Shown piece by piece: positions 1-41,189 of a stretch of DNA of 41,189 nucleotides. The stretch spans positions 1 through 41,189 of the IMG/VR virus record IMGVR_UViG_3300042934_001309. One strand, 5' to 3'. The translations under genes were made by a program, and so were the position numbers. The DNA comes from a virus. Within the stretch, counting starts at the first letter, position 1. Each line of letters starts with the position of its first letter. Under the pieces are notes generated by a model. That model was not told the origin of the DNA. It made no database searches and was given only the letters and a program-made list of their open reading frames with translations.

Positions 1-63
1 CCCGCCCTCCTGCTCGCGCAGCACCGCGATGATCTGCTCCTCGCTGAACCTGGTCTTCTTCAC
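1..63 (-). CDS. IS3-family transposase OrfA, N-terminal fragment
   Basis: Read leftward from a GTG at 63-61, this gives 21 residues beginning V-K-K-T-R-F-S-E-E-Q-I-I and continuing off the window edge. KKTRFSEEQII is the familiar start of IS3-family OrfA proteins, the helix-turn-helix subunit that binds the element's ends. A GGAGACG ribosome-binding site lies just upstream. The rest of the gene and OrfB are outside the window, so intactness cannot be judged. Confidence 0.75.
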   Translation of the reverse strand, partial: MKKTRFSEEQIIAVLREQEGG

Positions 64-125
64 GTCCGTCTCCTCACGAAGGCGGACTCTAGCTCAAACT
101 GGCAGAGTTTCAGGGGAGCACGTCA
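64..125 (-). mobile_element. Left end of an IS3-family element
   Basis: Read on the minus strand, the stretch ahead of OrfA begins TGACGTGCTCCCCTGA (125 down to 110). It starts with TG and has the look of an IS3-family terminal inverted repeat. The other end is outside the window, so the exact terminus and any target duplication are inferred. Confidence 0.5.
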
Positions 126-307
126 GCATCAGCTGCCGGTCGGGAATGCGTTCAATCTCGGTCGTTCGCCGAGCCAGCGGTTGATCCCGAAAGCCGCCGT
201 TCGATCATGTAGTGAAGGCAGACCCGAAAGCGTGATGGGGTGGACACCCCCAGGCGGCATTGATGTGCCAGAGTGGCGGTGTTGAAGCACAGCTGAGTGA
301 GGCGTCC

Positions 308-1340
308 GTGTCAGAGGTTACCACGATCGGTATGGGCATCGCCAAGCATGTTTTCCATACGCATGACTCTGATGGTTCTGGTCGAACGGTGTTCAGTCGT
401 CGGCTCACGCGCAGCAAGCTGCTCGACTTCTTTGAAGGTCATCCTCGCTGCGTGGTGGCGCTGGAGGCATGCGGTGGAGCGCATCACTGCGCACGCGAAC
501 TGAAGTCGATGGGTCATGCGGTGCGGCTGATCCCGCCAGGGAAGGTGAAGCCGTTCGTGAGGCGGCACAAGAACGATGCGGTTGATGCGGAGGCGATCTG
601 TGAGGCGGCACAGCGCCCGAACATGCGCTTTGTGGCCGTCAAAACCGAGGAGCAGCGGGCTGCGGCGTTGGTGTTTCGCACCCGCCACCTTGCCCTGAAG
701 CAGCGCACCCAGCTCGCCAATGCGATCCGCGGGCACGTGGCTGAGTATGGCTTGGTGGCCCCCAAGGGAGCTGACTATCTTGCGATGCTGGCGGACCTGG
801 TCGAGGATGGAAAGGTCGGCGACACCTTGCCTGCGGCAGCACGGCCCATGTTCGCGATGATGGGTCGACATGCTCGCCGAGCTCGACAGGCGGATATCAG
901 TGTTGGACAAGGAAATCGCGCGTCGAGCCCGCGAAGATGAGGTCGCGGGCCGGCTGATGACCATACCCGGCATCGGCCCGCTTACCGCCACGACCATCAC
1001 CGCTGGCGCCCCTGCCGAGACGTTCGCGAAGGGCCGCGACTTTGCTGCCTGGCTGGGGCTGGTCCCAAGCCAGGCAGCGACTGGCGGCAAGCAGAAGCTG
1101 GGCGCGATCTCGCGGATGGGAGAACGCACGCTGTGGCGCCTGCTCATCATCGGCAGCAGCGCGGTTGTGCTCCAGGCGAGCAAACGCGGGGCACTGGCGG
1201 GCTCCTGGCTCGAAGGCATGCTTGCCCGAAAGCCGCGCATGCTGGTGACGGCCGCACTCGCCAACGAGATGGCGCTCATCGTCTGGGCGTTGCTGGCAAA
1301 GCAGGAGGATTGCAGAGCTCCGGTCGCAGCCGAGGCGTAA
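308..1340 (+). pseudogene. IS110-family transposase, frameshifted and probably catalytically dead
   Basis: Two frames together make a full-length (about 343 codons) IS110-type transposase. The first frame starts at GTG 308 (VSEVTTIG) and carries the RuvC-like DEDD domain with ALEACGGAHH and KNDAVDAEAICEA. The second frame carries the C-terminal Tnp_20 domain (PGIGPLTA, GGKQKLGAISRMG). Removing one G from the GGG run at 862-864 restores one continuous frame (FAMM-VDMLAEL). Two residues also look wrong against recalled family sequences. The usual D of the N-terminal DIAKHVF motif is G (MGIAKHVF), and the usual S of the STGG motif is A (AATGG). The frameshift could be a sequencing error; the substitutions would remain. 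Confidence 0.85.
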
Positions 1341-1597
1341 GCCAGAGCGGACCAGAGGCGTCGGAGGGCGCAGTCAGTCGGAGGAGGGTATGGCGCAACA
1401 GTCGGCGAGACGGGATCGGAAGAACCCGGGCTTTCCACCGTGGCATTAGCATGCTTTGGGTGAAGTGGTTCCGATCCGCGAACTCCCATACGGGCGAGCA
1501 GCTTACCGCTGCATCAAAGGCCGGACAGATGGCAGCATCCGACTACGCGTCAACTTCCAGATACCGCGTGCAACCAATGGGGCGTCCATAGATGGCC

Positions 1598-1623
1598 AAA
1601 ATTGGCCCAGAAGGCACCGCGCG
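1598..1623 (+). repeat. 26-bp direct repeat, copy 1
   Basis: Begins AAAATTGGCCCAGAAGG. The partner at 1696-1721 differs at three positions. Confidence 0.6.
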
Positions 1624-1695
1624 CCCAAGTTCGGGCTTTCGAGGGTTCCCGCTGTATTAATTCGCGGCATCTGGGCCTTGGCCCAGAAAGTAACG

Positions 1696-1721
1696 AAAAT
1701 TGGACCAGAAGGTAGCGCGCG
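1696..1721 (+). repeat. 26-bp direct repeat, copy 2
   Basis: Begins AAAATTGGACCAGAAGG. The partner is at 1598-1623. It lies next to the 3' end of the tRNA gene. Confidence 0.6.
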
Positions 1722-1733
1722 CTACAGCGGCGC

Positions 1734-1810
1734 TGGTGCCCCCGGCGAGATTCGAACTCACGACCTGCGGTTTAGGAAACCGTCGCTCTATCCTGCTGAG
1801 CTACGGGGGC
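1734..1810 (-). tRNA. tRNA-Arg (anticodon CCU)
   Basis: The minus strand folds as a complete tRNA. It has acceptor GCCCCCG/CGGGGGC, a D-arm closed by GCTC/GAGC, anticodon loop TTCCTAA (anticodon CCU, reading AGG), T-arm GTGAG-TTCGAAT-CTCGC, discriminator A and an encoded CCA. The outermost anticodon-stem pair is an A-C mismatch. The 3' end points left, away from the prophage. In ordinary tRNA-3'-end integration, this orientation would suit an element lying to the left rather than the prophage on the right. Confidence 0.95.
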
Positions 1811-1887
1811 AATGGCGGATTCCCTAGGTTTCTGGCCTTTCCCGGTCAATCCCGAACACGCGAAACACGCGGCAAGCCACGGTTTAG

Positions 1888-1908
1888 GGTGGCACAAAGG
1901 GGGGCACA
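1888..1908 (+). repeat. 21-bp motif shared with integrase 3' end, left copy 1
   Basis: GGTGGCACAAA, three purines, GGGCACA. It contains two GGCACA hexamers 12 bp apart. It is the same length and orientation as 2000-2020 and 41141-41161; only the three central bases vary. It may be an arm-type binding site for the tyrosine integrase, or a leftover from an older integrase gene end. Confidence 0.65.
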
Positions 1909-1999
1909 TTCTGTTCCCGCTATGGTCCCCTCGCCTCTATACACGCGGCGTGTCCGCCACGTCCGTTATCATCCAGCACCCAAGGTCGCGTCCAAGGCA

Positions 2000-2020
2000 G
2001 GTGGCACAAAAAGGGGCACA
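2000..2020 (+). repeat. 21-bp motif shared with integrase 3' end, left copy 2
   Basis: Same 21-bp motif as 1888-1908, spaced 112 bp from it, with central bases AAG. In one frame it reads VAQKGAQ, close to VAQKRAH at the integrase C-terminus, so a decayed integrase end is the alternative to a protein-binding site. Confidence 0.65.
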
Positions 2021-2178
2021 GCGGTTTGCGCGCTGCTCGACGCTCGGCTTCGGTGTCGCCCTCGATTGCGGTCGGTTGGTCGACCTAGCGTCGCTGAAGC
2101 GGCCTACGCCTCAGCAGAGCGGAAGCGACGATGCTACTCCAGGCGCGGCTCAATATTCTTAGGTGCAAGCGGGAGAGA

Positions 2179-2420
2179 GGTAACATCGGTAACCCCCACG
2201 GTTTTCTGCCATTTTTGAGGTAACATTTTCGGTTACCTATAGGTTATCAAATTACCTTCTTTTCCAGTAACCCGCACGGAGAAGAAAACGCTCTACTTTC
2301 AGCAGCATAACCGTTTCCCTTTCTCTCCGTAACCGCGATGTTACCTTGCAATGGTAATCCAAAAGCGGCGGTTTTCTGAGGTTTTTTGGCTCGATTTGTT
2401 CAGGATTACCGATGTTACCG
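2179..2420. repeat. Cluster of GGTAAC / GTTACC repeats
   Basis: GGTAACATCGGTAAC (2179-2193) reappears inverted as ATTACCGATGTTACC (2405-2419), with a further GATGTTACC at 2337-2345. Between them is GGTAAC-N7-GTTACC (2219-2237) and several looser GTAAC or TTACC words. The stretch is AT-rich compared with its surroundings and has no convincing gene. Iterated inverted words of this sort suggest binding sites for a regulator, integrase accessory factor or replication protein; which one is unknown. Confidence 0.55.
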
Positions 2421-3028
2421 CTTTCCCCGATGCATCCCCCAGTCGAGAAGTTTCGAAGCAGATGTGACGATGTGAACGCGAGGATGGACGGCGAAGAAGG
2501 CGCCACCCCTTTAGGCAGCTCCGCAACCTGCCTTGGGGTGCATCAATTTGTATGGGGCTGAAGTCGCCCAATCGATGAAAAATTGCCGCTGCGGACGCTG
2601 GGGCTGCATCAGATCAGCGCCTCGCATCAAAAGCGACCGAAAAAGCTCGCGGGCGAGGCGGGGGGAATAGCGCGGCTTCTGGGGTTGCAAAACGCTGACG
2701 AAGTCGGAGCGAGTCTACCCTCGCTCACCGGCTCACCCCGTCGCTGTACGCCGAACCTCCGCCGTTCAGCCGGGCTCGGCTCCTCCGTCTGAAAACTTTC
2801 CATTCCATTTTCGTGTTGATCGCCGCACTGGATAGGGGAGAGCGGAACTGCTGCTTTCGGGCACAGCCGAGGAGAAAGCCGCCGCTCGTTCATTAACCGG
2901 CGATCACATCGCAGCATGAGAGGCCGGACTTCCCCGGTTCCAGGCTAGCGCTGGGCGGCCGGGCGCAGAATGCAGGTATATGGCTGCCCATCAACTCACC
3001 CTAGGCGAAAAAAAGAACGGAGCGTGTC

Positions 3029-4000
3029 GTGGCGGGCAAGACGAGGATCACGGTCGAAATCGGGGGCGTCACCCGGGAACTGTTCTCCGTGGAGGAGCGC
3101 AAAGGGGGCGACCTAATGATCTACCTTAAGTCGTCCCGATCGATCGCGACCAGCGGGGAGGCCGAGCACGAGGACATCGCGGAACAACGCTTCTCGGTCC
3201 ACGTGAGCCCAAAGTCGCGGGGGCACACCATCAAGCAGACGCTCAAAACCTCCGCGGCGAAGACCACCACGTCGGCCTTCGTTCTGCCGCGGATTGCGTC
3301 GACGAGGACGCCCGCGGGCGTCGTACTACCGCCCCGGCCGCAGTTCTGCTGGCCGATCTTCATGGTGCGTCCGCCGCGCCTCGACACCGGGCACTACGAC
3401 AGCCGACCCAGAAAAGCCGATCGACGGGTGGACCTCACGCCGTTTGACCCGGTGCGCGCCAGCATCGTCTACATGGTGATCGCCAGCTCGCCGAACGTCA
3501 CGGAACTCCCGAGCATCAGGCGCCGCACTTCCGCGGCCGTCCTGCAGTTTCGAGCGTTCAACCTCCACGTCCTTCACGGCTACTCGCCAATTCCCTCGCT
3601 GCCGGCTGGCGACTTTCTCACCTTTGCGACAAGTCCCCAGCTCACCGGTCCCCAGCAACCATCTGGTGACCGGGAGCCGCGCTACAGCCTGACACTTCCC
3701 GCGGTCGAGGGTTCCTTCTTCCACGGTCTCGGCATTCTCCGCGATCGATACGGCAAGCAGTTCCTCGAGGCGGAGTTGCAGGATCCGGGTCTTGACGGCG
3801 CAGCCACGATCATGTGGGGCATGGCTGCATTCTGCACCGCACAGCCGGCCGCGTCGGCGGACGAGGTGATCAGGAGCATGGAAGAATACCACGCGGAGAT
3901 CCGCGCGATCAGCGCCTCCGAGGGACGAATCGGAGCACCCATGAGCGGCAGGCTGCCGGACTGGCTCGAGGAGCGCTACCGCGACTTCAAAAGCCGATAG
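3029..4000 (+). CDS. Hypothetical protein, 323 aa, left-edge accessory gene
   Basis: The GTG start at 3029 follows an ACGGAG ribosome-binding site. I do not recognise the product. It looks soluble: no signal peptide, membrane segment or known catalytic motif stands out. The N-terminal 70 residues are charged (ITVEIGGVTRELFSVEERKGGD), a proline-rich stretch runs through the middle, and the C-terminus is acidic and helical (SMEEYHAEIRAI). It stands alone, about 1.2 kb from the tRNA and followed by a convergent gene pair. In P2-type phages the comparable edge position carries non-essential genes such as exclusion functions, so an accessory or defence role is possible but unproven. Confidence 0.6.
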   Translation: MAGKTRITVEIGGVTRELFSVEERKGGDLMIYLKSSRSIATSGEAEHEDIAEQRFSVHVSPKSRGHTIKQTLKTSAAKTTTSAFVLPRIASTRTPAGVVLPPRPQFCWPIFMVRPPRLDTGHYDSRPRKADRRVDLTPFDPVRASIVYMVIASSPNVTELPSIRRRTSAAVLQFRAFNLHVLHGYSPIPSLPAGDFLTFATSPQLTGPQQPSGDREPRYSLTLPAVEGSFFHGLGILRDRYGKQFLEAELQDPGLDGAATIMWGMAAFCTAQPAASADEVIRSMEEYHAEIRAISASEGRIGAPMSGRLPDWLEERYRDFKSR

Positions 4001-4076
4001 ACCGGCTGCGGTCGACTACGCACATCCTTCGATTCAACGCGATAACGCTACCGGTCCGCTTGCACGATCTGACGCT

Positions 4077-4349
4077 CTACCGCATTGGCCGGGTGGGCCC
4101 AACATCATCCTGCGCCGGCACGCCGCTGGCACCATCAATCGCGGCGTAGCGGAAAGGCGGAGGCTCGGGGCTGTCCGCCAGTATTTCCAGCCGCTTCAGG
4201 CTTTCGGCGATCACGGCCGCCCCTTGCACGCGAGCGCGCAACTGCTCGTCGTGCCGGTGATCTGCCAGCCCCTTCAGCACGCTCTTCGGCCAGGTGCGGA
4301 TCGCTGCCTGGATACGGTTGACCAGCTCGTCGTAATTGACCTGCCTCAC
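4077..4349 (-). CDS. Small hypothetical protein, 90 aa
   Basis: The GTG start at 4349 overlaps the TGA of the upstream HTH gene (GTGA arrangement), so the two are translationally coupled on the minus strand. The product begins MRQVNYDELVNRIQAAI and is predominantly helical, with a proline-rich tail. No catalytic motif or known domain is recognised. Its pairing with a helix-turn-helix protein suggests a two-gene regulatory or toxin-antitoxin-like unit, but no toxin fold is visible, so this is only a positional hint. The end nearest 4077 is supported only by the reading frame. Confidence 0.55.
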   Translation of the reverse strand: MRQVNYDELVNRIQAAIRTWPKSVLKGLADHRHDEQLRARVQGAAVIAESLKRLEILADSPEPPPFRYAAIDGASGVPAQDDVGPTRPMR

Positions 4350-4615
4350 TTCGCCACCCTGAACTCCGCCCAGCGCGGATCCACGCCGCCCAGCTGATAT
4401 GCCGGCACGCCGAAGAAACGGCCCAGTGTGTCGCGCGCTTCGTCGCGCAGATCCGCCGGCACGCCATCGCGCACGAAGCGATGAAGGTAGCGCGGGCGCT
4501 GACCGATGATGCGAGACAGGTCGGTCAGCGTAACTCGGTGCTGTGCGGCAAGCGCCGGAACGCGCTCGCGCGGGTCGTAGATCTTCAAGCCATCCTCGAA
4601 TCGGTTGCGAATCAT
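4346..4615 (-). CDS. Helix-turn-helix regulator-like protein, 89 aa
   Basis: I place the start at ATG 4615 (MIRNRFEDGLK) because a GAAGG ribosome-binding site lies about 6 bases upstream; a TTG at 4627 would add four residues. Residues around 30-60 (VTLTDLSRIIGQRPRYLHRFV) look like an Xre-type DNA-binding helix-turn-helix, followed by FFGVPAYQLGG, a common tail in phage-type repressors. It is divergent from the HIRAN gene with only 50 bp between, a layout that often means the protein regulates its own and its neighbour's promoter. The second gene of its operon overlaps its stop codon. Confidence 0.65.
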   Translation of the reverse strand: MIRNRFEDGLKIYDPRERVPALAAQHRVTLTDLSRIIGQRPRYLHRFVRDGVPADLRDEARDTLGRFFGVPAYQLGGVDPRWAEFRVAK

Positions 4616-4665
4616 CACCGCCTTCAATTAGCGGGCGTTCCTTATTTGTTCTACCGGGGAGCCGA
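4616..4665. promoter_or_regulatory. Divergent promoter region between HTH and HIRAN genes
   Basis: This 50-bp gap separates two divergent genes and includes a short AT-rich run (TTCCTTATTTGTTC). It must hold at least one promoter, but I cannot assign -35 and -10 boxes with confidence. Confidence 0.45.
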
Positions 4666-5064
4666 GTGAAAGAGTTCAGCCTAGCCGTCGTCGGCATCAA
4701 TTATCTCAACGCCGACCAGAGCAACCGCCGCTTCGAGCTGGCGATGTGCGTACCTGGGGAGCCGGTGCATCTGGTGCCCGAGCCAACCAACAAGCACGAT
4801 CCGGCAGCTGTCGCGGTGTTCAGCGCGCGCGGCATGCAGATCGGTTATCTGTCGAGTGAGCGTTGCCTGTGGATTGGCGCCAGGATCCGCGCTGGCGAGG
4901 AACATGAGGCGGTGTTTCAGGACTTCGGGCAGCACACGGCCACCATCCGCGTGCGCTTCGGCGGCGGGTCGCCCACCCTGCCGGCACCGCTCCCCAGGGT
5001 GATGGGGCCAGTTGAAGAAGAGTGGCTCAACCAGGATCCGGCTGGTGATCCCCGCTATAAGTAA
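4666..5064 (+). CDS. HIRAN-domain protein, 132 aa
   Basis: The GTG start at 4666 is preceded by GGGGAG. Almost the whole protein fits the HIRAN domain, a small beta fold that binds DNA ends and is found alone in phage and bacterial proteins or fused to SNF2-type helicases. The typical pattern is present: FSLAVVGINYLN at the start, a basic/aromatic strand, HLVPEPTNKHDPAAVAV (residues about 43-60), then IGYLSSE. The C-terminal 30 residues are a proline-rich tail. A stand-alone HIRAN protein here could recognise 3' DNA ends during repair, replication or foreign-DNA handling; the specific role is not visible. Confidence 0.8.
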   Translation: MKEFSLAVVGINYLNADQSNRRFELAMCVPGEPVHLVPEPTNKHDPAAVAVFSARGMQIGYLSSERCLWIGARIRAGEEHEAVFQDFGQHTATIRVRFGGGSPTLPAPLPRVMGPVEEEWLNQDPAGDPRYK

Positions 5065-5126
5065 GATGTTCTTGCTCTTTCTGAGCCAGAGCGGTTGAAC
5101 TGTCTCAACTTTATACTGGAGCCCAA

Positions 5127-5912
5127 ATGGCCACTACCACCGACCCGGCAAACGAATTGGCAGCGGTGTGCAAGCGCTTGTCTCATACAGACAGGCAGGC
5201 AGGTGCCATGGCTCTAGGATCGCTCTTCGGTTTCGAGGGATACTCGACCGGATACTACCGGATAATCTCGTCGATAATGCAGCGGGCGGATCAAGTTGAG
5301 GAGGTTGTAGCGAACTCGCACATGGATCCAGAGCACAAGCTTTTGGCCGCGGAAACTTTACGTGAATTCAAGTCGCTTTTTAGCTCCACATACCTCAATC
5401 ACGCTTGGAATAACGGGGGCTCTTCCAAGGCAGCAAGCCTGGTTCAGGCAATCACGTTTCTGTCTCCTACAGTGCGTAGCTACGTTCAGTACCCGTCATT
5501 GGATGAGGATGAGGTTAGAGCCATCCTCGTCGAGATTGATGAGTACCTCAGGTTGCTTCGGTCTGGCAGCGAAGGAGAGCTCGCGTTTGTGAGGCGCTCC
5601 ATAGAAGATAGCCTTCACGAACTTATCTTTCGCTTGACAAACTTGGGGTGGTTAGGTGCGGACTATACGCTTGAAGGTCTGCGTCAGGTTAATGACGCTT
5701 ACCACCTGATGGCACGCGGCACCTTCAGCGATGACGGAAGTTCGTCGGTCATGACGCGCTTGGGGTCGCTGATCGGCGGCATCAACGACCGACTCTCTAC
5801 TGCTCGGGAGTGGAAAGAGAACGCCGCCCTCGCGATCGAGGGTTACAAGTTCGTCGCCGCACTAAGCATGCCTGTTATGGCGCTTACCCCACTACTCACC
5901 GGGCCAAAGTGA
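5127..5912 (+). CDS. Hypothetical protein, 261 aa, compositionally distinct
   Basis: The ATG at 5127 follows GGAG. I do not recognise the family. The protein is mostly helical and acidic, with no clear signal peptide. A hydrophobic stretch near the C-terminus (FVAALSMPVMALTPLL) is the only possible membrane-interacting segment. Base composition is visibly lower in GC than the flanking structural genes (for instance AACTTTATACTGG ahead of it and frequent A/T third positions), which suggests separate acquisition. It converges with the portal gene across a 46-bp gap. Position at the prophage edge fits a cargo gene, for example one for superinfection exclusion, but the sequence alone does not show a function. 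Confidence 0.65.
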   Translation: MATTTDPANELAAVCKRLSHTDRQAGAMALGSLFGFEGYSTGYYRIISSIMQRADQVEEVVANSHMDPEHKLLAAETLREFKSLFSSTYLNHAWNNGGSSKAASLVQAITFLSPTVRSYVQYPSLDEDEVRAILVEIDEYLRLLRSGSEGELAFVRRSIEDSLHELIFRLTNLGWLGADYTLEGLRQVNDAYHLMARGTFSDDGSSSVMTRLGSLIGGINDRLSTAREWKENAALAIEGYKFVAALSMPVMALTPLLTGPK

Positions 5913-5958
5913 CCCGGCATTTTTTTGCCGAGGCGCGGGCGAACAAGCGGCTCCCTCT

Positions 5959-7011
5959 TCAAGCTCTAACAACCTCGCGCGGCAGGAACTTCACCGCCTC
6001 CACGCCCAGCCGATCATTGATCTCGATGAACGCCGTCTGCAGCGGGTAGATCTCCAGCTCGAAGAACATCGCCGTTGCATCCTTCGGATTGCCGAAGGCG
6101 GATCCCTGCGCCGGCACGATCCCGAGCAGCTGGGGCGGCACGCGATGCGCTGCCATCACGTCGGCCTGCGTCGCGTTCTTGATCCCGAGGAACTCGTCCT
6201 TCGCACCGGCTTCGGCGATCGGCATGATCTTGATGCTGCCTTCCTTGCCGTTCGGAGCATGGACGAACAGGTTCTTGAAATTGCCCGGACCTTTGGACTG
6301 GCGCAGCGCCTCTTTCAGCGCCTCGGTGTCGTTGCTGTCGATCTCGCCAGTCGCGTAGAGGATGTACCCGGCGTGACTGCCGTTCAGGTAATAGCGGCGC
6401 CGGAACAGCGTCGCCGCTTCGTTCAGCAACGCCGCCTGCAGCGCGCTGAGATATTCGGGAACGCCGTAGATCTCCTGGTTCACGTCGGGTTGCATCACCT
6501 GCACCACGCTGCCCGCCGGGAACGCCACGGCATCCTTGCCGCCGGGCGCCCACCAGAACGCCCCCTCCTCCACGCCGCGCCGCGTGTAGCGCGCCATCGA
6601 ATGCACCAGGCGCAGCGGATCGTTGAAGCGGTTGCGCTTCACCTCGACGAACGCGTTCCCGAAGACGAGATAATCCTGCACCAGCTTGCCGAACTCGGCG
6701 CGGGTCAGGAGCGAATTGGGATCGAGCGAGGCGACCAGCAGGTTGCGCTTCAGCATGATCGCGGAGCTGTGGTGCGGCGAGACGCGGAACGCCCGCGCCA
6801 GCCCGTCGAGCGGCAGCGGCGGTTCGTACCAGCGCCCGTTGTGCCAGCATTCCAGCATGTCGATCAGCTGGCGCCCGCCCAGCGCCGGCTCGGGCTCGCC
6901 GAAGCTGAAGGTCTGGATCGCGCCGGCATTGTCGTTCGCGACGATCGCGCCGGCCGATGCACTCGCCGCCTCTGCGCGCGACATGCGGCGTGCTTTGCGT
7001 GCCTTGCTCAT
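5959..7011 (-). CDS. Q: Phage portal protein (P2 gpQ, PBSX family)
   Basis: This 350-residue protein is close to P2 gpQ in length and pattern: a short basic N-terminus, FSFGEPEPALGGRQL, then the portal core (KLVQDYLVFGNAFVEVKRN, QEIYGVPEYLSALQAALLNEAA, LFRRRYYLNGSHAG) and the conserved end PPQLLGIVPAQGSAFGNP. Twelve copies would form the ring at the capsid vertex through which DNA is pumped. The ATG at 7011 begins just after the terminase stop at 7013, so Q is the second gene of a leftward P-Q operon, as in P2. It should be driven by the late promoter at the palindrome near 8910-8934. Confidence 0.95.
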   Translation of the reverse strand: MSKARKARRMSRAEAASASAGAIVANDNAGAIQTFSFGEPEPALGGRQLIDMLECWHNGRWYEPPLPLDGLARAFRVSPHHSSAIMLKRNLLVASLDPNSLLTRAEFGKLVQDYLVFGNAFVEVKRNRFNDPLRLVHSMARYTRRGVEEGAFWWAPGGKDAVAFPAGSVVQVMQPDVNQEIYGVPEYLSALQAALLNEAATLFRRRYYLNGSHAGYILYATGEIDSNDTEALKEALRQSKGPGNFKNLFVHAPNGKEGSIKIMPIAEAGAKDEFLGIKNATQADVMAAHRVPPQLLGIVPAQGSAFGNPKDATAMFFELEIYPLQTAFIEINDRLGVEAVKFLPREVVRA

Positions 7012-7012
7012 G

Positions 7013-8863
7013 TCAGAAGATCTCCATTGAGCCCTTGGGCTTTTCCTGTCCGTCGAGCGGCTCGTTGATCATGATGTGCATCAGCGCCCATGCGAGGTCG
7101 GCATGCCCCACCTCTTCGCTGCGGCTGGCCTTGAAGGTGACGGAGCGGCCGGACGTGGTCAGCGCTTTCTTGATCGACAGGAACGCCGAGGCGAGGTCCA
7201 TCCAACCGCCATCGAACTCGATCCGCCGGCGCTGGAAGCTGTGCTGCGCCTTCATCACCATCGATGTCTTCGCTTCGAGCGAATAGTCGATCTTGGTCAG
7301 GCCGCGGACCTTGCCGATCAGCAGCTGGTGCACGGCCGCGCCGACGCCGTTCGCATCGATCCCGAAATAGGTGCAATGGTAACGGGCCAGCCGCGCGATG
7401 ATGAATTCGGCCTGCTCCTGAAAATCGCCGCGCAGCTGGTGCTTCTCCAGCAACCGGAATTTGCCGCTCGGCCCGTCGGGCGGCAGCGCGATCACCAGCG
7501 CGGCATTGTCGCCATCGACGCTGCCTTGCGGGTCATAGCCCGCCCACACCGCCCGGTCGCCGACCGGCTTGGCGGCGAGCACGTTGAACCATGGCCAGTC
7601 GACCTGCGTGTCGACGGTGCAGGCGAGGATGTCGTTGAACTTGAACGCCGACAGGCTGTCGTCGACGAAATGGCACATCAGCAGGTTGGCGAACTCGTCA
7701 GCCGCATATTCGACGCGCAGCTCGTCGATGTTGAACAGGTCGCAACCGCGCGCCGCGGCATCCTCGATCGTCACGATCTGGCGCCACACGCCATCCTCGC
7801 ACTGCCGCCCGCCCTGCAGGCTGGCATGCGTCACGTCGATCGTGATCCGGTCGGCCTTCTTCAGCCGGCGATTACGGCGCTCGCCCGTCCAATAGGGGTG
7901 CGCCTGGTGCGCGACGGACGACGGCGTCGAGAAATAGGTCCGGCGCCAGCGCTTGTGCATCGCCATGGCGCTGGCGACCTTGTTCAGCTCCTCGAACCCA
8001 TAGGTCCAGAAGAACTCGTCGAAATAGAAATTGCCGTGATAGCCCTGCGCGGTGCGGGCGTTGGTGCCCAGAAAGATCAGCTCGGCCGCAGGCTCGCCTT
8101 CCGGGATCGTGTCCGCCGTCAGCACGATCGGGTCGCCCTGCAGCTTCACGCCGACGCGCGCGGCGAACTGGACGATGTAATTGCGGAAAATGTGCGCCTG
8201 GTTCTTCGACGCCGACAGGAAGATCTGGTTGCCACCACCCCGCAGCGCGTCGAGCAGCGCCTCGCGGGCGAAATACCATGTCGCGCCGATCTGGCGCGAC
8301 TTCAGGATCATGCGGGTGCGCTCGCCCTTCGCGGCCCACCAGTCTTCCTGATAGCCGAACAGCTCGGCCTCGAAGATCTCCTCGAGCTGCTCGACCTGCT
8401 CGGCGGTGAAATGGTTCTTCTGCGCGTGCTTCTTCTCGCCGGCGTTGCGGTTGGCGACCTTGTCGTTCAGGTGACCCTCGTGCCCGCCCGGCGCCTCGTA
8501 CCGGCGGATCCTCGCGGTCGCGACGACACCGCGCAGCAGCGCGTCCAGCTCCTTGAACTCGGCGCCGCTCTTCTTGTCTTTCCAGATCAGGGTGTTGAGC
8601 CGGCCCTCTAGCGAATCTTCGATCTTGTCGAGGCACGAGGCGTCATCCCAGCGCCCTCGCTGCTTCCAGCTTTCCACGGTCGCGCGGGCATAGGCCTTGC
8701 CGGTCTCATCATTGGCATAGCCGAGCAGCCCCAGCTCGTCGGCGATCTGCGTCACGCCCCAGCCGCGCCAGTACAGGCTGCGCGCCATGCGCTGCGCCGT
8801 CACCGGATTCGGAAACGTCGCGTGCGGCAATGGCATGCCGGTATCGGCGGGAAGCTTGGTCAT
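7013..8863 (-). CDS. P: Terminase large subunit, ATPase and nuclease (P2 gpP)
   Basis: The 616-residue motor cuts and packages phage DNA. An N-terminal helix-turn-helix segment (residues about 20-50, WRGWGVTQIADELG) precedes the ATPase with a Walker A-like KSRQIGATW (about 188-196) and Walker B FYFDEFFW (about 279-286). The nuclease carries acidic residues D444 (GYDPQGS), D503 (GIDANG) and D589 (HADLAWA). The ATG at 8863 has no clear ribosome-binding site; an ATG at 8836 is the alternative. The start lies 59 bp from the centre of the palindrome at 8910-8934, which is relevant to possible leaderless expression. The gene is divergent from O. Confidence 0.95.
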   Translation of the reverse strand: MTKLPADTGMPLPHATFPNPVTAQRMARSLYWRGWGVTQIADELGLLGYANDETGKAYARATVESWKQRGRWDDASCLDKIEDSLEGRLNTLIWKDKKSGAEFKELDALLRGVVATARIRRYEAPGGHEGHLNDKVANRNAGEKKHAQKNHFTAEQVEQLEEIFEAELFGYQEDWWAAKGERTRMILKSRQIGATWYFAREALLDALRGGGNQIFLSASKNQAHIFRNYIVQFAARVGVKLQGDPIVLTADTIPEGEPAAELIFLGTNARTAQGYHGNFYFDEFFWTYGFEELNKVASAMAMHKRWRRTYFSTPSSVAHQAHPYWTGERRNRRLKKADRITIDVTHASLQGGRQCEDGVWRQIVTIEDAAARGCDLFNIDELRVEYAADEFANLLMCHFVDDSLSAFKFNDILACTVDTQVDWPWFNVLAAKPVGDRAVWAGYDPQGSVDGDNAALVIALPPDGPSGKFRLLEKHQLRGDFQEQAEFIIARLARYHCTYFGIDANGVGAAVHQLLIGKVRGLTKIDYSLEAKTSMVMKAQHSFQRRRIEFDGGWMDLASAFLSIKKALTTSGRSVTFKASRSEEVGHADLAWALMHIMINEPLDGQEKPKGSMEIF

Positions 8864-9031
8864 GGCAGCGAGACCTAGCCATGCCGCTCGCCGGCCCGCC
8901 CCCTCGCGATCGTGTAGAAAGCCTTTCTACACGAGCCGCGCCTTGAGAAGATGCCCGGCTTCGGTCCCTGTTCGTGGCTCCAGAGCGGCATCGCGCCGCG
9001 TGCCGATTATCGAACCGAGGACCGCAGCGCC
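8864..9031. promoter_or_regulatory. Divergent late promoter region between P and O
   Basis: This 168-bp gap separates the leftward P-Q operon from the rightward O operon. Its centre is the 25-bp palindrome at 8910-8934. One operator could serve both directions. By the P2 rule, with the dyad centred about 55 bp ahead of the start of transcription, starts would fall near 8867 leftward and 8977 rightward. No recognisable sigma-70 -35 box is present on either side, as expected of an activator-dependent promoter. Confidence 0.65.
8910..8934. promoter_or_regulatory. Late-operon palindrome, copy 1 (candidate Ogr operator)
   Basis: A perfect 12-bp inverted repeat around a single central base: arm TCGTGTAGAAAG, centre C at 8922. 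Copies 2 and 3 (18641-18665, 23014-23038) match it at 23 and 22 of 25 positions. All three sit immediately ahead of late operons. The half-site TGTAGA/TCTACA resembles the TGT...ACA pattern of P2 Ogr sites, though with shorter internal spacing. The phage's Ogr-type protein is encoded at 35176-35523. Confidence 0.75.
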
Positions 9032-9868
9032 ATGGGCAAGCAGAGCCAGCTATTCCGCGTTTTCGTCGAGGGCGAAACGATCAGCGACGGTCGCAAGATC
9101 ACCGCCGACATGATCGACGATTGCGTCGCCACCTTCGATCCCAAGACCTACACCCCCCGCATCAACATCGAACATATCGCCGGCTACAGCCCGGAGCCGC
9201 CCTTCAACGGCTATGGTGATGTGATCGCGGTCGAGGCGCGCGATGACGAATTCACAATCGCCGGCGAGACCAAGAAGCTGCGCGCGCTCTATGCGCAGGT
9301 CGACGCCAACGACCAGCTGGTGAAGCTCGCCCAGGCCGATCAGAAGCCGTTCCCCTCGGTCGAACTCACCCCCAGCTACGCCGGCAGCGGCAAGGTCGGC
9401 CTGGTCGGCCTCGCCTTCACCGACACGCCCGCCTCGATCGGCACGGAACGCCTGAAGTTCTCCAGCCGCGCACCCGGCACGATCTTCGCCCATGGCGCCG
9501 ACGCTGTCGCGATCGAGTTCGAAGCTGCGCCCGGTGATCCGGCCAAGGTCGAGAGCGCCGTTGCCGGCTTCTTCTCGGCGCTGACCGCCAAGTTCAAGGG
9601 GGGCGAGGCTAACAAGTTGAAGGAAGAGCCGACGCCGAAGGCGGCGAACGACAACTTCGACGTGGCCGCATTCACGACCGAGCTGCAGGTAGCGGTCAGC
9701 GGTTCAATCGCTGCAGCGCTGGCGCCCTACGCCGCCACGCAGACCGCCATGCAGGGCGAGTTCGCGGCCCTGAAGGCGAAGCTGGCGTCGAGCGAAGCAC
9801 CCAGCGGCTTCTCGCGCGCGCCGCATGCCGGCGGTGCGGTCGACGCCCAGTTCGCCACCGACTGCTGA
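9032..9868 (+). CDS. O: Capsid scaffold and maturation protease (P2 gpO)
   Basis: This 278-residue protein helps assemble the procapsid and then cleaves capsid proteins. The start at ATG 9032 is fixed by family register. It places D19 (ISDGR), H48 (NIEHIAG) and S109 (FPSVELTP) at almost the P2 gpO catalytic positions (recalled as D19, H48, S107). An upstream ATG at 8951 in the same frame would add 27 residues unlike the family. The C-terminal third is the helical scaffold part (FAALKAKLASSE). It opens the rightward late operon, about 110 bp from the palindrome at 8910-8934, and a weak GAGGA lies upstream. Confidence 0.93.
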   Translation: MGKQSQLFRVFVEGETISDGRKITADMIDDCVATFDPKTYTPRINIEHIAGYSPEPPFNGYGDVIAVEARDDEFTIAGETKKLRALYAQVDANDQLVKLAQADQKPFPSVELTPSYAGSGKVGLVGLAFTDTPASIGTERLKFSSRAPGTIFAHGADAVAIEFEAAPGDPAKVESAVAGFFSALTAKFKGGEANKLKEEPTPKAANDNFDVAAFTTELQVAVSGSIAAALAPYAATQTAMQGEFAALKAKLASSEAPSGFSRAPHAGGAVDAQFATDC

Positions 9869-9918
9869 TCCCAGACCGCCACCCCCTTTCCGCCTCTCGC
9901 CTACCCGGAGCTTCGCCC

Positions 9919-10974
9919 ATGCAGACCGCCACTCGCCTCCTGTTCAACAGCTACGTCGGCACCCTTGCCCAGCTAAACAACCTCGACCCGTCGCTCACCG
10001 TCATCCCCGGCGAGCTGAAGCAGTTCGCCGTCGCGCCGGTGATTGAACAGCGCCTGCAGGCCAAGCTGCAGCTGACCAGCGACTTCATGAGCCGCATCAA
10101 TGTCGTGCCGGTCGCGGCGCAGCAGGGGGACCGTGTCGGCGTCGGCGTTGGTCGCTCGCTCGCGAGCCGCACCGACACCTCGGGCGGTGACCGTCGCAAT
10201 CCGACCGATCCGACCAAGTCGGACAAGATCGACCAGTATTTCTGCAAGAAGACCAACTACGATTATTCGTGGGGCTACACGCTGCTCGATGCCTGGGCGC
10301 ACCGTCCCGAGTTCCAGCAGCTCGTCCGCGATGCCGTGCTGGTGCAGAAGGCTGAAGACGTCATCACGATCGGCTTCAACGGCACCAGCGCCGCTGCCAC
10401 GACCGACCGCGACGCCAATCCCCTGCTGCAGGACGTCAACTGGGGCTGGCTCTACAAGATGCGCCAGAATGCGCCGTCGCGGGTGATGAGCCACGGCACG
10501 AAGGACACCGCCAAGGTCTACGTGTCCGACACCGGCACCGCCGACTATGTCAATCTCGACGCGCTGGTCTTCGACGCGATCGGCAACCTGATCCATGAGC
10601 GGTATCGCACCGCGACCGATCTGGTCGTGATCGTCGGCTCGGATCTGGTGCAGGAGAAATACTTCAAGATCATCAGCGAGGCCGGCGACAAGGCGACCGA
10701 GCAGGTCGCCCGCGACATCATCATGTCCAGCCGCCAGCTGGGCGGGAAGCCGACCATGCAGGTGCCGTTCTTCCCGCCGAACGCCATCCTCATCACCAGC
10801 CTCAAGAACCTGTCCTATTACTGGCAGATCGGCTCCGCGCGCCGCGCGGTGAAGGACGAGCCGGAATACGACCGGATCGCCAACTATGAGAGCATCAACG
10901 ACGCTTTCATGGTCGAGGATTACGGCAAGGCCTGCCTGATCGAGAACATCCAGCTCGGGCCGAAGGCGGCGTAA
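9919..10974 (+). CDS. N: Major capsid protein (P2 gpN)
   Basis: The 351 residues match P2 gpN (about 357) throughout: RLLFNSYVGTLAQLN at the start, FMSRINVVPVAAQQGDRVGVGVGRSLASRTDT, then the HK97-fold core ending GGKPTMQVPFFPPNAILIT and SIQ-type tail IENIQLGPKAA. It forms the icosahedral shell after cleavage by gpO. The start ATG 9919 has a GGAG 9-12 bases upstream. It lies 50 bp after O and before M in the conserved O-N-M-L order. Confidence 0.95.
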   Translation: MQTATRLLFNSYVGTLAQLNNLDPSLTVIPGELKQFAVAPVIEQRLQAKLQLTSDFMSRINVVPVAAQQGDRVGVGVGRSLASRTDTSGGDRRNPTDPTKSDKIDQYFCKKTNYDYSWGYTLLDAWAHRPEFQQLVRDAVLVQKAEDVITIGFNGTSAAATTDRDANPLLQDVNWGWLYKMRQNAPSRVMSHGTKDTAKVYVSDTGTADYVNLDALVFDAIGNLIHERYRTATDLVVIVGSDLVQEKYFKIISEAGDKATEQVARDIIMSSRQLGGKPTMQVPFFPPNAILITSLKNLSYYWQIGSARRAVKDEPEYDRIANYESINDAFMVEDYGKACLIENIQLGPKAA

Positions 10975-11024
10975 CCGCCTCCGCGCCCCACCAGCTGCCC
11001 GCCCTCTCGCTTTCGGATACGATC

Positions 11025-11912
11025 ATGAGCCCTGCTCGCCTTCATCGGGAACGCCTCGCCGCTGCTGCGGCTGTGCTTGGCCCGTCCTCGGTCGTTTCAA
11101 CCGTAGAGGGCGGGCAACCACCCATGCCCGCCATGACGCCGGCGCTGGAACACCGCCTCACCACGGCGCTCGCCGCCAGCGTGGGACAGTGCGATGCCGA
11201 CGTGCAGCTCGCGATCGGTGTCGACCCGGCCGTTGCTCAGATCATGCTGCGCCTGACCCATGACCTGCGCCGGCTGAAAGAGATCGCCTCGATCGAGGCG
11301 AAGATCGAGGCCAAGCGCGGCATGCTGCCCGAATATCGGGACTGGTGCGATCTGCGCCTCGCTGCCGGCGCGGCAGCCGAGGGCAACGAACTGCCGTCGA
11401 CCGGCGCTGACGACGTGCTGCCGACCATGATGATCTGGTCGATCGACACCGCTGACTGGGCGCGCGCGCTTGAACTGGCCGCGCATGTCCTGCGCTTCAA
11501 TGAGCCGCTGCCGACGCGCTACCAGCGCGGCGCTGCGGCGCTGATCGTGGAAGAGATCGCCAGCGCCGCCATCAAGGCACAGACGCGCGACGAAGCTTTC
11601 CCGCTAGACGTCCTCGAACAGGTCGACGCGCTCACCGTGCGTGTCGACATGCACGACGAGATCCGCGCCAAGCTGATGAAGGCGATCGGCGTTGAGCTGG
11701 CCCGCGCAGCCGGAGAACTCGAACACGGAACCCCGGAACATCTCGCCGCGGTCGGCAAGGCCCTCGTGCCGCTTCGCCGGGCGCAGGATCTGCACGATCG
11801 CGTCGGCACCAAGGGCACGATCAAGCAGCTCCAGAAGGTGCTGGCCAACGCTGCCAAGGAACAAGCCGCGCTCGCGGCACAGGAACAGGCCGGCACCGCG
11901 CCGGCCGCATAG
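11025..11912 (+). CDS. M: Terminase small subunit / endonuclease (P2 gpM)
   Basis: The 295-residue protein binds the cos/pac site and presents DNA to gpP. Recognisable gpM pattern: SPARLHRERLAAAAAV at the N-terminus, DLRRLKEIASIEAKIEAKRGMLPEYRDWC (about 85-115), the TMMIWSIDTADWARALELAAHVLRF segment, and a C-terminal LRRAQDLHDRVGTKGTIKQLQK followed by an alanine/glutamine-rich tail. It is longer than P2 gpM (about 247 residues) because of an N-terminal insertion around residues 25-60. It lies between N and the small membrane-protein gene in the late operon. Confidence 0.9.
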   Translation: MSPARLHRERLAAAAAVLGPSSVVSTVEGGQPPMPAMTPALEHRLTTALAASVGQCDADVQLAIGVDPAVAQIMLRLTHDLRRLKEIASIEAKIEAKRGMLPEYRDWCDLRLAAGAAAEGNELPSTGADDVLPTMMIWSIDTADWARALELAAHVLRFNEPLPTRYQRGAAALIVEEIASAAIKAQTRDEAFPLDVLEQVDALTVRVDMHDEIRAKLMKAIGVELARAAGELEHGTPEHLAAVGKALVPLRRAQDLHDRVGTKGTIKQLQKVLANAAKEQAALAAQEQAGTAPAA

Positions 11913-12029
11913 CTCGCCCCCCGGCGCTCGGGGGCAGATCGCGCGAGACGGGAGGGCCTTCGGGCTGAGGGCCGTCGATCGACCCGATCTCCACCCCCGT
12001 TTGCCAGTGGGCGGAACAGGATCGAAAAC

Positions 12030-12272
12030 ATGCCGCAGCTCGCGCAACATATGCTTGCCACCATGCTGGTCGCGCTCGGCGGCTGGTTCACCTTCGCCGG
12101 CGCGATCGCCGCGGCGGTGCCCGAGGCGCTCGCGCTGTCCGACGTCCTCGCCGGCTATCGCATCGGGCCGATCGCCGCCCGCCACACCCGTCTGCTTGCC
12201 TTGCTGCTTGCGCTGCTCGGGATCCTGCTGTTCGTCACTGGCGCGCTGGTCGCGGTTCGCAGCTTCCCATGA
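12030..12272 (+). CDS. Small two-helix membrane protein, 80 aa
   Basis: Two strongly hydrophobic helices (about residues 7-32 and 55-75) flank a short polar loop; the N-terminus is MPQLAQHMLATMLVALGGW. It has no equivalent between M and L in P2. Its stop overlaps the ATG of L (ATGA), so it is translated with the late operon. It could be a second holin-type or anti-holin protein, or a small moron. A holin candidate is already present at 12973, so the role is left open. Confidence 0.65.
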   Translation: MPQLAQHMLATMLVALGGWFTFAGAIAAAVPEALALSDVLAGYRIGPIAARHTRLLALLLALLGILLFVTGALVAVRSFP

Positions 12273-12754
12273 CCGGTTTCCCGCTCCCGATCGTCGACAA
12301 TGGCGCCGATGACGTACCCGCCGTCGAGGCGCCGATCGTCAACGACGGCTTCTTCCCCGACGTCGATCCTGCGCTGTTCGCGCGCGAGATGCGCGTGCGC
12401 GAAGCCGTGACGCCCGAACGGCGCCGTCGCGCGCTGATCGACGCGATCATTACGGTCGGCAATCAGCTCGCCGCATGGCGCGATCGGCAGCTGCTCGCGA
12501 CCAGCGCAACGCTCGCCGACGTGCCCAGCCCCGCGGTCGACGGGGAAAGCCGCCTCGTCCAGCTCTACCACACCGCCGTCTTCAGCGAGGCCAAGGCGAA
12601 GCTCGTCGAGCGCTATCGCGACGCCGACATCACCCGCGCCGGCAAGGATCAGGTCGAGGATCTCGATCCGTCGATCGGCGAGCTGCGGCGCGATTCGGTC
12701 TACGCCGTGCGCGACATCCTCGGCGTCGGTCGCGTGGCGGTCGAGCTGATCTGA
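12269..12754 (+). CDS. L: Head completion/stabilisation protein (P2 gpL)
   Basis: The 161-residue protein matches the gpL pattern, with FFPDVDPALFAREMRVREAVTPERRRRALIDAI in the first half and TAVFSEAKAKLVERYRDADITRAGK, then LRRDSVYAVRDILG at the end. gpL caps the portal after DNA packaging. The ATG overlaps the stop of the preceding membrane-protein gene, and its own TGA overlaps the ATG of X by one base, so the genes are tightly coupled. Confidence 0.88.
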   Translation: MTGFPLPIVDNGADDVPAVEAPIVNDGFFPDVDPALFAREMRVREAVTPERRRRALIDAIITVGNQLAAWRDRQLLATSATLADVPSPAVDGESRLVQLYHTAVFSEAKAKLVERYRDADITRAGKDQVEDLDPSIGELRRDSVYAVRDILGVGRVAVELI

Positions 12755-12969
12755 TGGCCGACACCCTCACCGCGCGACAGGGCGACACGCTCGACGGGCT
12801 GATCTGGCGCGAGCGTGGCCTCGGGATCGAGGACTGCCCCGCCGTCCTCGCCGCCAATCCCGGTCTCGCGTCGCTCGGCCCCACCCTCCCGGCCGGCACC
12901 GCCGTCACCATTCCCGCGATCTCCGCGCCGGCGCTCCCGGTTCGCGACATCGTCCAGCTCTGGAGCTGA
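12754..12969 (+). CDS. X: Tail protein X, LysM-like (P2 gpX)
   Basis: The 71 residues run ARQGDTLDGLIWRERG ... VLAANPGLASLGPTLPAGTAVTIP ... VRDIVQLWS, the LysM-like fold of P2 gpX (67 residues), including the ending around V-LW. gpX is a small baseplate/tail component. The ATG at 12754 overlaps the last base of the L stop codon. It is followed after 3 bp by the holin gene. Confidence 0.9.
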   Translation: MADTLTARQGDTLDGLIWRERGLGIEDCPAVLAANPGLASLGPTLPAGTAVTIPAISAPALPVRDIVQLWS

Positions 12970-12972
12970 CGC

Positions 12973-13326
12973 ATGGACAAACACCTTCATGAGATCACCG
13001 ACGCGGTCCTGTCGTTCCTGATCAGCCTGGTGCCCTCCGCGCTCGGCGCGACGGTCAGCATGCTGGTCGATGACGGGATCACCTGGGGCAAGATGTTCGC
13101 CCGCCTCTGGGTCGGCATCGTCGTCAGCTATTTCGTGAAGGGCGCGCTGGTCGCCCTCCTGTCGCTGCACCCCTTCGTGGTCGACGCGATCAGCTTCCTC
13201 ACCGGCATGGTCGCCTACAAATCCGCGCCCGGCTTCATCGCCGGCTGCTCGGCCGCGATCGGCGAGGCGCCCGGCCTGATCCGCGATCGCCTGCTCGCCT
13301 TCCTGCCTTCCAAGGAGAAGAAGTGA
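12973..13326 (+). CDS. Putative holin
   Basis: This 117-residue membrane protein has hydrophobic helices at about 10-30, 45-65 and 70-88 and a charged basic C-terminus (PSKEKK). It occupies the P2 gene Y (holin) position between X and the endolysin, and its stop overlaps the endolysin start (TGATG). Holins accumulate in the cytoplasmic membrane and set the time of lysis. With a signal-anchor endolysin next door, it may be a pinholin that only collapses the membrane potential. The call rests on position and topology; holins share little sequence. Confidence 0.75.
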   Translation: MDKHLHEITDAVLSFLISLVPSALGATVSMLVDDGITWGKMFARLWVGIVVSYFVKGALVALLSLHPFVVDAISFLTGMVAYKSAPGFIAGCSAAIGEAPGLIRDRLLAFLPSKEKK

Positions 13327-13817
13327 TGCCCGCCAGGAGCCGAAAGTCGCTCGCCGGTGTCGTCGGCCTCGCCTGCGCCCTGCTGCTCGCGCCGTTCGTG
13401 TCGGGCTGGGAAAGCGGCGGTAAGCCGCGCCTCGATGCCTATCAGGACATCGTCGGTGTCTGGACGATCTGCGATGGTGAGACCGAGGGCGTGAAGCCCG
13501 GCATGCGCGAGACGCTCGCCGGCTGCGCCGCCCGCAACGAGGCCGCCCTGATCCGTCACGCCGAGCCTGTCCTCGCCTGCACGCCAACCTTGCGCGGCCA
13601 CCCGCACCAGCTCGCCGCGGCCGTGTCGCTCGCCTACAACATCGGCACCGGCGCTTACTGCCGCTCGACCGTCGATCGACGCTTCGATGCCGGCCGGTGG
13701 CGTGCCGCCTGCGATGCCTTCCTGATGTGGAACAGGGCAAGCGGAAAGGTCGTGAACGGGCTCGTGCGTCGCCGCCAGGCGGAACGCGATCTTTGCCTGA
13801 AGGATCTGCCGCGATGA
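13326..13817 (+). CDS. Endolysin, GH24 lysozyme with signal-anchor N-terminus
   Basis: The 163-residue T4/P21-type lysozyme cuts the peptidoglycan glycan strand. The catalytic triad is E29 (WESGG), D41 (YQDIVG) and T47 (VWTIC). Residues about 9-27 form an uncleaved-looking, weakly hydrophobic signal-anchor segment rich in A, G and L, ending right at the catalytic Glu, as in SAR endolysins such as P21 R. Such enzymes are exported by Sec and stay inactive until released from the membrane. The start is ATG 13326; a GTG directly before it would add one residue. It overlaps the holin stop and the spanin start. Confidence 0.9.
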   Translation: MPARSRKSLAGVVGLACALLLAPFVSGWESGGKPRLDAYQDIVGVWTICDGETEGVKPGMRETLAGCAARNEAALIRHAEPVLACTPTLRGHPHQLAAAVSLAYNIGTGAYCRSTVDRRFDAGRWRAACDAFLMWNRASGKVVNGLVRRRQAERDLCLKDLPR

Positions 13818-14281
13818 TCCGCTCCGTATTCGCATGGGTGCGCGCGGAGGCGACCTTCCTCGTCCTGCTCGCCGTGGCCGCTGCCGGCGCATACCTCTAC
13901 GTCGAGGTGCAGCGGATCCGCGCCGATCGCGACGATCTGCTGCACACGGCCGAGAAGATCTGCGCCCGCGCCGGCGCGGATTGGGCAGCCACGAAGGAGG
14001 CGAAGCGCGGCGTCCTGTGCGCCCGCCGCGCGGCCGAGCTGGCGACGTTCAAGAGCACCGCCGATCAGGAAACCGCCCGCCTGCTCGCCGCGGCAATGGA
14101 GGACGCCAATGCCCGCGCCGCCCGCGACCTGCGGAGCGCCAGCACCTCCGCCGCGCGCATGCGCGACGCCCTTAGCCGAATGGAGAACGCCGATGCGCAA
14201 GCCGAGCGCCGCAACCTTGTCGATCGTGAGTGGACTGCTGCTGTCAACGGTGTTGCCGGGCTGCGCCCACCGGGCCGCTGA
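13814..14281 (+). CDS. Rz-like inner-membrane spanin
   Basis: The 155-residue protein has one N-terminal membrane helix (about 13-32, ATFLVLLAVAAAGAYLYVEV) followed by a periplasmic coiled coil rich in A, R, E and D with two cysteines (CARAG, VLCAR). This is the architecture of i-spanins that join the inner membrane to an outer-membrane lipoprotein and fuse the two at lysis. The start overlaps the endolysin stop (ATGA). The 3' 89 bp overlap the next gene in another frame, the typical Rz/Rz1 nesting. Confidence 0.85.
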   Translation: MIRSVFAWVRAEATFLVLLAVAAAGAYLYVEVQRIRADRDDLLHTAEKICARAGADWAATKEAKRGVLCARRAAELATFKSTADQETARLLAAAMEDANARAARDLRSASTSAARMRDALSRMENADAQAERRNLVDREWTAAVNGVAGLRPPGR

Positions 14282-14525
14282 TCTCCCGTCGGCGCCTGCG
14301 CCGATCGCGATCAAGGTCGAACCCCCTCGCCCGCCGGCCGAGCTGCTCGCCTGCGCCGAACGCCCAGCCGGTCTGCCCGAGGATCCCGATCTGATCGCGC
14401 AGATCCCCACTCGGTTGCGCGCCGGCATCATCCGCCTGGCGCAGGCATTCGGTGCCAATGCCGATCGGCAAGATCGCCTGATCGATTGGGCGGCTCCCGG
14501 CACCTGCCGGAAGGTGGCGCCGTGA
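14193..14525 (+). CDS. Rz1-like outer-membrane spanin lipoprotein
   Basis: The start is ATG 14193, with GGAG about 8 bases upstream. The N-terminal signal peptide ends in a lipobox, STVLPGC, with the lipidated cysteine at residue 24. It is followed by a proline-rich stretch (SAPAPIAIKVEPPRPPAEL). It is 110 residues, longer than Rz1 of lambda. Its 5' end lies inside the Rz-like gene in a different frame, and its stop overlaps the GTG of R. Partner of the preceding spanin. Confidence 0.85.
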   Translation: MRKPSAATLSIVSGLLLSTVLPGCAHRAADLPSAPAPIAIKVEPPRPPAELLACAERPAGLPEDPDLIAQIPTRLRAGIIRLAQAFGANADRQDRLIDWAAPGTCRKVAP

Positions 14526-15007
14526 AGAAGGCCGATAGCCTGAAGGCGCTGCTGCTCGCCTCGGTGCCGGCGCTGAAGGCTGATCCGGCAAAGCTCGCGT
14601 TGTTCGTCGACAAGGGCAAGGTATCGTCCGTGCGCAGCAACACGCTCGCCTTTCAGCTCAGCTATACGGCGACCATCTGGATCGAGGCTTATGGCGGCGA
14701 TCTCGACGGCCTGTTCGTGCCGATCCTCGCGTGGATCGCGCAGAATCAGCCCGAGCTGATCGACCGACCCGATGGCGAACCCTTCACCTTCGAGTCCGAA
14801 CTCCTCGATAGCGACACGGCGGATATCTCAATCGAGATCGAGCTGACCGAGCGCGTGCTGATCGAACGCCGCGACGACGGCAAGCTGCGCACGCGCCACC
14901 TCGACGATGCGGCGATTGCCGACGTTTTCGCTGGCGCCGAGCAAACGCGCCTTTGGCGAGCGGTGCTCGATGATCAGGTCGCCAACCACAACCCGATGCC
15001 AGCATGA
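14522..15007 (+). CDS. R: Tail completion protein R (P2 gpR)
   Basis: The 161 residues starting at GTG 14522 (VKKADSLKALLLASVPAL) match P2 gpR (155): LFVDKGKVSSV, FQLSYTATIWIEAYGGDLDGLFVPILAWI, and the signature DTADISIEIELTERVLI. gpR joins the tail terminus to the head. Start and stop overlap the neighbouring genes (GTGA and ATGA), keeping the late operon contiguous. Confidence 0.92.
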   Translation: MKKADSLKALLLASVPALKADPAKLALFVDKGKVSSVRSNTLAFQLSYTATIWIEAYGGDLDGLFVPILAWIAQNQPELIDRPDGEPFTFESELLDSDTADISIEIELTERVLIERRDDGKLRTRHLDDAAIADVFAGAEQTRLWRAVLDDQVANHNPMPA

Positions 15008-15462
15008 ACGATCTGACGCAGATCAACGATCTGGCCGGCGCGCTGCTCGCTCGGTTCGCGCCAGCTTCACGCCGTAACCTGCTCGGCCGTATTGCTCGCG
15101 ATATCCGCAAGAGCCAGGCGGACCGGATTGGTCGCCAGCTGCAACCCGACGGCACCCGGTTCGAACCTCGCAAAGCGGCCGCGACCTCCAGTAAGCGCCG
15201 AAAGGGGAAGCTCCGCCAGAAGATGATGTTCCGCAAGCTGCGGCTCGCCAAGTTCCTGAAGGCCGGCGCGACGCCGAATGAGGCGTGGATCGGATTTGCC
15301 GGCCGCGCTGCCTCAATCGCCTCTGTTCACCAGCATGGCCTGACTGACCGCCCTGTCCGCGGCGCCAAAAAGGTCCGTTACGCCCAGCGCGTGCTGCTCG
15401 GCCTTACGGATGGCGAGCAGGATCGCGCGCTGGATTTGCTGCTAGACGAAATCTCTCCCTAA
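15004..15462 (+). CDS. S: Tail completion protein S (P2 gpS)
   Basis: The 152 residues match P2 gpS (150): NDLAGALLARFAPASRRNLLGRIARDIRKSQADRI at the start, a very basic middle, and AWIGFAGRAASIASVHQHG..., ARVLLGLTD-type ending. It acts with R in finishing the tail. It is the last gene of the first rightward late operon; 11 bp beyond its stop is a short hairpin (AGCGG/CCGCT at 15473-15487). Confidence 0.92.
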   Translation: MNDLTQINDLAGALLARFAPASRRNLLGRIARDIRKSQADRIGRQLQPDGTRFEPRKAAATSSKRRKGKLRQKMMFRKLRLAKFLKAGATPNEAWIGFAGRAASIASVHQHGLTDRPVRGAKKVRYAQRVLLGLTDGEQDRALDLLLDEISP

Positions 15463-15477
15463 CTGCCGTCAGAGCGG

Positions 15478-15543
15478 GCTGTCCGCTTTCGAGATCGCTA
15501 ACCTCGGCCGCCAACGTCCGAGATTGGGTGGTTAGCAGAACAG
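15478..15543 (-). repeat. Cargo-block intergenic element, copy 1 (divergent)
   Basis: Shares TGTCCGCTTTCG and ATTGGGTGG with the other three copies, and can fold through GCTAACC (15497-15503) with GGTTAGC (15530-15536) plus CTCGG/CCGAG inside. It lies downstream of the lipoprotein gene that ends at 15578. Confidence 0.5.
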
Positions 15544-15577
15544 CGGCTTCGGAACGGACTAGATCGAAAGCCGACAC

Positions 15578-16015
15578 TTACCCATGACCGTTGCACTTCG
15601 CGGATGCGACCGTTCGCGAGCGAATGTCATATACGACCTCGATAAAGTCGCAGCCCCCGTCGTTAGCAGCTGGCAGGTGTACATCGTTACCAAACCAGCG
15701 GCGCTCGCCAGCCTCTAAACCATCCGGCGATGGGCAGGCCAAGGCGACCTGTCCGTTCGTTCGTCCGCCTTTTTTAGCTCCTTCGCAGAACCACGGGTCA
15801 TGCTGGCCATCTGGAACGAAGTAGAAGGCCTCCACGCGATCAGCGGACCCGAACTTGTAGGCACGGGCAAATCTCTCAATCTTCCCTGCCTCCCGGGGAA
15901 GTAGCACCTTTTGCTCGATTTGATCCATAAGTTCGGCCTGCTGACGCTTCTCAGGCGATGAGCACGCCGCCATCAAAAAGGCAGCGGCGAGGACAAAGCG
16001 AAGTCTCATAGTCAT
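15578..16015 (-). CDS. Hypothetical lipoprotein, 145 aa (cargo)
   Basis: The start is placed at ATG 16015 (MTMRLRFVL); a start two codons later is equally possible. The signal peptide ends in FLMAACSS, a plausible lipobox with cysteine at about residue 18. The mature part is charged and contains several cysteines (WFCEG, LACPSP, GGCDFIE, SAKCNG), so disulfides in the periplasm are likely. No family recognised. It is encoded against the direction of the surrounding late operons and starts a series of leftward cargo genes, which suggests it is expressed from its own promoter in the lysogen. Confidence 0.65.
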   Translation of the reverse strand: MTMRLRFVLAAAFLMAACSSPEKRQQAELMDQIEQKVLLPREAGKIERFARAYKFGSADRVEAFYFVPDGQHDPWFCEGAKKGGRTNGQVALACPSPDGLEAGERRWFGNDVHLPAANDGGCDFIEVVYDIRSRTVASAKCNGHG

Positions 16016-16082
16016 CACTGTCGCACTTGGCTCCAACGTCCGCAATCGCCGAAGGTCTACTCGACACTGGGTGACTGGTATT

Positions 16083-16158
16083 GGGGCGCTTCGTGCCTGT
16101 CCGCTCTCGGAATCGCCTTACCGCACAAGAACGACATAGATTGGGTGGAAAGCGGACG
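16083..16158 (-). repeat. Cargo-block intergenic element, copy 2
   Basis: About 76 bp starting GGGCGCTTC, including CCTGTCCGCTCTCGG and ending ATAGATTGGGTGGAAAG, then CGGACG. TGTCCGCT and AGCGGAC can pair across it. It ends 2 bp from the stop codon of the gene at 16160-16387. Confidence 0.65.
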
Positions 16159-16159
16159 C

Positions 16160-16387
16160 TTATTGATCGGCGATAGCCCGCCGCAATCCGGCCCGATAGC
16201 GTTCAACATGCTGTTCTGCCGCGATGCGCTTCCGCTTCGCGTCGTGCCAAGCCCACAGAAAGCCCAACGGCATGATCAGCATGGGCAGGAAGGCCCAGAG
16301 TGCTCGCGGTAGGTCCAACGGCAGGGCGACGTAGAGCGAGAGCGCGACAAACCCGCCGAACGACATGATGCTTAACGCCAACATCAT
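16160..16387 (-). CDS. Small two-helix membrane protein, 75 aa (cargo)
   Basis: ATG 16387 is chosen because GGAG precedes it (ACGGAGCGGATGATG). A longer frame exists upstream but overlaps the neighbouring repeat and lacks a site. Two membrane helices (about 1-24 and 30-50) are followed by a basic cytoplasmic tail (AWHDAKRKRIAAEQHVERYRAG). Function unknown. Its stop codon abuts repeat copy 2 and the next repeat lies upstream, so gene and repeat form one unit. Confidence 0.6.
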   Translation of the reverse strand: MMLALSIMSFGGFVALSLYVALPLDLPRALWAFLPMLIMPLGFLWAWHDAKRKRIAAEQHVERYRAGLRRAIADQ

Positions 16388-16521
16388 CCGCTCCGTGAAC
16401 CTGTCAGGTGATGACGGCGGCACAAACGGTTGAAGAACAAGCGGACGCGTTCGCTTTGAACTGGGGATGCGCATCGAGCGAACAATGCCTGATCGTCCGT
16501 TCACCCGCAATGACCGCTTTT

Positions 16522-16600
16522 GGGGCGCTTCCTGCCTGGCGACTTTCGGAGTCCGCCTCGGCGTTACTGGACGGCTGCGAGTGGGTGGGAAGCGGACATA
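16522..16600 (-). repeat. Cargo-block intergenic element, copy 3
   Basis: About 79 bp, GGGGCGCTTCCTGCCTG at one end and GTGGGTGGGAAGCGGACATA at the other. It ends 9 bp from the stop codon of the gene at 16610-16906. The middle is the least conserved part. Confidence 0.6.
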
Positions 16601-16609
16601 ATCGCCGTT

Positions 16610-16906
16610 CTACTGACAACCCTTCGGATGAACTTGCAAACTGTGCTCGCGACGAACGAGCGATATGGTGGCCCCTACAGTACAGGCACCGAGAAGCATC
16701 GGCGTGGACCGCAGTTCTTGGGTGCCGCCGTCGCGAAATCGCACGATCACCGTAGGATGGTTTCCGATTTCGTCAGCGTAGCTTCCGAACCGAACGACAC
16801 TTGCCACCTCGACCACAGAAGGTCCCGAAGATCGATACCCACCCGTAATGATCGCTGCCAATGCTACTAAGGCAAACGCCAAAACTACCTTCCACTCGCC
16901 AAGCAT
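16610..16906 (-). CDS. Hypothetical single-helix membrane-anchored protein, 98 aa (cargo)
   Basis: I choose ATG 16906 (MLGEWKVVLAFALVALAAI) since the frame upstream encodes cysteine- and histidine-rich sequence without protein-like character. One N-terminal helix (about 5-24) precedes a small beta-rich domain (VVEVASVVRFGSYADEIGNHPTVIVRF). Two cysteines near the end (LLGAC, PKGC). No family recognised. Followed by repeat copy 3. Confidence 0.55.
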   Translation of the reverse strand: MLGEWKVVLAFALVALAAIITGGYRSSGPSVVEVASVVRFGSYADEIGNHPTVIVRFRDGGTQELRSTPMLLGACTVGATISLVRREHSLQVHPKGCQ

Positions 16907-16963
16907 TGAGCGCCACAGACTGTCCACGCAGCACCGATAACAGAAAGTGTAATGTCTGGAAGT

Positions 16964-17040
16964 GGGGCGGTTCCTGCCTGTCCGCTCGTGGAATGCCCCA
17001 CCGTGCAAGAGCGGCCTAGATTGGGTGGAAAGCTGACATA
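16964..17040 (-). repeat. Cargo-block intergenic element, copy 4
   Basis: About 77 bp, GGGGCGGTTCCTGCCTGTCC at one end and CTAGATTGGGTGGAAAGCTG at the other, followed by ACATA. It ends 4 bp from the stop codon of the Sel1-like gene. It is the closest relative of copy 2. Confidence 0.65.
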
Positions 17041-17043
17041 GAC

Positions 17044-17520
17044 TTAAGCGAACTCGTCCCGCTTCTGCTTCGGTCGTAGCCGCCGCACTCTGCCGGCGTC
17101 AGCGTGCCAAAGCCGAGTTTCAAATCGCCTGCGTTCTCGCCTTGCTTCGCCGTCACCCGCTTGTGCTCCGAGACCAAGCCAGTGCCGATACCCGGCCATG
17201 TCGTTTTGATTGAAGCGGCTCAACGCCATGTGCTGGGCTGCGCGCAGGTCGCCTCTTTTGTATGCCCGCCGATATAGTCCAGCCGCGCTAAAGGCGTCCG
17301 CGGGCTTGCCAAACGGATCGGAGCTTCCATCGTTAGAGAACCAATCGGCAAGCTCGATCATCGCCCCTGCGTGTCCGCGTAGAGCGAGGTGCCACATGAT
17401 CGGCAGCCACTTACCAATGTGCCGCTCATATCGGATCGCCAAGCCCTTCAGGTAGAGCCGGTCCGCAGGCGTGTCGTCGTTTATGCGTTCCACGGCGCGA
17501 CCTTCGCACATGGTTTTCAT
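17044..17520 (-). CDS. Sel1/TPR-like repeat protein, 158 aa (cargo)
   Basis: The product is built of helical pairs resembling Sel1-like repeats: HLALRGHAGAMIELADWFSND, AAGLYRRAYKRGDLRAAQHMALSRFNQ, YRHWLGLGAQAGDGEARRERRRFE. Such repeats bind partner proteins and are common in bacterial secreted or regulatory proteins. No signal peptide is evident in the start MKTMCEGRAVERIN, so it is probably cytoplasmic, unlike its neighbours. A 54-bp sequence shared with the region upstream of the next gene lies at 17611-17664, about 90 bp ahead of this gene's start. Confidence 0.65.
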   Translation of the reverse strand: MKTMCEGRAVERINDDTPADRLYLKGLAIRYERHIGKWLPIMWHLALRGHAGAMIELADWFSNDGSSDPFGKPADAFSAAGLYRRAYKRGDLRAAQHMALSRFNQNDMAGYRHWLGLGAQAGDGEARRERRRFETRLWHADAGRVRRLRPKQKRDEFA

Positions 17521-17610
17521 GTCCGCTATTGGGGCGTAAGCGGAACGTCCGCTTTTCCGCCCGAAAGCTGCCGAACTCGCGCATATCTGCGGCTCTTGCG
17601 CCCTGCCCTT

Positions 17611-17664
17611 CGGTTTACGTGCATTGCAGGCTTGACGCAGGTTGACGCGACTTGGAACACTGAA
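17611..17664 (-). repeat. 54-bp repeat upstream of the Sel1-like gene
   Basis: Matches 18463-18516 without gaps at 47 of 54 positions. Both copies lie upstream of a leftward cargo gene, so they may carry related promoters or 5' leader elements. Confidence 0.7.
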
Positions 17665-17690
17665 GTCCGTGGCGCACGTGGAGCCAAGTG

Positions 17691-18350
17691 CTACAGCGGC
17701 GATGCTAAGCCGGCCCGAGCGTCCAGCATGTAGCGGACAGTGCCTGTGCCACCGCGATACTCAATGCAGGTCACCTCGTAGACGCCCTCGCGCATTTGAA
17801 GAGGCGATATGTCTAGCACTTTCGCGCAAAGATGACGGTTCAGGTTAATGATTGTCGCGGCTAACTTCTCGACGTCAGCGCCTTCACCGGCGCCGGATCG
17901 GCTATACATGTCTGGCAGGCTTTCGCCCCGGTCCTTAAAGCTGGGATCAACGGCGTTCCGCGTTTGAAGTGCCCCCTTTTCCGAGACGCTGATGCCGAGT
18001 GTCTGATCGCACTTGATGTCCCAGGAAAGCTGACTTCGAGTTGCGTCGCTACTGACTTTGATCGACTTTACTTCACGGCACATATCCTGAAGGGCACTTC
18101 GGCCAGCCCACATCGCGAGCGCGTTCGCGTCGGCGAAACGCTCCTTGCCCAGCTTGCGATAGAGCCCACTGTCCTTCTGGCGGGTAAGCGGCTTCCAAGC
18201 ATCACCCTTGATATGCTGGTCAAGGGCGGCGATCTTCTGCTCAGACGTTACAACCACTGCCTTTGCCTTGGGCGCGGCTGCGGGTTCAGGCTCTGCTGAC
18301 GAACAGCCGGTTACGACGAAGCCTGCGGCGAAGATGAAGCGTCTCAGCAT
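17691..18350 (-). CDS. Hypothetical lipoprotein, 219 aa (cargo)
   Basis: A short signal peptide (MLRRFIFAAGFVVTGCSS) ends in the lipobox VTGC, giving a lipidated cysteine at residue 16, followed by a proline/alanine-rich linker. The mature domain contains four cysteines (QDMC, IKCDQ, HLCAK, VTCIE), likely disulfide-paired in the periplasm. No known family. It is the first gene of the leftward series and is followed by the 54-bp repeat. An envelope lipoprotein expressed from a prophage could change surface properties or phage adsorption, which is speculation here. Confidence 0.7.
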   Translation of the reverse strand: MLRRFIFAAGFVVTGCSSAEPEPAAAPKAKAVVVTSEQKIAALDQHIKGDAWKPLTRQKDSGLYRKLGKERFADANALAMWAGRSALQDMCREVKSIKVSSDATRSQLSWDIKCDQTLGISVSEKGALQTRNAVDPSFKDRGESLPDMYSRSGAGEGADVEKLAATIINLNRHLCAKVLDISPLQMREGVYEVTCIEYRGGTGTVRYMLDARAGLASPL

Positions 18351-18462
18351 TCCTGCTCAAATTCCTGCCTGTATGCCGGGCGCGTTCCGCAACGGCGTGC
18401 GCTACGGTGCGTGCGAACCGTTAAAGACACGTGCACCTTCGAGCGCAACTCCGCCCCCTTTT

Positions 18463-18516
18463 CAGTTTACATGCATTGCAGGCTCGACGCAGCTTTACGC
18501 GAGTTGGAACGCTGAA
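18463..18516 (-). repeat. 54-bp repeat upstream of the lipoprotein gene
   Basis: Second copy of the sequence at 17611-17664. It lies about 113 bp ahead of the start at 18350, in the gap that separates the leftward cargo genes from the rightward J operon. Confidence 0.7.
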
Positions 18517-18640
18517 AAGCGCCGCTAACGCCGGGGACTGAGTGGATTTCGGCCGGCCGCTTTTGGGATGAGCACCGCGCATAGCGGGCGGCCGATGTTG
18601 GGGGGTAGCTGCCGGACCGCTTAACCAGCCTTTATGTTAG

Positions 18641-18665
18641 TCATGTAGAAAGCCATTCTACACGA
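18641..18665. promoter_or_regulatory. Late-operon palindrome, copy 2 (candidate Ogr operator)
   Basis: TCATGTAGAAAG, central C at 18653, then CATTCTACACGA. It differs from copy 1 at only two of 25 positions (18643 and 18655). It lies ahead of the J-I-fibre operon. The centre is 60 bp from ATG 18713. Confidence 0.75.
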
Positions 18666-18712
18666 GCGCGGCATAGCCAGGCGCGCGCGTGCCGCACGAC
18701 ATGGCCGGCATC

Positions 18713-19606
18713 ATGGCCGCCAGCTCCTCCACCGTTGATCTTTCGCGCTTGGCTGCGCCGACCATCGTCGAGCAGCGCACCTTCGAGCAGATCCTCACCG
18801 ATATGATCGCTGCTGTGCAGCAGCTGATGCCGGCGTTCGATGCGACAATCGACAGCGACCCTGCGGTCAAGGTGCTTCAGGTCGCGGCCTACCGCGAGTT
18901 CCTGATCCGCGGCGCCTTTCAGGATGGCGCGCTGCAGCTGCTCGTCGCCTATGCCACCGGGCTCGCGCTCGATCACCTCGGCGCCTTGGTCGGTGTCGCT
19001 CGCCTCACCATTGCGCCGGCCGACCCGGCCCCGGGCCGCCCCGCAGTGATGGAGGCTGACGAGGCCTTTCGTCAGCGCATCGTGCTTGCTCCCGAAAGCT
19101 TCTCCAGCGCCGGGCCCGAGCTGGCCTATGTCGCCCACGCCAAGGGCGCGAGCGCCGAAGTGCTCGACGCGACCGCCAGCTCGCCCGCGCCTGGCGTCGT
19201 GCGCGTCTCAATATTGTCGACGCAAGGCGACGGCACTGCCTCGGCCCAGCTCGTCGATGCCGTCGACGCCGTCGTGAACAGTCCAGCGATCAGGCCGCTC
19301 GGCGATGCTGTCACGACCACCTCGGCCACGATCCGCAATTTTGAGATCCGCGCAGTGCTGATCACCTATTCCGGTCCCGACATCTCGATCGTGCTGGACG
19401 AGGCGCGCAGGGCACTGGCCGGTTTCAATGCGGAGAACCGCAAGCTCGGTCGGTCAATCACGCGCTCAGGCATCATTGCCGCCCTTTCCGTCGCTGGCGT
19501 GCATCGCGTGGATCTCGCCAGCCCAGCCGCTGACGTTATCTGTGATGCGACCGAAGCGGCTTGGCCCATTGCGATCGACGTTTCGCATGGCGGCTACGCG
19601 GCATGA
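18713..19606 (+). CDS. J: Baseplate assembly protein J (P2 gpJ)
   Basis: The ATG at 18713 gives MAASSSTVDLSRLAAP, matching the P2 gpJ start (M..IDLSQLPPP). In-frame GTG 18689 and ATG 18701 are possible alternatives. No Shine-Dalgarno is visible ahead of any of them. The 297 residues (P2: about 302) carry AYREFLIRGAFQDGALQLLVAYATG, the baseplate core, and the ending EAAWPIAIDVSHGG. gpJ forms the edge of the baseplate wedge. It opens the second late operon. Confidence 0.93.
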   Translation: MAASSSTVDLSRLAAPTIVEQRTFEQILTDMIAAVQQLMPAFDATIDSDPAVKVLQVAAYREFLIRGAFQDGALQLLVAYATGLALDHLGALVGVARLTIAPADPAPGRPAVMEADEAFRQRIVLAPESFSSAGPELAYVAHAKGASAEVLDATASSPAPGVVRVSILSTQGDGTASAQLVDAVDAVVNSPAIRPLGDAVTTTSATIRNFEIRAVLITYSGPDISIVLDEARRALAGFNAENRKLGRSITRSGIIAALSVAGVHRVDLASPAADVICDATEAAWPIAIDVSHGGYAA

Positions 19607-20247
19607 GCCTGCTGCCGCCCAATGCGACCCGGCTTGAACGTGCGCTGGAGCATGGCATTGCCCGGCTGAGCGATGTCACCGCGCCGATCGACACGCTGGT
19701 CAATCCGCAGACCATCGCCGCCAGCGTATTGCCATGGCTCGCGTTCGGCCTCTCGGTCGATAGCTGGGATGCGACATGGCCAGAGGCGCTGAAGCGCCAG
19801 GCAGTCGCGGAATCGATCGCGCTCCACCGGATCAAGGGCACACGGCGATCGGTTGAGATGGTGCTCGCCCGGCTCGATCGGCTCGCCACCATCGTTGAAT
19901 GGCACGAGGATCCCGCCCGCCTGCCGCCACACGTCTTCGAGGTGCATGTGCCACTGGTGGAGATCGCCAGGGCGGCGGGCGGCAAGCGCGCCAGCGCTGC
20001 GATCATCGACGAGATCATTGCCGAGGTCGGTCGTGTCAAACCGCTCCGCGAGCATTTGCGCGTGGTGCAGACGCTGTTCGCGGGCGGAGCGGTCGGCATT
20101 CAGGGCGCAGGTCGCCTCGTCTCCTACACGCGCGATGCCACTGATCTGATCGTCGACACCTCGCTCGATTGGGATGCCTGTCTGCAGACCGAACAGGGCG
20201 AGCCGCTCGAAACCGAAACCGGCTCCTTGCTGAGGAACATCCAATGA
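19603..20247 (+). CDS. I: Tail protein I (P2 gpI)
   Basis: ATG 19603 (MSLLPPNATRLERALE) overlaps the J stop as ATGA. The gpI hallmarks are present: LPPNATRLERALEHG, PWLAFGLSVDSWDATWPEALKRQAVAESIALHRIKGTRRSVEMVL. The C-terminal 90 residues are longer than in P2 gpI (214 against 176 residues) and precede the fibre gene. It is part of the baseplate, at the fibre attachment point. Confidence 0.92.
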   Translation: MSLLPPNATRLERALEHGIARLSDVTAPIDTLVNPQTIAASVLPWLAFGLSVDSWDATWPEALKRQAVAESIALHRIKGTRRSVEMVLARLDRLATIVEWHEDPARLPPHVFEVHVPLVEIARAAGGKRASAAIIDEIIAEVGRVKPLREHLRVVQTLFAGGAVGIQGAGRLVSYTRDATDLIVDTSLDWDACLQTEQGEPLETETGSLLRNIQ

Positions 20248-21230
20248 GCAGATTGATCCTCACCATCACCCGGGCAGGGCTGGAACGGTTCACCGCGGCG
20301 CAGCTGGCCGACGACATCGACCTTTCCATCATGTCCGTAGGTCTGACTGACGCGCCGTTCGTTCCGGCGCCGACGCTTGACGCACTGCCTGGCGAGTTCG
20401 AGCGGCTGCAGACAATCTCCGGCGAGCAGGTCGGCGACAATGTCGTTCACATGATCATTCGTGATGACAGCGACGCCAGCTACCACGCCCATGGCTTCGG
20501 CTTGTTCCTCGGCGATGGTACGCTGTTTGCTGCCTACGGCCAAGAAGATCCGTTGTTCGAAAAGTCGCCGCGCGCCGCGCTTCTCGCCGCGATCGACATC
20601 GGCTTCCCCACTGGGGACATCAGCGATTTGCGCTTCGGCGACACCAACTTCCTAAATCCACCGGCGACGACACAGCGGATGGGCGTGGTTCGCCTGGCGA
20701 CCCCCGATGAGGTCGAGGAGGGAACGTCGAGCTCGACGGTCGTCACGCCGGCAGAGCTGCGGCGCATGCTCCCGATCGGCATGATCAGCATCTGGTACGG
20801 AGACGATAACGACACTCCCGTCGGCTGGGCCATCTGCGATGGGCGAGCAGTCGAACGCAGCGATGGCGAGGGCATTGTCACGACGCCGGATCTGCGCGGC
20901 CTCGTGATCGTCGGCGCGGGCGATCGCCCGGCTGGTGAGCGTTTCGGTGCGACGCAACAGCGCACCGCACAGGCCGGCGCACATGCGCATCAGGTGGAAG
21001 TCACCGGCACCACCGCCAACGTCGAAAGCCTCGTGTCACTTAACACCACGCTGAAGAACGACACCGCCGGCGGGGGCACCGGCGATTCCGTTCGTTCGGT
21101 TCAGCTCCTCGATCCCGGTCACTCACACACCGCAACGCTCGCCGGCGCGTCCGCCGAGGCGGGCGCGCACGATCACACCGTCGACGTGACGCAGCCGTCC
21201 ATGTCGCTGTTCTACATCATGAAGGTTTGA
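20244..21230 (+). CDS. Tail fibre with collar domain and HxH motifs (P2 gpH-like N-terminus)
   Basis: The 328-residue protein starts at ATG 20244, overlapping the I stop. The first 150 residues look like the P2 H N-terminal attachment region (LTITRAGLERFTAAQ, FGLFLGDGTLFAAYG). Residues about 177-200 are a phage tail-collar segment (LPIGMISIWYGDDND, then PVGWAICDGR). The distal part has three HxH pairs (AHAHQ, GHSHT, AHDHT), the kind of motif that holds iron or another metal along needle-like fibre tips. It probably recognises the host surface. No assembly chaperone like P2 gpG follows. Confidence 0.85.
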   Translation: MSRLILTITRAGLERFTAAQLADDIDLSIMSVGLTDAPFVPAPTLDALPGEFERLQTISGEQVGDNVVHMIIRDDSDASYHAHGFGLFLGDGTLFAAYGQEDPLFEKSPRAALLAAIDIGFPTGDISDLRFGDTNFLNPPATTQRMGVVRLATPDEVEEGTSSSTVVTPAELRRMLPIGMISIWYGDDNDTPVGWAICDGRAVERSDGEGIVTTPDLRGLVIVGAGDRPAGERFGATQQRTAQAGAHAHQVEVTGTTANVESLVSLNTTLKNDTAGGGTGDSVRSVQLLDPGHSHTATLAGASAEAGAHDHTVDVTQPSMSLFYIMKV

Positions 21231-21233
21231 CTC

Positions 21234-22994
21234 ATGGCCAAGATCTCGGCGCTGCCGATCGTCAATGATCTCGCGGAAGACGTCCAGTTCCCCGTCGTGC
21301 AGAGCCGGATCACCAAGCGTCTCTCGATGCTCATGCTCTCCACGGCGATCGCCGCCTCGCTCCCAAACTATTACAAAGGTGACAAGGGCGATCCCAGCGG
21401 GCCGCTCGGCTTTGAATCCGTCACGGCCGACACGATCAGCAGCGACGACGCAGCCAACATCGCGGACAAGCTCGGCGCGCTTCGTGCCGGCGCCCCTTTT
21501 CGATCGATCGTGCCTGATCCCGGTCAGGGCAGCGCCTCGCTCGAGTTCTTCTTTGAATCCGTATTGGGTCAGCAGCGAGACGGCATGCTGCTTCACATGG
21601 CGGCGGACGGCGAAGGCAGCGGCGCGTACCCGATCCACATCCTCTACTCCGCGGGCAAGGACGTCACCACGGGGGGCGCCTTCGGCGCCGCAGCCAATGG
21701 CAAGGGCCGGTCGTTCGCCGGGGTGTTCAACAAATATGAGGACGGTCCTGGCGGAGGCGCCTCGGGGAACCGCGTGGGCAGCGGTGATGGCTTCGGCCTG
21801 CTCGGCAACTTTGCGAGTTCGGGTACCGGAGCCGCCATCCGCGCGATCAAGCAGAACGTTACTGGAGTTGCCGGCGGGCCGAGCGGGATCGGCCCGGCGC
21901 TGGTGGTTGACAATATCAGCGAAGAGGGCGCCGGTATTGTCAGCACGACGGCCGCGAACACCCGGTCTGCCGTGTCAAATACGTTCGAGCGGCAGAACGT
22001 CACCGCTGGCATCGTTACCCGTGTTCAGATCCTGAAAGGGGGCGAGCGAACCGGCATGCTTAGCGGGCTGGACGTGATTGTAGCGCCGGGCACGCCACTC
22101 ACCGGTGCAGCGCCGATGACCGGTGCTGCGATCACGCTCACGGCGAACGTGCGTGGTTCGGTGGAAGCGACCGGGCTGACGATCGTCAACAATGCCGGTG
22201 GTGGATCCAGCGGTTACGGCACCGTCATCGGCTGCTTTGGAGACAACGACCTCAATACCGGCCTGTTCGCGCAGGCAGCAGGCGGACGATACAACCGTGC
22301 CGCGCGCTTCGACGGCGACATTGCTACCAGCGGCAACATCGTTCCGACCGCTGATGCGGAGCGTAGCCTGGGCGGCCCCGGCGCTCGCTTTTCGACCGTC
22401 TACGCGGCCAGCGGCACCATCAACACCTCAGACGCGCGTGCAAAGATGTGGCGCGGCAGGATGAGCGAGGCGCATCTGCGTGCCGCTCGGCGCATCAGTG
22501 CGCAGATGGGGCTCTATCAATGGCTCGACCAGATCAAGGCGAAGGGCGAAGACGCTGCTCGCGTCCACTTTGGTGCGAAGGCGCAGGATATCATCGAGAT
22601 CTTCTATGACGAAGGGCTCGAAACGCGACCGGCACCTGGCGAACACCCCAGCTTCAGACATGCCTTCCTGTGTTACGACCATTGGGATGACGGCTTCGAA
22701 GACGTCATGGTCCCTGGTCGCGTCAAGAAGCTGGTCACCGTGCCGGTCGACACCGGCGTGCGTGAGTATGGCACGAAGAACCCGGCCAACGACGAAGAGG
22801 ACGCGATCGGCGTTCCCGTTTTCGAGTTCAGGGAGATCGAGCTGGAAGTCGATGGCTTGGTGAAGGATGGCGAGCGCCTCGCCCGCCTAGCGGGCAACCG
22901 CTACGGTTTGCGTATCGGGCAACTCGCCCTGTTCCTCGCCGCCGCCAACGCCGAACGCCTGAGCCGATTGGAGAAGGCGCTGGAAGCGGCCTGA
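21234..22994 (+). CDS. Tail fibre/spike with C-terminal self-cleaving chaperone domain (peptidase S74)
   Basis: In this 586-residue protein, a short collagen-like stretch (KGDKGDPSGP) follows an N-terminal alpha segment. A long glycine-, serine- and threonine-rich beta region comes next, then the conserved S-D-A-R-A-K motif with S399 and K404. In S74 intramolecular chaperones this serine-lysine pair drives self-cleavage just ahead of the serine, after the trimer has folded. The remaining 188 residues, ending in a helix (LAAANAERLSRLEKALEAA), would be released. It lies 3 bp after the collar fibre and ends the second late operon. Confidence 0.85.
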   Translation: MAKISALPIVNDLAEDVQFPVVQSRITKRLSMLMLSTAIAASLPNYYKGDKGDPSGPLGFESVTADTISSDDAANIADKLGALRAGAPFRSIVPDPGQGSASLEFFFESVLGQQRDGMLLHMAADGEGSGAYPIHILYSAGKDVTTGGAFGAAANGKGRSFAGVFNKYEDGPGGGASGNRVGSGDGFGLLGNFASSGTGAAIRAIKQNVTGVAGGPSGIGPALVVDNISEEGAGIVSTTAANTRSAVSNTFERQNVTAGIVTRVQILKGGERTGMLSGLDVIVAPGTPLTGAAPMTGAAITLTANVRGSVEATGLTIVNNAGGGSSGYGTVIGCFGDNDLNTGLFAQAAGGRYNRAARFDGDIATSGNIVPTADAERSLGGPGARFSTVYAASGTINTSDARAKMWRGRMSEAHLRAARRISAQMGLYQWLDQIKAKGEDAARVHFGAKAQDIIEIFYDEGLETRPAPGEHPSFRHAFLCYDHWDDGFEDVMVPGRVKKLVTVPVDTGVREYGTKNPANDEEDAIGVPVFEFREIELEVDGLVKDGERLARLAGNRYGLRIGQLALFLAAANAERLSRLEKALEAA

Positions 22995-23007
22995 CGACAA
23001 AACCGCA

Positions 23008-23044
23008 GGCCGGTCGTGTAGAATAGCTTTCTACACGACCGGCC
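23008..23044. terminator. Long inverted repeat over palindrome copy 3, possible terminator of the fibre operon
   Basis: Palindrome copy 3 is extended on both sides by GGCCGG/CCGGCC, giving arms of 16 bp around a 5-nt centre. It starts 14 bp after the fibre stop codon. As RNA it would be a very stable hairpin, though no T-run follows, so termination is only possible. Its DNA form may matter more, as an operator. Confidence 0.4.
23014..23038. promoter_or_regulatory. Late-operon palindrome, copy 3 (candidate Ogr operator)
   Basis: TCGTGTAGAA, central TAGCT, then TTCTACACGA. It matches copy 1 at 22 of 25 positions, with all differences in the centre. It lies ahead of the V-W-FI-FII-E-T-U-D operon. 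The centre at 23026 is 56 bp from ATG 23082. Confidence 0.75.
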
Positions 23045-23081
23045 ACTCGCACTCGCGAACGTGCCGCGCATGGTCGCGGTC

Positions 23082-23633
23082 ATGGATCCCCGCGATACCC
23101 AGCGCCTGATCGGCGATCTTGCCCGCGAAGGCACCATTGCGTCCGTCGATCTCGCGAACGGCACGTGCCGTGTGCAGATTGCCGATGAGCTGACGACCGG
23201 CGATATCCCATGGCTATGCAGCCGTGTCGGCAACACGCGCGTCTGGTCGCCCCCCAGCGTCGGCGAACAGGTGCTGGTGCTGGCGCCGGAGGCGGATACC
23301 GAGCGTGCGATCGTCGTCGGCAGTCTCAGCTCTGACGCCAGCCCGCATCCCGCAAACGACGGCTCGACCCTGATCGAGTTCGAGGACGGCGCGCGGATCC
23401 TCTACAACCCCGAAAGCCACACGCTCAACGCGGTGATGCCTGATGGCGGCAAGGCGCTGATCGAGGCGCCGGGCGGCATTCGCCTGGTCGGCCCCGTCAA
23501 GATCGAGGGCGACATCGACCTGCAGGGCAAGATGACGGCCACCGATGACGTCGTAGCGGACGGCAAGAGCCTCAAGAGCCACAAGCACACCAATGTCCAG
23601 GCAGGCGGCGCCGTTTCGGGTCCACCGCAATGA
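23082..23633 (+). CDS. V: Baseplate spike protein V (P2 gpV)
   Basis: I place the start at ATG 23082 (MDPRDTQRLIGDLAREGTI) by register with P2 gpV; GTG 23061 and ATG 23070 are in frame upstream, and none has a ribosome-binding site. The 183-residue protein has the gp5-type OB fold (IASVDLANGTCRVQ, PSVGEQVLVLAPEADTERAIVVGSL) and a beta-helical spike with a C-terminal SHKHT, the HxH metal site of P2-type spike tips. It pierces the outer membrane on infection. First gene of the third late operon. Confidence 0.92.
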   Translation: MDPRDTQRLIGDLAREGTIASVDLANGTCRVQIADELTTGDIPWLCSRVGNTRVWSPPSVGEQVLVLAPEADTERAIVVGSLSSDASPHPANDGSTLIEFEDGARILYNPESHTLNAVMPDGGKALIEAPGGIRLVGPVKIEGDIDLQGKMTATDDVVADGKSLKSHKHTNVQAGGAVSGPPQ

Positions 23634-23689
23634 TCGGCCTTCCCGCCTTCTTCCTCCTCCAAAGTACCACTTTGGAGGACGTGCCATGA
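23630..23689 (+). CDS. 19-codon bridging ORF between V and W (possible leader peptide)
   Basis: ATG 23630 overlaps the V stop (ATGA), and its TGA at 23687-23689 overlaps the ATG of W. It encodes MIGLPAFFLLQSTTLEDVP. It fills the V-W gap exactly and runs through the hairpin at 23656-23678. It may act as a translational coupler rather than making a useful peptide. Support is positional only. Confidence 0.45.
   Translation: MIGLPAFFLLQSTTLEDVP
23656..23678 (+). promoter_or_regulatory. Hairpin that buries the W ribosome-binding site
   Basis: CCTCCAAAGT, loop ACC, ACTTTGGAGG: perfect 10-bp arms with a 3-nt loop. The last five bases, GGAGG at 23674-23678, are the Shine-Dalgarno for W, whose ATG is 7 bases further on. 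Folded, the RNA would hide this site. Confidence 0.75.
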
Positions 23690-24051
23690 TCGGCATGGAT
23701 CGCACCACCGGCAAGCAGATCGAGGGCGCCGACCATCTGCGCCAGTCAATCGCCGATATCCTCGGTACGCCGCTGGGCACCCGCGTCGGCCGGCGCGATT
23801 ACGGCTCGCGCATTCCCGAGCTGCTCGATCAGCCGCTCAATGATCTGACGCGGATCCGCGTCTTCGCTGCCGCCGCCCTGTCGCTGCTGCGCCAGGAGCG
23901 CCGCGCCCGGATCGATCGGATCGCGCTCGAACCCGGCGACGCCTCCTGCAGCGCCCGCCTCATCGTCACCGGGCGCCGCAACGACGTCGTCGGCCCATCC
24001 GCCGCCTTCGCCTTCTCCACTCCCCTCTCCGCGCTCAGCGCGCTCGTCTGA
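23686..24051 (+). CDS. W: Baseplate wedge protein W (P2 gpW, gp25-like)
   Basis: ATG 23686 (MIGMDRTTGKQIEGADHLRQSI) has GGAGG 7 bases upstream. The gp25-like core is present: ILGTPLGTRVGRRDYGS, DLTRIRVFAAAALSLLRQERRARI. At 121 residues it is shorter than P2 gpW (161). It forms the inner wedge of the baseplate together with J. The gap to V holds the hairpin and the bridging ORF. FI follows 13 bp later. Confidence 0.92.
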   Translation: MIGMDRTTGKQIEGADHLRQSIADILGTPLGTRVGRRDYGSRIPELLDQPLNDLTRIRVFAAAALSLLRQERRARIDRIALEPGDASCSARLIVTGRRNDVVGPSAAFAFSTPLSALSALV

Positions 24052-24064
24052 AAGGATCCTCGCG

Positions 24065-25234
24065 ATGTCGTTCTTCCACGGTATTTCCGTCACCGAGGTG
24101 CCCGGCTCGCGCCGCACCATCGCCACCGTCGCCACCGCCGTCATCGGCCTGGTCGCGACAGCGCCCGCTGCTGACGCGGCCGTCTTCCCGCTCGACACGC
24201 CGGTCAAGGTCACTGTCCTTGGTGATGCCATCGCCGCTGCCGGCGCGACCGGCACGCTTCGAGCTGCGCTGGAGGCTATTGCCGATCAGGTCCGCACCAC
24301 CGTTGTCGTCGTGCGCGTCGCGCCCGGCGCCGATGCCGAGGCGACCGAGGCAGCGGTGATCGGCGCCGACGTCAACGGCGTAAAGACCGGCCTGCAGGCA
24401 CTGCTCGCGGCCGAGGCGCAGATTGGCGTTCGCCCGCGCATCATCGGTGCGCCCGGCCTCGATACCGAGGATGTCGCAGAGGCGCTGGCCGACGTCGCCA
24501 AGCGGCTGCGCGCCATGGCCTATGCCGCAGCAATCGGCGCCGATCGGCAGCAGGTCGCCGCCTATCGCGCGAACTTCGATCAGCGCGAGCTGATGCTGAT
24601 CTGGCCGGACTTCACCGCGCCGCTCGGCCTGAACGGCGCCGACGTGCCCAGCTTCGCCGTAGCGCGTGCTCTCGGTTTGCGTGCCGCGATCGACCAGACG
24701 CAGGGCTGGCACAAGACGCTGTCCAACGTACCGGTCGCTGGCGTCGATGGCCTCACCAAAGACGTCCAGTTCGACATTCAGGATCCGGACTGTGACGCCA
24801 ATATCCTGAACGCGGCGCAGGTGACGACGATCGTGCGCCTGGCGGGCGAGCTGCGCTTCTGGGGCAACCGCACCTGCGCGGATCCGGCAAGCGCCTTCAC
24901 CTTCGAAAGCGCGACCCGCACCGCGCAGATCCTCGCAGACAGCATCGTCGCCGGCATGCTGTGGGCGATGGACAAGCCGCTGACGCCCAGCCTCGCCAAG
25001 GACATCGTCGAGGAGATCAATGCCAAGTTCCGCGAGCTGAAGCGCGAGGGCAAGATCCTCGGCGCCGTCGCCGAGTTCCGCGCCGACAAGAACCCGGTCG
25101 ACACGCTGAAGCAGGGCAAGCTGCTGATCAGCTACCGCTACACGCCGGTCCCGCCGCTGGAGCACCTCGCGTTCGAGCAGGAGATCTCGGACGAGTTCTT
25201 CGCCGACTTCGCCGCCCTGGTCGCCAACGGCTGA
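24065..25234 (+). CDS. FI: Contractile tail sheath protein (P2 gpFI)
   Basis: The 389-residue protein (P2: 396) begins SFFHGISVTEVPGSRRTIATVATAVIGLVATA and carries the sheath core (GAPGLDTEDVAEALADVAKRLRAMAYA, RADKNPVDTLKQGKLLISYRYTPVPPLE). It polymerises around the tail tube and contracts to drive the tube into the cell. AAAGGA precedes the ATG at 24065. It is followed by the tube protein, as in all P2-like phages. Confidence 0.95.
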   Translation: MSFFHGISVTEVPGSRRTIATVATAVIGLVATAPAADAAVFPLDTPVKVTVLGDAIAAAGATGTLRAALEAIADQVRTTVVVVRVAPGADAEATEAAVIGADVNGVKTGLQALLAAEAQIGVRPRIIGAPGLDTEDVAEALADVAKRLRAMAYAAAIGADRQQVAAYRANFDQRELMLIWPDFTAPLGLNGADVPSFAVARALGLRAAIDQTQGWHKTLSNVPVAGVDGLTKDVQFDIQDPDCDANILNAAQVTTIVRLAGELRFWGNRTCADPASAFTFESATRTAQILADSIVAGMLWAMDKPLTPSLAKDIVEEINAKFRELKREGKILGAVAEFRADKNPVDTLKQGKLLISYRYTPVPPLEHLAFEQEISDEFFADFAALVANG

Positions 25235-25275
25235 TCCCGGCCGCCACTCCCCCTCTACCATCGAAGGAACACGCC

Positions 25276-25788
25276 ATGGGGATGCCCCGTAAGCTCAAGG
25301 ATCTGATGCTGTTCAACAGCGGCGGGCCGTACATCGGCCAGGTCGCATCGTTCACCCTGCCCAAGCTCACCCGCAAGCTCGACGACTGGCGCGGCGGTGG
25401 CATGGACGGCACCGTGAAGGTCGACCTCGGCAGCGAGGCGATGGAGGCCGAATGGACGCTCGGCGGGCCGATGCGCGATGTCCTGTCGCAATATGGCGTC
25501 ACGCGGGTCGACGGCATCGGCCTGCGCTTCGCCTGCGCCTATCAGCAGGACGACAACGGCGCGGTGGATTCCGTCGAGGTGATGATCCGCGGTCGCCATG
25601 AAGAGATCGACATGGGCGAGCAGAAGCTCGGCGAGGGCGGCGAGTTCAAGGTCAAGACCGCCGTGGCTTATTACAAGCTCGATTGGAACGGCGTCACCGT
25701 GATCGAGGCCGACGTCCTCGCCGGCATCCTGATCGTCGACGGCGTCGACCGTCGCGCCGAGCTGCGCGCGGCGATCGGCCTCTACTGA
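25276..25788 (+). CDS. FII: Tail tube protein (P2 gpFII)
   Basis: ATG 25276 has GAAGGA upstream. The 170-residue protein (P2: 172) starts MGMPRKLKDLMLFNSGGPYIGQ and shows the tube signature LTRKLDDWRGGGMDGTVKVDLG..., MEAEWTLGG, with KTAVAYYKLDWNG and IEADVLAGILIVDGVDR at the end. Hexamers stack to form the conduit for DNA. Confidence 0.95.
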   Translation: MGMPRKLKDLMLFNSGGPYIGQVASFTLPKLTRKLDDWRGGGMDGTVKVDLGSEAMEAEWTLGGPMRDVLSQYGVTRVDGIGLRFACAYQQDDNGAVDSVEVMIRGRHEEIDMGEQKLGEGGEFKVKTAVAYYKLDWNGVTVIEADVLAGILIVDGVDRRAELRAAIGLY

Positions 25789-25858
25789 CCTCTCCCACCT
25801 GACCGCCGGCGACCCCGTGTCGCCGGCGCCGTTTCCCGATCCAGCGAAAGCCGCCACC

Positions 25859-26185
25859 ATGACCGACATTGCCACCCTTGCCGCTTCGACCAGCCTCGCC
25901 ACTGTCGCCCTCGACGTGCCGCTCGATCGTCCCGGCGCCGACCCGATCACCACCGTGCAGGTCCGCAAGCCGAACGCAGGCGAGCTGCGCGGCCTGACCC
26001 TGATGGCGCTGTCGCAGCTCGACTATGGCGCCCTCGAAACCCTCCTGCCGCGCATCACCATGCCGGTCCTGCACAAGGCCGACATCGCGCGCCTTGATCC
26101 CGCCGATCTCATGCAGCTCGGCGGCGAGGTGATGGATTTTTTGCTGCCGAAGGCCGCGAAGGAAGCGGTCTCCCCGGCGACTTAG
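25859..26185 (+). CDS. E: Tail assembly chaperone E (P2 gpE family)
   Basis: ATG 25859 (MTDIATLAAS) lies just after GCCGCCACC, with no strong ribosome-binding site. The 108-residue protein has the gpE pattern (VRKPNAGELRGLTLMALSQLDYGALETLLPRI, LDPADLMQLGGEVMDF). A slippery heptamer at codons 94-95 lets part of the ribosomes shift -1 and continue into E'. The ratio of E to E+E' is thought to guide tape-measure assembly. It stands between FII and T, the expected position. Confidence 0.9.
   Translation: MTDIATLAASTSLATVALDVPLDRPGADPITTVQVRKPNAGELRGLTLMALSQLDYGALETLLPRITMPVLHKADIARLDPADLMQLGGEVMDFLLPKAAKEAVSPAT
26137..26143 (+). promoter_or_regulatory. Programmed -1 frameshift site T TTT TTG in E
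   Basis: In E's frame the codons are GAT TTT TTG, giving the heptamer T TTT TTG. I recall the same heptamer as the P2 E/E' shift site. After a -1 shift at TTG, the new frame stays open from 26143 to the E' stop at 26310. Confidence 0.85.
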
Positions 26186-26310
26186 AGGAAGTGATGGCGG
26201 ATCTGGCGCTCGTCTTCGGATGGACGCCGGCCGCCATGGATCCGATGACGCCGGCCGAGCTGATGGGCTGGCGAATTAAGGCGGCGAAGCGCCACAACCC
26301 GGAAAGCTGA
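26143..26310 (+). CDS. E' extension, -1 frame (GpE family)
   Basis: Reached by the shift at 26137-26143, this frame adds 55 residues to the first 95 of E, giving about 150 residues (P2 E+E': about 142). The last 38 residues can also be read from ATG 26194 (MADLALVFGWTPAAMDPMT) and match the P2 GpE family, including the W.P..(M/L)..M...EL..W core (TPAELMGWRIKAAKRHNPES). The stop is 1 bp before the tape-measure ATG. Whether the ATG is used separately is unknown. Confidence 0.85.
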   Translation, partial: AAEGREGSGLPGDLEEVMADLALVFGWTPAAMDPMTPAELMGWRIKAAKRHNPES

Positions 26311-26311
26311 C

Positions 26312-28696
26312 ATGGCCGATCGTAACCTGCGGATCCGCATGCTGCTCGAAGCGGGCGACCGCGTCTCCCGCCCGCTCCGCGACATGGCCGGCGGATCCAG
26401 CAAGCTCGCGCAGTCGCTGAAAACGACGCGCGACCGGCTGAAGGAGATTGATCGCGCCCAGGCTGACCTCGCGGGCTTCCGCCAGCTGAAGGCCGGCGTG
26501 CAGTCGACCGCCGCGACGATGCAGGCCGCTAAGACGCGCGCCGCGGCGCTCGGCCGCGAGATCGCGAAAACTTCGGCACCGACAAAGGCGATGACGCGGG
26601 ATTTCGCCAAGGCGAAGGCCGAGGCCGAACGCCTGACGCGCCAGCACCAGGCCGAAACGAGCCAGCTGCAGCAGCTGCGCGAGCGGCTGCGCGCGGCTGG
26701 CGTGGAGACCCGCAACCTCGCCCAGCACGAGCGCGACCTGCGCGCACAGTCGGCAGCGGCCAATCGCGAAATCGAGGAACAGAGCAGCCGCTTGCGCGAG
26801 CTTACCGACCGGCAGCGCCGCGCCTCGGCCGCGCGCGAGAAGTTCGCCCGAATGCAGGGCATGGCAGGCGGCATGGCGGCAAGCGGCGCAGCGGCGATCG
26901 GCACCGGCGTCGCGATCGGCACCGGCGTCTGGCGCGGGGTGAAGCAGGCACAGGATTACGAGGCGGCGATGACGTCCATCGGCCAGAAGGCGGATCTCTC
27001 CCGCAAGGCCAGCGGCCAGCTGGGCCGATCGCTGCTCGCCTCGGCCCAGGCGGCGAACCAGCTGCCCGATGCGATGCTGCAGGGTGTGGACGCGCTCGCC
27101 GGCTTAGGCCTGTCGCCGCAGCAGGCAGCGATCATGATGAAGCCGATCGGCAAGGCGGCGACAGCCTATCAGGCAGAGATCGCCGATCTGTCCGCCGCAG
27201 CGTTCGCCGCCAAAGACAATCTGAAGGTGCCGGTCGACCAGGCGGGGCGTGTCATCGACATCATGGCCGAGGCCGGCAAGCAGGGCGCGTTCGAGATCAA
27301 GGACATGGCGGGATCCTTCCCGTCGCTCACCGCAGGCTATCAGGCGCTCGGCCAGTCGGGTACCGGCGCCGTTGCGGATCTCGCCGCTGCGCTGCAGATC
27401 GCGCGCAAAGGCGCAGGCGACAGCTCCACCGCCGCGAACAACGTCGCCAACGTCATCCAGAAGATCAGCTCGCCGGGCACGATCAAGGCATTCTCGAAGT
27501 TCGGCATCGATCTGCCAAAGGCGCTGAAGAAGGCCTATGCCGAGGGCAAGACGCCGCTGGAGGCCATCGCCGAGCTGACCAAGAAAGCGACCGGCGGCGA
27601 TCTCAGCAAGATGGGTTTCCTGTTCGAGGACGCGCAGGTGCAACAGGGCCTGCGCCCGCTGATCCAGAACATGGAGGAATATCGCCGGATCCGCGCCGAG
27701 GCGGCGGGTGCCAGCGGCGTCACCGATCGCGACTTTGCCGAGCGGATGAAGGATTCGGCCGAACAGTCGAAGGCGCTGACCGTCAACGCACAGGCGCTGG
27801 GGATCACGCTGGGCGCTCTACTGCTGCCCACCGTCAACAGCGTTACCAAGCGCCTGACCGCCTTCGCCGGCTGGATCGGCAAGGCGGCGCAGCAGCACCC
27901 GCGCCTCGCGAAAGCGGCCGTCATCGGAACCGCGGCAATCGCCGGGCTGTTCCTCCTGTTCGGCACCGGCATGATCATCCTGGCCGGAATCATGGGGCCG
28001 ATCGCGATCATCAACGCCGGCCTCACCGCCATGGGCGTCGCCGGCGGTGTCGCGTCGATCGGCCTGCTGCCGATCGTCGGGACGGTGATGGCCGTGCTGG
28101 GCGCCATCGCTCTGCTCTATGCCGCGTGGAACCATTGGGACACGATCAGCGCCGCCTGGTTCTCCTTCTGGGGCGGGATCCGGCAGGGCTTCGTCGACGC
28201 AGGCAACTGGCTGAAAAGCAGCGGCGTTGCGCTGTTCAAGACGGCCGGCACGATGATCATGCAGGGGCTGCTCGGCGGGATCGATCCGGGGATCGTGCTG
28301 GCGAAAATCCGCAGCATCGGCAGCGGCGCCATCAGCACCTTCAAGAGCGTGCTCGGCATCCGCTCCCCTTCCCGCGTCTTTGCCGGGCTGGGTGGATACA
28401 TGATGGAGGGCCTCTCCAACGGCATCGAGGGTGGCGAGAACGGCCCCATGTCGCGCCTCCACGGCCTGTCCCGTCGCATGACCGGCGCGATCGCGGTCGG
28501 CGCCATGGCAGGCGGCGCGGGATCCGCCGGCGCTGCCGCACGCGCCGCCCCGGCCGCCCCCATCACGATCATCGTGCAGGGTGCGCCGGGGCAGAGCGAG
28601 GAGAAGATCGCCCAGATCGTTGCACGCAAGCTCGCCGAAGCACAGGGCGCCGCCACCCGCAACCGCTCCACCTTCGCGGACGAGGATGACTTCTGA
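26312..28696 (+). CDS. T: Tail tape-measure protein (P2 gpT)
   Basis: The 794 residues set tail length (P2: 815). Residues about 1-180 form a long coiled coil of Ala, Arg, Gln and Glu (SKLAQSLKTTRDRLKEIDRAQADL). A Gly-rich segment and the conserved TP901/P2-type tape-measure core (about 210-400, SIGQKADLSRKASGQLG, GVDALAGLGLSPQQAA) follow. Two hydrophobic helices lie at about 530-610 (AGLFLLFGTGMIILAGIMGPIAIINAG, VGTVMAVLGAIALLYAAWN). The ending has LGIRSPSRVFAGLGGYMMEGLSNGI. Length near P2's implies a tail of similar length. Confidence 0.95.
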   Translation: MADRNLRIRMLLEAGDRVSRPLRDMAGGSSKLAQSLKTTRDRLKEIDRAQADLAGFRQLKAGVQSTAATMQAAKTRAAALGREIAKTSAPTKAMTRDFAKAKAEAERLTRQHQAETSQLQQLRERLRAAGVETRNLAQHERDLRAQSAAANREIEEQSSRLRELTDRQRRASAAREKFARMQGMAGGMAASGAAAIGTGVAIGTGVWRGVKQAQDYEAAMTSIGQKADLSRKASGQLGRSLLASAQAANQLPDAMLQGVDALAGLGLSPQQAAIMMKPIGKAATAYQAEIADLSAAAFAAKDNLKVPVDQAGRVIDIMAEAGKQGAFEIKDMAGSFPSLTAGYQALGQSGTGAVADLAAALQIARKGAGDSSTAANNVANVIQKISSPGTIKAFSKFGIDLPKALKKAYAEGKTPLEAIAELTKKATGGDLSKMGFLFEDAQVQQGLRPLIQNMEEYRRIRAEAAGASGVTDRDFAERMKDSAEQSKALTVNAQALGITLGALLLPTVNSVTKRLTAFAGWIGKAAQQHPRLAKAAVIGTAAIAGLFLLFGTGMIILAGIMGPIAIINAGLTAMGVAGGVASIGLLPIVGTVMAVLGAIALLYAAWNHWDTISAAWFSFWGGIRQGFVDAGNWLKSSGVALFKTAGTMIMQGLLGGIDPGIVLAKIRSIGSGAISTFKSVLGIRSPSRVFAGLGGYMMEGLSNGIEGGENGPMSRLHGLSRRMTGAIAVGAMAGGAGSAGAAARAAPAAPITIIVQGAPGQSEEKIAQIVARKLAEAQGAATRNRSTFADEDDF

Positions 28697-29085
28697 TGCT
28701 GCTGGCCCTCGGACTCTTCGCCTTCGGCATCTCCACCCTCGCCCATGACGAGCTGCAGCGCCGCGCGTCATGGCGCCATGCCACCTCGCCGCGCATCGGC
28801 GCGCGCGACGCGACGCAATATGTCGGGCCCGGCGAGGAAACGATCTCGATCAGCGGCACGGCCTATGCGGAGCTGAGCAACGGCAGCGCCTCGATCGACG
28901 AGCTGCGCACTATGGCGAACAGCGGCGATGCATGGCCGCTGCTCGACGGCGCCGGCCGCGTGTACGGCGCCTATGTCATCGAGACGATCGACGAGGGCCA
29001 ACGCGTGCTGCTCGCCGATGGCACGCCGCTGAAGATCGATTTCACCATCAACCTGCTGCGAGTCGATGACGAGGCGCGCGCATGA
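28696..29085 (+). CDS. U: Tail protein U (P2 gpU)
   Basis: The 129 residues begin MLLALGLFAFGIST, the hallmark of gpU, and continue LQRRASWRHATSPRIGARDATQYVGPGEETISISGTAYAE. Shorter than P2 gpU (159). ATG 28696 overlaps the T stop by one base, and its own stop overlaps the ATG of D. It acts as a baseplate/tail hub connector. Confidence 0.92.
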   Translation: MLLALGLFAFGISTLAHDELQRRASWRHATSPRIGARDATQYVGPGEETISISGTAYAELSNGSASIDELRTMANSGDAWPLLDGAGRVYGAYVIETIDEGQRVLLADGTPLKIDFTINLLRVDDEARA

Positions 29086-30119
29086 ACAACGTGCCCGATT
29101 TCCGCCTGACGATGGGCGGCACCGATATGCGCGGCACGCTGTTCGACGAGGCGGCGAAGCTGCTCGACATCACCGGCAAGGTGCGTCCGCGCCTGATCTC
29201 GCTGGGCCTGTCGGAAAAGCGCGGCGAGGAGGCCGACCAGCTCGACATCGTTCTCGACGACAGCGACGGCAAACTCGATCTCCCGCCCAGCGGCGCAACG
29301 CTGCAGCTGCAGCTGGGGTGGAAGAGCGGCAGCGACGTCGCGCCCGGCCTGGTCGACAAGGGCCGCTTCATCGTCGACGAGGTGTCGCACAGCGGCCCGC
29401 CCGATCAGGTGACGATCCGCGCCCGCGCGGCAGACTTCGCGGGCGACATCAAGACGCGGCGCGAGAAGAGCTATCACGACACCACGCTAGGCGCGATCGT
29501 CGCGCAGATCGCCGGCCGGCTGAAGCTCACGCCGAAATGCGCCCCAGCGCTCGCGAAGATCGCGGTGCGCAGCAAGGCGCAGAGCCGGGAAAGCGACATG
29601 GCTTTCATCCGCCGCCTCGGCCGCGAGCATCACGCCGTCGCTACGATCAAGGCCGGCGCGCTGATCCTGTCGCCGATTGGAGCCGGCATCACCGCCAGCG
29701 GCAAGGCGCTGTCGGCGATCACCATCCGCCGGCGCGACGGCGACGCCCACCAGTTCACGCGCCAGACGCGGGACGATGTTCCCGGTGTCATCGCCAGCTG
29801 GCATGACCGCAAGGAAGGCAAGCGCCGCACCTTCACCGCCGGCAAGGCAGAGGGCGCGAAGAAGCTGGCGCGGGTATATCCGACCGAGGAGGCGGCGCAG
29901 ATCGCCGCCAACGCGGCGCAGGCCAAGGCAGGCCGCGAGCGGGCGTCGTTGAGCCTCATCCTCGCCTTGGGCCGCCCGGATCTCGCTCCGGAGCAGAAGG
30001 CAAAAACGACAGGCTACAAGGCAGCGATTGATCAGCTGCGTTGGATCATCACCGAGGTGAGCCACAGCATCGGCGATAGAGGATTGATAACAAATGTGAA
30101 ACTAGAAGCGGACAGATGA
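29082..30119 (+). CDS. D: Tail/late control protein D (P2 gpD)
   Basis: The 345-residue protein (P2: 387) is the intact copy. It starts VPDFRLTMGGTDMRG, has the gpD N-terminal barrel (RPRLISLGLSEKRGEEADQLDIVLDDSDGKLDLP), then VDEVSHSGPPDQVTIRARAADFAG, TPIGRLKLTP-like middle and QSRESDMAFIRRLGREHHAVATIKAGALILSP. It closes the baseplate hub above the spike. From residue 156 on, the protein is duplicated downstream as a broken copy at 31345-31924. It overlaps the U stop. Confidence 0.93.
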   Translation: MNNVPDFRLTMGGTDMRGTLFDEAAKLLDITGKVRPRLISLGLSEKRGEEADQLDIVLDDSDGKLDLPPSGATLQLQLGWKSGSDVAPGLVDKGRFIVDEVSHSGPPDQVTIRARAADFAGDIKTRREKSYHDTTLGAIVAQIAGRLKLTPKCAPALAKIAVRSKAQSRESDMAFIRRLGREHHAVATIKAGALILSPIGAGITASGKALSAITIRRRDGDAHQFTRQTRDDVPGVIASWHDRKEGKRRTFTAGKAEGAKKLARVYPTEEAAQIAANAAQAKAGRERASLSLILALGRPDLAPEQKAKTTGYKAAIDQLRWIITEVSHSIGDRGLITNVKLEADR

Positions 30120-30298
30120 TCTTTCATTCATCCCCGCGGGCTTCCAATTCCGGAACCGAAGCAAGCAGATTATACTGAGAGATAGGAGCGGGGTTTTCTT
30201 AGTTCCCGGCATAATACGCGGGCACTAATGCCAGGATAGCGGCCACTTTTGTCGCAAAGCAAATATGTGATACTTACCTTGCAGGGAGGATATGGACG
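30120..30298. other. Gap ahead of the lipoprotein gene, likely its promoter
   Basis: An AT-richer gap of 179 bp after D. It contains TTGTCG with a TATGTGATACTT stretch downstream and a GGGAGG ribosome-binding site before ATG 30299. A promoter is plausible, so the lipoprotein may be expressed apart from the late genes, as in typical morons. Confidence 0.4.
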
Positions 30299-31336
30299 AT
30301 GAAAGTTTCCTACTTTCTGCCTGCCAGCCTAGTGGCCATGACACTGATCTCCGCGTGTTCAGACGACGATCCAGACAGTCCGCCTCCGATCGTTTCACCG
30401 ACGCCGTCACCCAGCCCCAGCCCAACGCCAACCCCTAGTCCCACTCCGACCCCAAGTCCCACTCCAAGCCCGACGCCATCTCCGACACCTGTCTATGGCT
30501 CATTCCCAATTTCGGGCTCTGCTCAGTTCTCCGCATCACTCGCCCAGACAAGTTACACCGGCCGCCTAAGCAACGCCGATTTTCAGCTTGGCCCGGCCAG
30601 TACCACGCCGCCGACAAGCGCAGCGAACTTCGAAGTAGCAACTGCACTTGGCACCCGTTCATGGACGGTCCGGTCTGATGACGAGGTCAGCGTCTTCAAC
30701 CCGGCCAATCTCGTCGAGCGGCCCATGGATGGTGATGGCGAGTACGACTTTGCCTTCCTTAACCGATGGGGCTTTCTGTCCTCGCGCCTTACAATCCTCG
30801 AAAACATCGAAACCGCCAGTCGATCTACAGATCCGGCTGCGTCGCTGACGAGCGTTAGCTACTACAATTGGTCGCGGGAATGGTCGGATGTGGTTCAAGG
30901 AAGGCTGACCGGAGGGGTTTTTGGCTATCCCACGCAAGCCGGAGATAGTCCGACGAGCGGCACGCAAACCTTCTCCGGCTGGGTGCGGGGCAATGTGCTA
31001 CGGACGGGCTTCACGATGGTGACTGGAGTTGAGGGAACGGCCACTGTCACGCTGGATTACTCTGGCAGGACGAGCTCGGTTACCTTCAACCTTCGCACCA
31101 AGCTGCCGCCTATGGTGTCGGAAGGCGCCCGGATAAACTTCGGCACCTTCACGGCGCAGGGCTCCCTCGCTGCATCAGAGATTAACGCATCGGTGAACCA
31201 GTCAGGCTACACCGGTACGCTCACCGGTAGGACATTCGGCCAGGCTGCAAGCGAGGTAGGTCTAGCGTTCGCGCTAAGCTCCAGCCTGAATAACGGGCAA
31301 CAACGCTTTGTCGGAGCAATCGTGGCACGTCGATAG
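30299..31336 (+). CDS. Surface lipoprotein with Pro/Thr/Ser linker and C-terminal beta-barrel-like domain (cargo)
   Basis: The 345-residue protein has a signal peptide with lipobox LISAC (cysteine 20). Then a long low-complexity linker of Pro, Thr and Ser (residues about 27-65, PTPSPTP units) leads to a beta-rich domain. The end, TGRTFGQAASEVGLAFALSS ... FVGAIVARR, resembles the beta-barrel signature of transferrin-binding-protein-B-like surface lipoproteins (F.G..A.E.GG.F ... F...K). A lipoprotein on a long proline linker would reach away from the outer membrane. GGGAGG precedes ATG 30299. Its stop is 8 bp before the broken D copy. Lysogenic conversion is the natural role, but no ligand is shown. 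Confidence 0.75.
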   Translation: MKVSYFLPASLVAMTLISACSDDDPDSPPPIVSPTPSPSPSPTPTPSPTPTPSPTPSPTPSPTPVYGSFPISGSAQFSASLAQTSYTGRLSNADFQLGPASTTPPTSAANFEVATALGTRSWTVRSDDEVSVFNPANLVERPMDGDGEYDFAFLNRWGFLSSRLTILENIETASRSTDPAASLTSVSYYNWSREWSDVVQGRLTGGVFGYPTQAGDSPTSGTQTFSGWVRGNVLRTGFTMVTGVEGTATVTLDYSGRTSSVTFNLRTKLPPMVSEGARINFGTFTAQGSLAASEINASVNQSGYTGTLTGRTFGQAASEVGLAFALSSSLNNGQQRFVGAIVARR

Positions 31337-31344
31337 CGCTATAT

Positions 31345-31924
31345 GCACTCGCGAAGGTCGCGGTGCGCAGCAAGGCGCAGAGCCGGGAAAGCGATATGGC
31401 ATTCGTCCGCCGTCTCGGCCGCGAGCATAACGCCGTCGCCACGATCAAGGCCGGCGCGCTGATCCTGTCGCCGATCGGCGCGGGCACTACCGCCAGCGGC
31501 AAGACCCTGCCAGCGATCACCATCCGCCGGCGCGATGGGGACACGCACCAGTTCACGCGCCAGACGCGCGACGATGTTCCGGGCGTGGTTGCCACCTGGC
31601 ACGACCGCAAGGGGGGGGAAGCGCCGCACCTTCGCCGCCGGCAAGGCAGACGGCGCCAAGAAGTTGGCGCGAGTATATCCGACCGACGAGGCCGCGCAGA
31701 CCGCCGCCAACGCCGCGCACGCCAAGGCGGGTCGGGAGCTAATGTCGTTAAGCCTCACCCTCGCGCTCGGGCGCCCCGATCTCGCCGCTGAGCAGACCGC
31801 GAAAGTCAGCGGATACAAACCTTCAATCGACGTTATTCTCTGGAAGGTGGCTGAAGTGGATCACACCTTGAGCAACGCCGGCTTCATCACGAGTTTAAAA
31901 CCAGAAAGACAGCCTGAAACTTAG
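31345..31924 (+). pseudogene. Broken duplicate of the 3' end of D
   Basis: Corresponds to residues 156-345 of the intact D at 29082-30119. It starts in ALAKVAVRSKAQSRESDMAF and is close at DNA level at first, diverging toward the end. It has no start codon of its own and lies 8 bp after the lipoprotein stop. The frame breaks at a run of eight G at 31611-31618, where seven would keep it open (D-R-K-G-G-K-R-R-T). Two frames carry the rest (TFAAGKADGAKKLARVYPTDEA ...). It ends with a normal stop. Confidence 0.9.
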
Positions 31925-31925
31925 T

Positions 31926-32420
31926 TCATATCAACTGCATATGCCCCTGGCGGAAGTGCGCAGAAGCCTTGAGCGCAGGCGCCTCAGCCGCTGCCACCAA
32001 GCTGCGATTACCGCGGATCGCTGTCAACATCACGCCCGCGATGATAAAAGGAGCTGCGACCAAGCTGGCAAACGGGCTGCAAGCCATGATCGAAGCTACG
32101 TAGAGTCCCGCCATTTCGTCGTAACGTGGATTCTGGCGAAGCTTACTTTGCCCAGTGCCATTTGGGCGCGCGCCGAGAAGCGCACCCGCCAGCAGGTAAG
32201 CAGCGGCAAACGGCAGCATCAGGCCTACGACCGACGAGGAACTCGACTGAATCATCCACTCGACCGTCTCGCGATCATCCTGTGAAAGATGCCGCTCATC
32301 CAATATGTCGAGAGCGATCTCCTGGAGACGCACCCGCGCAGGCTGAGACAACAGCGTCGTCGCTATGACGATCGCGCCATACGCCACGAGTAAAAGCAGG
32401 ATTGTCGTAAGAGCGCTCAT
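31926..32420 (-). CDS. Membrane protein of unknown function, 164 aa (cargo)
   Basis: ATG 32420 has GAGG just upstream on the minus strand. There are three hydrophobic stretches: MSALTTILLLLVAYGAIVIATTLL at the N-terminus, SVVGLMLPFAAAYLLAGALLG (about 63-83), and IMACSPFASLVAAPFIIAGVMLTAI (about 110-134). The first is followed by a charged, probably cytoplasmic loop (QEIALDILDERHLSQDDRETVEWM). No family recognised. It converges with the broken D copy, and lies downstream of further leftward cargo genes. Confidence 0.6.
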   Translation of the reverse strand: MSALTTILLLLVAYGAIVIATTLLSQPARVRLQEIALDILDERHLSQDDRETVEWMIQSSSSSVVGLMLPFAAAYLLAGALLGARPNGTGQSKLRQNPRYDEMAGLYVASIMACSPFASLVAAPFIIAGVMLTAIRGNRSLVAAAEAPALKASAHFRQGHMQLI

Positions 32421-32501
32421 TTGAACCTCACGAACATGCCCTTCATATGCCTATATGGATTGAACATATCAACCAACCTGTGAACCGTTCGTTGCAACGC
32501 C

Positions 32502-32789
32502 TCACCGGCGTCGCCGACGCCCAGCGCGCTCAAAGCGCAAGACGGCGAGGTCATGACGAACTTTGCGTCGCACGAGTTCGATCGCAAACGACACGAGCAT
32601 CCATCCGCCATAGGCGTAGAAAATTGTTCCCTCTTCAGCCTTAATACGATCACGTAAATCGCTAACCCAACTGGAGTAATCTGCAAATGCGCTGCCCACA
32701 CCAAGAAGCGCAAGGAACAAGCCAGTGACCTTGAGGAGATAACGTCCGGGATCGAAGCCACTGAAAAAGCGTGGTCGCTGCTTAGCCAA
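32502..32789 (-). CDS. Small two-helix membrane protein, 95 aa (cargo)
   Basis: Possible start TTG 32789 (MAKQRPRFFSGFDPGRYLL). Two hydrophobic helices (about 19-38 and 57-74) and a very basic C-terminus (RFERAGRRRRR). No family recognised. It lies between two other leftward cargo genes and may be expressed with them. A shorter frame from 32761 in another register is less protein-like. Confidence 0.5.
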   Translation of the reverse strand: MAKQRPRFFSGFDPGRYLLKVTGLFLALLGVGSAFADYSSWVSDLRDRIKAEEGTIFYAYGGWMLVSFAIELVRRKVRHDLAVLRFERAGRRRRR

Positions 32790-32798
32790 GGCTTCGTC

Positions 32799-33578
32799 TC
32801 ACCGGCTCGCTACGGCGCCCGCTTGCGCCTCGGCAAGGAGCTCCTCAAACTCAGCACCCCAGCGATGCTCAGCGTCACAAATCACGCCGTCGGCCGCGAC
32901 TACACGCTGCACGAAACGGGATAGGATTGCCGCCGACGTGCTACTGTGCCCGTACTGCGTTATGGCCGCCCGGAACACCTCGCCGTCGGGCGCCAGCCGG
33001 CGTGCGTGAGCCACGATCTCGGGCAAGGGAGGCTCATTCTCCCATTCCTTTCGGATCCACAGCGAGCAGACGAACTCCTCAATCACCTGCTCTTCAAGCT
33101 CGTGCCAATGCCCATCGCAACGAGCCATGAAACACAGCACGTTTAGACCGGCCACGATCAGCGACTTGCGCTGCGATGTGGTGTTCCAGTCGCTCTTCCC
33201 GACCTTGTGTGCGCCGACAACGAACTGCTCGAAGAGGGTACCGTCGCCGAGATGCTGGCGGGTGACGACGTCGTGCACCTGAAGGATGCCATCACAGTAG
33301 AATGTCTTGTATTTACGCGAGGTGCCGCAGATCGCGCCTACGCGCGGCTTGTTGTTAAAATACTCATATCGCCGGCAGTTGATTACCCGATCGGTGACCA
33401 CGCCATCCGCGTCCGCATATTCGATAGCACAGATAAACCCGGCGATTACCTGCGGCGTGTCATCGGTCGGCGGGGGCAGCTCCGCAGCGTCTTCTGCCAT
33501 TTCAATCGTCAAGCTCGGCGGCAAAACTGCCGCCTTTTCGGTCAGCCGCCGCGCTGATTGGCTAACATTCTCGAGCAT
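32799..33578 (-). CDS. WYL-like plus TerB-like domain protein, 259 aa
   Basis: ATG 33578 has a GGAGGGGGG ribosome-binding site. The first 45 residues are variable. Residues about 46-110 resemble a WYL domain (FICAIEYADADGVVTDRVINCRRYEYF..., RKYKTFYCDGIL), a ligand- or nucleic-acid-sensing module common in defence regulators. The C-terminal half resembles TerB, with an acidic metal-type motif in ARCDGHWHELEEQVIEEF and VVAADGVICDAEHRWGAEFEEL. The WYL-TerB pairing occurs in stress- and phage-associated proteins. It stands beside the immunity region, so a regulatory or exclusion role is possible. Confidence 0.65.
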   Translation of the reverse strand: MLENVSQSARRLTEKAAVLPPSLTIEMAEDAAELPPPTDDTPQVIAGFICAIEYADADGVVTDRVINCRRYEYFNNKPRVGAICGTSRKYKTFYCDGILQVHDVVTRQHLGDGTLFEQFVVGAHKVGKSDWNTTSQRKSLIVAGLNVLCFMARCDGHWHELEEQVIEEFVCSLWIRKEWENEPPLPEIVAHARRLAPDGEVFRAAITQYGHSSTSAAILSRFVQRVVAADGVICDAEHRWGAEFEELLAEAQAGAVASR

Positions 33579-33617
33579 GCTCCCCCCTCCATGCGCCGGC
33601 CTCCCCAGGCCAGCTTG

Positions 33618-34277
33618 TCACAGTCTTCGAACTATGTGCGATACGCGCCCTACGATGTGGATTTCCTCGGGATGTGCAGTGTCCGGCGGCACGTGCGCAT
33701 TGTCTGACAGGATCGTGACCTGTTCACCGCGAACCCGGAGGCGCTTCATCATCGCCACCTCGCCGATCGTGAAAGCCCAGATCGCGTCCTGATCGCGCAC
33801 CGACCGGTCTGAACGGTCGATCAGCACCAGATCATTGTCTTCGATCGTAGGCGACATCGAGTTTCCGCGCCCCCGTGCCCACGCAAGCTCCTGCGGAGCG
33901 GTGCTGGTGAGCGACTCGAGCCATCGCCTTGGAAAGTGGAGGACGTCGACATGGACCGGATCAGAAGCAAATGTCAGCCCCATGCCGTAGGCCATGTCCA
34001 CAGACGCGATGCTGACGAGATCTAGGCGATCAGCCATCTCGCCTTCAGTCAGCTCCGACGAGGCGCGAGGCGCTGGATCGTTTGTGTCGCCAAGCAAGAA
34101 CGCCGTTGTCGTCCCCAAGGCTTCGGCAATATCCGGTAGGAACCGAGACCTTGAGGTGCGGCCGGTCAGTATCTGGCTGATCGCTCCCTGCGTGCAGCCC
34201 ACCTTGGCGGCGAGTTCAGCCTGCTCGATGCGTGCCCGCCCCATGGCGGCTTTCAGACGATCCCCCAGCAAGCTCAT
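33618..34277 (-). CDS. Prophage repressor, HTH plus S24 peptidase (CI/LexA-like)
   Basis: The 219-residue protein should keep the prophage silent. Residues about 1-62 form an Xre-type helix-turn-helix (IEQAELAAKVGCTQGAISQILTGR). The C-terminal S24 domain carries the catalytic pair S140 (RGNSMSPTIEDNDLVLID) and K178 (VAMMKRLRV), 38 residues apart as in LexA-like folds. I see no clear Ala-Gly or Cys-Gly cleavage site in the linker, so RecA-driven self-cleavage is likely but not proven. It is divergent from the Cro-like gene, so the gap must hold the operators. Confidence 0.92.
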   Translation of the reverse strand: MSLLGDRLKAAMGRARIEQAELAAKVGCTQGAISQILTGRTSRSRFLPDIAEALGTTTAFLLGDTNDPAPRASSELTEGEMADRLDLVSIASVDMAYGMGLTFASDPVHVDVLHFPRRWLESLTSTAPQELAWARGRGNSMSPTIEDNDLVLIDRSDRSVRDQDAIWAFTIGEVAMMKRLRVRGEQVTILSDNAHVPPDTAHPEEIHIVGRVSHIVRRL

Positions 34278-34358
34278 TCGCCACCATACCGCGAAAAAAT
34301 TAGGCGGCTAATGTAGTTTACTATTGTACTCGCATTAGTTCGGTAATATCCGTTGTTA
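34278..34358. promoter_or_regulatory. Immunity operator/promoter region between repressor and Cro-like gene
   Basis: An 81-bp AT-rich gap between divergent genes. It contains the inverted words GGCTAATG and CGCATTAG about 20 bp apart, and TACAAT on the minus strand as a possible -10 box. I cannot fix the exact operators. This is the genetic switch by position. Confidence 0.7.
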
Positions 34359-34685
34359 ATGTCGAGCCGATATGATCTTTCCGAGCAAGAGTTTGAGCAG
34401 GCTTTCGAGGCGTTTAAGCGCGCCGTGGCGGCTGCGTCGGGACAAACCGGACTCGCCAACATCTGCCGATGCACACAGGGCAACATTTCCCAGCTCCTCG
34501 CTAATAAGTCGCTTCTCCCGGAGCGCTTTGTGCTGAAGGTAGAAGCGGCGACTGGGATCAGCCGCGAGGAATTGCGTCCCGACATTTATCCGCCTGCAAG
34601 CCACCCCACCGCGTATCTAGCGGTTCGATCGCCAAGCGTCGCTTTCGGAACGTCCCCAGTATTGAAGGGGGCGCACAGCGCATGA
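34359..34685 (+). CDS. Cro-like/YdaS-type DNA-binding protein, 108 aa
   Basis: ATG 34359 (MSSRYDLSEQEFEQAF) is the first ATG after the switch region; a TTG two codons earlier is less likely. Residues about 20-70 (AFKRAVAAASGQTGLANICRCTQGNISQLLANKSLLPERFVLKVEAATGI) form a YdaS/Cro-type helix-turn-helix. It should oppose the repressor and start lytic growth. It is the first gene of the early operon. Its TGA overlaps the next ATG (ATGA). Confidence 0.8.
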   Translation: MSSRYDLSEQEFEQAFEAFKRAVAAASGQTGLANICRCTQGNISQLLANKSLLPERFVLKVEAATGISREELRPDIYPPASHPTAYLAVRSPSVAFGTSPVLKGAHSA

Positions 34686-35179
34686 CGCAGCTGCGCGCGC
34701 CCCTCACCTTCCCAGCCGCGATGACGCGGATCGCTGGTGTCATCGGCTGGCCTGCCTGCGCAGCGCTCGCCCGGCGCAACGAGCGTACCGTGCGCTACTG
34801 GTCGGAGGATGGCTGCAACGCCACCCCGCCGATCAATCTGGCGCTGGCCTATGACGACGCCTACCAGGCGGCGGGCGGCGACGGCGCACCCTTCCTCGAC
34901 GCCTTCGCGCATCAGCTGCAGGTCTCTCGCGATCAGCACGACGCCTGTCGGCGCGAGCTAGCCGTCGCTGTGGCCGACGCATCGTCGGAAAGCGGCGAAG
35001 CCGTCGCAGCCGCCATCACCCTTACCTACACCAACGCCTCGCCGCGCTTGGCGCTTCGCGCGCTCGCCGAGGCAGAGCAGGCGCACAGCGCCTGGGGGCG
35101 CCTGATCCGGCGCCTGACACCCTTCCTTCCGACCGGCACGGGGCCGATCGCAGGGGATACCGGGGGCACCCACCAGTGA
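34682..35179 (+). CDS. Early regulatory-type protein of unknown family, 165 aa
   Basis: It lies between the Cro-like gene and the Ogr gene, overlapping both by four bases. The N-terminal part (FPAAMTRIAGVIGWPACAALARRNERTVRYWSEDG) looks like a helix-turn-helix (the AALARRNERTVRYW recognition helix), followed by an Ala-rich helical region. This is the position of a CII-like or other early regulator, but I do not recognise a family. The C-terminal end is a low-complexity Gly/Thr tail. Confidence 0.6.
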   Translation: MTQLRAPLTFPAAMTRIAGVIGWPACAALARRNERTVRYWSEDGCNATPPINLALAYDDAYQAAGGDGAPFLDAFAHQLQVSRDQHDACRRELAVAVADASSESGEAVAAAITLTYTNASPRLALRALAEAEQAHSAWGRLIRRLTPFLPTGTGPIAGDTGGTHQ

Positions 35180-35523
35180 AAGAACGCCGTCCTTACCCGC
35201 CGCGCATGCCGGCCATCGCCTGCCCGCACTGCCAGTCACGCTCGATCGTGCGCAACAGCTGCGAGGTCACGCCCATGGTCCGCGAGCTGCGGCTGACCTG
35301 CGAGAACATCGATTGCGGCCACGTCTTCGTGGCGCAGCTGTCGGTGATCCGCACGCTTCGTCCAGCCGAACAGCCGAACCCGACCGTGCGGATTCCGTTC
35401 GGCACCTGGCGCAGCCAGCCGGCCACGCCTGCCAACGATGATAGCCCTCCGCTTCCCGCCAACGATGACCACGGCATCGGCATCGCGCTCGCCGCGATGC
35501 TGGACGCCAACATGACCACCTGA
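35176..35523 (+). CDS. ogr: Ogr/Delta-type zinc-finger late gene activator
   Basis: GTG 35176 overlaps the previous stop; ATG 35206 would remove ten residues and match P2 Ogr's shorter start. The protein shows exactly the Ogr/Delta pattern C-x2-C-x22-C-x4-C (C16, C19, C42, C47: CPHC ... TCENIDC), followed by GHVFVAQLSVIRTLRP. P2 Ogr binds zinc, contacts the RNA polymerase alpha subunit, and activates late promoters at dyads centred near -55. The C-terminal half is an extension with repeated PANDD words, probably flexible. Its likely targets here are the three palindromes at 8910, 18641 and 23014. Unlike P2, it lies in the early operon, not after D. Confidence 0.9.
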   Translation: MKERRPYPPRMPAIACPHCQSRSIVRNSCEVTPMVRELRLTCENIDCGHVFVAQLSVIRTLRPAEQPNPTVRIPFGTWRSQPATPANDDSPPLPANDDHGIGIALAAMLDANMTT

Positions 35524-35625
35524 CCCACGCGGCCCGGCACCGCGCTCTCCTTCGCTGCCTCCTCCCCGCTGAAAGCATCCGCTTTCGGCAACGCCCCCCG
35601 CTTGCCCTGAAAGATCACACCGCCC

Positions 35626-38358
35626 GTGCAACCCGACGTCCTCCGTGAAGTCCTCACCTGCCTGAAGCGTGATTACGGCTTCAAGGAGAAGGGCCGCTAT
35701 CTGCAGGAGGGGAAGTGCCCCGCCTGCGACAAGAAGGAGCTTTTCACCTGGGCGGATAAGCCGTTCGTCCTGCGCTGCGGCCGGGAAAACCGCTGCGGCG
35801 AGACGTTTCAGGTCAAGCCGCTCTATCCCGAGATCTTCGACGACTGGTCGAAGCGGCACGTCCAGACGCGCGAGAACCCGAACGCTGCGGCCGACGCCTA
35901 TCTGCAGCATGCCCGCGGCTTCGATCTCATGGGCCTGCGCGGCTGCTACACGCAGGAAGTCTATCACGATCCGAAGCTGGGCATCAGCTCGGCGACGGTG
36001 CGCTTCCCGCTTCCCGGCGCACCCAACACCTATTGGCAGCGCCTGATCGATCAGCCCGCCCGCTTCGGGAAGAAGAAGGCGGTTTTCGCCTACGGCTGCA
36101 AATATCAGGGCCTGTGGTGGACGATGCCGGCGCACAGCGTCGACATCCTCGCCGGCGCGAAAGAGATCTGGATCGCCGAGGGCATTTTCGATGCCATCGC
36201 GCTGAACCAGTCGCCCGCTTTCCGTGATCGCGGCGCCATCGCCGTCAGCACGCTGTCGTGCAACAACTGGCCGGGCACCGCGATCGACGATCTGCGCAGG
36301 GCCGCTGCCGATGCCGGCCGCGCCACGCCGAAGCTGGTCTTCGCCTATGACGTCGGCAAGGCCGGCGTCCGGTACGCCCGCGAGTTCGTGAAGAAGGGCC
36401 GCGACGCCGGCCTCGTCTGCGGCGCCGCGCAGGTCCGCCCCGACGGCGAGGGCGACAAGGCCGACTGGAACGACCTGCACCAGGCGGACAAGCTCACCGC
36501 CGAGGATCTCGAAACCTACCTGTGGAACGGTGACGTCACCATCGCCGCCAGCGCGACCGAGAAGGCGATGCTGATCTACAAGAAGGAACGCTACGCCTCC
36601 TTCCCGATCACCTTCGCCGGCAAGCAGATGTGGGCAAGCTTCTCCATCGAGCGGATCAACCAGATCCAGCAGATGTGGATGGAGAGCGACGATCCCGAAC
36701 ACGCCCACTTCAAGGATATGTCCTCGCAGGCGCGGTGGGATCTCGCCGCGGAAGAGGCCGTCGATGTCGACGAGCTGGCGAATTGCACCTTCCGCACCCT
36801 GTATTTTCAGCGTGACCCGAACCTTGAGGAAGGCGCCTACTTCCTCCGCGTCGACTTTCCGAAGGGGCGGCACAGCGTAAAGGCCACCTTCTCCGGCTCG
36901 GCCTGCTCGACGAACGGGGAGTTCAAGAAGCGCCTCGCGTCGATCGCGCCCGGCGCGCAGTGGACCGGCAACCAGTTCCAGATCGACCGGCTGATGCAGC
37001 TGCAGTGGACGTCGATCAAAATGGTCGAGGCGATCCAGCACACCGGCTATTCGATTGAGCACGGCGCCTGGATCTTCGGCGACATCGCGGTTCACAAGGG
37101 CCGCGTCCACGAGCCGAACGAGGAAGAGTTCTTCACCCTCGGCAAGCAGTCGGTGAAGCTGCGCACGTCGGATCGGCTGCTGCGGATCACCTACGACGCC
37201 GACAAGCTCAACCTGTCATGGGTGGCGCCGCTCTGCACCGCCTATGGCGTGAAGGGCATCGTCACCCTCGCCTTCTGGACGCTGAGCCTCTTCGCTGATC
37301 ACGTCCGGCGCGAACAGGACAGCCTCGCCTTCCTCGAAATGACTGGCCTGCCCGGCACCGGCAAGACGACGCTGCTGGAGTTCCTGTGGAAGCTGCTCGG
37401 CCGCTCCAATTACGAGGGCTTCGATCCGACCAAGGCGACCAACGCCGGCATCGCCCGCACGCTCGGCTCGGTCGGCAACCTGCCGGTCGTTCTGATCGAG
37501 GCCGATCGCGGCCAGGACGCGCCGCACGGCCGCAAGTTCGAATGGGACGAGCTGAAGACCGCCTATAACGGTCGCGCCGTCCGCACCCGGGCCATCGCCA
37601 ATGGCGGCATGGAAACCTTCGAGCCGCCCTTCCGCGGCGCGATCGTCGTCGCGCAGAACGACACGATCGAGGCGTCGCCAGCGCTGCGTGAACGCATCAT
37701 GGCGATCCACTTCGACAAGAGCCTCTTTAGCGTCGACGGCAAGCGTGCCGGCGAGCTGCTCGCTCGCATCGATGTCGAGGCCGTGTCGGGTTTCATCATC
37801 CACGTTGTGCGGCGCGAGGAAGAGATCCTTGCCGCCTACCGCGACGCCTTCCGCCACCACGAGGCGCGAATGCTGCGTCATCCCGGCATCCGCAACGGAC
37901 GCCTCGCGAAGAACCACGCCCAGCTCGCCGCCATGCTCGATGCCATGCGATTGGTCGTCACGAACCTGACGAACCCGCAGGTCGAGCAGGCGCAAGCCTT
38001 CATCCTGACCATGCTCGAAGAGCGGCAGCGCGCGGTCGAAAGCGATCACCCGCATGTCGAATGGTTCTGGGAGCGGTTCGACTATCTGAACAACCCGATC
38101 GGCACGAACGCCGGCGCCGCGCCGCTCGATCACAGCCGGACGCCCGACGTTCACGCGATCAGCCTGGTCGATTTCGAAAAGCGCTGTGCCGACAACGGCC
38201 TGCGCCTCCCGTGCACCGCCAACGAGCTGAAGAAGCTGCTGAAGACCAGCAAGCGCCGCAAATTCGTCGACACGAAGACCGTCAACAGCCGGATCGTCGA
38301 TCGCGCCGTGAAGTGCTGGGTCTTCCGCAATCCCGATCACCAACCCGCCGCCCGCTGA
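35626..38358 (+). CDS. Replication primase-helicase (zinc finger, TOPRIM, P-loop)
   Basis: The 910-residue protein starts at GTG 35626. It has an N-terminal zinc motif (C31, C34, C51, C57: CPACDKK ... CGRENRCG). A TOPRIM-like domain follows, with E185 (IAEGIFDAIAL) and D242 (YDVGKAG). An ATPase with Walker A GLPGTGKT (about 574-581) and Walker B VVLIEADRG (about 622-630) completes it. In the TOPRIM D-x-D motif the second Asp is Gly (DVG), unlike typical primases. It replaces P2's rolling-circle gpA, so theta-type replication is expected. The C-terminus is basic, with RKFVDTKTVNSRIVDRAVKCWVF. Confidence 0.85.
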   Translation: MQPDVLREVLTCLKRDYGFKEKGRYLQEGKCPACDKKELFTWADKPFVLRCGRENRCGETFQVKPLYPEIFDDWSKRHVQTRENPNAAADAYLQHARGFDLMGLRGCYTQEVYHDPKLGISSATVRFPLPGAPNTYWQRLIDQPARFGKKKAVFAYGCKYQGLWWTMPAHSVDILAGAKEIWIAEGIFDAIALNQSPAFRDRGAIAVSTLSCNNWPGTAIDDLRRAAADAGRATPKLVFAYDVGKAGVRYAREFVKKGRDAGLVCGAAQVRPDGEGDKADWNDLHQADKLTAEDLETYLWNGDVTIAASATEKAMLIYKKERYASFPITFAGKQMWASFSIERINQIQQMWMESDDPEHAHFKDMSSQARWDLAAEEAVDVDELANCTFRTLYFQRDPNLEEGAYFLRVDFPKGRHSVKATFSGSACSTNGEFKKRLASIAPGAQWTGNQFQIDRLMQLQWTSIKMVEAIQHTGYSIEHGAWIFGDIAVHKGRVHEPNEEEFFTLGKQSVKLRTSDRLLRITYDADKLNLSWVAPLCTAYGVKGIVTLAFWTLSLFADHVRREQDSLAFLEMTGLPGTGKTTLLEFLWKLLGRSNYEGFDPTKATNAGIARTLGSVGNLPVVLIEADRGQDAPHGRKFEWDELKTAYNGRAVRTRAIANGGMETFEPPFRGAIVVAQNDTIEASPALRERIMAIHFDKSLFSVDGKRAGELLARIDVEAVSGFIIHVVRREEEILAAYRDAFRHHEARMLRHPGIRNGRLAKNHAQLAAMLDAMRLVVTNLTNPQVEQAQAFILTMLEERQRAVESDHPHVEWFWERFDYLNNPIGTNAGAAPLDHSRTPDVHAISLVDFEKRCADNGLRLPCTANELKKLLKTSKRRKFVDTKTVNSRIVDRAVKCWVFRNPDHQPAAR

Positions 38359-38369
38359 AAGGAGCTACG

Positions 38370-38834
38370 ATGTTGCACGCCCTCACATCACGCCGCACCG
38401 GCAAGTCTGCCAGTGCCTCTGCCCTTGCCGAGGTGATGACGCCCTCGCTCTACCTGCGCCTTCGCCGCGAAGCCGCTGGCCTCTCCCGCATACAGGTCGC
38501 GCAGCGGCTGTATGACATCCAGATCAAGCGCGTGTTCGGCGACCGGCGTCCTCGCCGGCTCTACGACAGCGTCGCACAGGCTCTCGCCACGGTGCGGCAG
38601 CTGGAGGCACCGGGCGCCTACGCCAGATATCGGCCGATGATCGACTTCCTCGGCGGGGTCGTGCCGCTCGACGTCGACGTCTATCACCAACTCCGCAACG
38701 AGCCGGCCGATCGTCACCCGCTGGTCTGCCGCGGCTGCGGCTGCTCGATGCACGATGCCTGTGGCGGCGCCTGCACGCTCACCGGCCGGATCTGCAGGTA
38801 TTGCGCGACCGGCGCCCGAAAGATCGCGGCATGA
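38370..38834 (+). CDS. HTH plus zinc-finger protein, 154 aa
   Basis: ATG 38370 (MLHALTSRRTGKS) has AAAGGAG 7 bases upstream. A helix-turn-helix (LYLRLRREAAGLSRIQVAQRLY, about 30-52) is followed by a helical region and a cysteine-rich C-terminus (CRGCGCSMHDACGGACTLTGRICRYC) that should bind one or two zinc ions. It stands directly after the primase-helicase and may help it load or regulate. No close family recognised. Its stop overlaps the next ATG. Confidence 0.7.
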   Translation: MLHALTSRRTGKSASASALAEVMTPSLYLRLRREAAGLSRIQVAQRLYDIQIKRVFGDRRPRRLYDSVAQALATVRQLEAPGAYARYRPMIDFLGGVVPLDVDVYHQLRNEPADRHPLVCRGCGCSMHDACGGACTLTGRICRYCATGARKIAA

Positions 38835-39199
38835 ACGCGCTCGTCACCATGCGCCAGGTGCGCGGCGCCGGCGGCGAGGTCCGCCACGTTCCCACGACCT
38901 ACGTCCCGCCAGCGGCGAAGAAGAAGGGCCGGAAGCAGCACGTTCCCGATCCGATCAAGACCAGCGGCGAAACTGCTGCCGAGGAACTGCGCCTGCTGAT
39001 CGAACGCGCGGAGCGGATCGAGGAAGAAAAGAAGGCCATGGCCGACGACCTGGCCGACGTCTTCGCCGAGGCGAAGAGCCGCGGTTACGACCCCACGGCG
39101 CTCAAGAAGATCATGTCGATCCGCAAAAAGAAGCGGGAGGAATTCCAGGAAGAGGAATCGATCCTCGAAACCTACATGCAAGCGCTGGGAATGCTGTGA
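38831..39199 (+). CDS. GapR-like nucleoid-associated protein (DUF2312)
   Basis: ATG 38831 overlaps the previous stop. Residues about 45-122 are the DUF2312/GapR domain, a coiled coil (SGETAAEELRLLIERAERIEEEKKAMADDLADVFAEAKSRGYDPTALKKIMSIRKKKREEFQEEESILETYMQALG). GapR of Caulobacter encircles overtwisted AT-rich DNA ahead of replication forks and stimulates topoisomerases. This copy has an N-terminal basic extension of about 40 residues (AAKKKGRKQHVPDP). As a phage gene it may ease the supercoiling produced by phage replication. Confidence 0.88.
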   Translation: MNALVTMRQVRGAGGEVRHVPTTYVPPAAKKKGRKQHVPDPIKTSGETAAEELRLLIERAERIEEEKKAMADDLADVFAEAKSRGYDPTALKKIMSIRKKKREEFQEEESILETYMQALGML

Positions 39200-39669
39200 T
39201 GCAGGAGCCGCGTTTCATGCATGATCGGCCGGCGCTTGCCGCTGTCGCCGCCTACCTCCACCAGCAACGCGTAATCGGCTATCCCGATCTGATCGCCGCG
39301 GGCAAGATCAGCCAGGCTGCGGCCGATCGCACGCTGCGGATCAGCAATGCCATCGCTGCCGACTGGGCGGCGATCGCCGCGATCGAGCCGGCACCCGATT
39401 GGATCGCCGACCCTGATCGAGGCGGCGCCTTCAAGCGCGAGCGTGTCGAGACGCTCGGCGCCATGGCGATCCGCACCCGCACCGCTGCCGACGAGGCGCC
39501 GGAAGACGAGCGTCTCCGCGACATCGCAGACTGCGTCGACGCGCTGCTGTGGTGGGAGGACCGGCACCCGTCCGCCCGCTGGCTCGCCGACATGACGATC
39601 GAGCTGCGCGCCCGCGCTGCGGCCGATCGCGCCTCCCGCTCAACCGCCAGCCTTGGAGCTGCCGCATGA
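39199..39669 (+). CDS. Hypothetical protein, 156 aa, early region
   Basis: ATG 39199 overlaps the GapR-like stop. The product is mainly helical (AAVAAYLHQQRVIGYPDLIAAGKISQAAADRTLRI), with tryptophans in WAAIAAIEPAPDWIADP and LLWWEDRHPSARWLADM. No family recognised. It lies in the overlapping early operon, so a replication or regulatory accessory is likely. Confidence 0.55.
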   Translation: MQEPRFMHDRPALAAVAAYLHQQRVIGYPDLIAAGKISQAAADRTLRISNAIAADWAAIAAIEPAPDWIADPDRGGAFKRERVETLGAMAIRTRTAADEAPEDERLRDIADCVDALLWWEDRHPSARWLADMTIELRARAAADRASRSTASLGAAA

Positions 39670-39785
39670 CCACCGACACCGCCGCTAAGAGCCGGCTGAG
39701 GATCGCCGCGATCATCATCCTCGCGATCCTCTGCCTCCCCGTCACAGTCACCTTGCTGCTCGCCAGCATGAAGGAAACTCGCTGA
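39666..39785 (+). CDS. Small single-helix membrane protein, 39 aa
   Basis: ATG 39666 overlaps the previous stop (ATGA). One membrane helix (RIAAIIILAILCLPVTVTLLLA) in a 39-residue protein, with charged ends. Unknown function; the overlap supports it being a real gene. Its size fits small membrane modulators such as superinfection exclusion peptides, but that is a guess. Confidence 0.5.
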   Translation: MTTDTAAKSRLRIAAIIILAILCLPVTVTLLLASMKETR

Positions 39786-39891
39786 TCGGCGACCGGATCA
39801 ACGCCTCGCCGGGACTTCCAATTTCCTACTCGAAAGCACGAACAATGATCCCCTGCGGCTCGATCACGAGTCCGACCCGAGATCCCGCCCA

Positions 39892-40200
39892 ATGACGTCG
39901 GCGCCAATTCGGTGCGGCATCGCGGAAGCGAGGAACATCACCGGGCTTTCCTACAGAACCCTTCAAGATCTAGCATCGCGTGGAGCGATTCCCGGCGCCT
40001 CGAAACCGTCCGGGCGATGGCTGTTCGTGGTGATCGATCTCAAGCGATGGTCGACCCGCGTCAATCGGGCGAAGAAGCACCAATGCCGAAGAACATCTAC
40101 GAGCGGGGCGGAATCCTCTGGGCGCGTTTCAAGGTCAACGGCGTCGAGTACCGAGAAAGCCTACGAACACGCTCTGAGAAAGTGGCGGAGAAACGCCTGA
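39892..40200 (+). CDS. Putative excisionase / AlpA-like helix-turn-helix protein
   Basis: The first 65 residues (CGIAEARNITGLSYRTLQDLASRGAIPGASKPSGRWLFVVIDLKRW) read as a MerR/AlpA-like winged helix-turn-helix, as in small excisionases that direct excision. The frame then continues 40 residues past the integrase start, and the overlap is 118 bp. The C-terminal end of the frame is arginine/serine-rich and probably carries less of the function. No Shine-Dalgarno is clear. Adjacent to int, as expected. Confidence 0.6.
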   Translation: MTSAPIRCGIAEARNITGLSYRTLQDLASRGAIPGASKPSGRWLFVVIDLKRWSTRVNRAKKHQCRRTSTSGAESSGRVSRSTASSTEKAYEHALRKWRRNA

Positions 40201-41189
40201 AGGCACGCCGCGAGGAGATCGAGAACCAGGCGCACTATGGCTTTGCTGGGCCCATGAACTGGGTGCAGGCCTTCGTCTCCTGGACCCAGGCGATGGAGGC
40301 CGACGTGCGGGCCAAAGCGATCAGTCCGAAGACTGTCCTTCGCTACACCGTCAGCCTCAACGAATGCCGGCAGTGGCTCGACCCGTTTGAGGTGCACCAG
40401 ATCAATGCCGAGCGGCTGCGCGAGCTGGTCAAGGGCCGCAAGGCGCAGCACGTCACCAACGCGACCATCCGCCGCGATCTGACGGCGATCTCCAGCGTTC
40501 TGGATCACGCAATTGAAGAGGGGTGGGTCGATGAGAACGCGGCTCGCGCCTACCCGCGCAAGCGTCTGCAGGAGCGTCGCGACCCGATCGTGCTTCCTAC
40601 CCAGAGCGACATAGATCTGACGATTGGCCGCCAGCGCACGCGATTTGGCGACATGATGTTGCTGGCGCGTGAGACTGGCATGCGTGAGGAAGAGATCGCC
40701 GGCTTGGAACACACCATGCTCGATCTCGCAAATCGCCATGCGACGGTGATCGGCAAGCGCAACCGAATGCGCACAGTGACCTTGTCTGCCGAGGCGGTCG
40801 CGATAATCCAGCGCCAGCCGCGCCAGCTCAAATGCCCGTATGTGTTCTACCACCTGGAGGAAGACGCCGAGGGCCGCCCGGTCGCGAGCCGCTACCGCAA
40901 CGTCGCCTCGAACTTCGCCGATTACACCGCGCGCGCCGAAAAGCGCGCGGCTAAGGCAGGCATCGCTTATCGCCGCTTCAGCTTTCACCACCTACGTCAC
41001 CTGTTCGCCGTCGAGTACCTGCGCGACGGCAAAGGCGGGATTTACGACCTATCGCGCGAGCTGGGGCATAGCAGCGTCAAGACCACCGAGATCTATCTGG
41101 CCTACCTCACACCCGAACAAGCCGCACGCGCCCAGACGGGGGTGGCACAAAAGAGGGCACACAAGCGACGGTCTGCCACAACAGACTAG
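40083..41189 (+). CDS. int: Tyrosine site-specific recombinase (integrase)
   Basis: ATG 40083 (MPKNIYERGGILWARF) is preferred over the upstream ATG 39912 because the family usually starts with this arm-binding beta strand. In the 368-residue protein, residues about 1-50 bind arm sites, about 55-155 the core, and the catalytic domain has R201 (TGMREEEIAGL), K225 (IGKRNRMR), H302-x-x-R305 (FHHLRH), H329 (ELGHSS) and nucleophile Y338 (TTEIYLAYL). The last codons contain the 21-bp motif also found twice at the left edge. The gene ends at the window edge, so attR lies beyond it. Confidence 0.95.
   Translation: MPKNIYERGGILWARFKVNGVEYRESLRTRSEKVAEKRLKARREEIENQAHYGFAGPMNWVQAFVSWTQAMEADVRAKAISPKTVLRYTVSLNECRQWLDPFEVHQINAERLRELVKGRKAQHVTNATIRRDLTAISSVLDHAIEEGWVDENAARAYPRKRLQERRDPIVLPTQSDIDLTIGRQRTRFGDMMLLARETGMREEEIAGLEHTMLDLANRHATVIGKRNRMRTVTLSAEAVAIIQRQPRQLKCPYVFYHLEEDAEGRPVASRYRNVASNFADYTARAEKRAAKAGIAYRRFSFHHLRHLFAVEYLRDGKGGIYDLSRELGHSSVKTTEIYLAYLTPEQAARAQTGVAQKRAHKRRSATTD
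41141..41161 (+). repeat. 21-bp motif inside the integrase 3' end
   Basis: Same motif as 1888-1908 and 2000-2020: GGTGGCACAAA, three purines, GGGCACA, in the same orientation, with central bases AGA. It encodes VAQKRAH near the integrase C-terminus, so it is also coding sequence. Confidence 0.65.

Follow-up and report, generated by a model that had tools for sequence, protein, structure and literature searches.

What reads the three near-identical 25-bp palindromes that stand ahead of the late operons of this prophage? The window, by which we mean the whole stretch of 41,189 nucleotides analysed here (IMG/VR record IMGVR_UViG_3300042934_001309), contains the P2 late genes P, Q, O, N, M, J, V, FI, T and D, and its genes match contigs of a Sphingomonas MAG at 100% identity. 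We propose that the palindromes are very probably operators of the prophage's own Ogr/Delta activator (35176-35523), placed ahead of the late head and tail genes.

Palindrome copies and late genes of the window

The sites and genes concerned are the following, in window positions:

7013..8863, minus strand, P (terminase large subunit), heads the leftward late operon P-Q
8910..8934, candidate operator copy 1, between the divergent P and O, letters TCGTGTAGAAAGCCTTTCTACACGA
9032..9868, plus strand, O (scaffold/protease), first gene of the O-N-M... operon, start inferred from conservation
18641..18665, candidate operator copy 2, ahead of J, letters TCATGTAGAAAGCCATTCTACACGA
18689..19606, plus strand, J (baseplate), heads the J operon, start probably 18713
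23014..23038, candidate operator copy 3, ahead of V, letters TCGTGTAGAATAGCTTTCTACACGA
23061..23633, plus strand, V (baseplate spike), heads the V-FI-T-D operon, start probably 23082
33618..34277, minus strand, CI-like S24/HTH repressor, divergent from the 34682-ogr operon
34682..35179, plus strand, phrog_38866 gene, overlapping the ogr start
35176..35523, plus strand, ogr, Ogr/Delta activator of 115 aa with a C4 zinc finger, presumed to read the operators

All three sites have the general form TCGTGTAGAA-N5-TTCTACACGA. Copy 1 is a perfect dyad with 12/12 paired arm positions, 10 of 12 pairs are kept in copies 2 and 3, and identity to copy 1 is 23 of 25 positions for copy 2 and 22 of 25 for copy 3. 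The core TGTAGAA-N5-TTCTACA has three exact matches (0 mismatches) in the whole window, and no fourth core site was found there even when up to 3 mismatches were allowed. Shuffled windows held 0.19 core sites on average, and three sites were reached in 0 of 100 shuffles. An earlier sequence-only reading had given the coordinates, letters and 22 to 23 of 25 identities of the copies, their absence from the rest of the window and their place before P/O, J and V; all of this was exact on recheck, gene identities included. It had also set a gap of about 7 bp between half-sites against about 12 bp in P2. That contrast does not hold, as it compared half-sites of unequal length: the 7 bp arise because six-base half-sites were used, and by the P2-style count all three window sites are TGT-N13-ACA.

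The ogr product matches Ogr_Delta (Pfam: PF04606) at 1.1e-13 and PHROG 603 (transcriptional regulator) at 4e-19. Its cysteines follow exactly the C-x2-C-x22-C-x4-C spacing that the same reading had named, with the motif beginning at residue 16. A sequence search found no solved structural relative of Ogr. The phrog_38866 gene adjoins ogr also in relatives with longer records, and the two genes probably share one operon. The divergent position of the CI-like gene relative to this operon suggests an order of repressor, then Ogr, then late genes.

A tRNA-Arg (CCT) lies at 1734-1810, near the left end of the window, and a tyrosine integrase at 39912-41189, at its right end; these ends of the record are a possible attachment site.

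Promoter geometry

Two putative late promoters flank copy 1:

8942..8973, plus strand, putative O late promoter, with CTTGAGA as -35 region (about +20, counted from the operator centre) and TCCCTGTTCG as -10 region (about +43)
8872..8884, minus strand, putative P late promoter, with the block TGGCTAGG as -10 region (+38 to +48, counted likewise)

When promoters are aligned on the operator, CTTGAGA (about +20) and TCCCTTT/TCCCTGTTCG (about +43) recur in 21 distinct O promoters, and the block GGCGTGGCTAGG is conserved at +38 to +48 across 27 distinct P promoters. Read as -35 and -10 regions, these blocks fit an operator centre at about -55 to -57 of the predicted late starts. Copy 1 has its centre at 8922; the distance to the start codon is 59 bp for P and 110 bp for O (9032). 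The O start at 8951 chosen by the ORF caller falls within the promoter region, and conservation indicates a start at about 9032.

About 56-62 bp separate the operator centre from the start codons of P (8863), J (18713) and V (23082), and the same holds in relatives. At this distance, late mRNAs would have no leader or almost none under a -55 geometry, which suggests that the late mRNAs of P, J and V are leaderless in this phage group. If transcription starts are nearer to the operator, the geometry would depart from that of P2. No clear Shine-Dalgarno sequence is seen at the P, J and V starts of the window and its relatives.

Conservation in related phages

Relatives were gathered by a gpO search, which gave 6 genome loci and 23 viral contigs (29 records). 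With at most 3 mismatches, the palindrome is present upstream of O in the window and in all 29 relatives except L006, L014 and L032, of which L032 is an incomplete stretch and L006 has a diverged palindrome at the equivalent place upstream of O. The arms covary among the relatives (TCG..CGA, TCT..AGA, TCA..) and the centre is variable. In longer relative records, copies stand before P/O, J and V nearly always where the region is present and intact, and a relative of ogr sits at the opposite end. The palindrome thus recurs in other sphingomonad P2-like prophages at the same three places, as the sequence-only reading had proposed to check. Relatives with cargo between P and O have two palindromes, each at the standard distance from its gene, so the site belongs to each promoter and is shared as a single copy in the compact layout.

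Four related phages also carry a lopsided operator, TCTTGGCGAAACGCTTTCTACAAGA, with one half intact and the other altered, between ogr and the integrase side and upstream of a small ATGATG... gene (L047:4708, L059:5078, L061:1721 and L066:17705; a similar one is at L058:12713). It is possibly a weak fourth Ogr site, and it is absent from the window.

Specificity in viral contigs and Sphingomonas genomes

The 25-bp form, which replaced the 14-base core for this purpose, was scanned over the 2.9 million viral contigs of IMG/VR. Of the 103 distinct matches, 99 precede P, O, J or V by 20-190 bp. The remaining four comprise one with the O-promoter blocks (L332), two that look V-like (L348 and L317) and one true exception (L326); the first three lie at the edge of a contig or stretch. 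When only the 14-base core was used, most contigs among the matches listed have a single match, as chance predicts.

The perfect core is nearly confined to prophages when whole genomes of Sphingomonas, 3-5 Mb in size, are examined. Across 250 Sphingomonas genomes we found 49 perfect core sites in 19 genomes, compared with 1 for a reversed-pattern control. Scattering of the palindrome over the host genome, named beforehand as an outcome that would speak against an operator, was not seen, but a few perfect copies do lie outside prophages, a point against the operator reading. Ogr was detected in 46 of the 250 genomes, namely in 14 of the 19 with a perfect core and in 32 of the 231 others (Fisher p 5e-8). 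Two of the five core-bearing genomes without Ogr (G006 and G211) are prophages recovered only in part.

A perfect TCTTGTAGAAAGGCTTTCTACAAGA lies in a segment of about 2.4 kb common to four Sphingomonas genome loci (L099:2731, L101:2203, L103:2174 and L105:9684). The segment has a large serine recombinase, apparently beside a tRNA gene, and is near contig ends; it could be a satellite-like element that borrows the late operator, or an attachment site. The same palindrome occurs at L100:9281 and L326:9713 in apparently related non-P2 contexts; that of L100 stands between convergent genes and looks more like a terminator hairpin. At L104:9901 the palindrome is part of a long, perfect inverted repeat that spans about 60 bp overall; a tyrosine-recombinase-like ORF is about 500 bp away, and no Ogr was detected in that genome. 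Single perfect copies in host-like contexts are found at L110:9800, flanked by a pyridoxamine-oxidase-type stress protein-like ORF and a putA-like ORF, and at L108:10145.

Candidate operator variants and covariation with Ogr

Sphingomonas Ogr prophages that lack the TGTAGAA palindrome have other palindromes at the same positions, which we grouped as follows:

TGTAGAG: G069b, G222, G252, G005
TGTGGRA: G162, G255, G172
TGTGGAA with N14: G157, G144
TGTGAAA with N14: G204, G173
GGTGGAA with N14: G036
CGTAGAG: G080, G141, G189
CCGTTGGAG/CCGGTAGAG: G003, G169
classical TGTTGT-N13-ACAACA: G077b, G094, G117, G123

In a prophage on a plasmid of Zymomonas CP4 (CP006891; L174), the upstream regions of P/O, J and V hold a quite different palindrome, with dyads of the TTTCCCATCG..CGATGGGAAA type.

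For 45 phages, whose Ogr proteins form 30 clusters at 80% identity, operator distance was compared with protein distance. Operator sites were picked by position and symmetry and each string was confirmed in its sequence; G060, G061 and G078 were excluded from the statistics, their operator being not alignable. Spearman correlation was 0.63 for Ogr, 0.61 for V, 0.47 for N, 0.39 for M and 0.26 for J. The partial correlation between operator and Ogr was 0.41-0.63 when controlling in turn for N, J, V and M, and the structural genes retained little correlation with operator distance, V excepted (0.36). This covariation supports Ogr as the likely reader of the sites. Since V tracks the operator nearly as well as Ogr does, linkage contributes to the signal, and linkage to the right half of the genome is not fully separated from causation.

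Among the 30 Ogr clusters, several residues show no overlap between TGTTGT readers and the rest, including those at window residues 29, 39 and 62. Residue 29 is Arg in the TGTTGT readers, P2 and 186, and C, V, T, E or others in the remaining Ogr proteins. Residues 41 and 50 divide the N14 from the N13 phages. Given the clade structure and the small classes, these associations may serve as leads. Tentatively, and at slightly less than an even chance, sphingomonad P2-like prophages would hold about ten mutually distinct Ogr/operator specificities, including a change from N13 to N14, at invariant promoter positions, with a readable code in which Arg29 and residue 62 would stand for TGTTGT and residues 41 and 50 for the spacing.

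Proposed late control by Ogr and other explanations

The co-occurrence and covariation could also arise if the palindromes were operators of a different phage or host regulator (such as a host factor, the CI-like repressor or what the 34682 gene encodes) that Ogr merely accompanies. The V protein shows that linkage alone can give a strong correlation, the 34682 gene lacks a functional annotation and adjoins ogr wherever both are seen, and a few genomes lacking Ogr hold isolated perfect copies. Operator letters that vary by Ogr class within one host genus are not what a host factor would yield, host genomes are nearly free of copies outside prophages, and the equivalent positions of phage 186 are bound by an Ogr homologue, so that we consider a different regulator improbable. 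The reading of the palindromes as CI operators was rejected, as the window scan found no copy near CI, neither in the CI-like repressor region nor in the CI-ogr intergenic region.

Stems of 10 bp with a 5-nt loop could instead form RNA hairpins, with a role in terminating or processing transcripts of the late operons on either side; two of the copies lie between operons, and the arms covary in relatives. We regard this as very improbable, because the palindrome keeps a constant position with respect to the promoter blocks and start codons downstream, and where P and O are apart a new copy appears at each start. The terminator form was rejected on the divergent transcription at P/O, where no terminator is needed, and on the missing T-run after the stems. 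That the palindromes are chance or low-complexity sequence without function, for which only the general frequency of palindromes speaks, is refuted by their conservation, as well as by the shuffles, the 250-genome control and the IMG/VR positions, and has a negligible probability.

Operators of the phage's own Ogr, as the sequence-only reading had suggested, thus have strong support from positional conservation, rarity elsewhere and co-occurrence and covariation with Ogr, and we infer binding from these. In this scheme, relief of the CI-like repressor would allow transcription of the 34682-ogr operon, and Ogr would be made. Ogr would then bind both TGTAGAA half-sites (overall TGT-N13-ACA) and recruit host RNA polymerase at operators centred about 55-58 bp upstream of the late starts. 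Copy 1 would act both ways, on P-Q and on O-N-M; the J operon would be served by copy 2 and the V-to-D tail operon by copy 3.

We know of no settled account of how the small Ogr/Delta zinc finger reads DNA. Through P/O, J and V each phage has three built-in copies of its operator, so the specificity of any Ogr can be read from its genome. With the 45-phage table, Ogr specificity becomes directly testable with natural variants, and a recognition code could be derived from the series of Ogr/operator pairs. The table also supplies a ready marker of P2-like prophages and of elements possibly borrowing late control from them.

Comparison with known systems

By all features that could be tested, the system is a P2-type Ogr late-control module, with Ogr as its predicted binder. 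Like the B system of phage 186, it has a C4 zinc-finger activator and one site common to divergent P- and O-type promoters. The annotated B sites of 186 centre at about -55 to -58 of the promoters, the relation predicted for the window sites; in the 186 record, the site at 3798-3817 is common to p12 and pV, and that at 14091-14110 serves pJ, with a start at 14159. The 186 sites (TTGT...TCCA) are poorly symmetric, whereas the window dyad is nearly perfect with TGTAGAA half-sites. In addition, no site of their own is annotated before the V and J homologues of 186, in which pJ precedes the tail sheath gene.

P2 Ogr, which acts at PP, PO, PV and PF, shares with the window the activator family, the Cx2Cx22Cx4C spacing and the TGT...ACA ends. 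P2 sites are TGT-N12-ACA (PMC3931495), and this exact spacing was not found in the three window sites, all of which are N13. The late operons also differ, being VWJIHG and F...D in P2, and the J operon and V-FI-T-D in the window.

For the Stenotrophomonas phage Smp131, a layout of PP'/PO' with one common site, PJ' and PV' has been proposed (PMC3931495). Smp131 thus resembles the window in its P/O-J-V layout, and its Ogr homologue has the same cysteine spacing, but its proposed sites are TGT-N12-ACA-like. We confirmed no clear palindromes at the published site coordinates of the Smp131 record and compare it for layout only.

The sites of Ralstonia RSA1/RSY1 are TGTTGT-X13-ACAACA (PMC5694545), and Burkholderia KS5 has GGTTGT-N13-ACAACC-type sites before P/O, V and FI. 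These phages share the 25-bp TGT-N13-ACA geometry of the window exactly, and differ in the letters: their conserved letters lie outside the TGT (TGTTGT/GGTTGT) and those of the window inside (TGTAGAA), with outer TCG/TCA and inner AGAA. As N13 already occurs in these phages, the geometry is old. The new late-control specificity claimed by the sequence-only reading therefore stands for the TGTAGAA letters and falls for the spacing.

The literature searched contained no report of Ogr sites in sphingomonads. Already known are the P/O-J-V layout (as the Smp131 proposal), the shared P/O site (186) and the N13 geometry; new are TGTAGAA as a half-site, the half-sites related to it, the existence of two spacing classes and an operator that can be read from the P/O-J-V triple.
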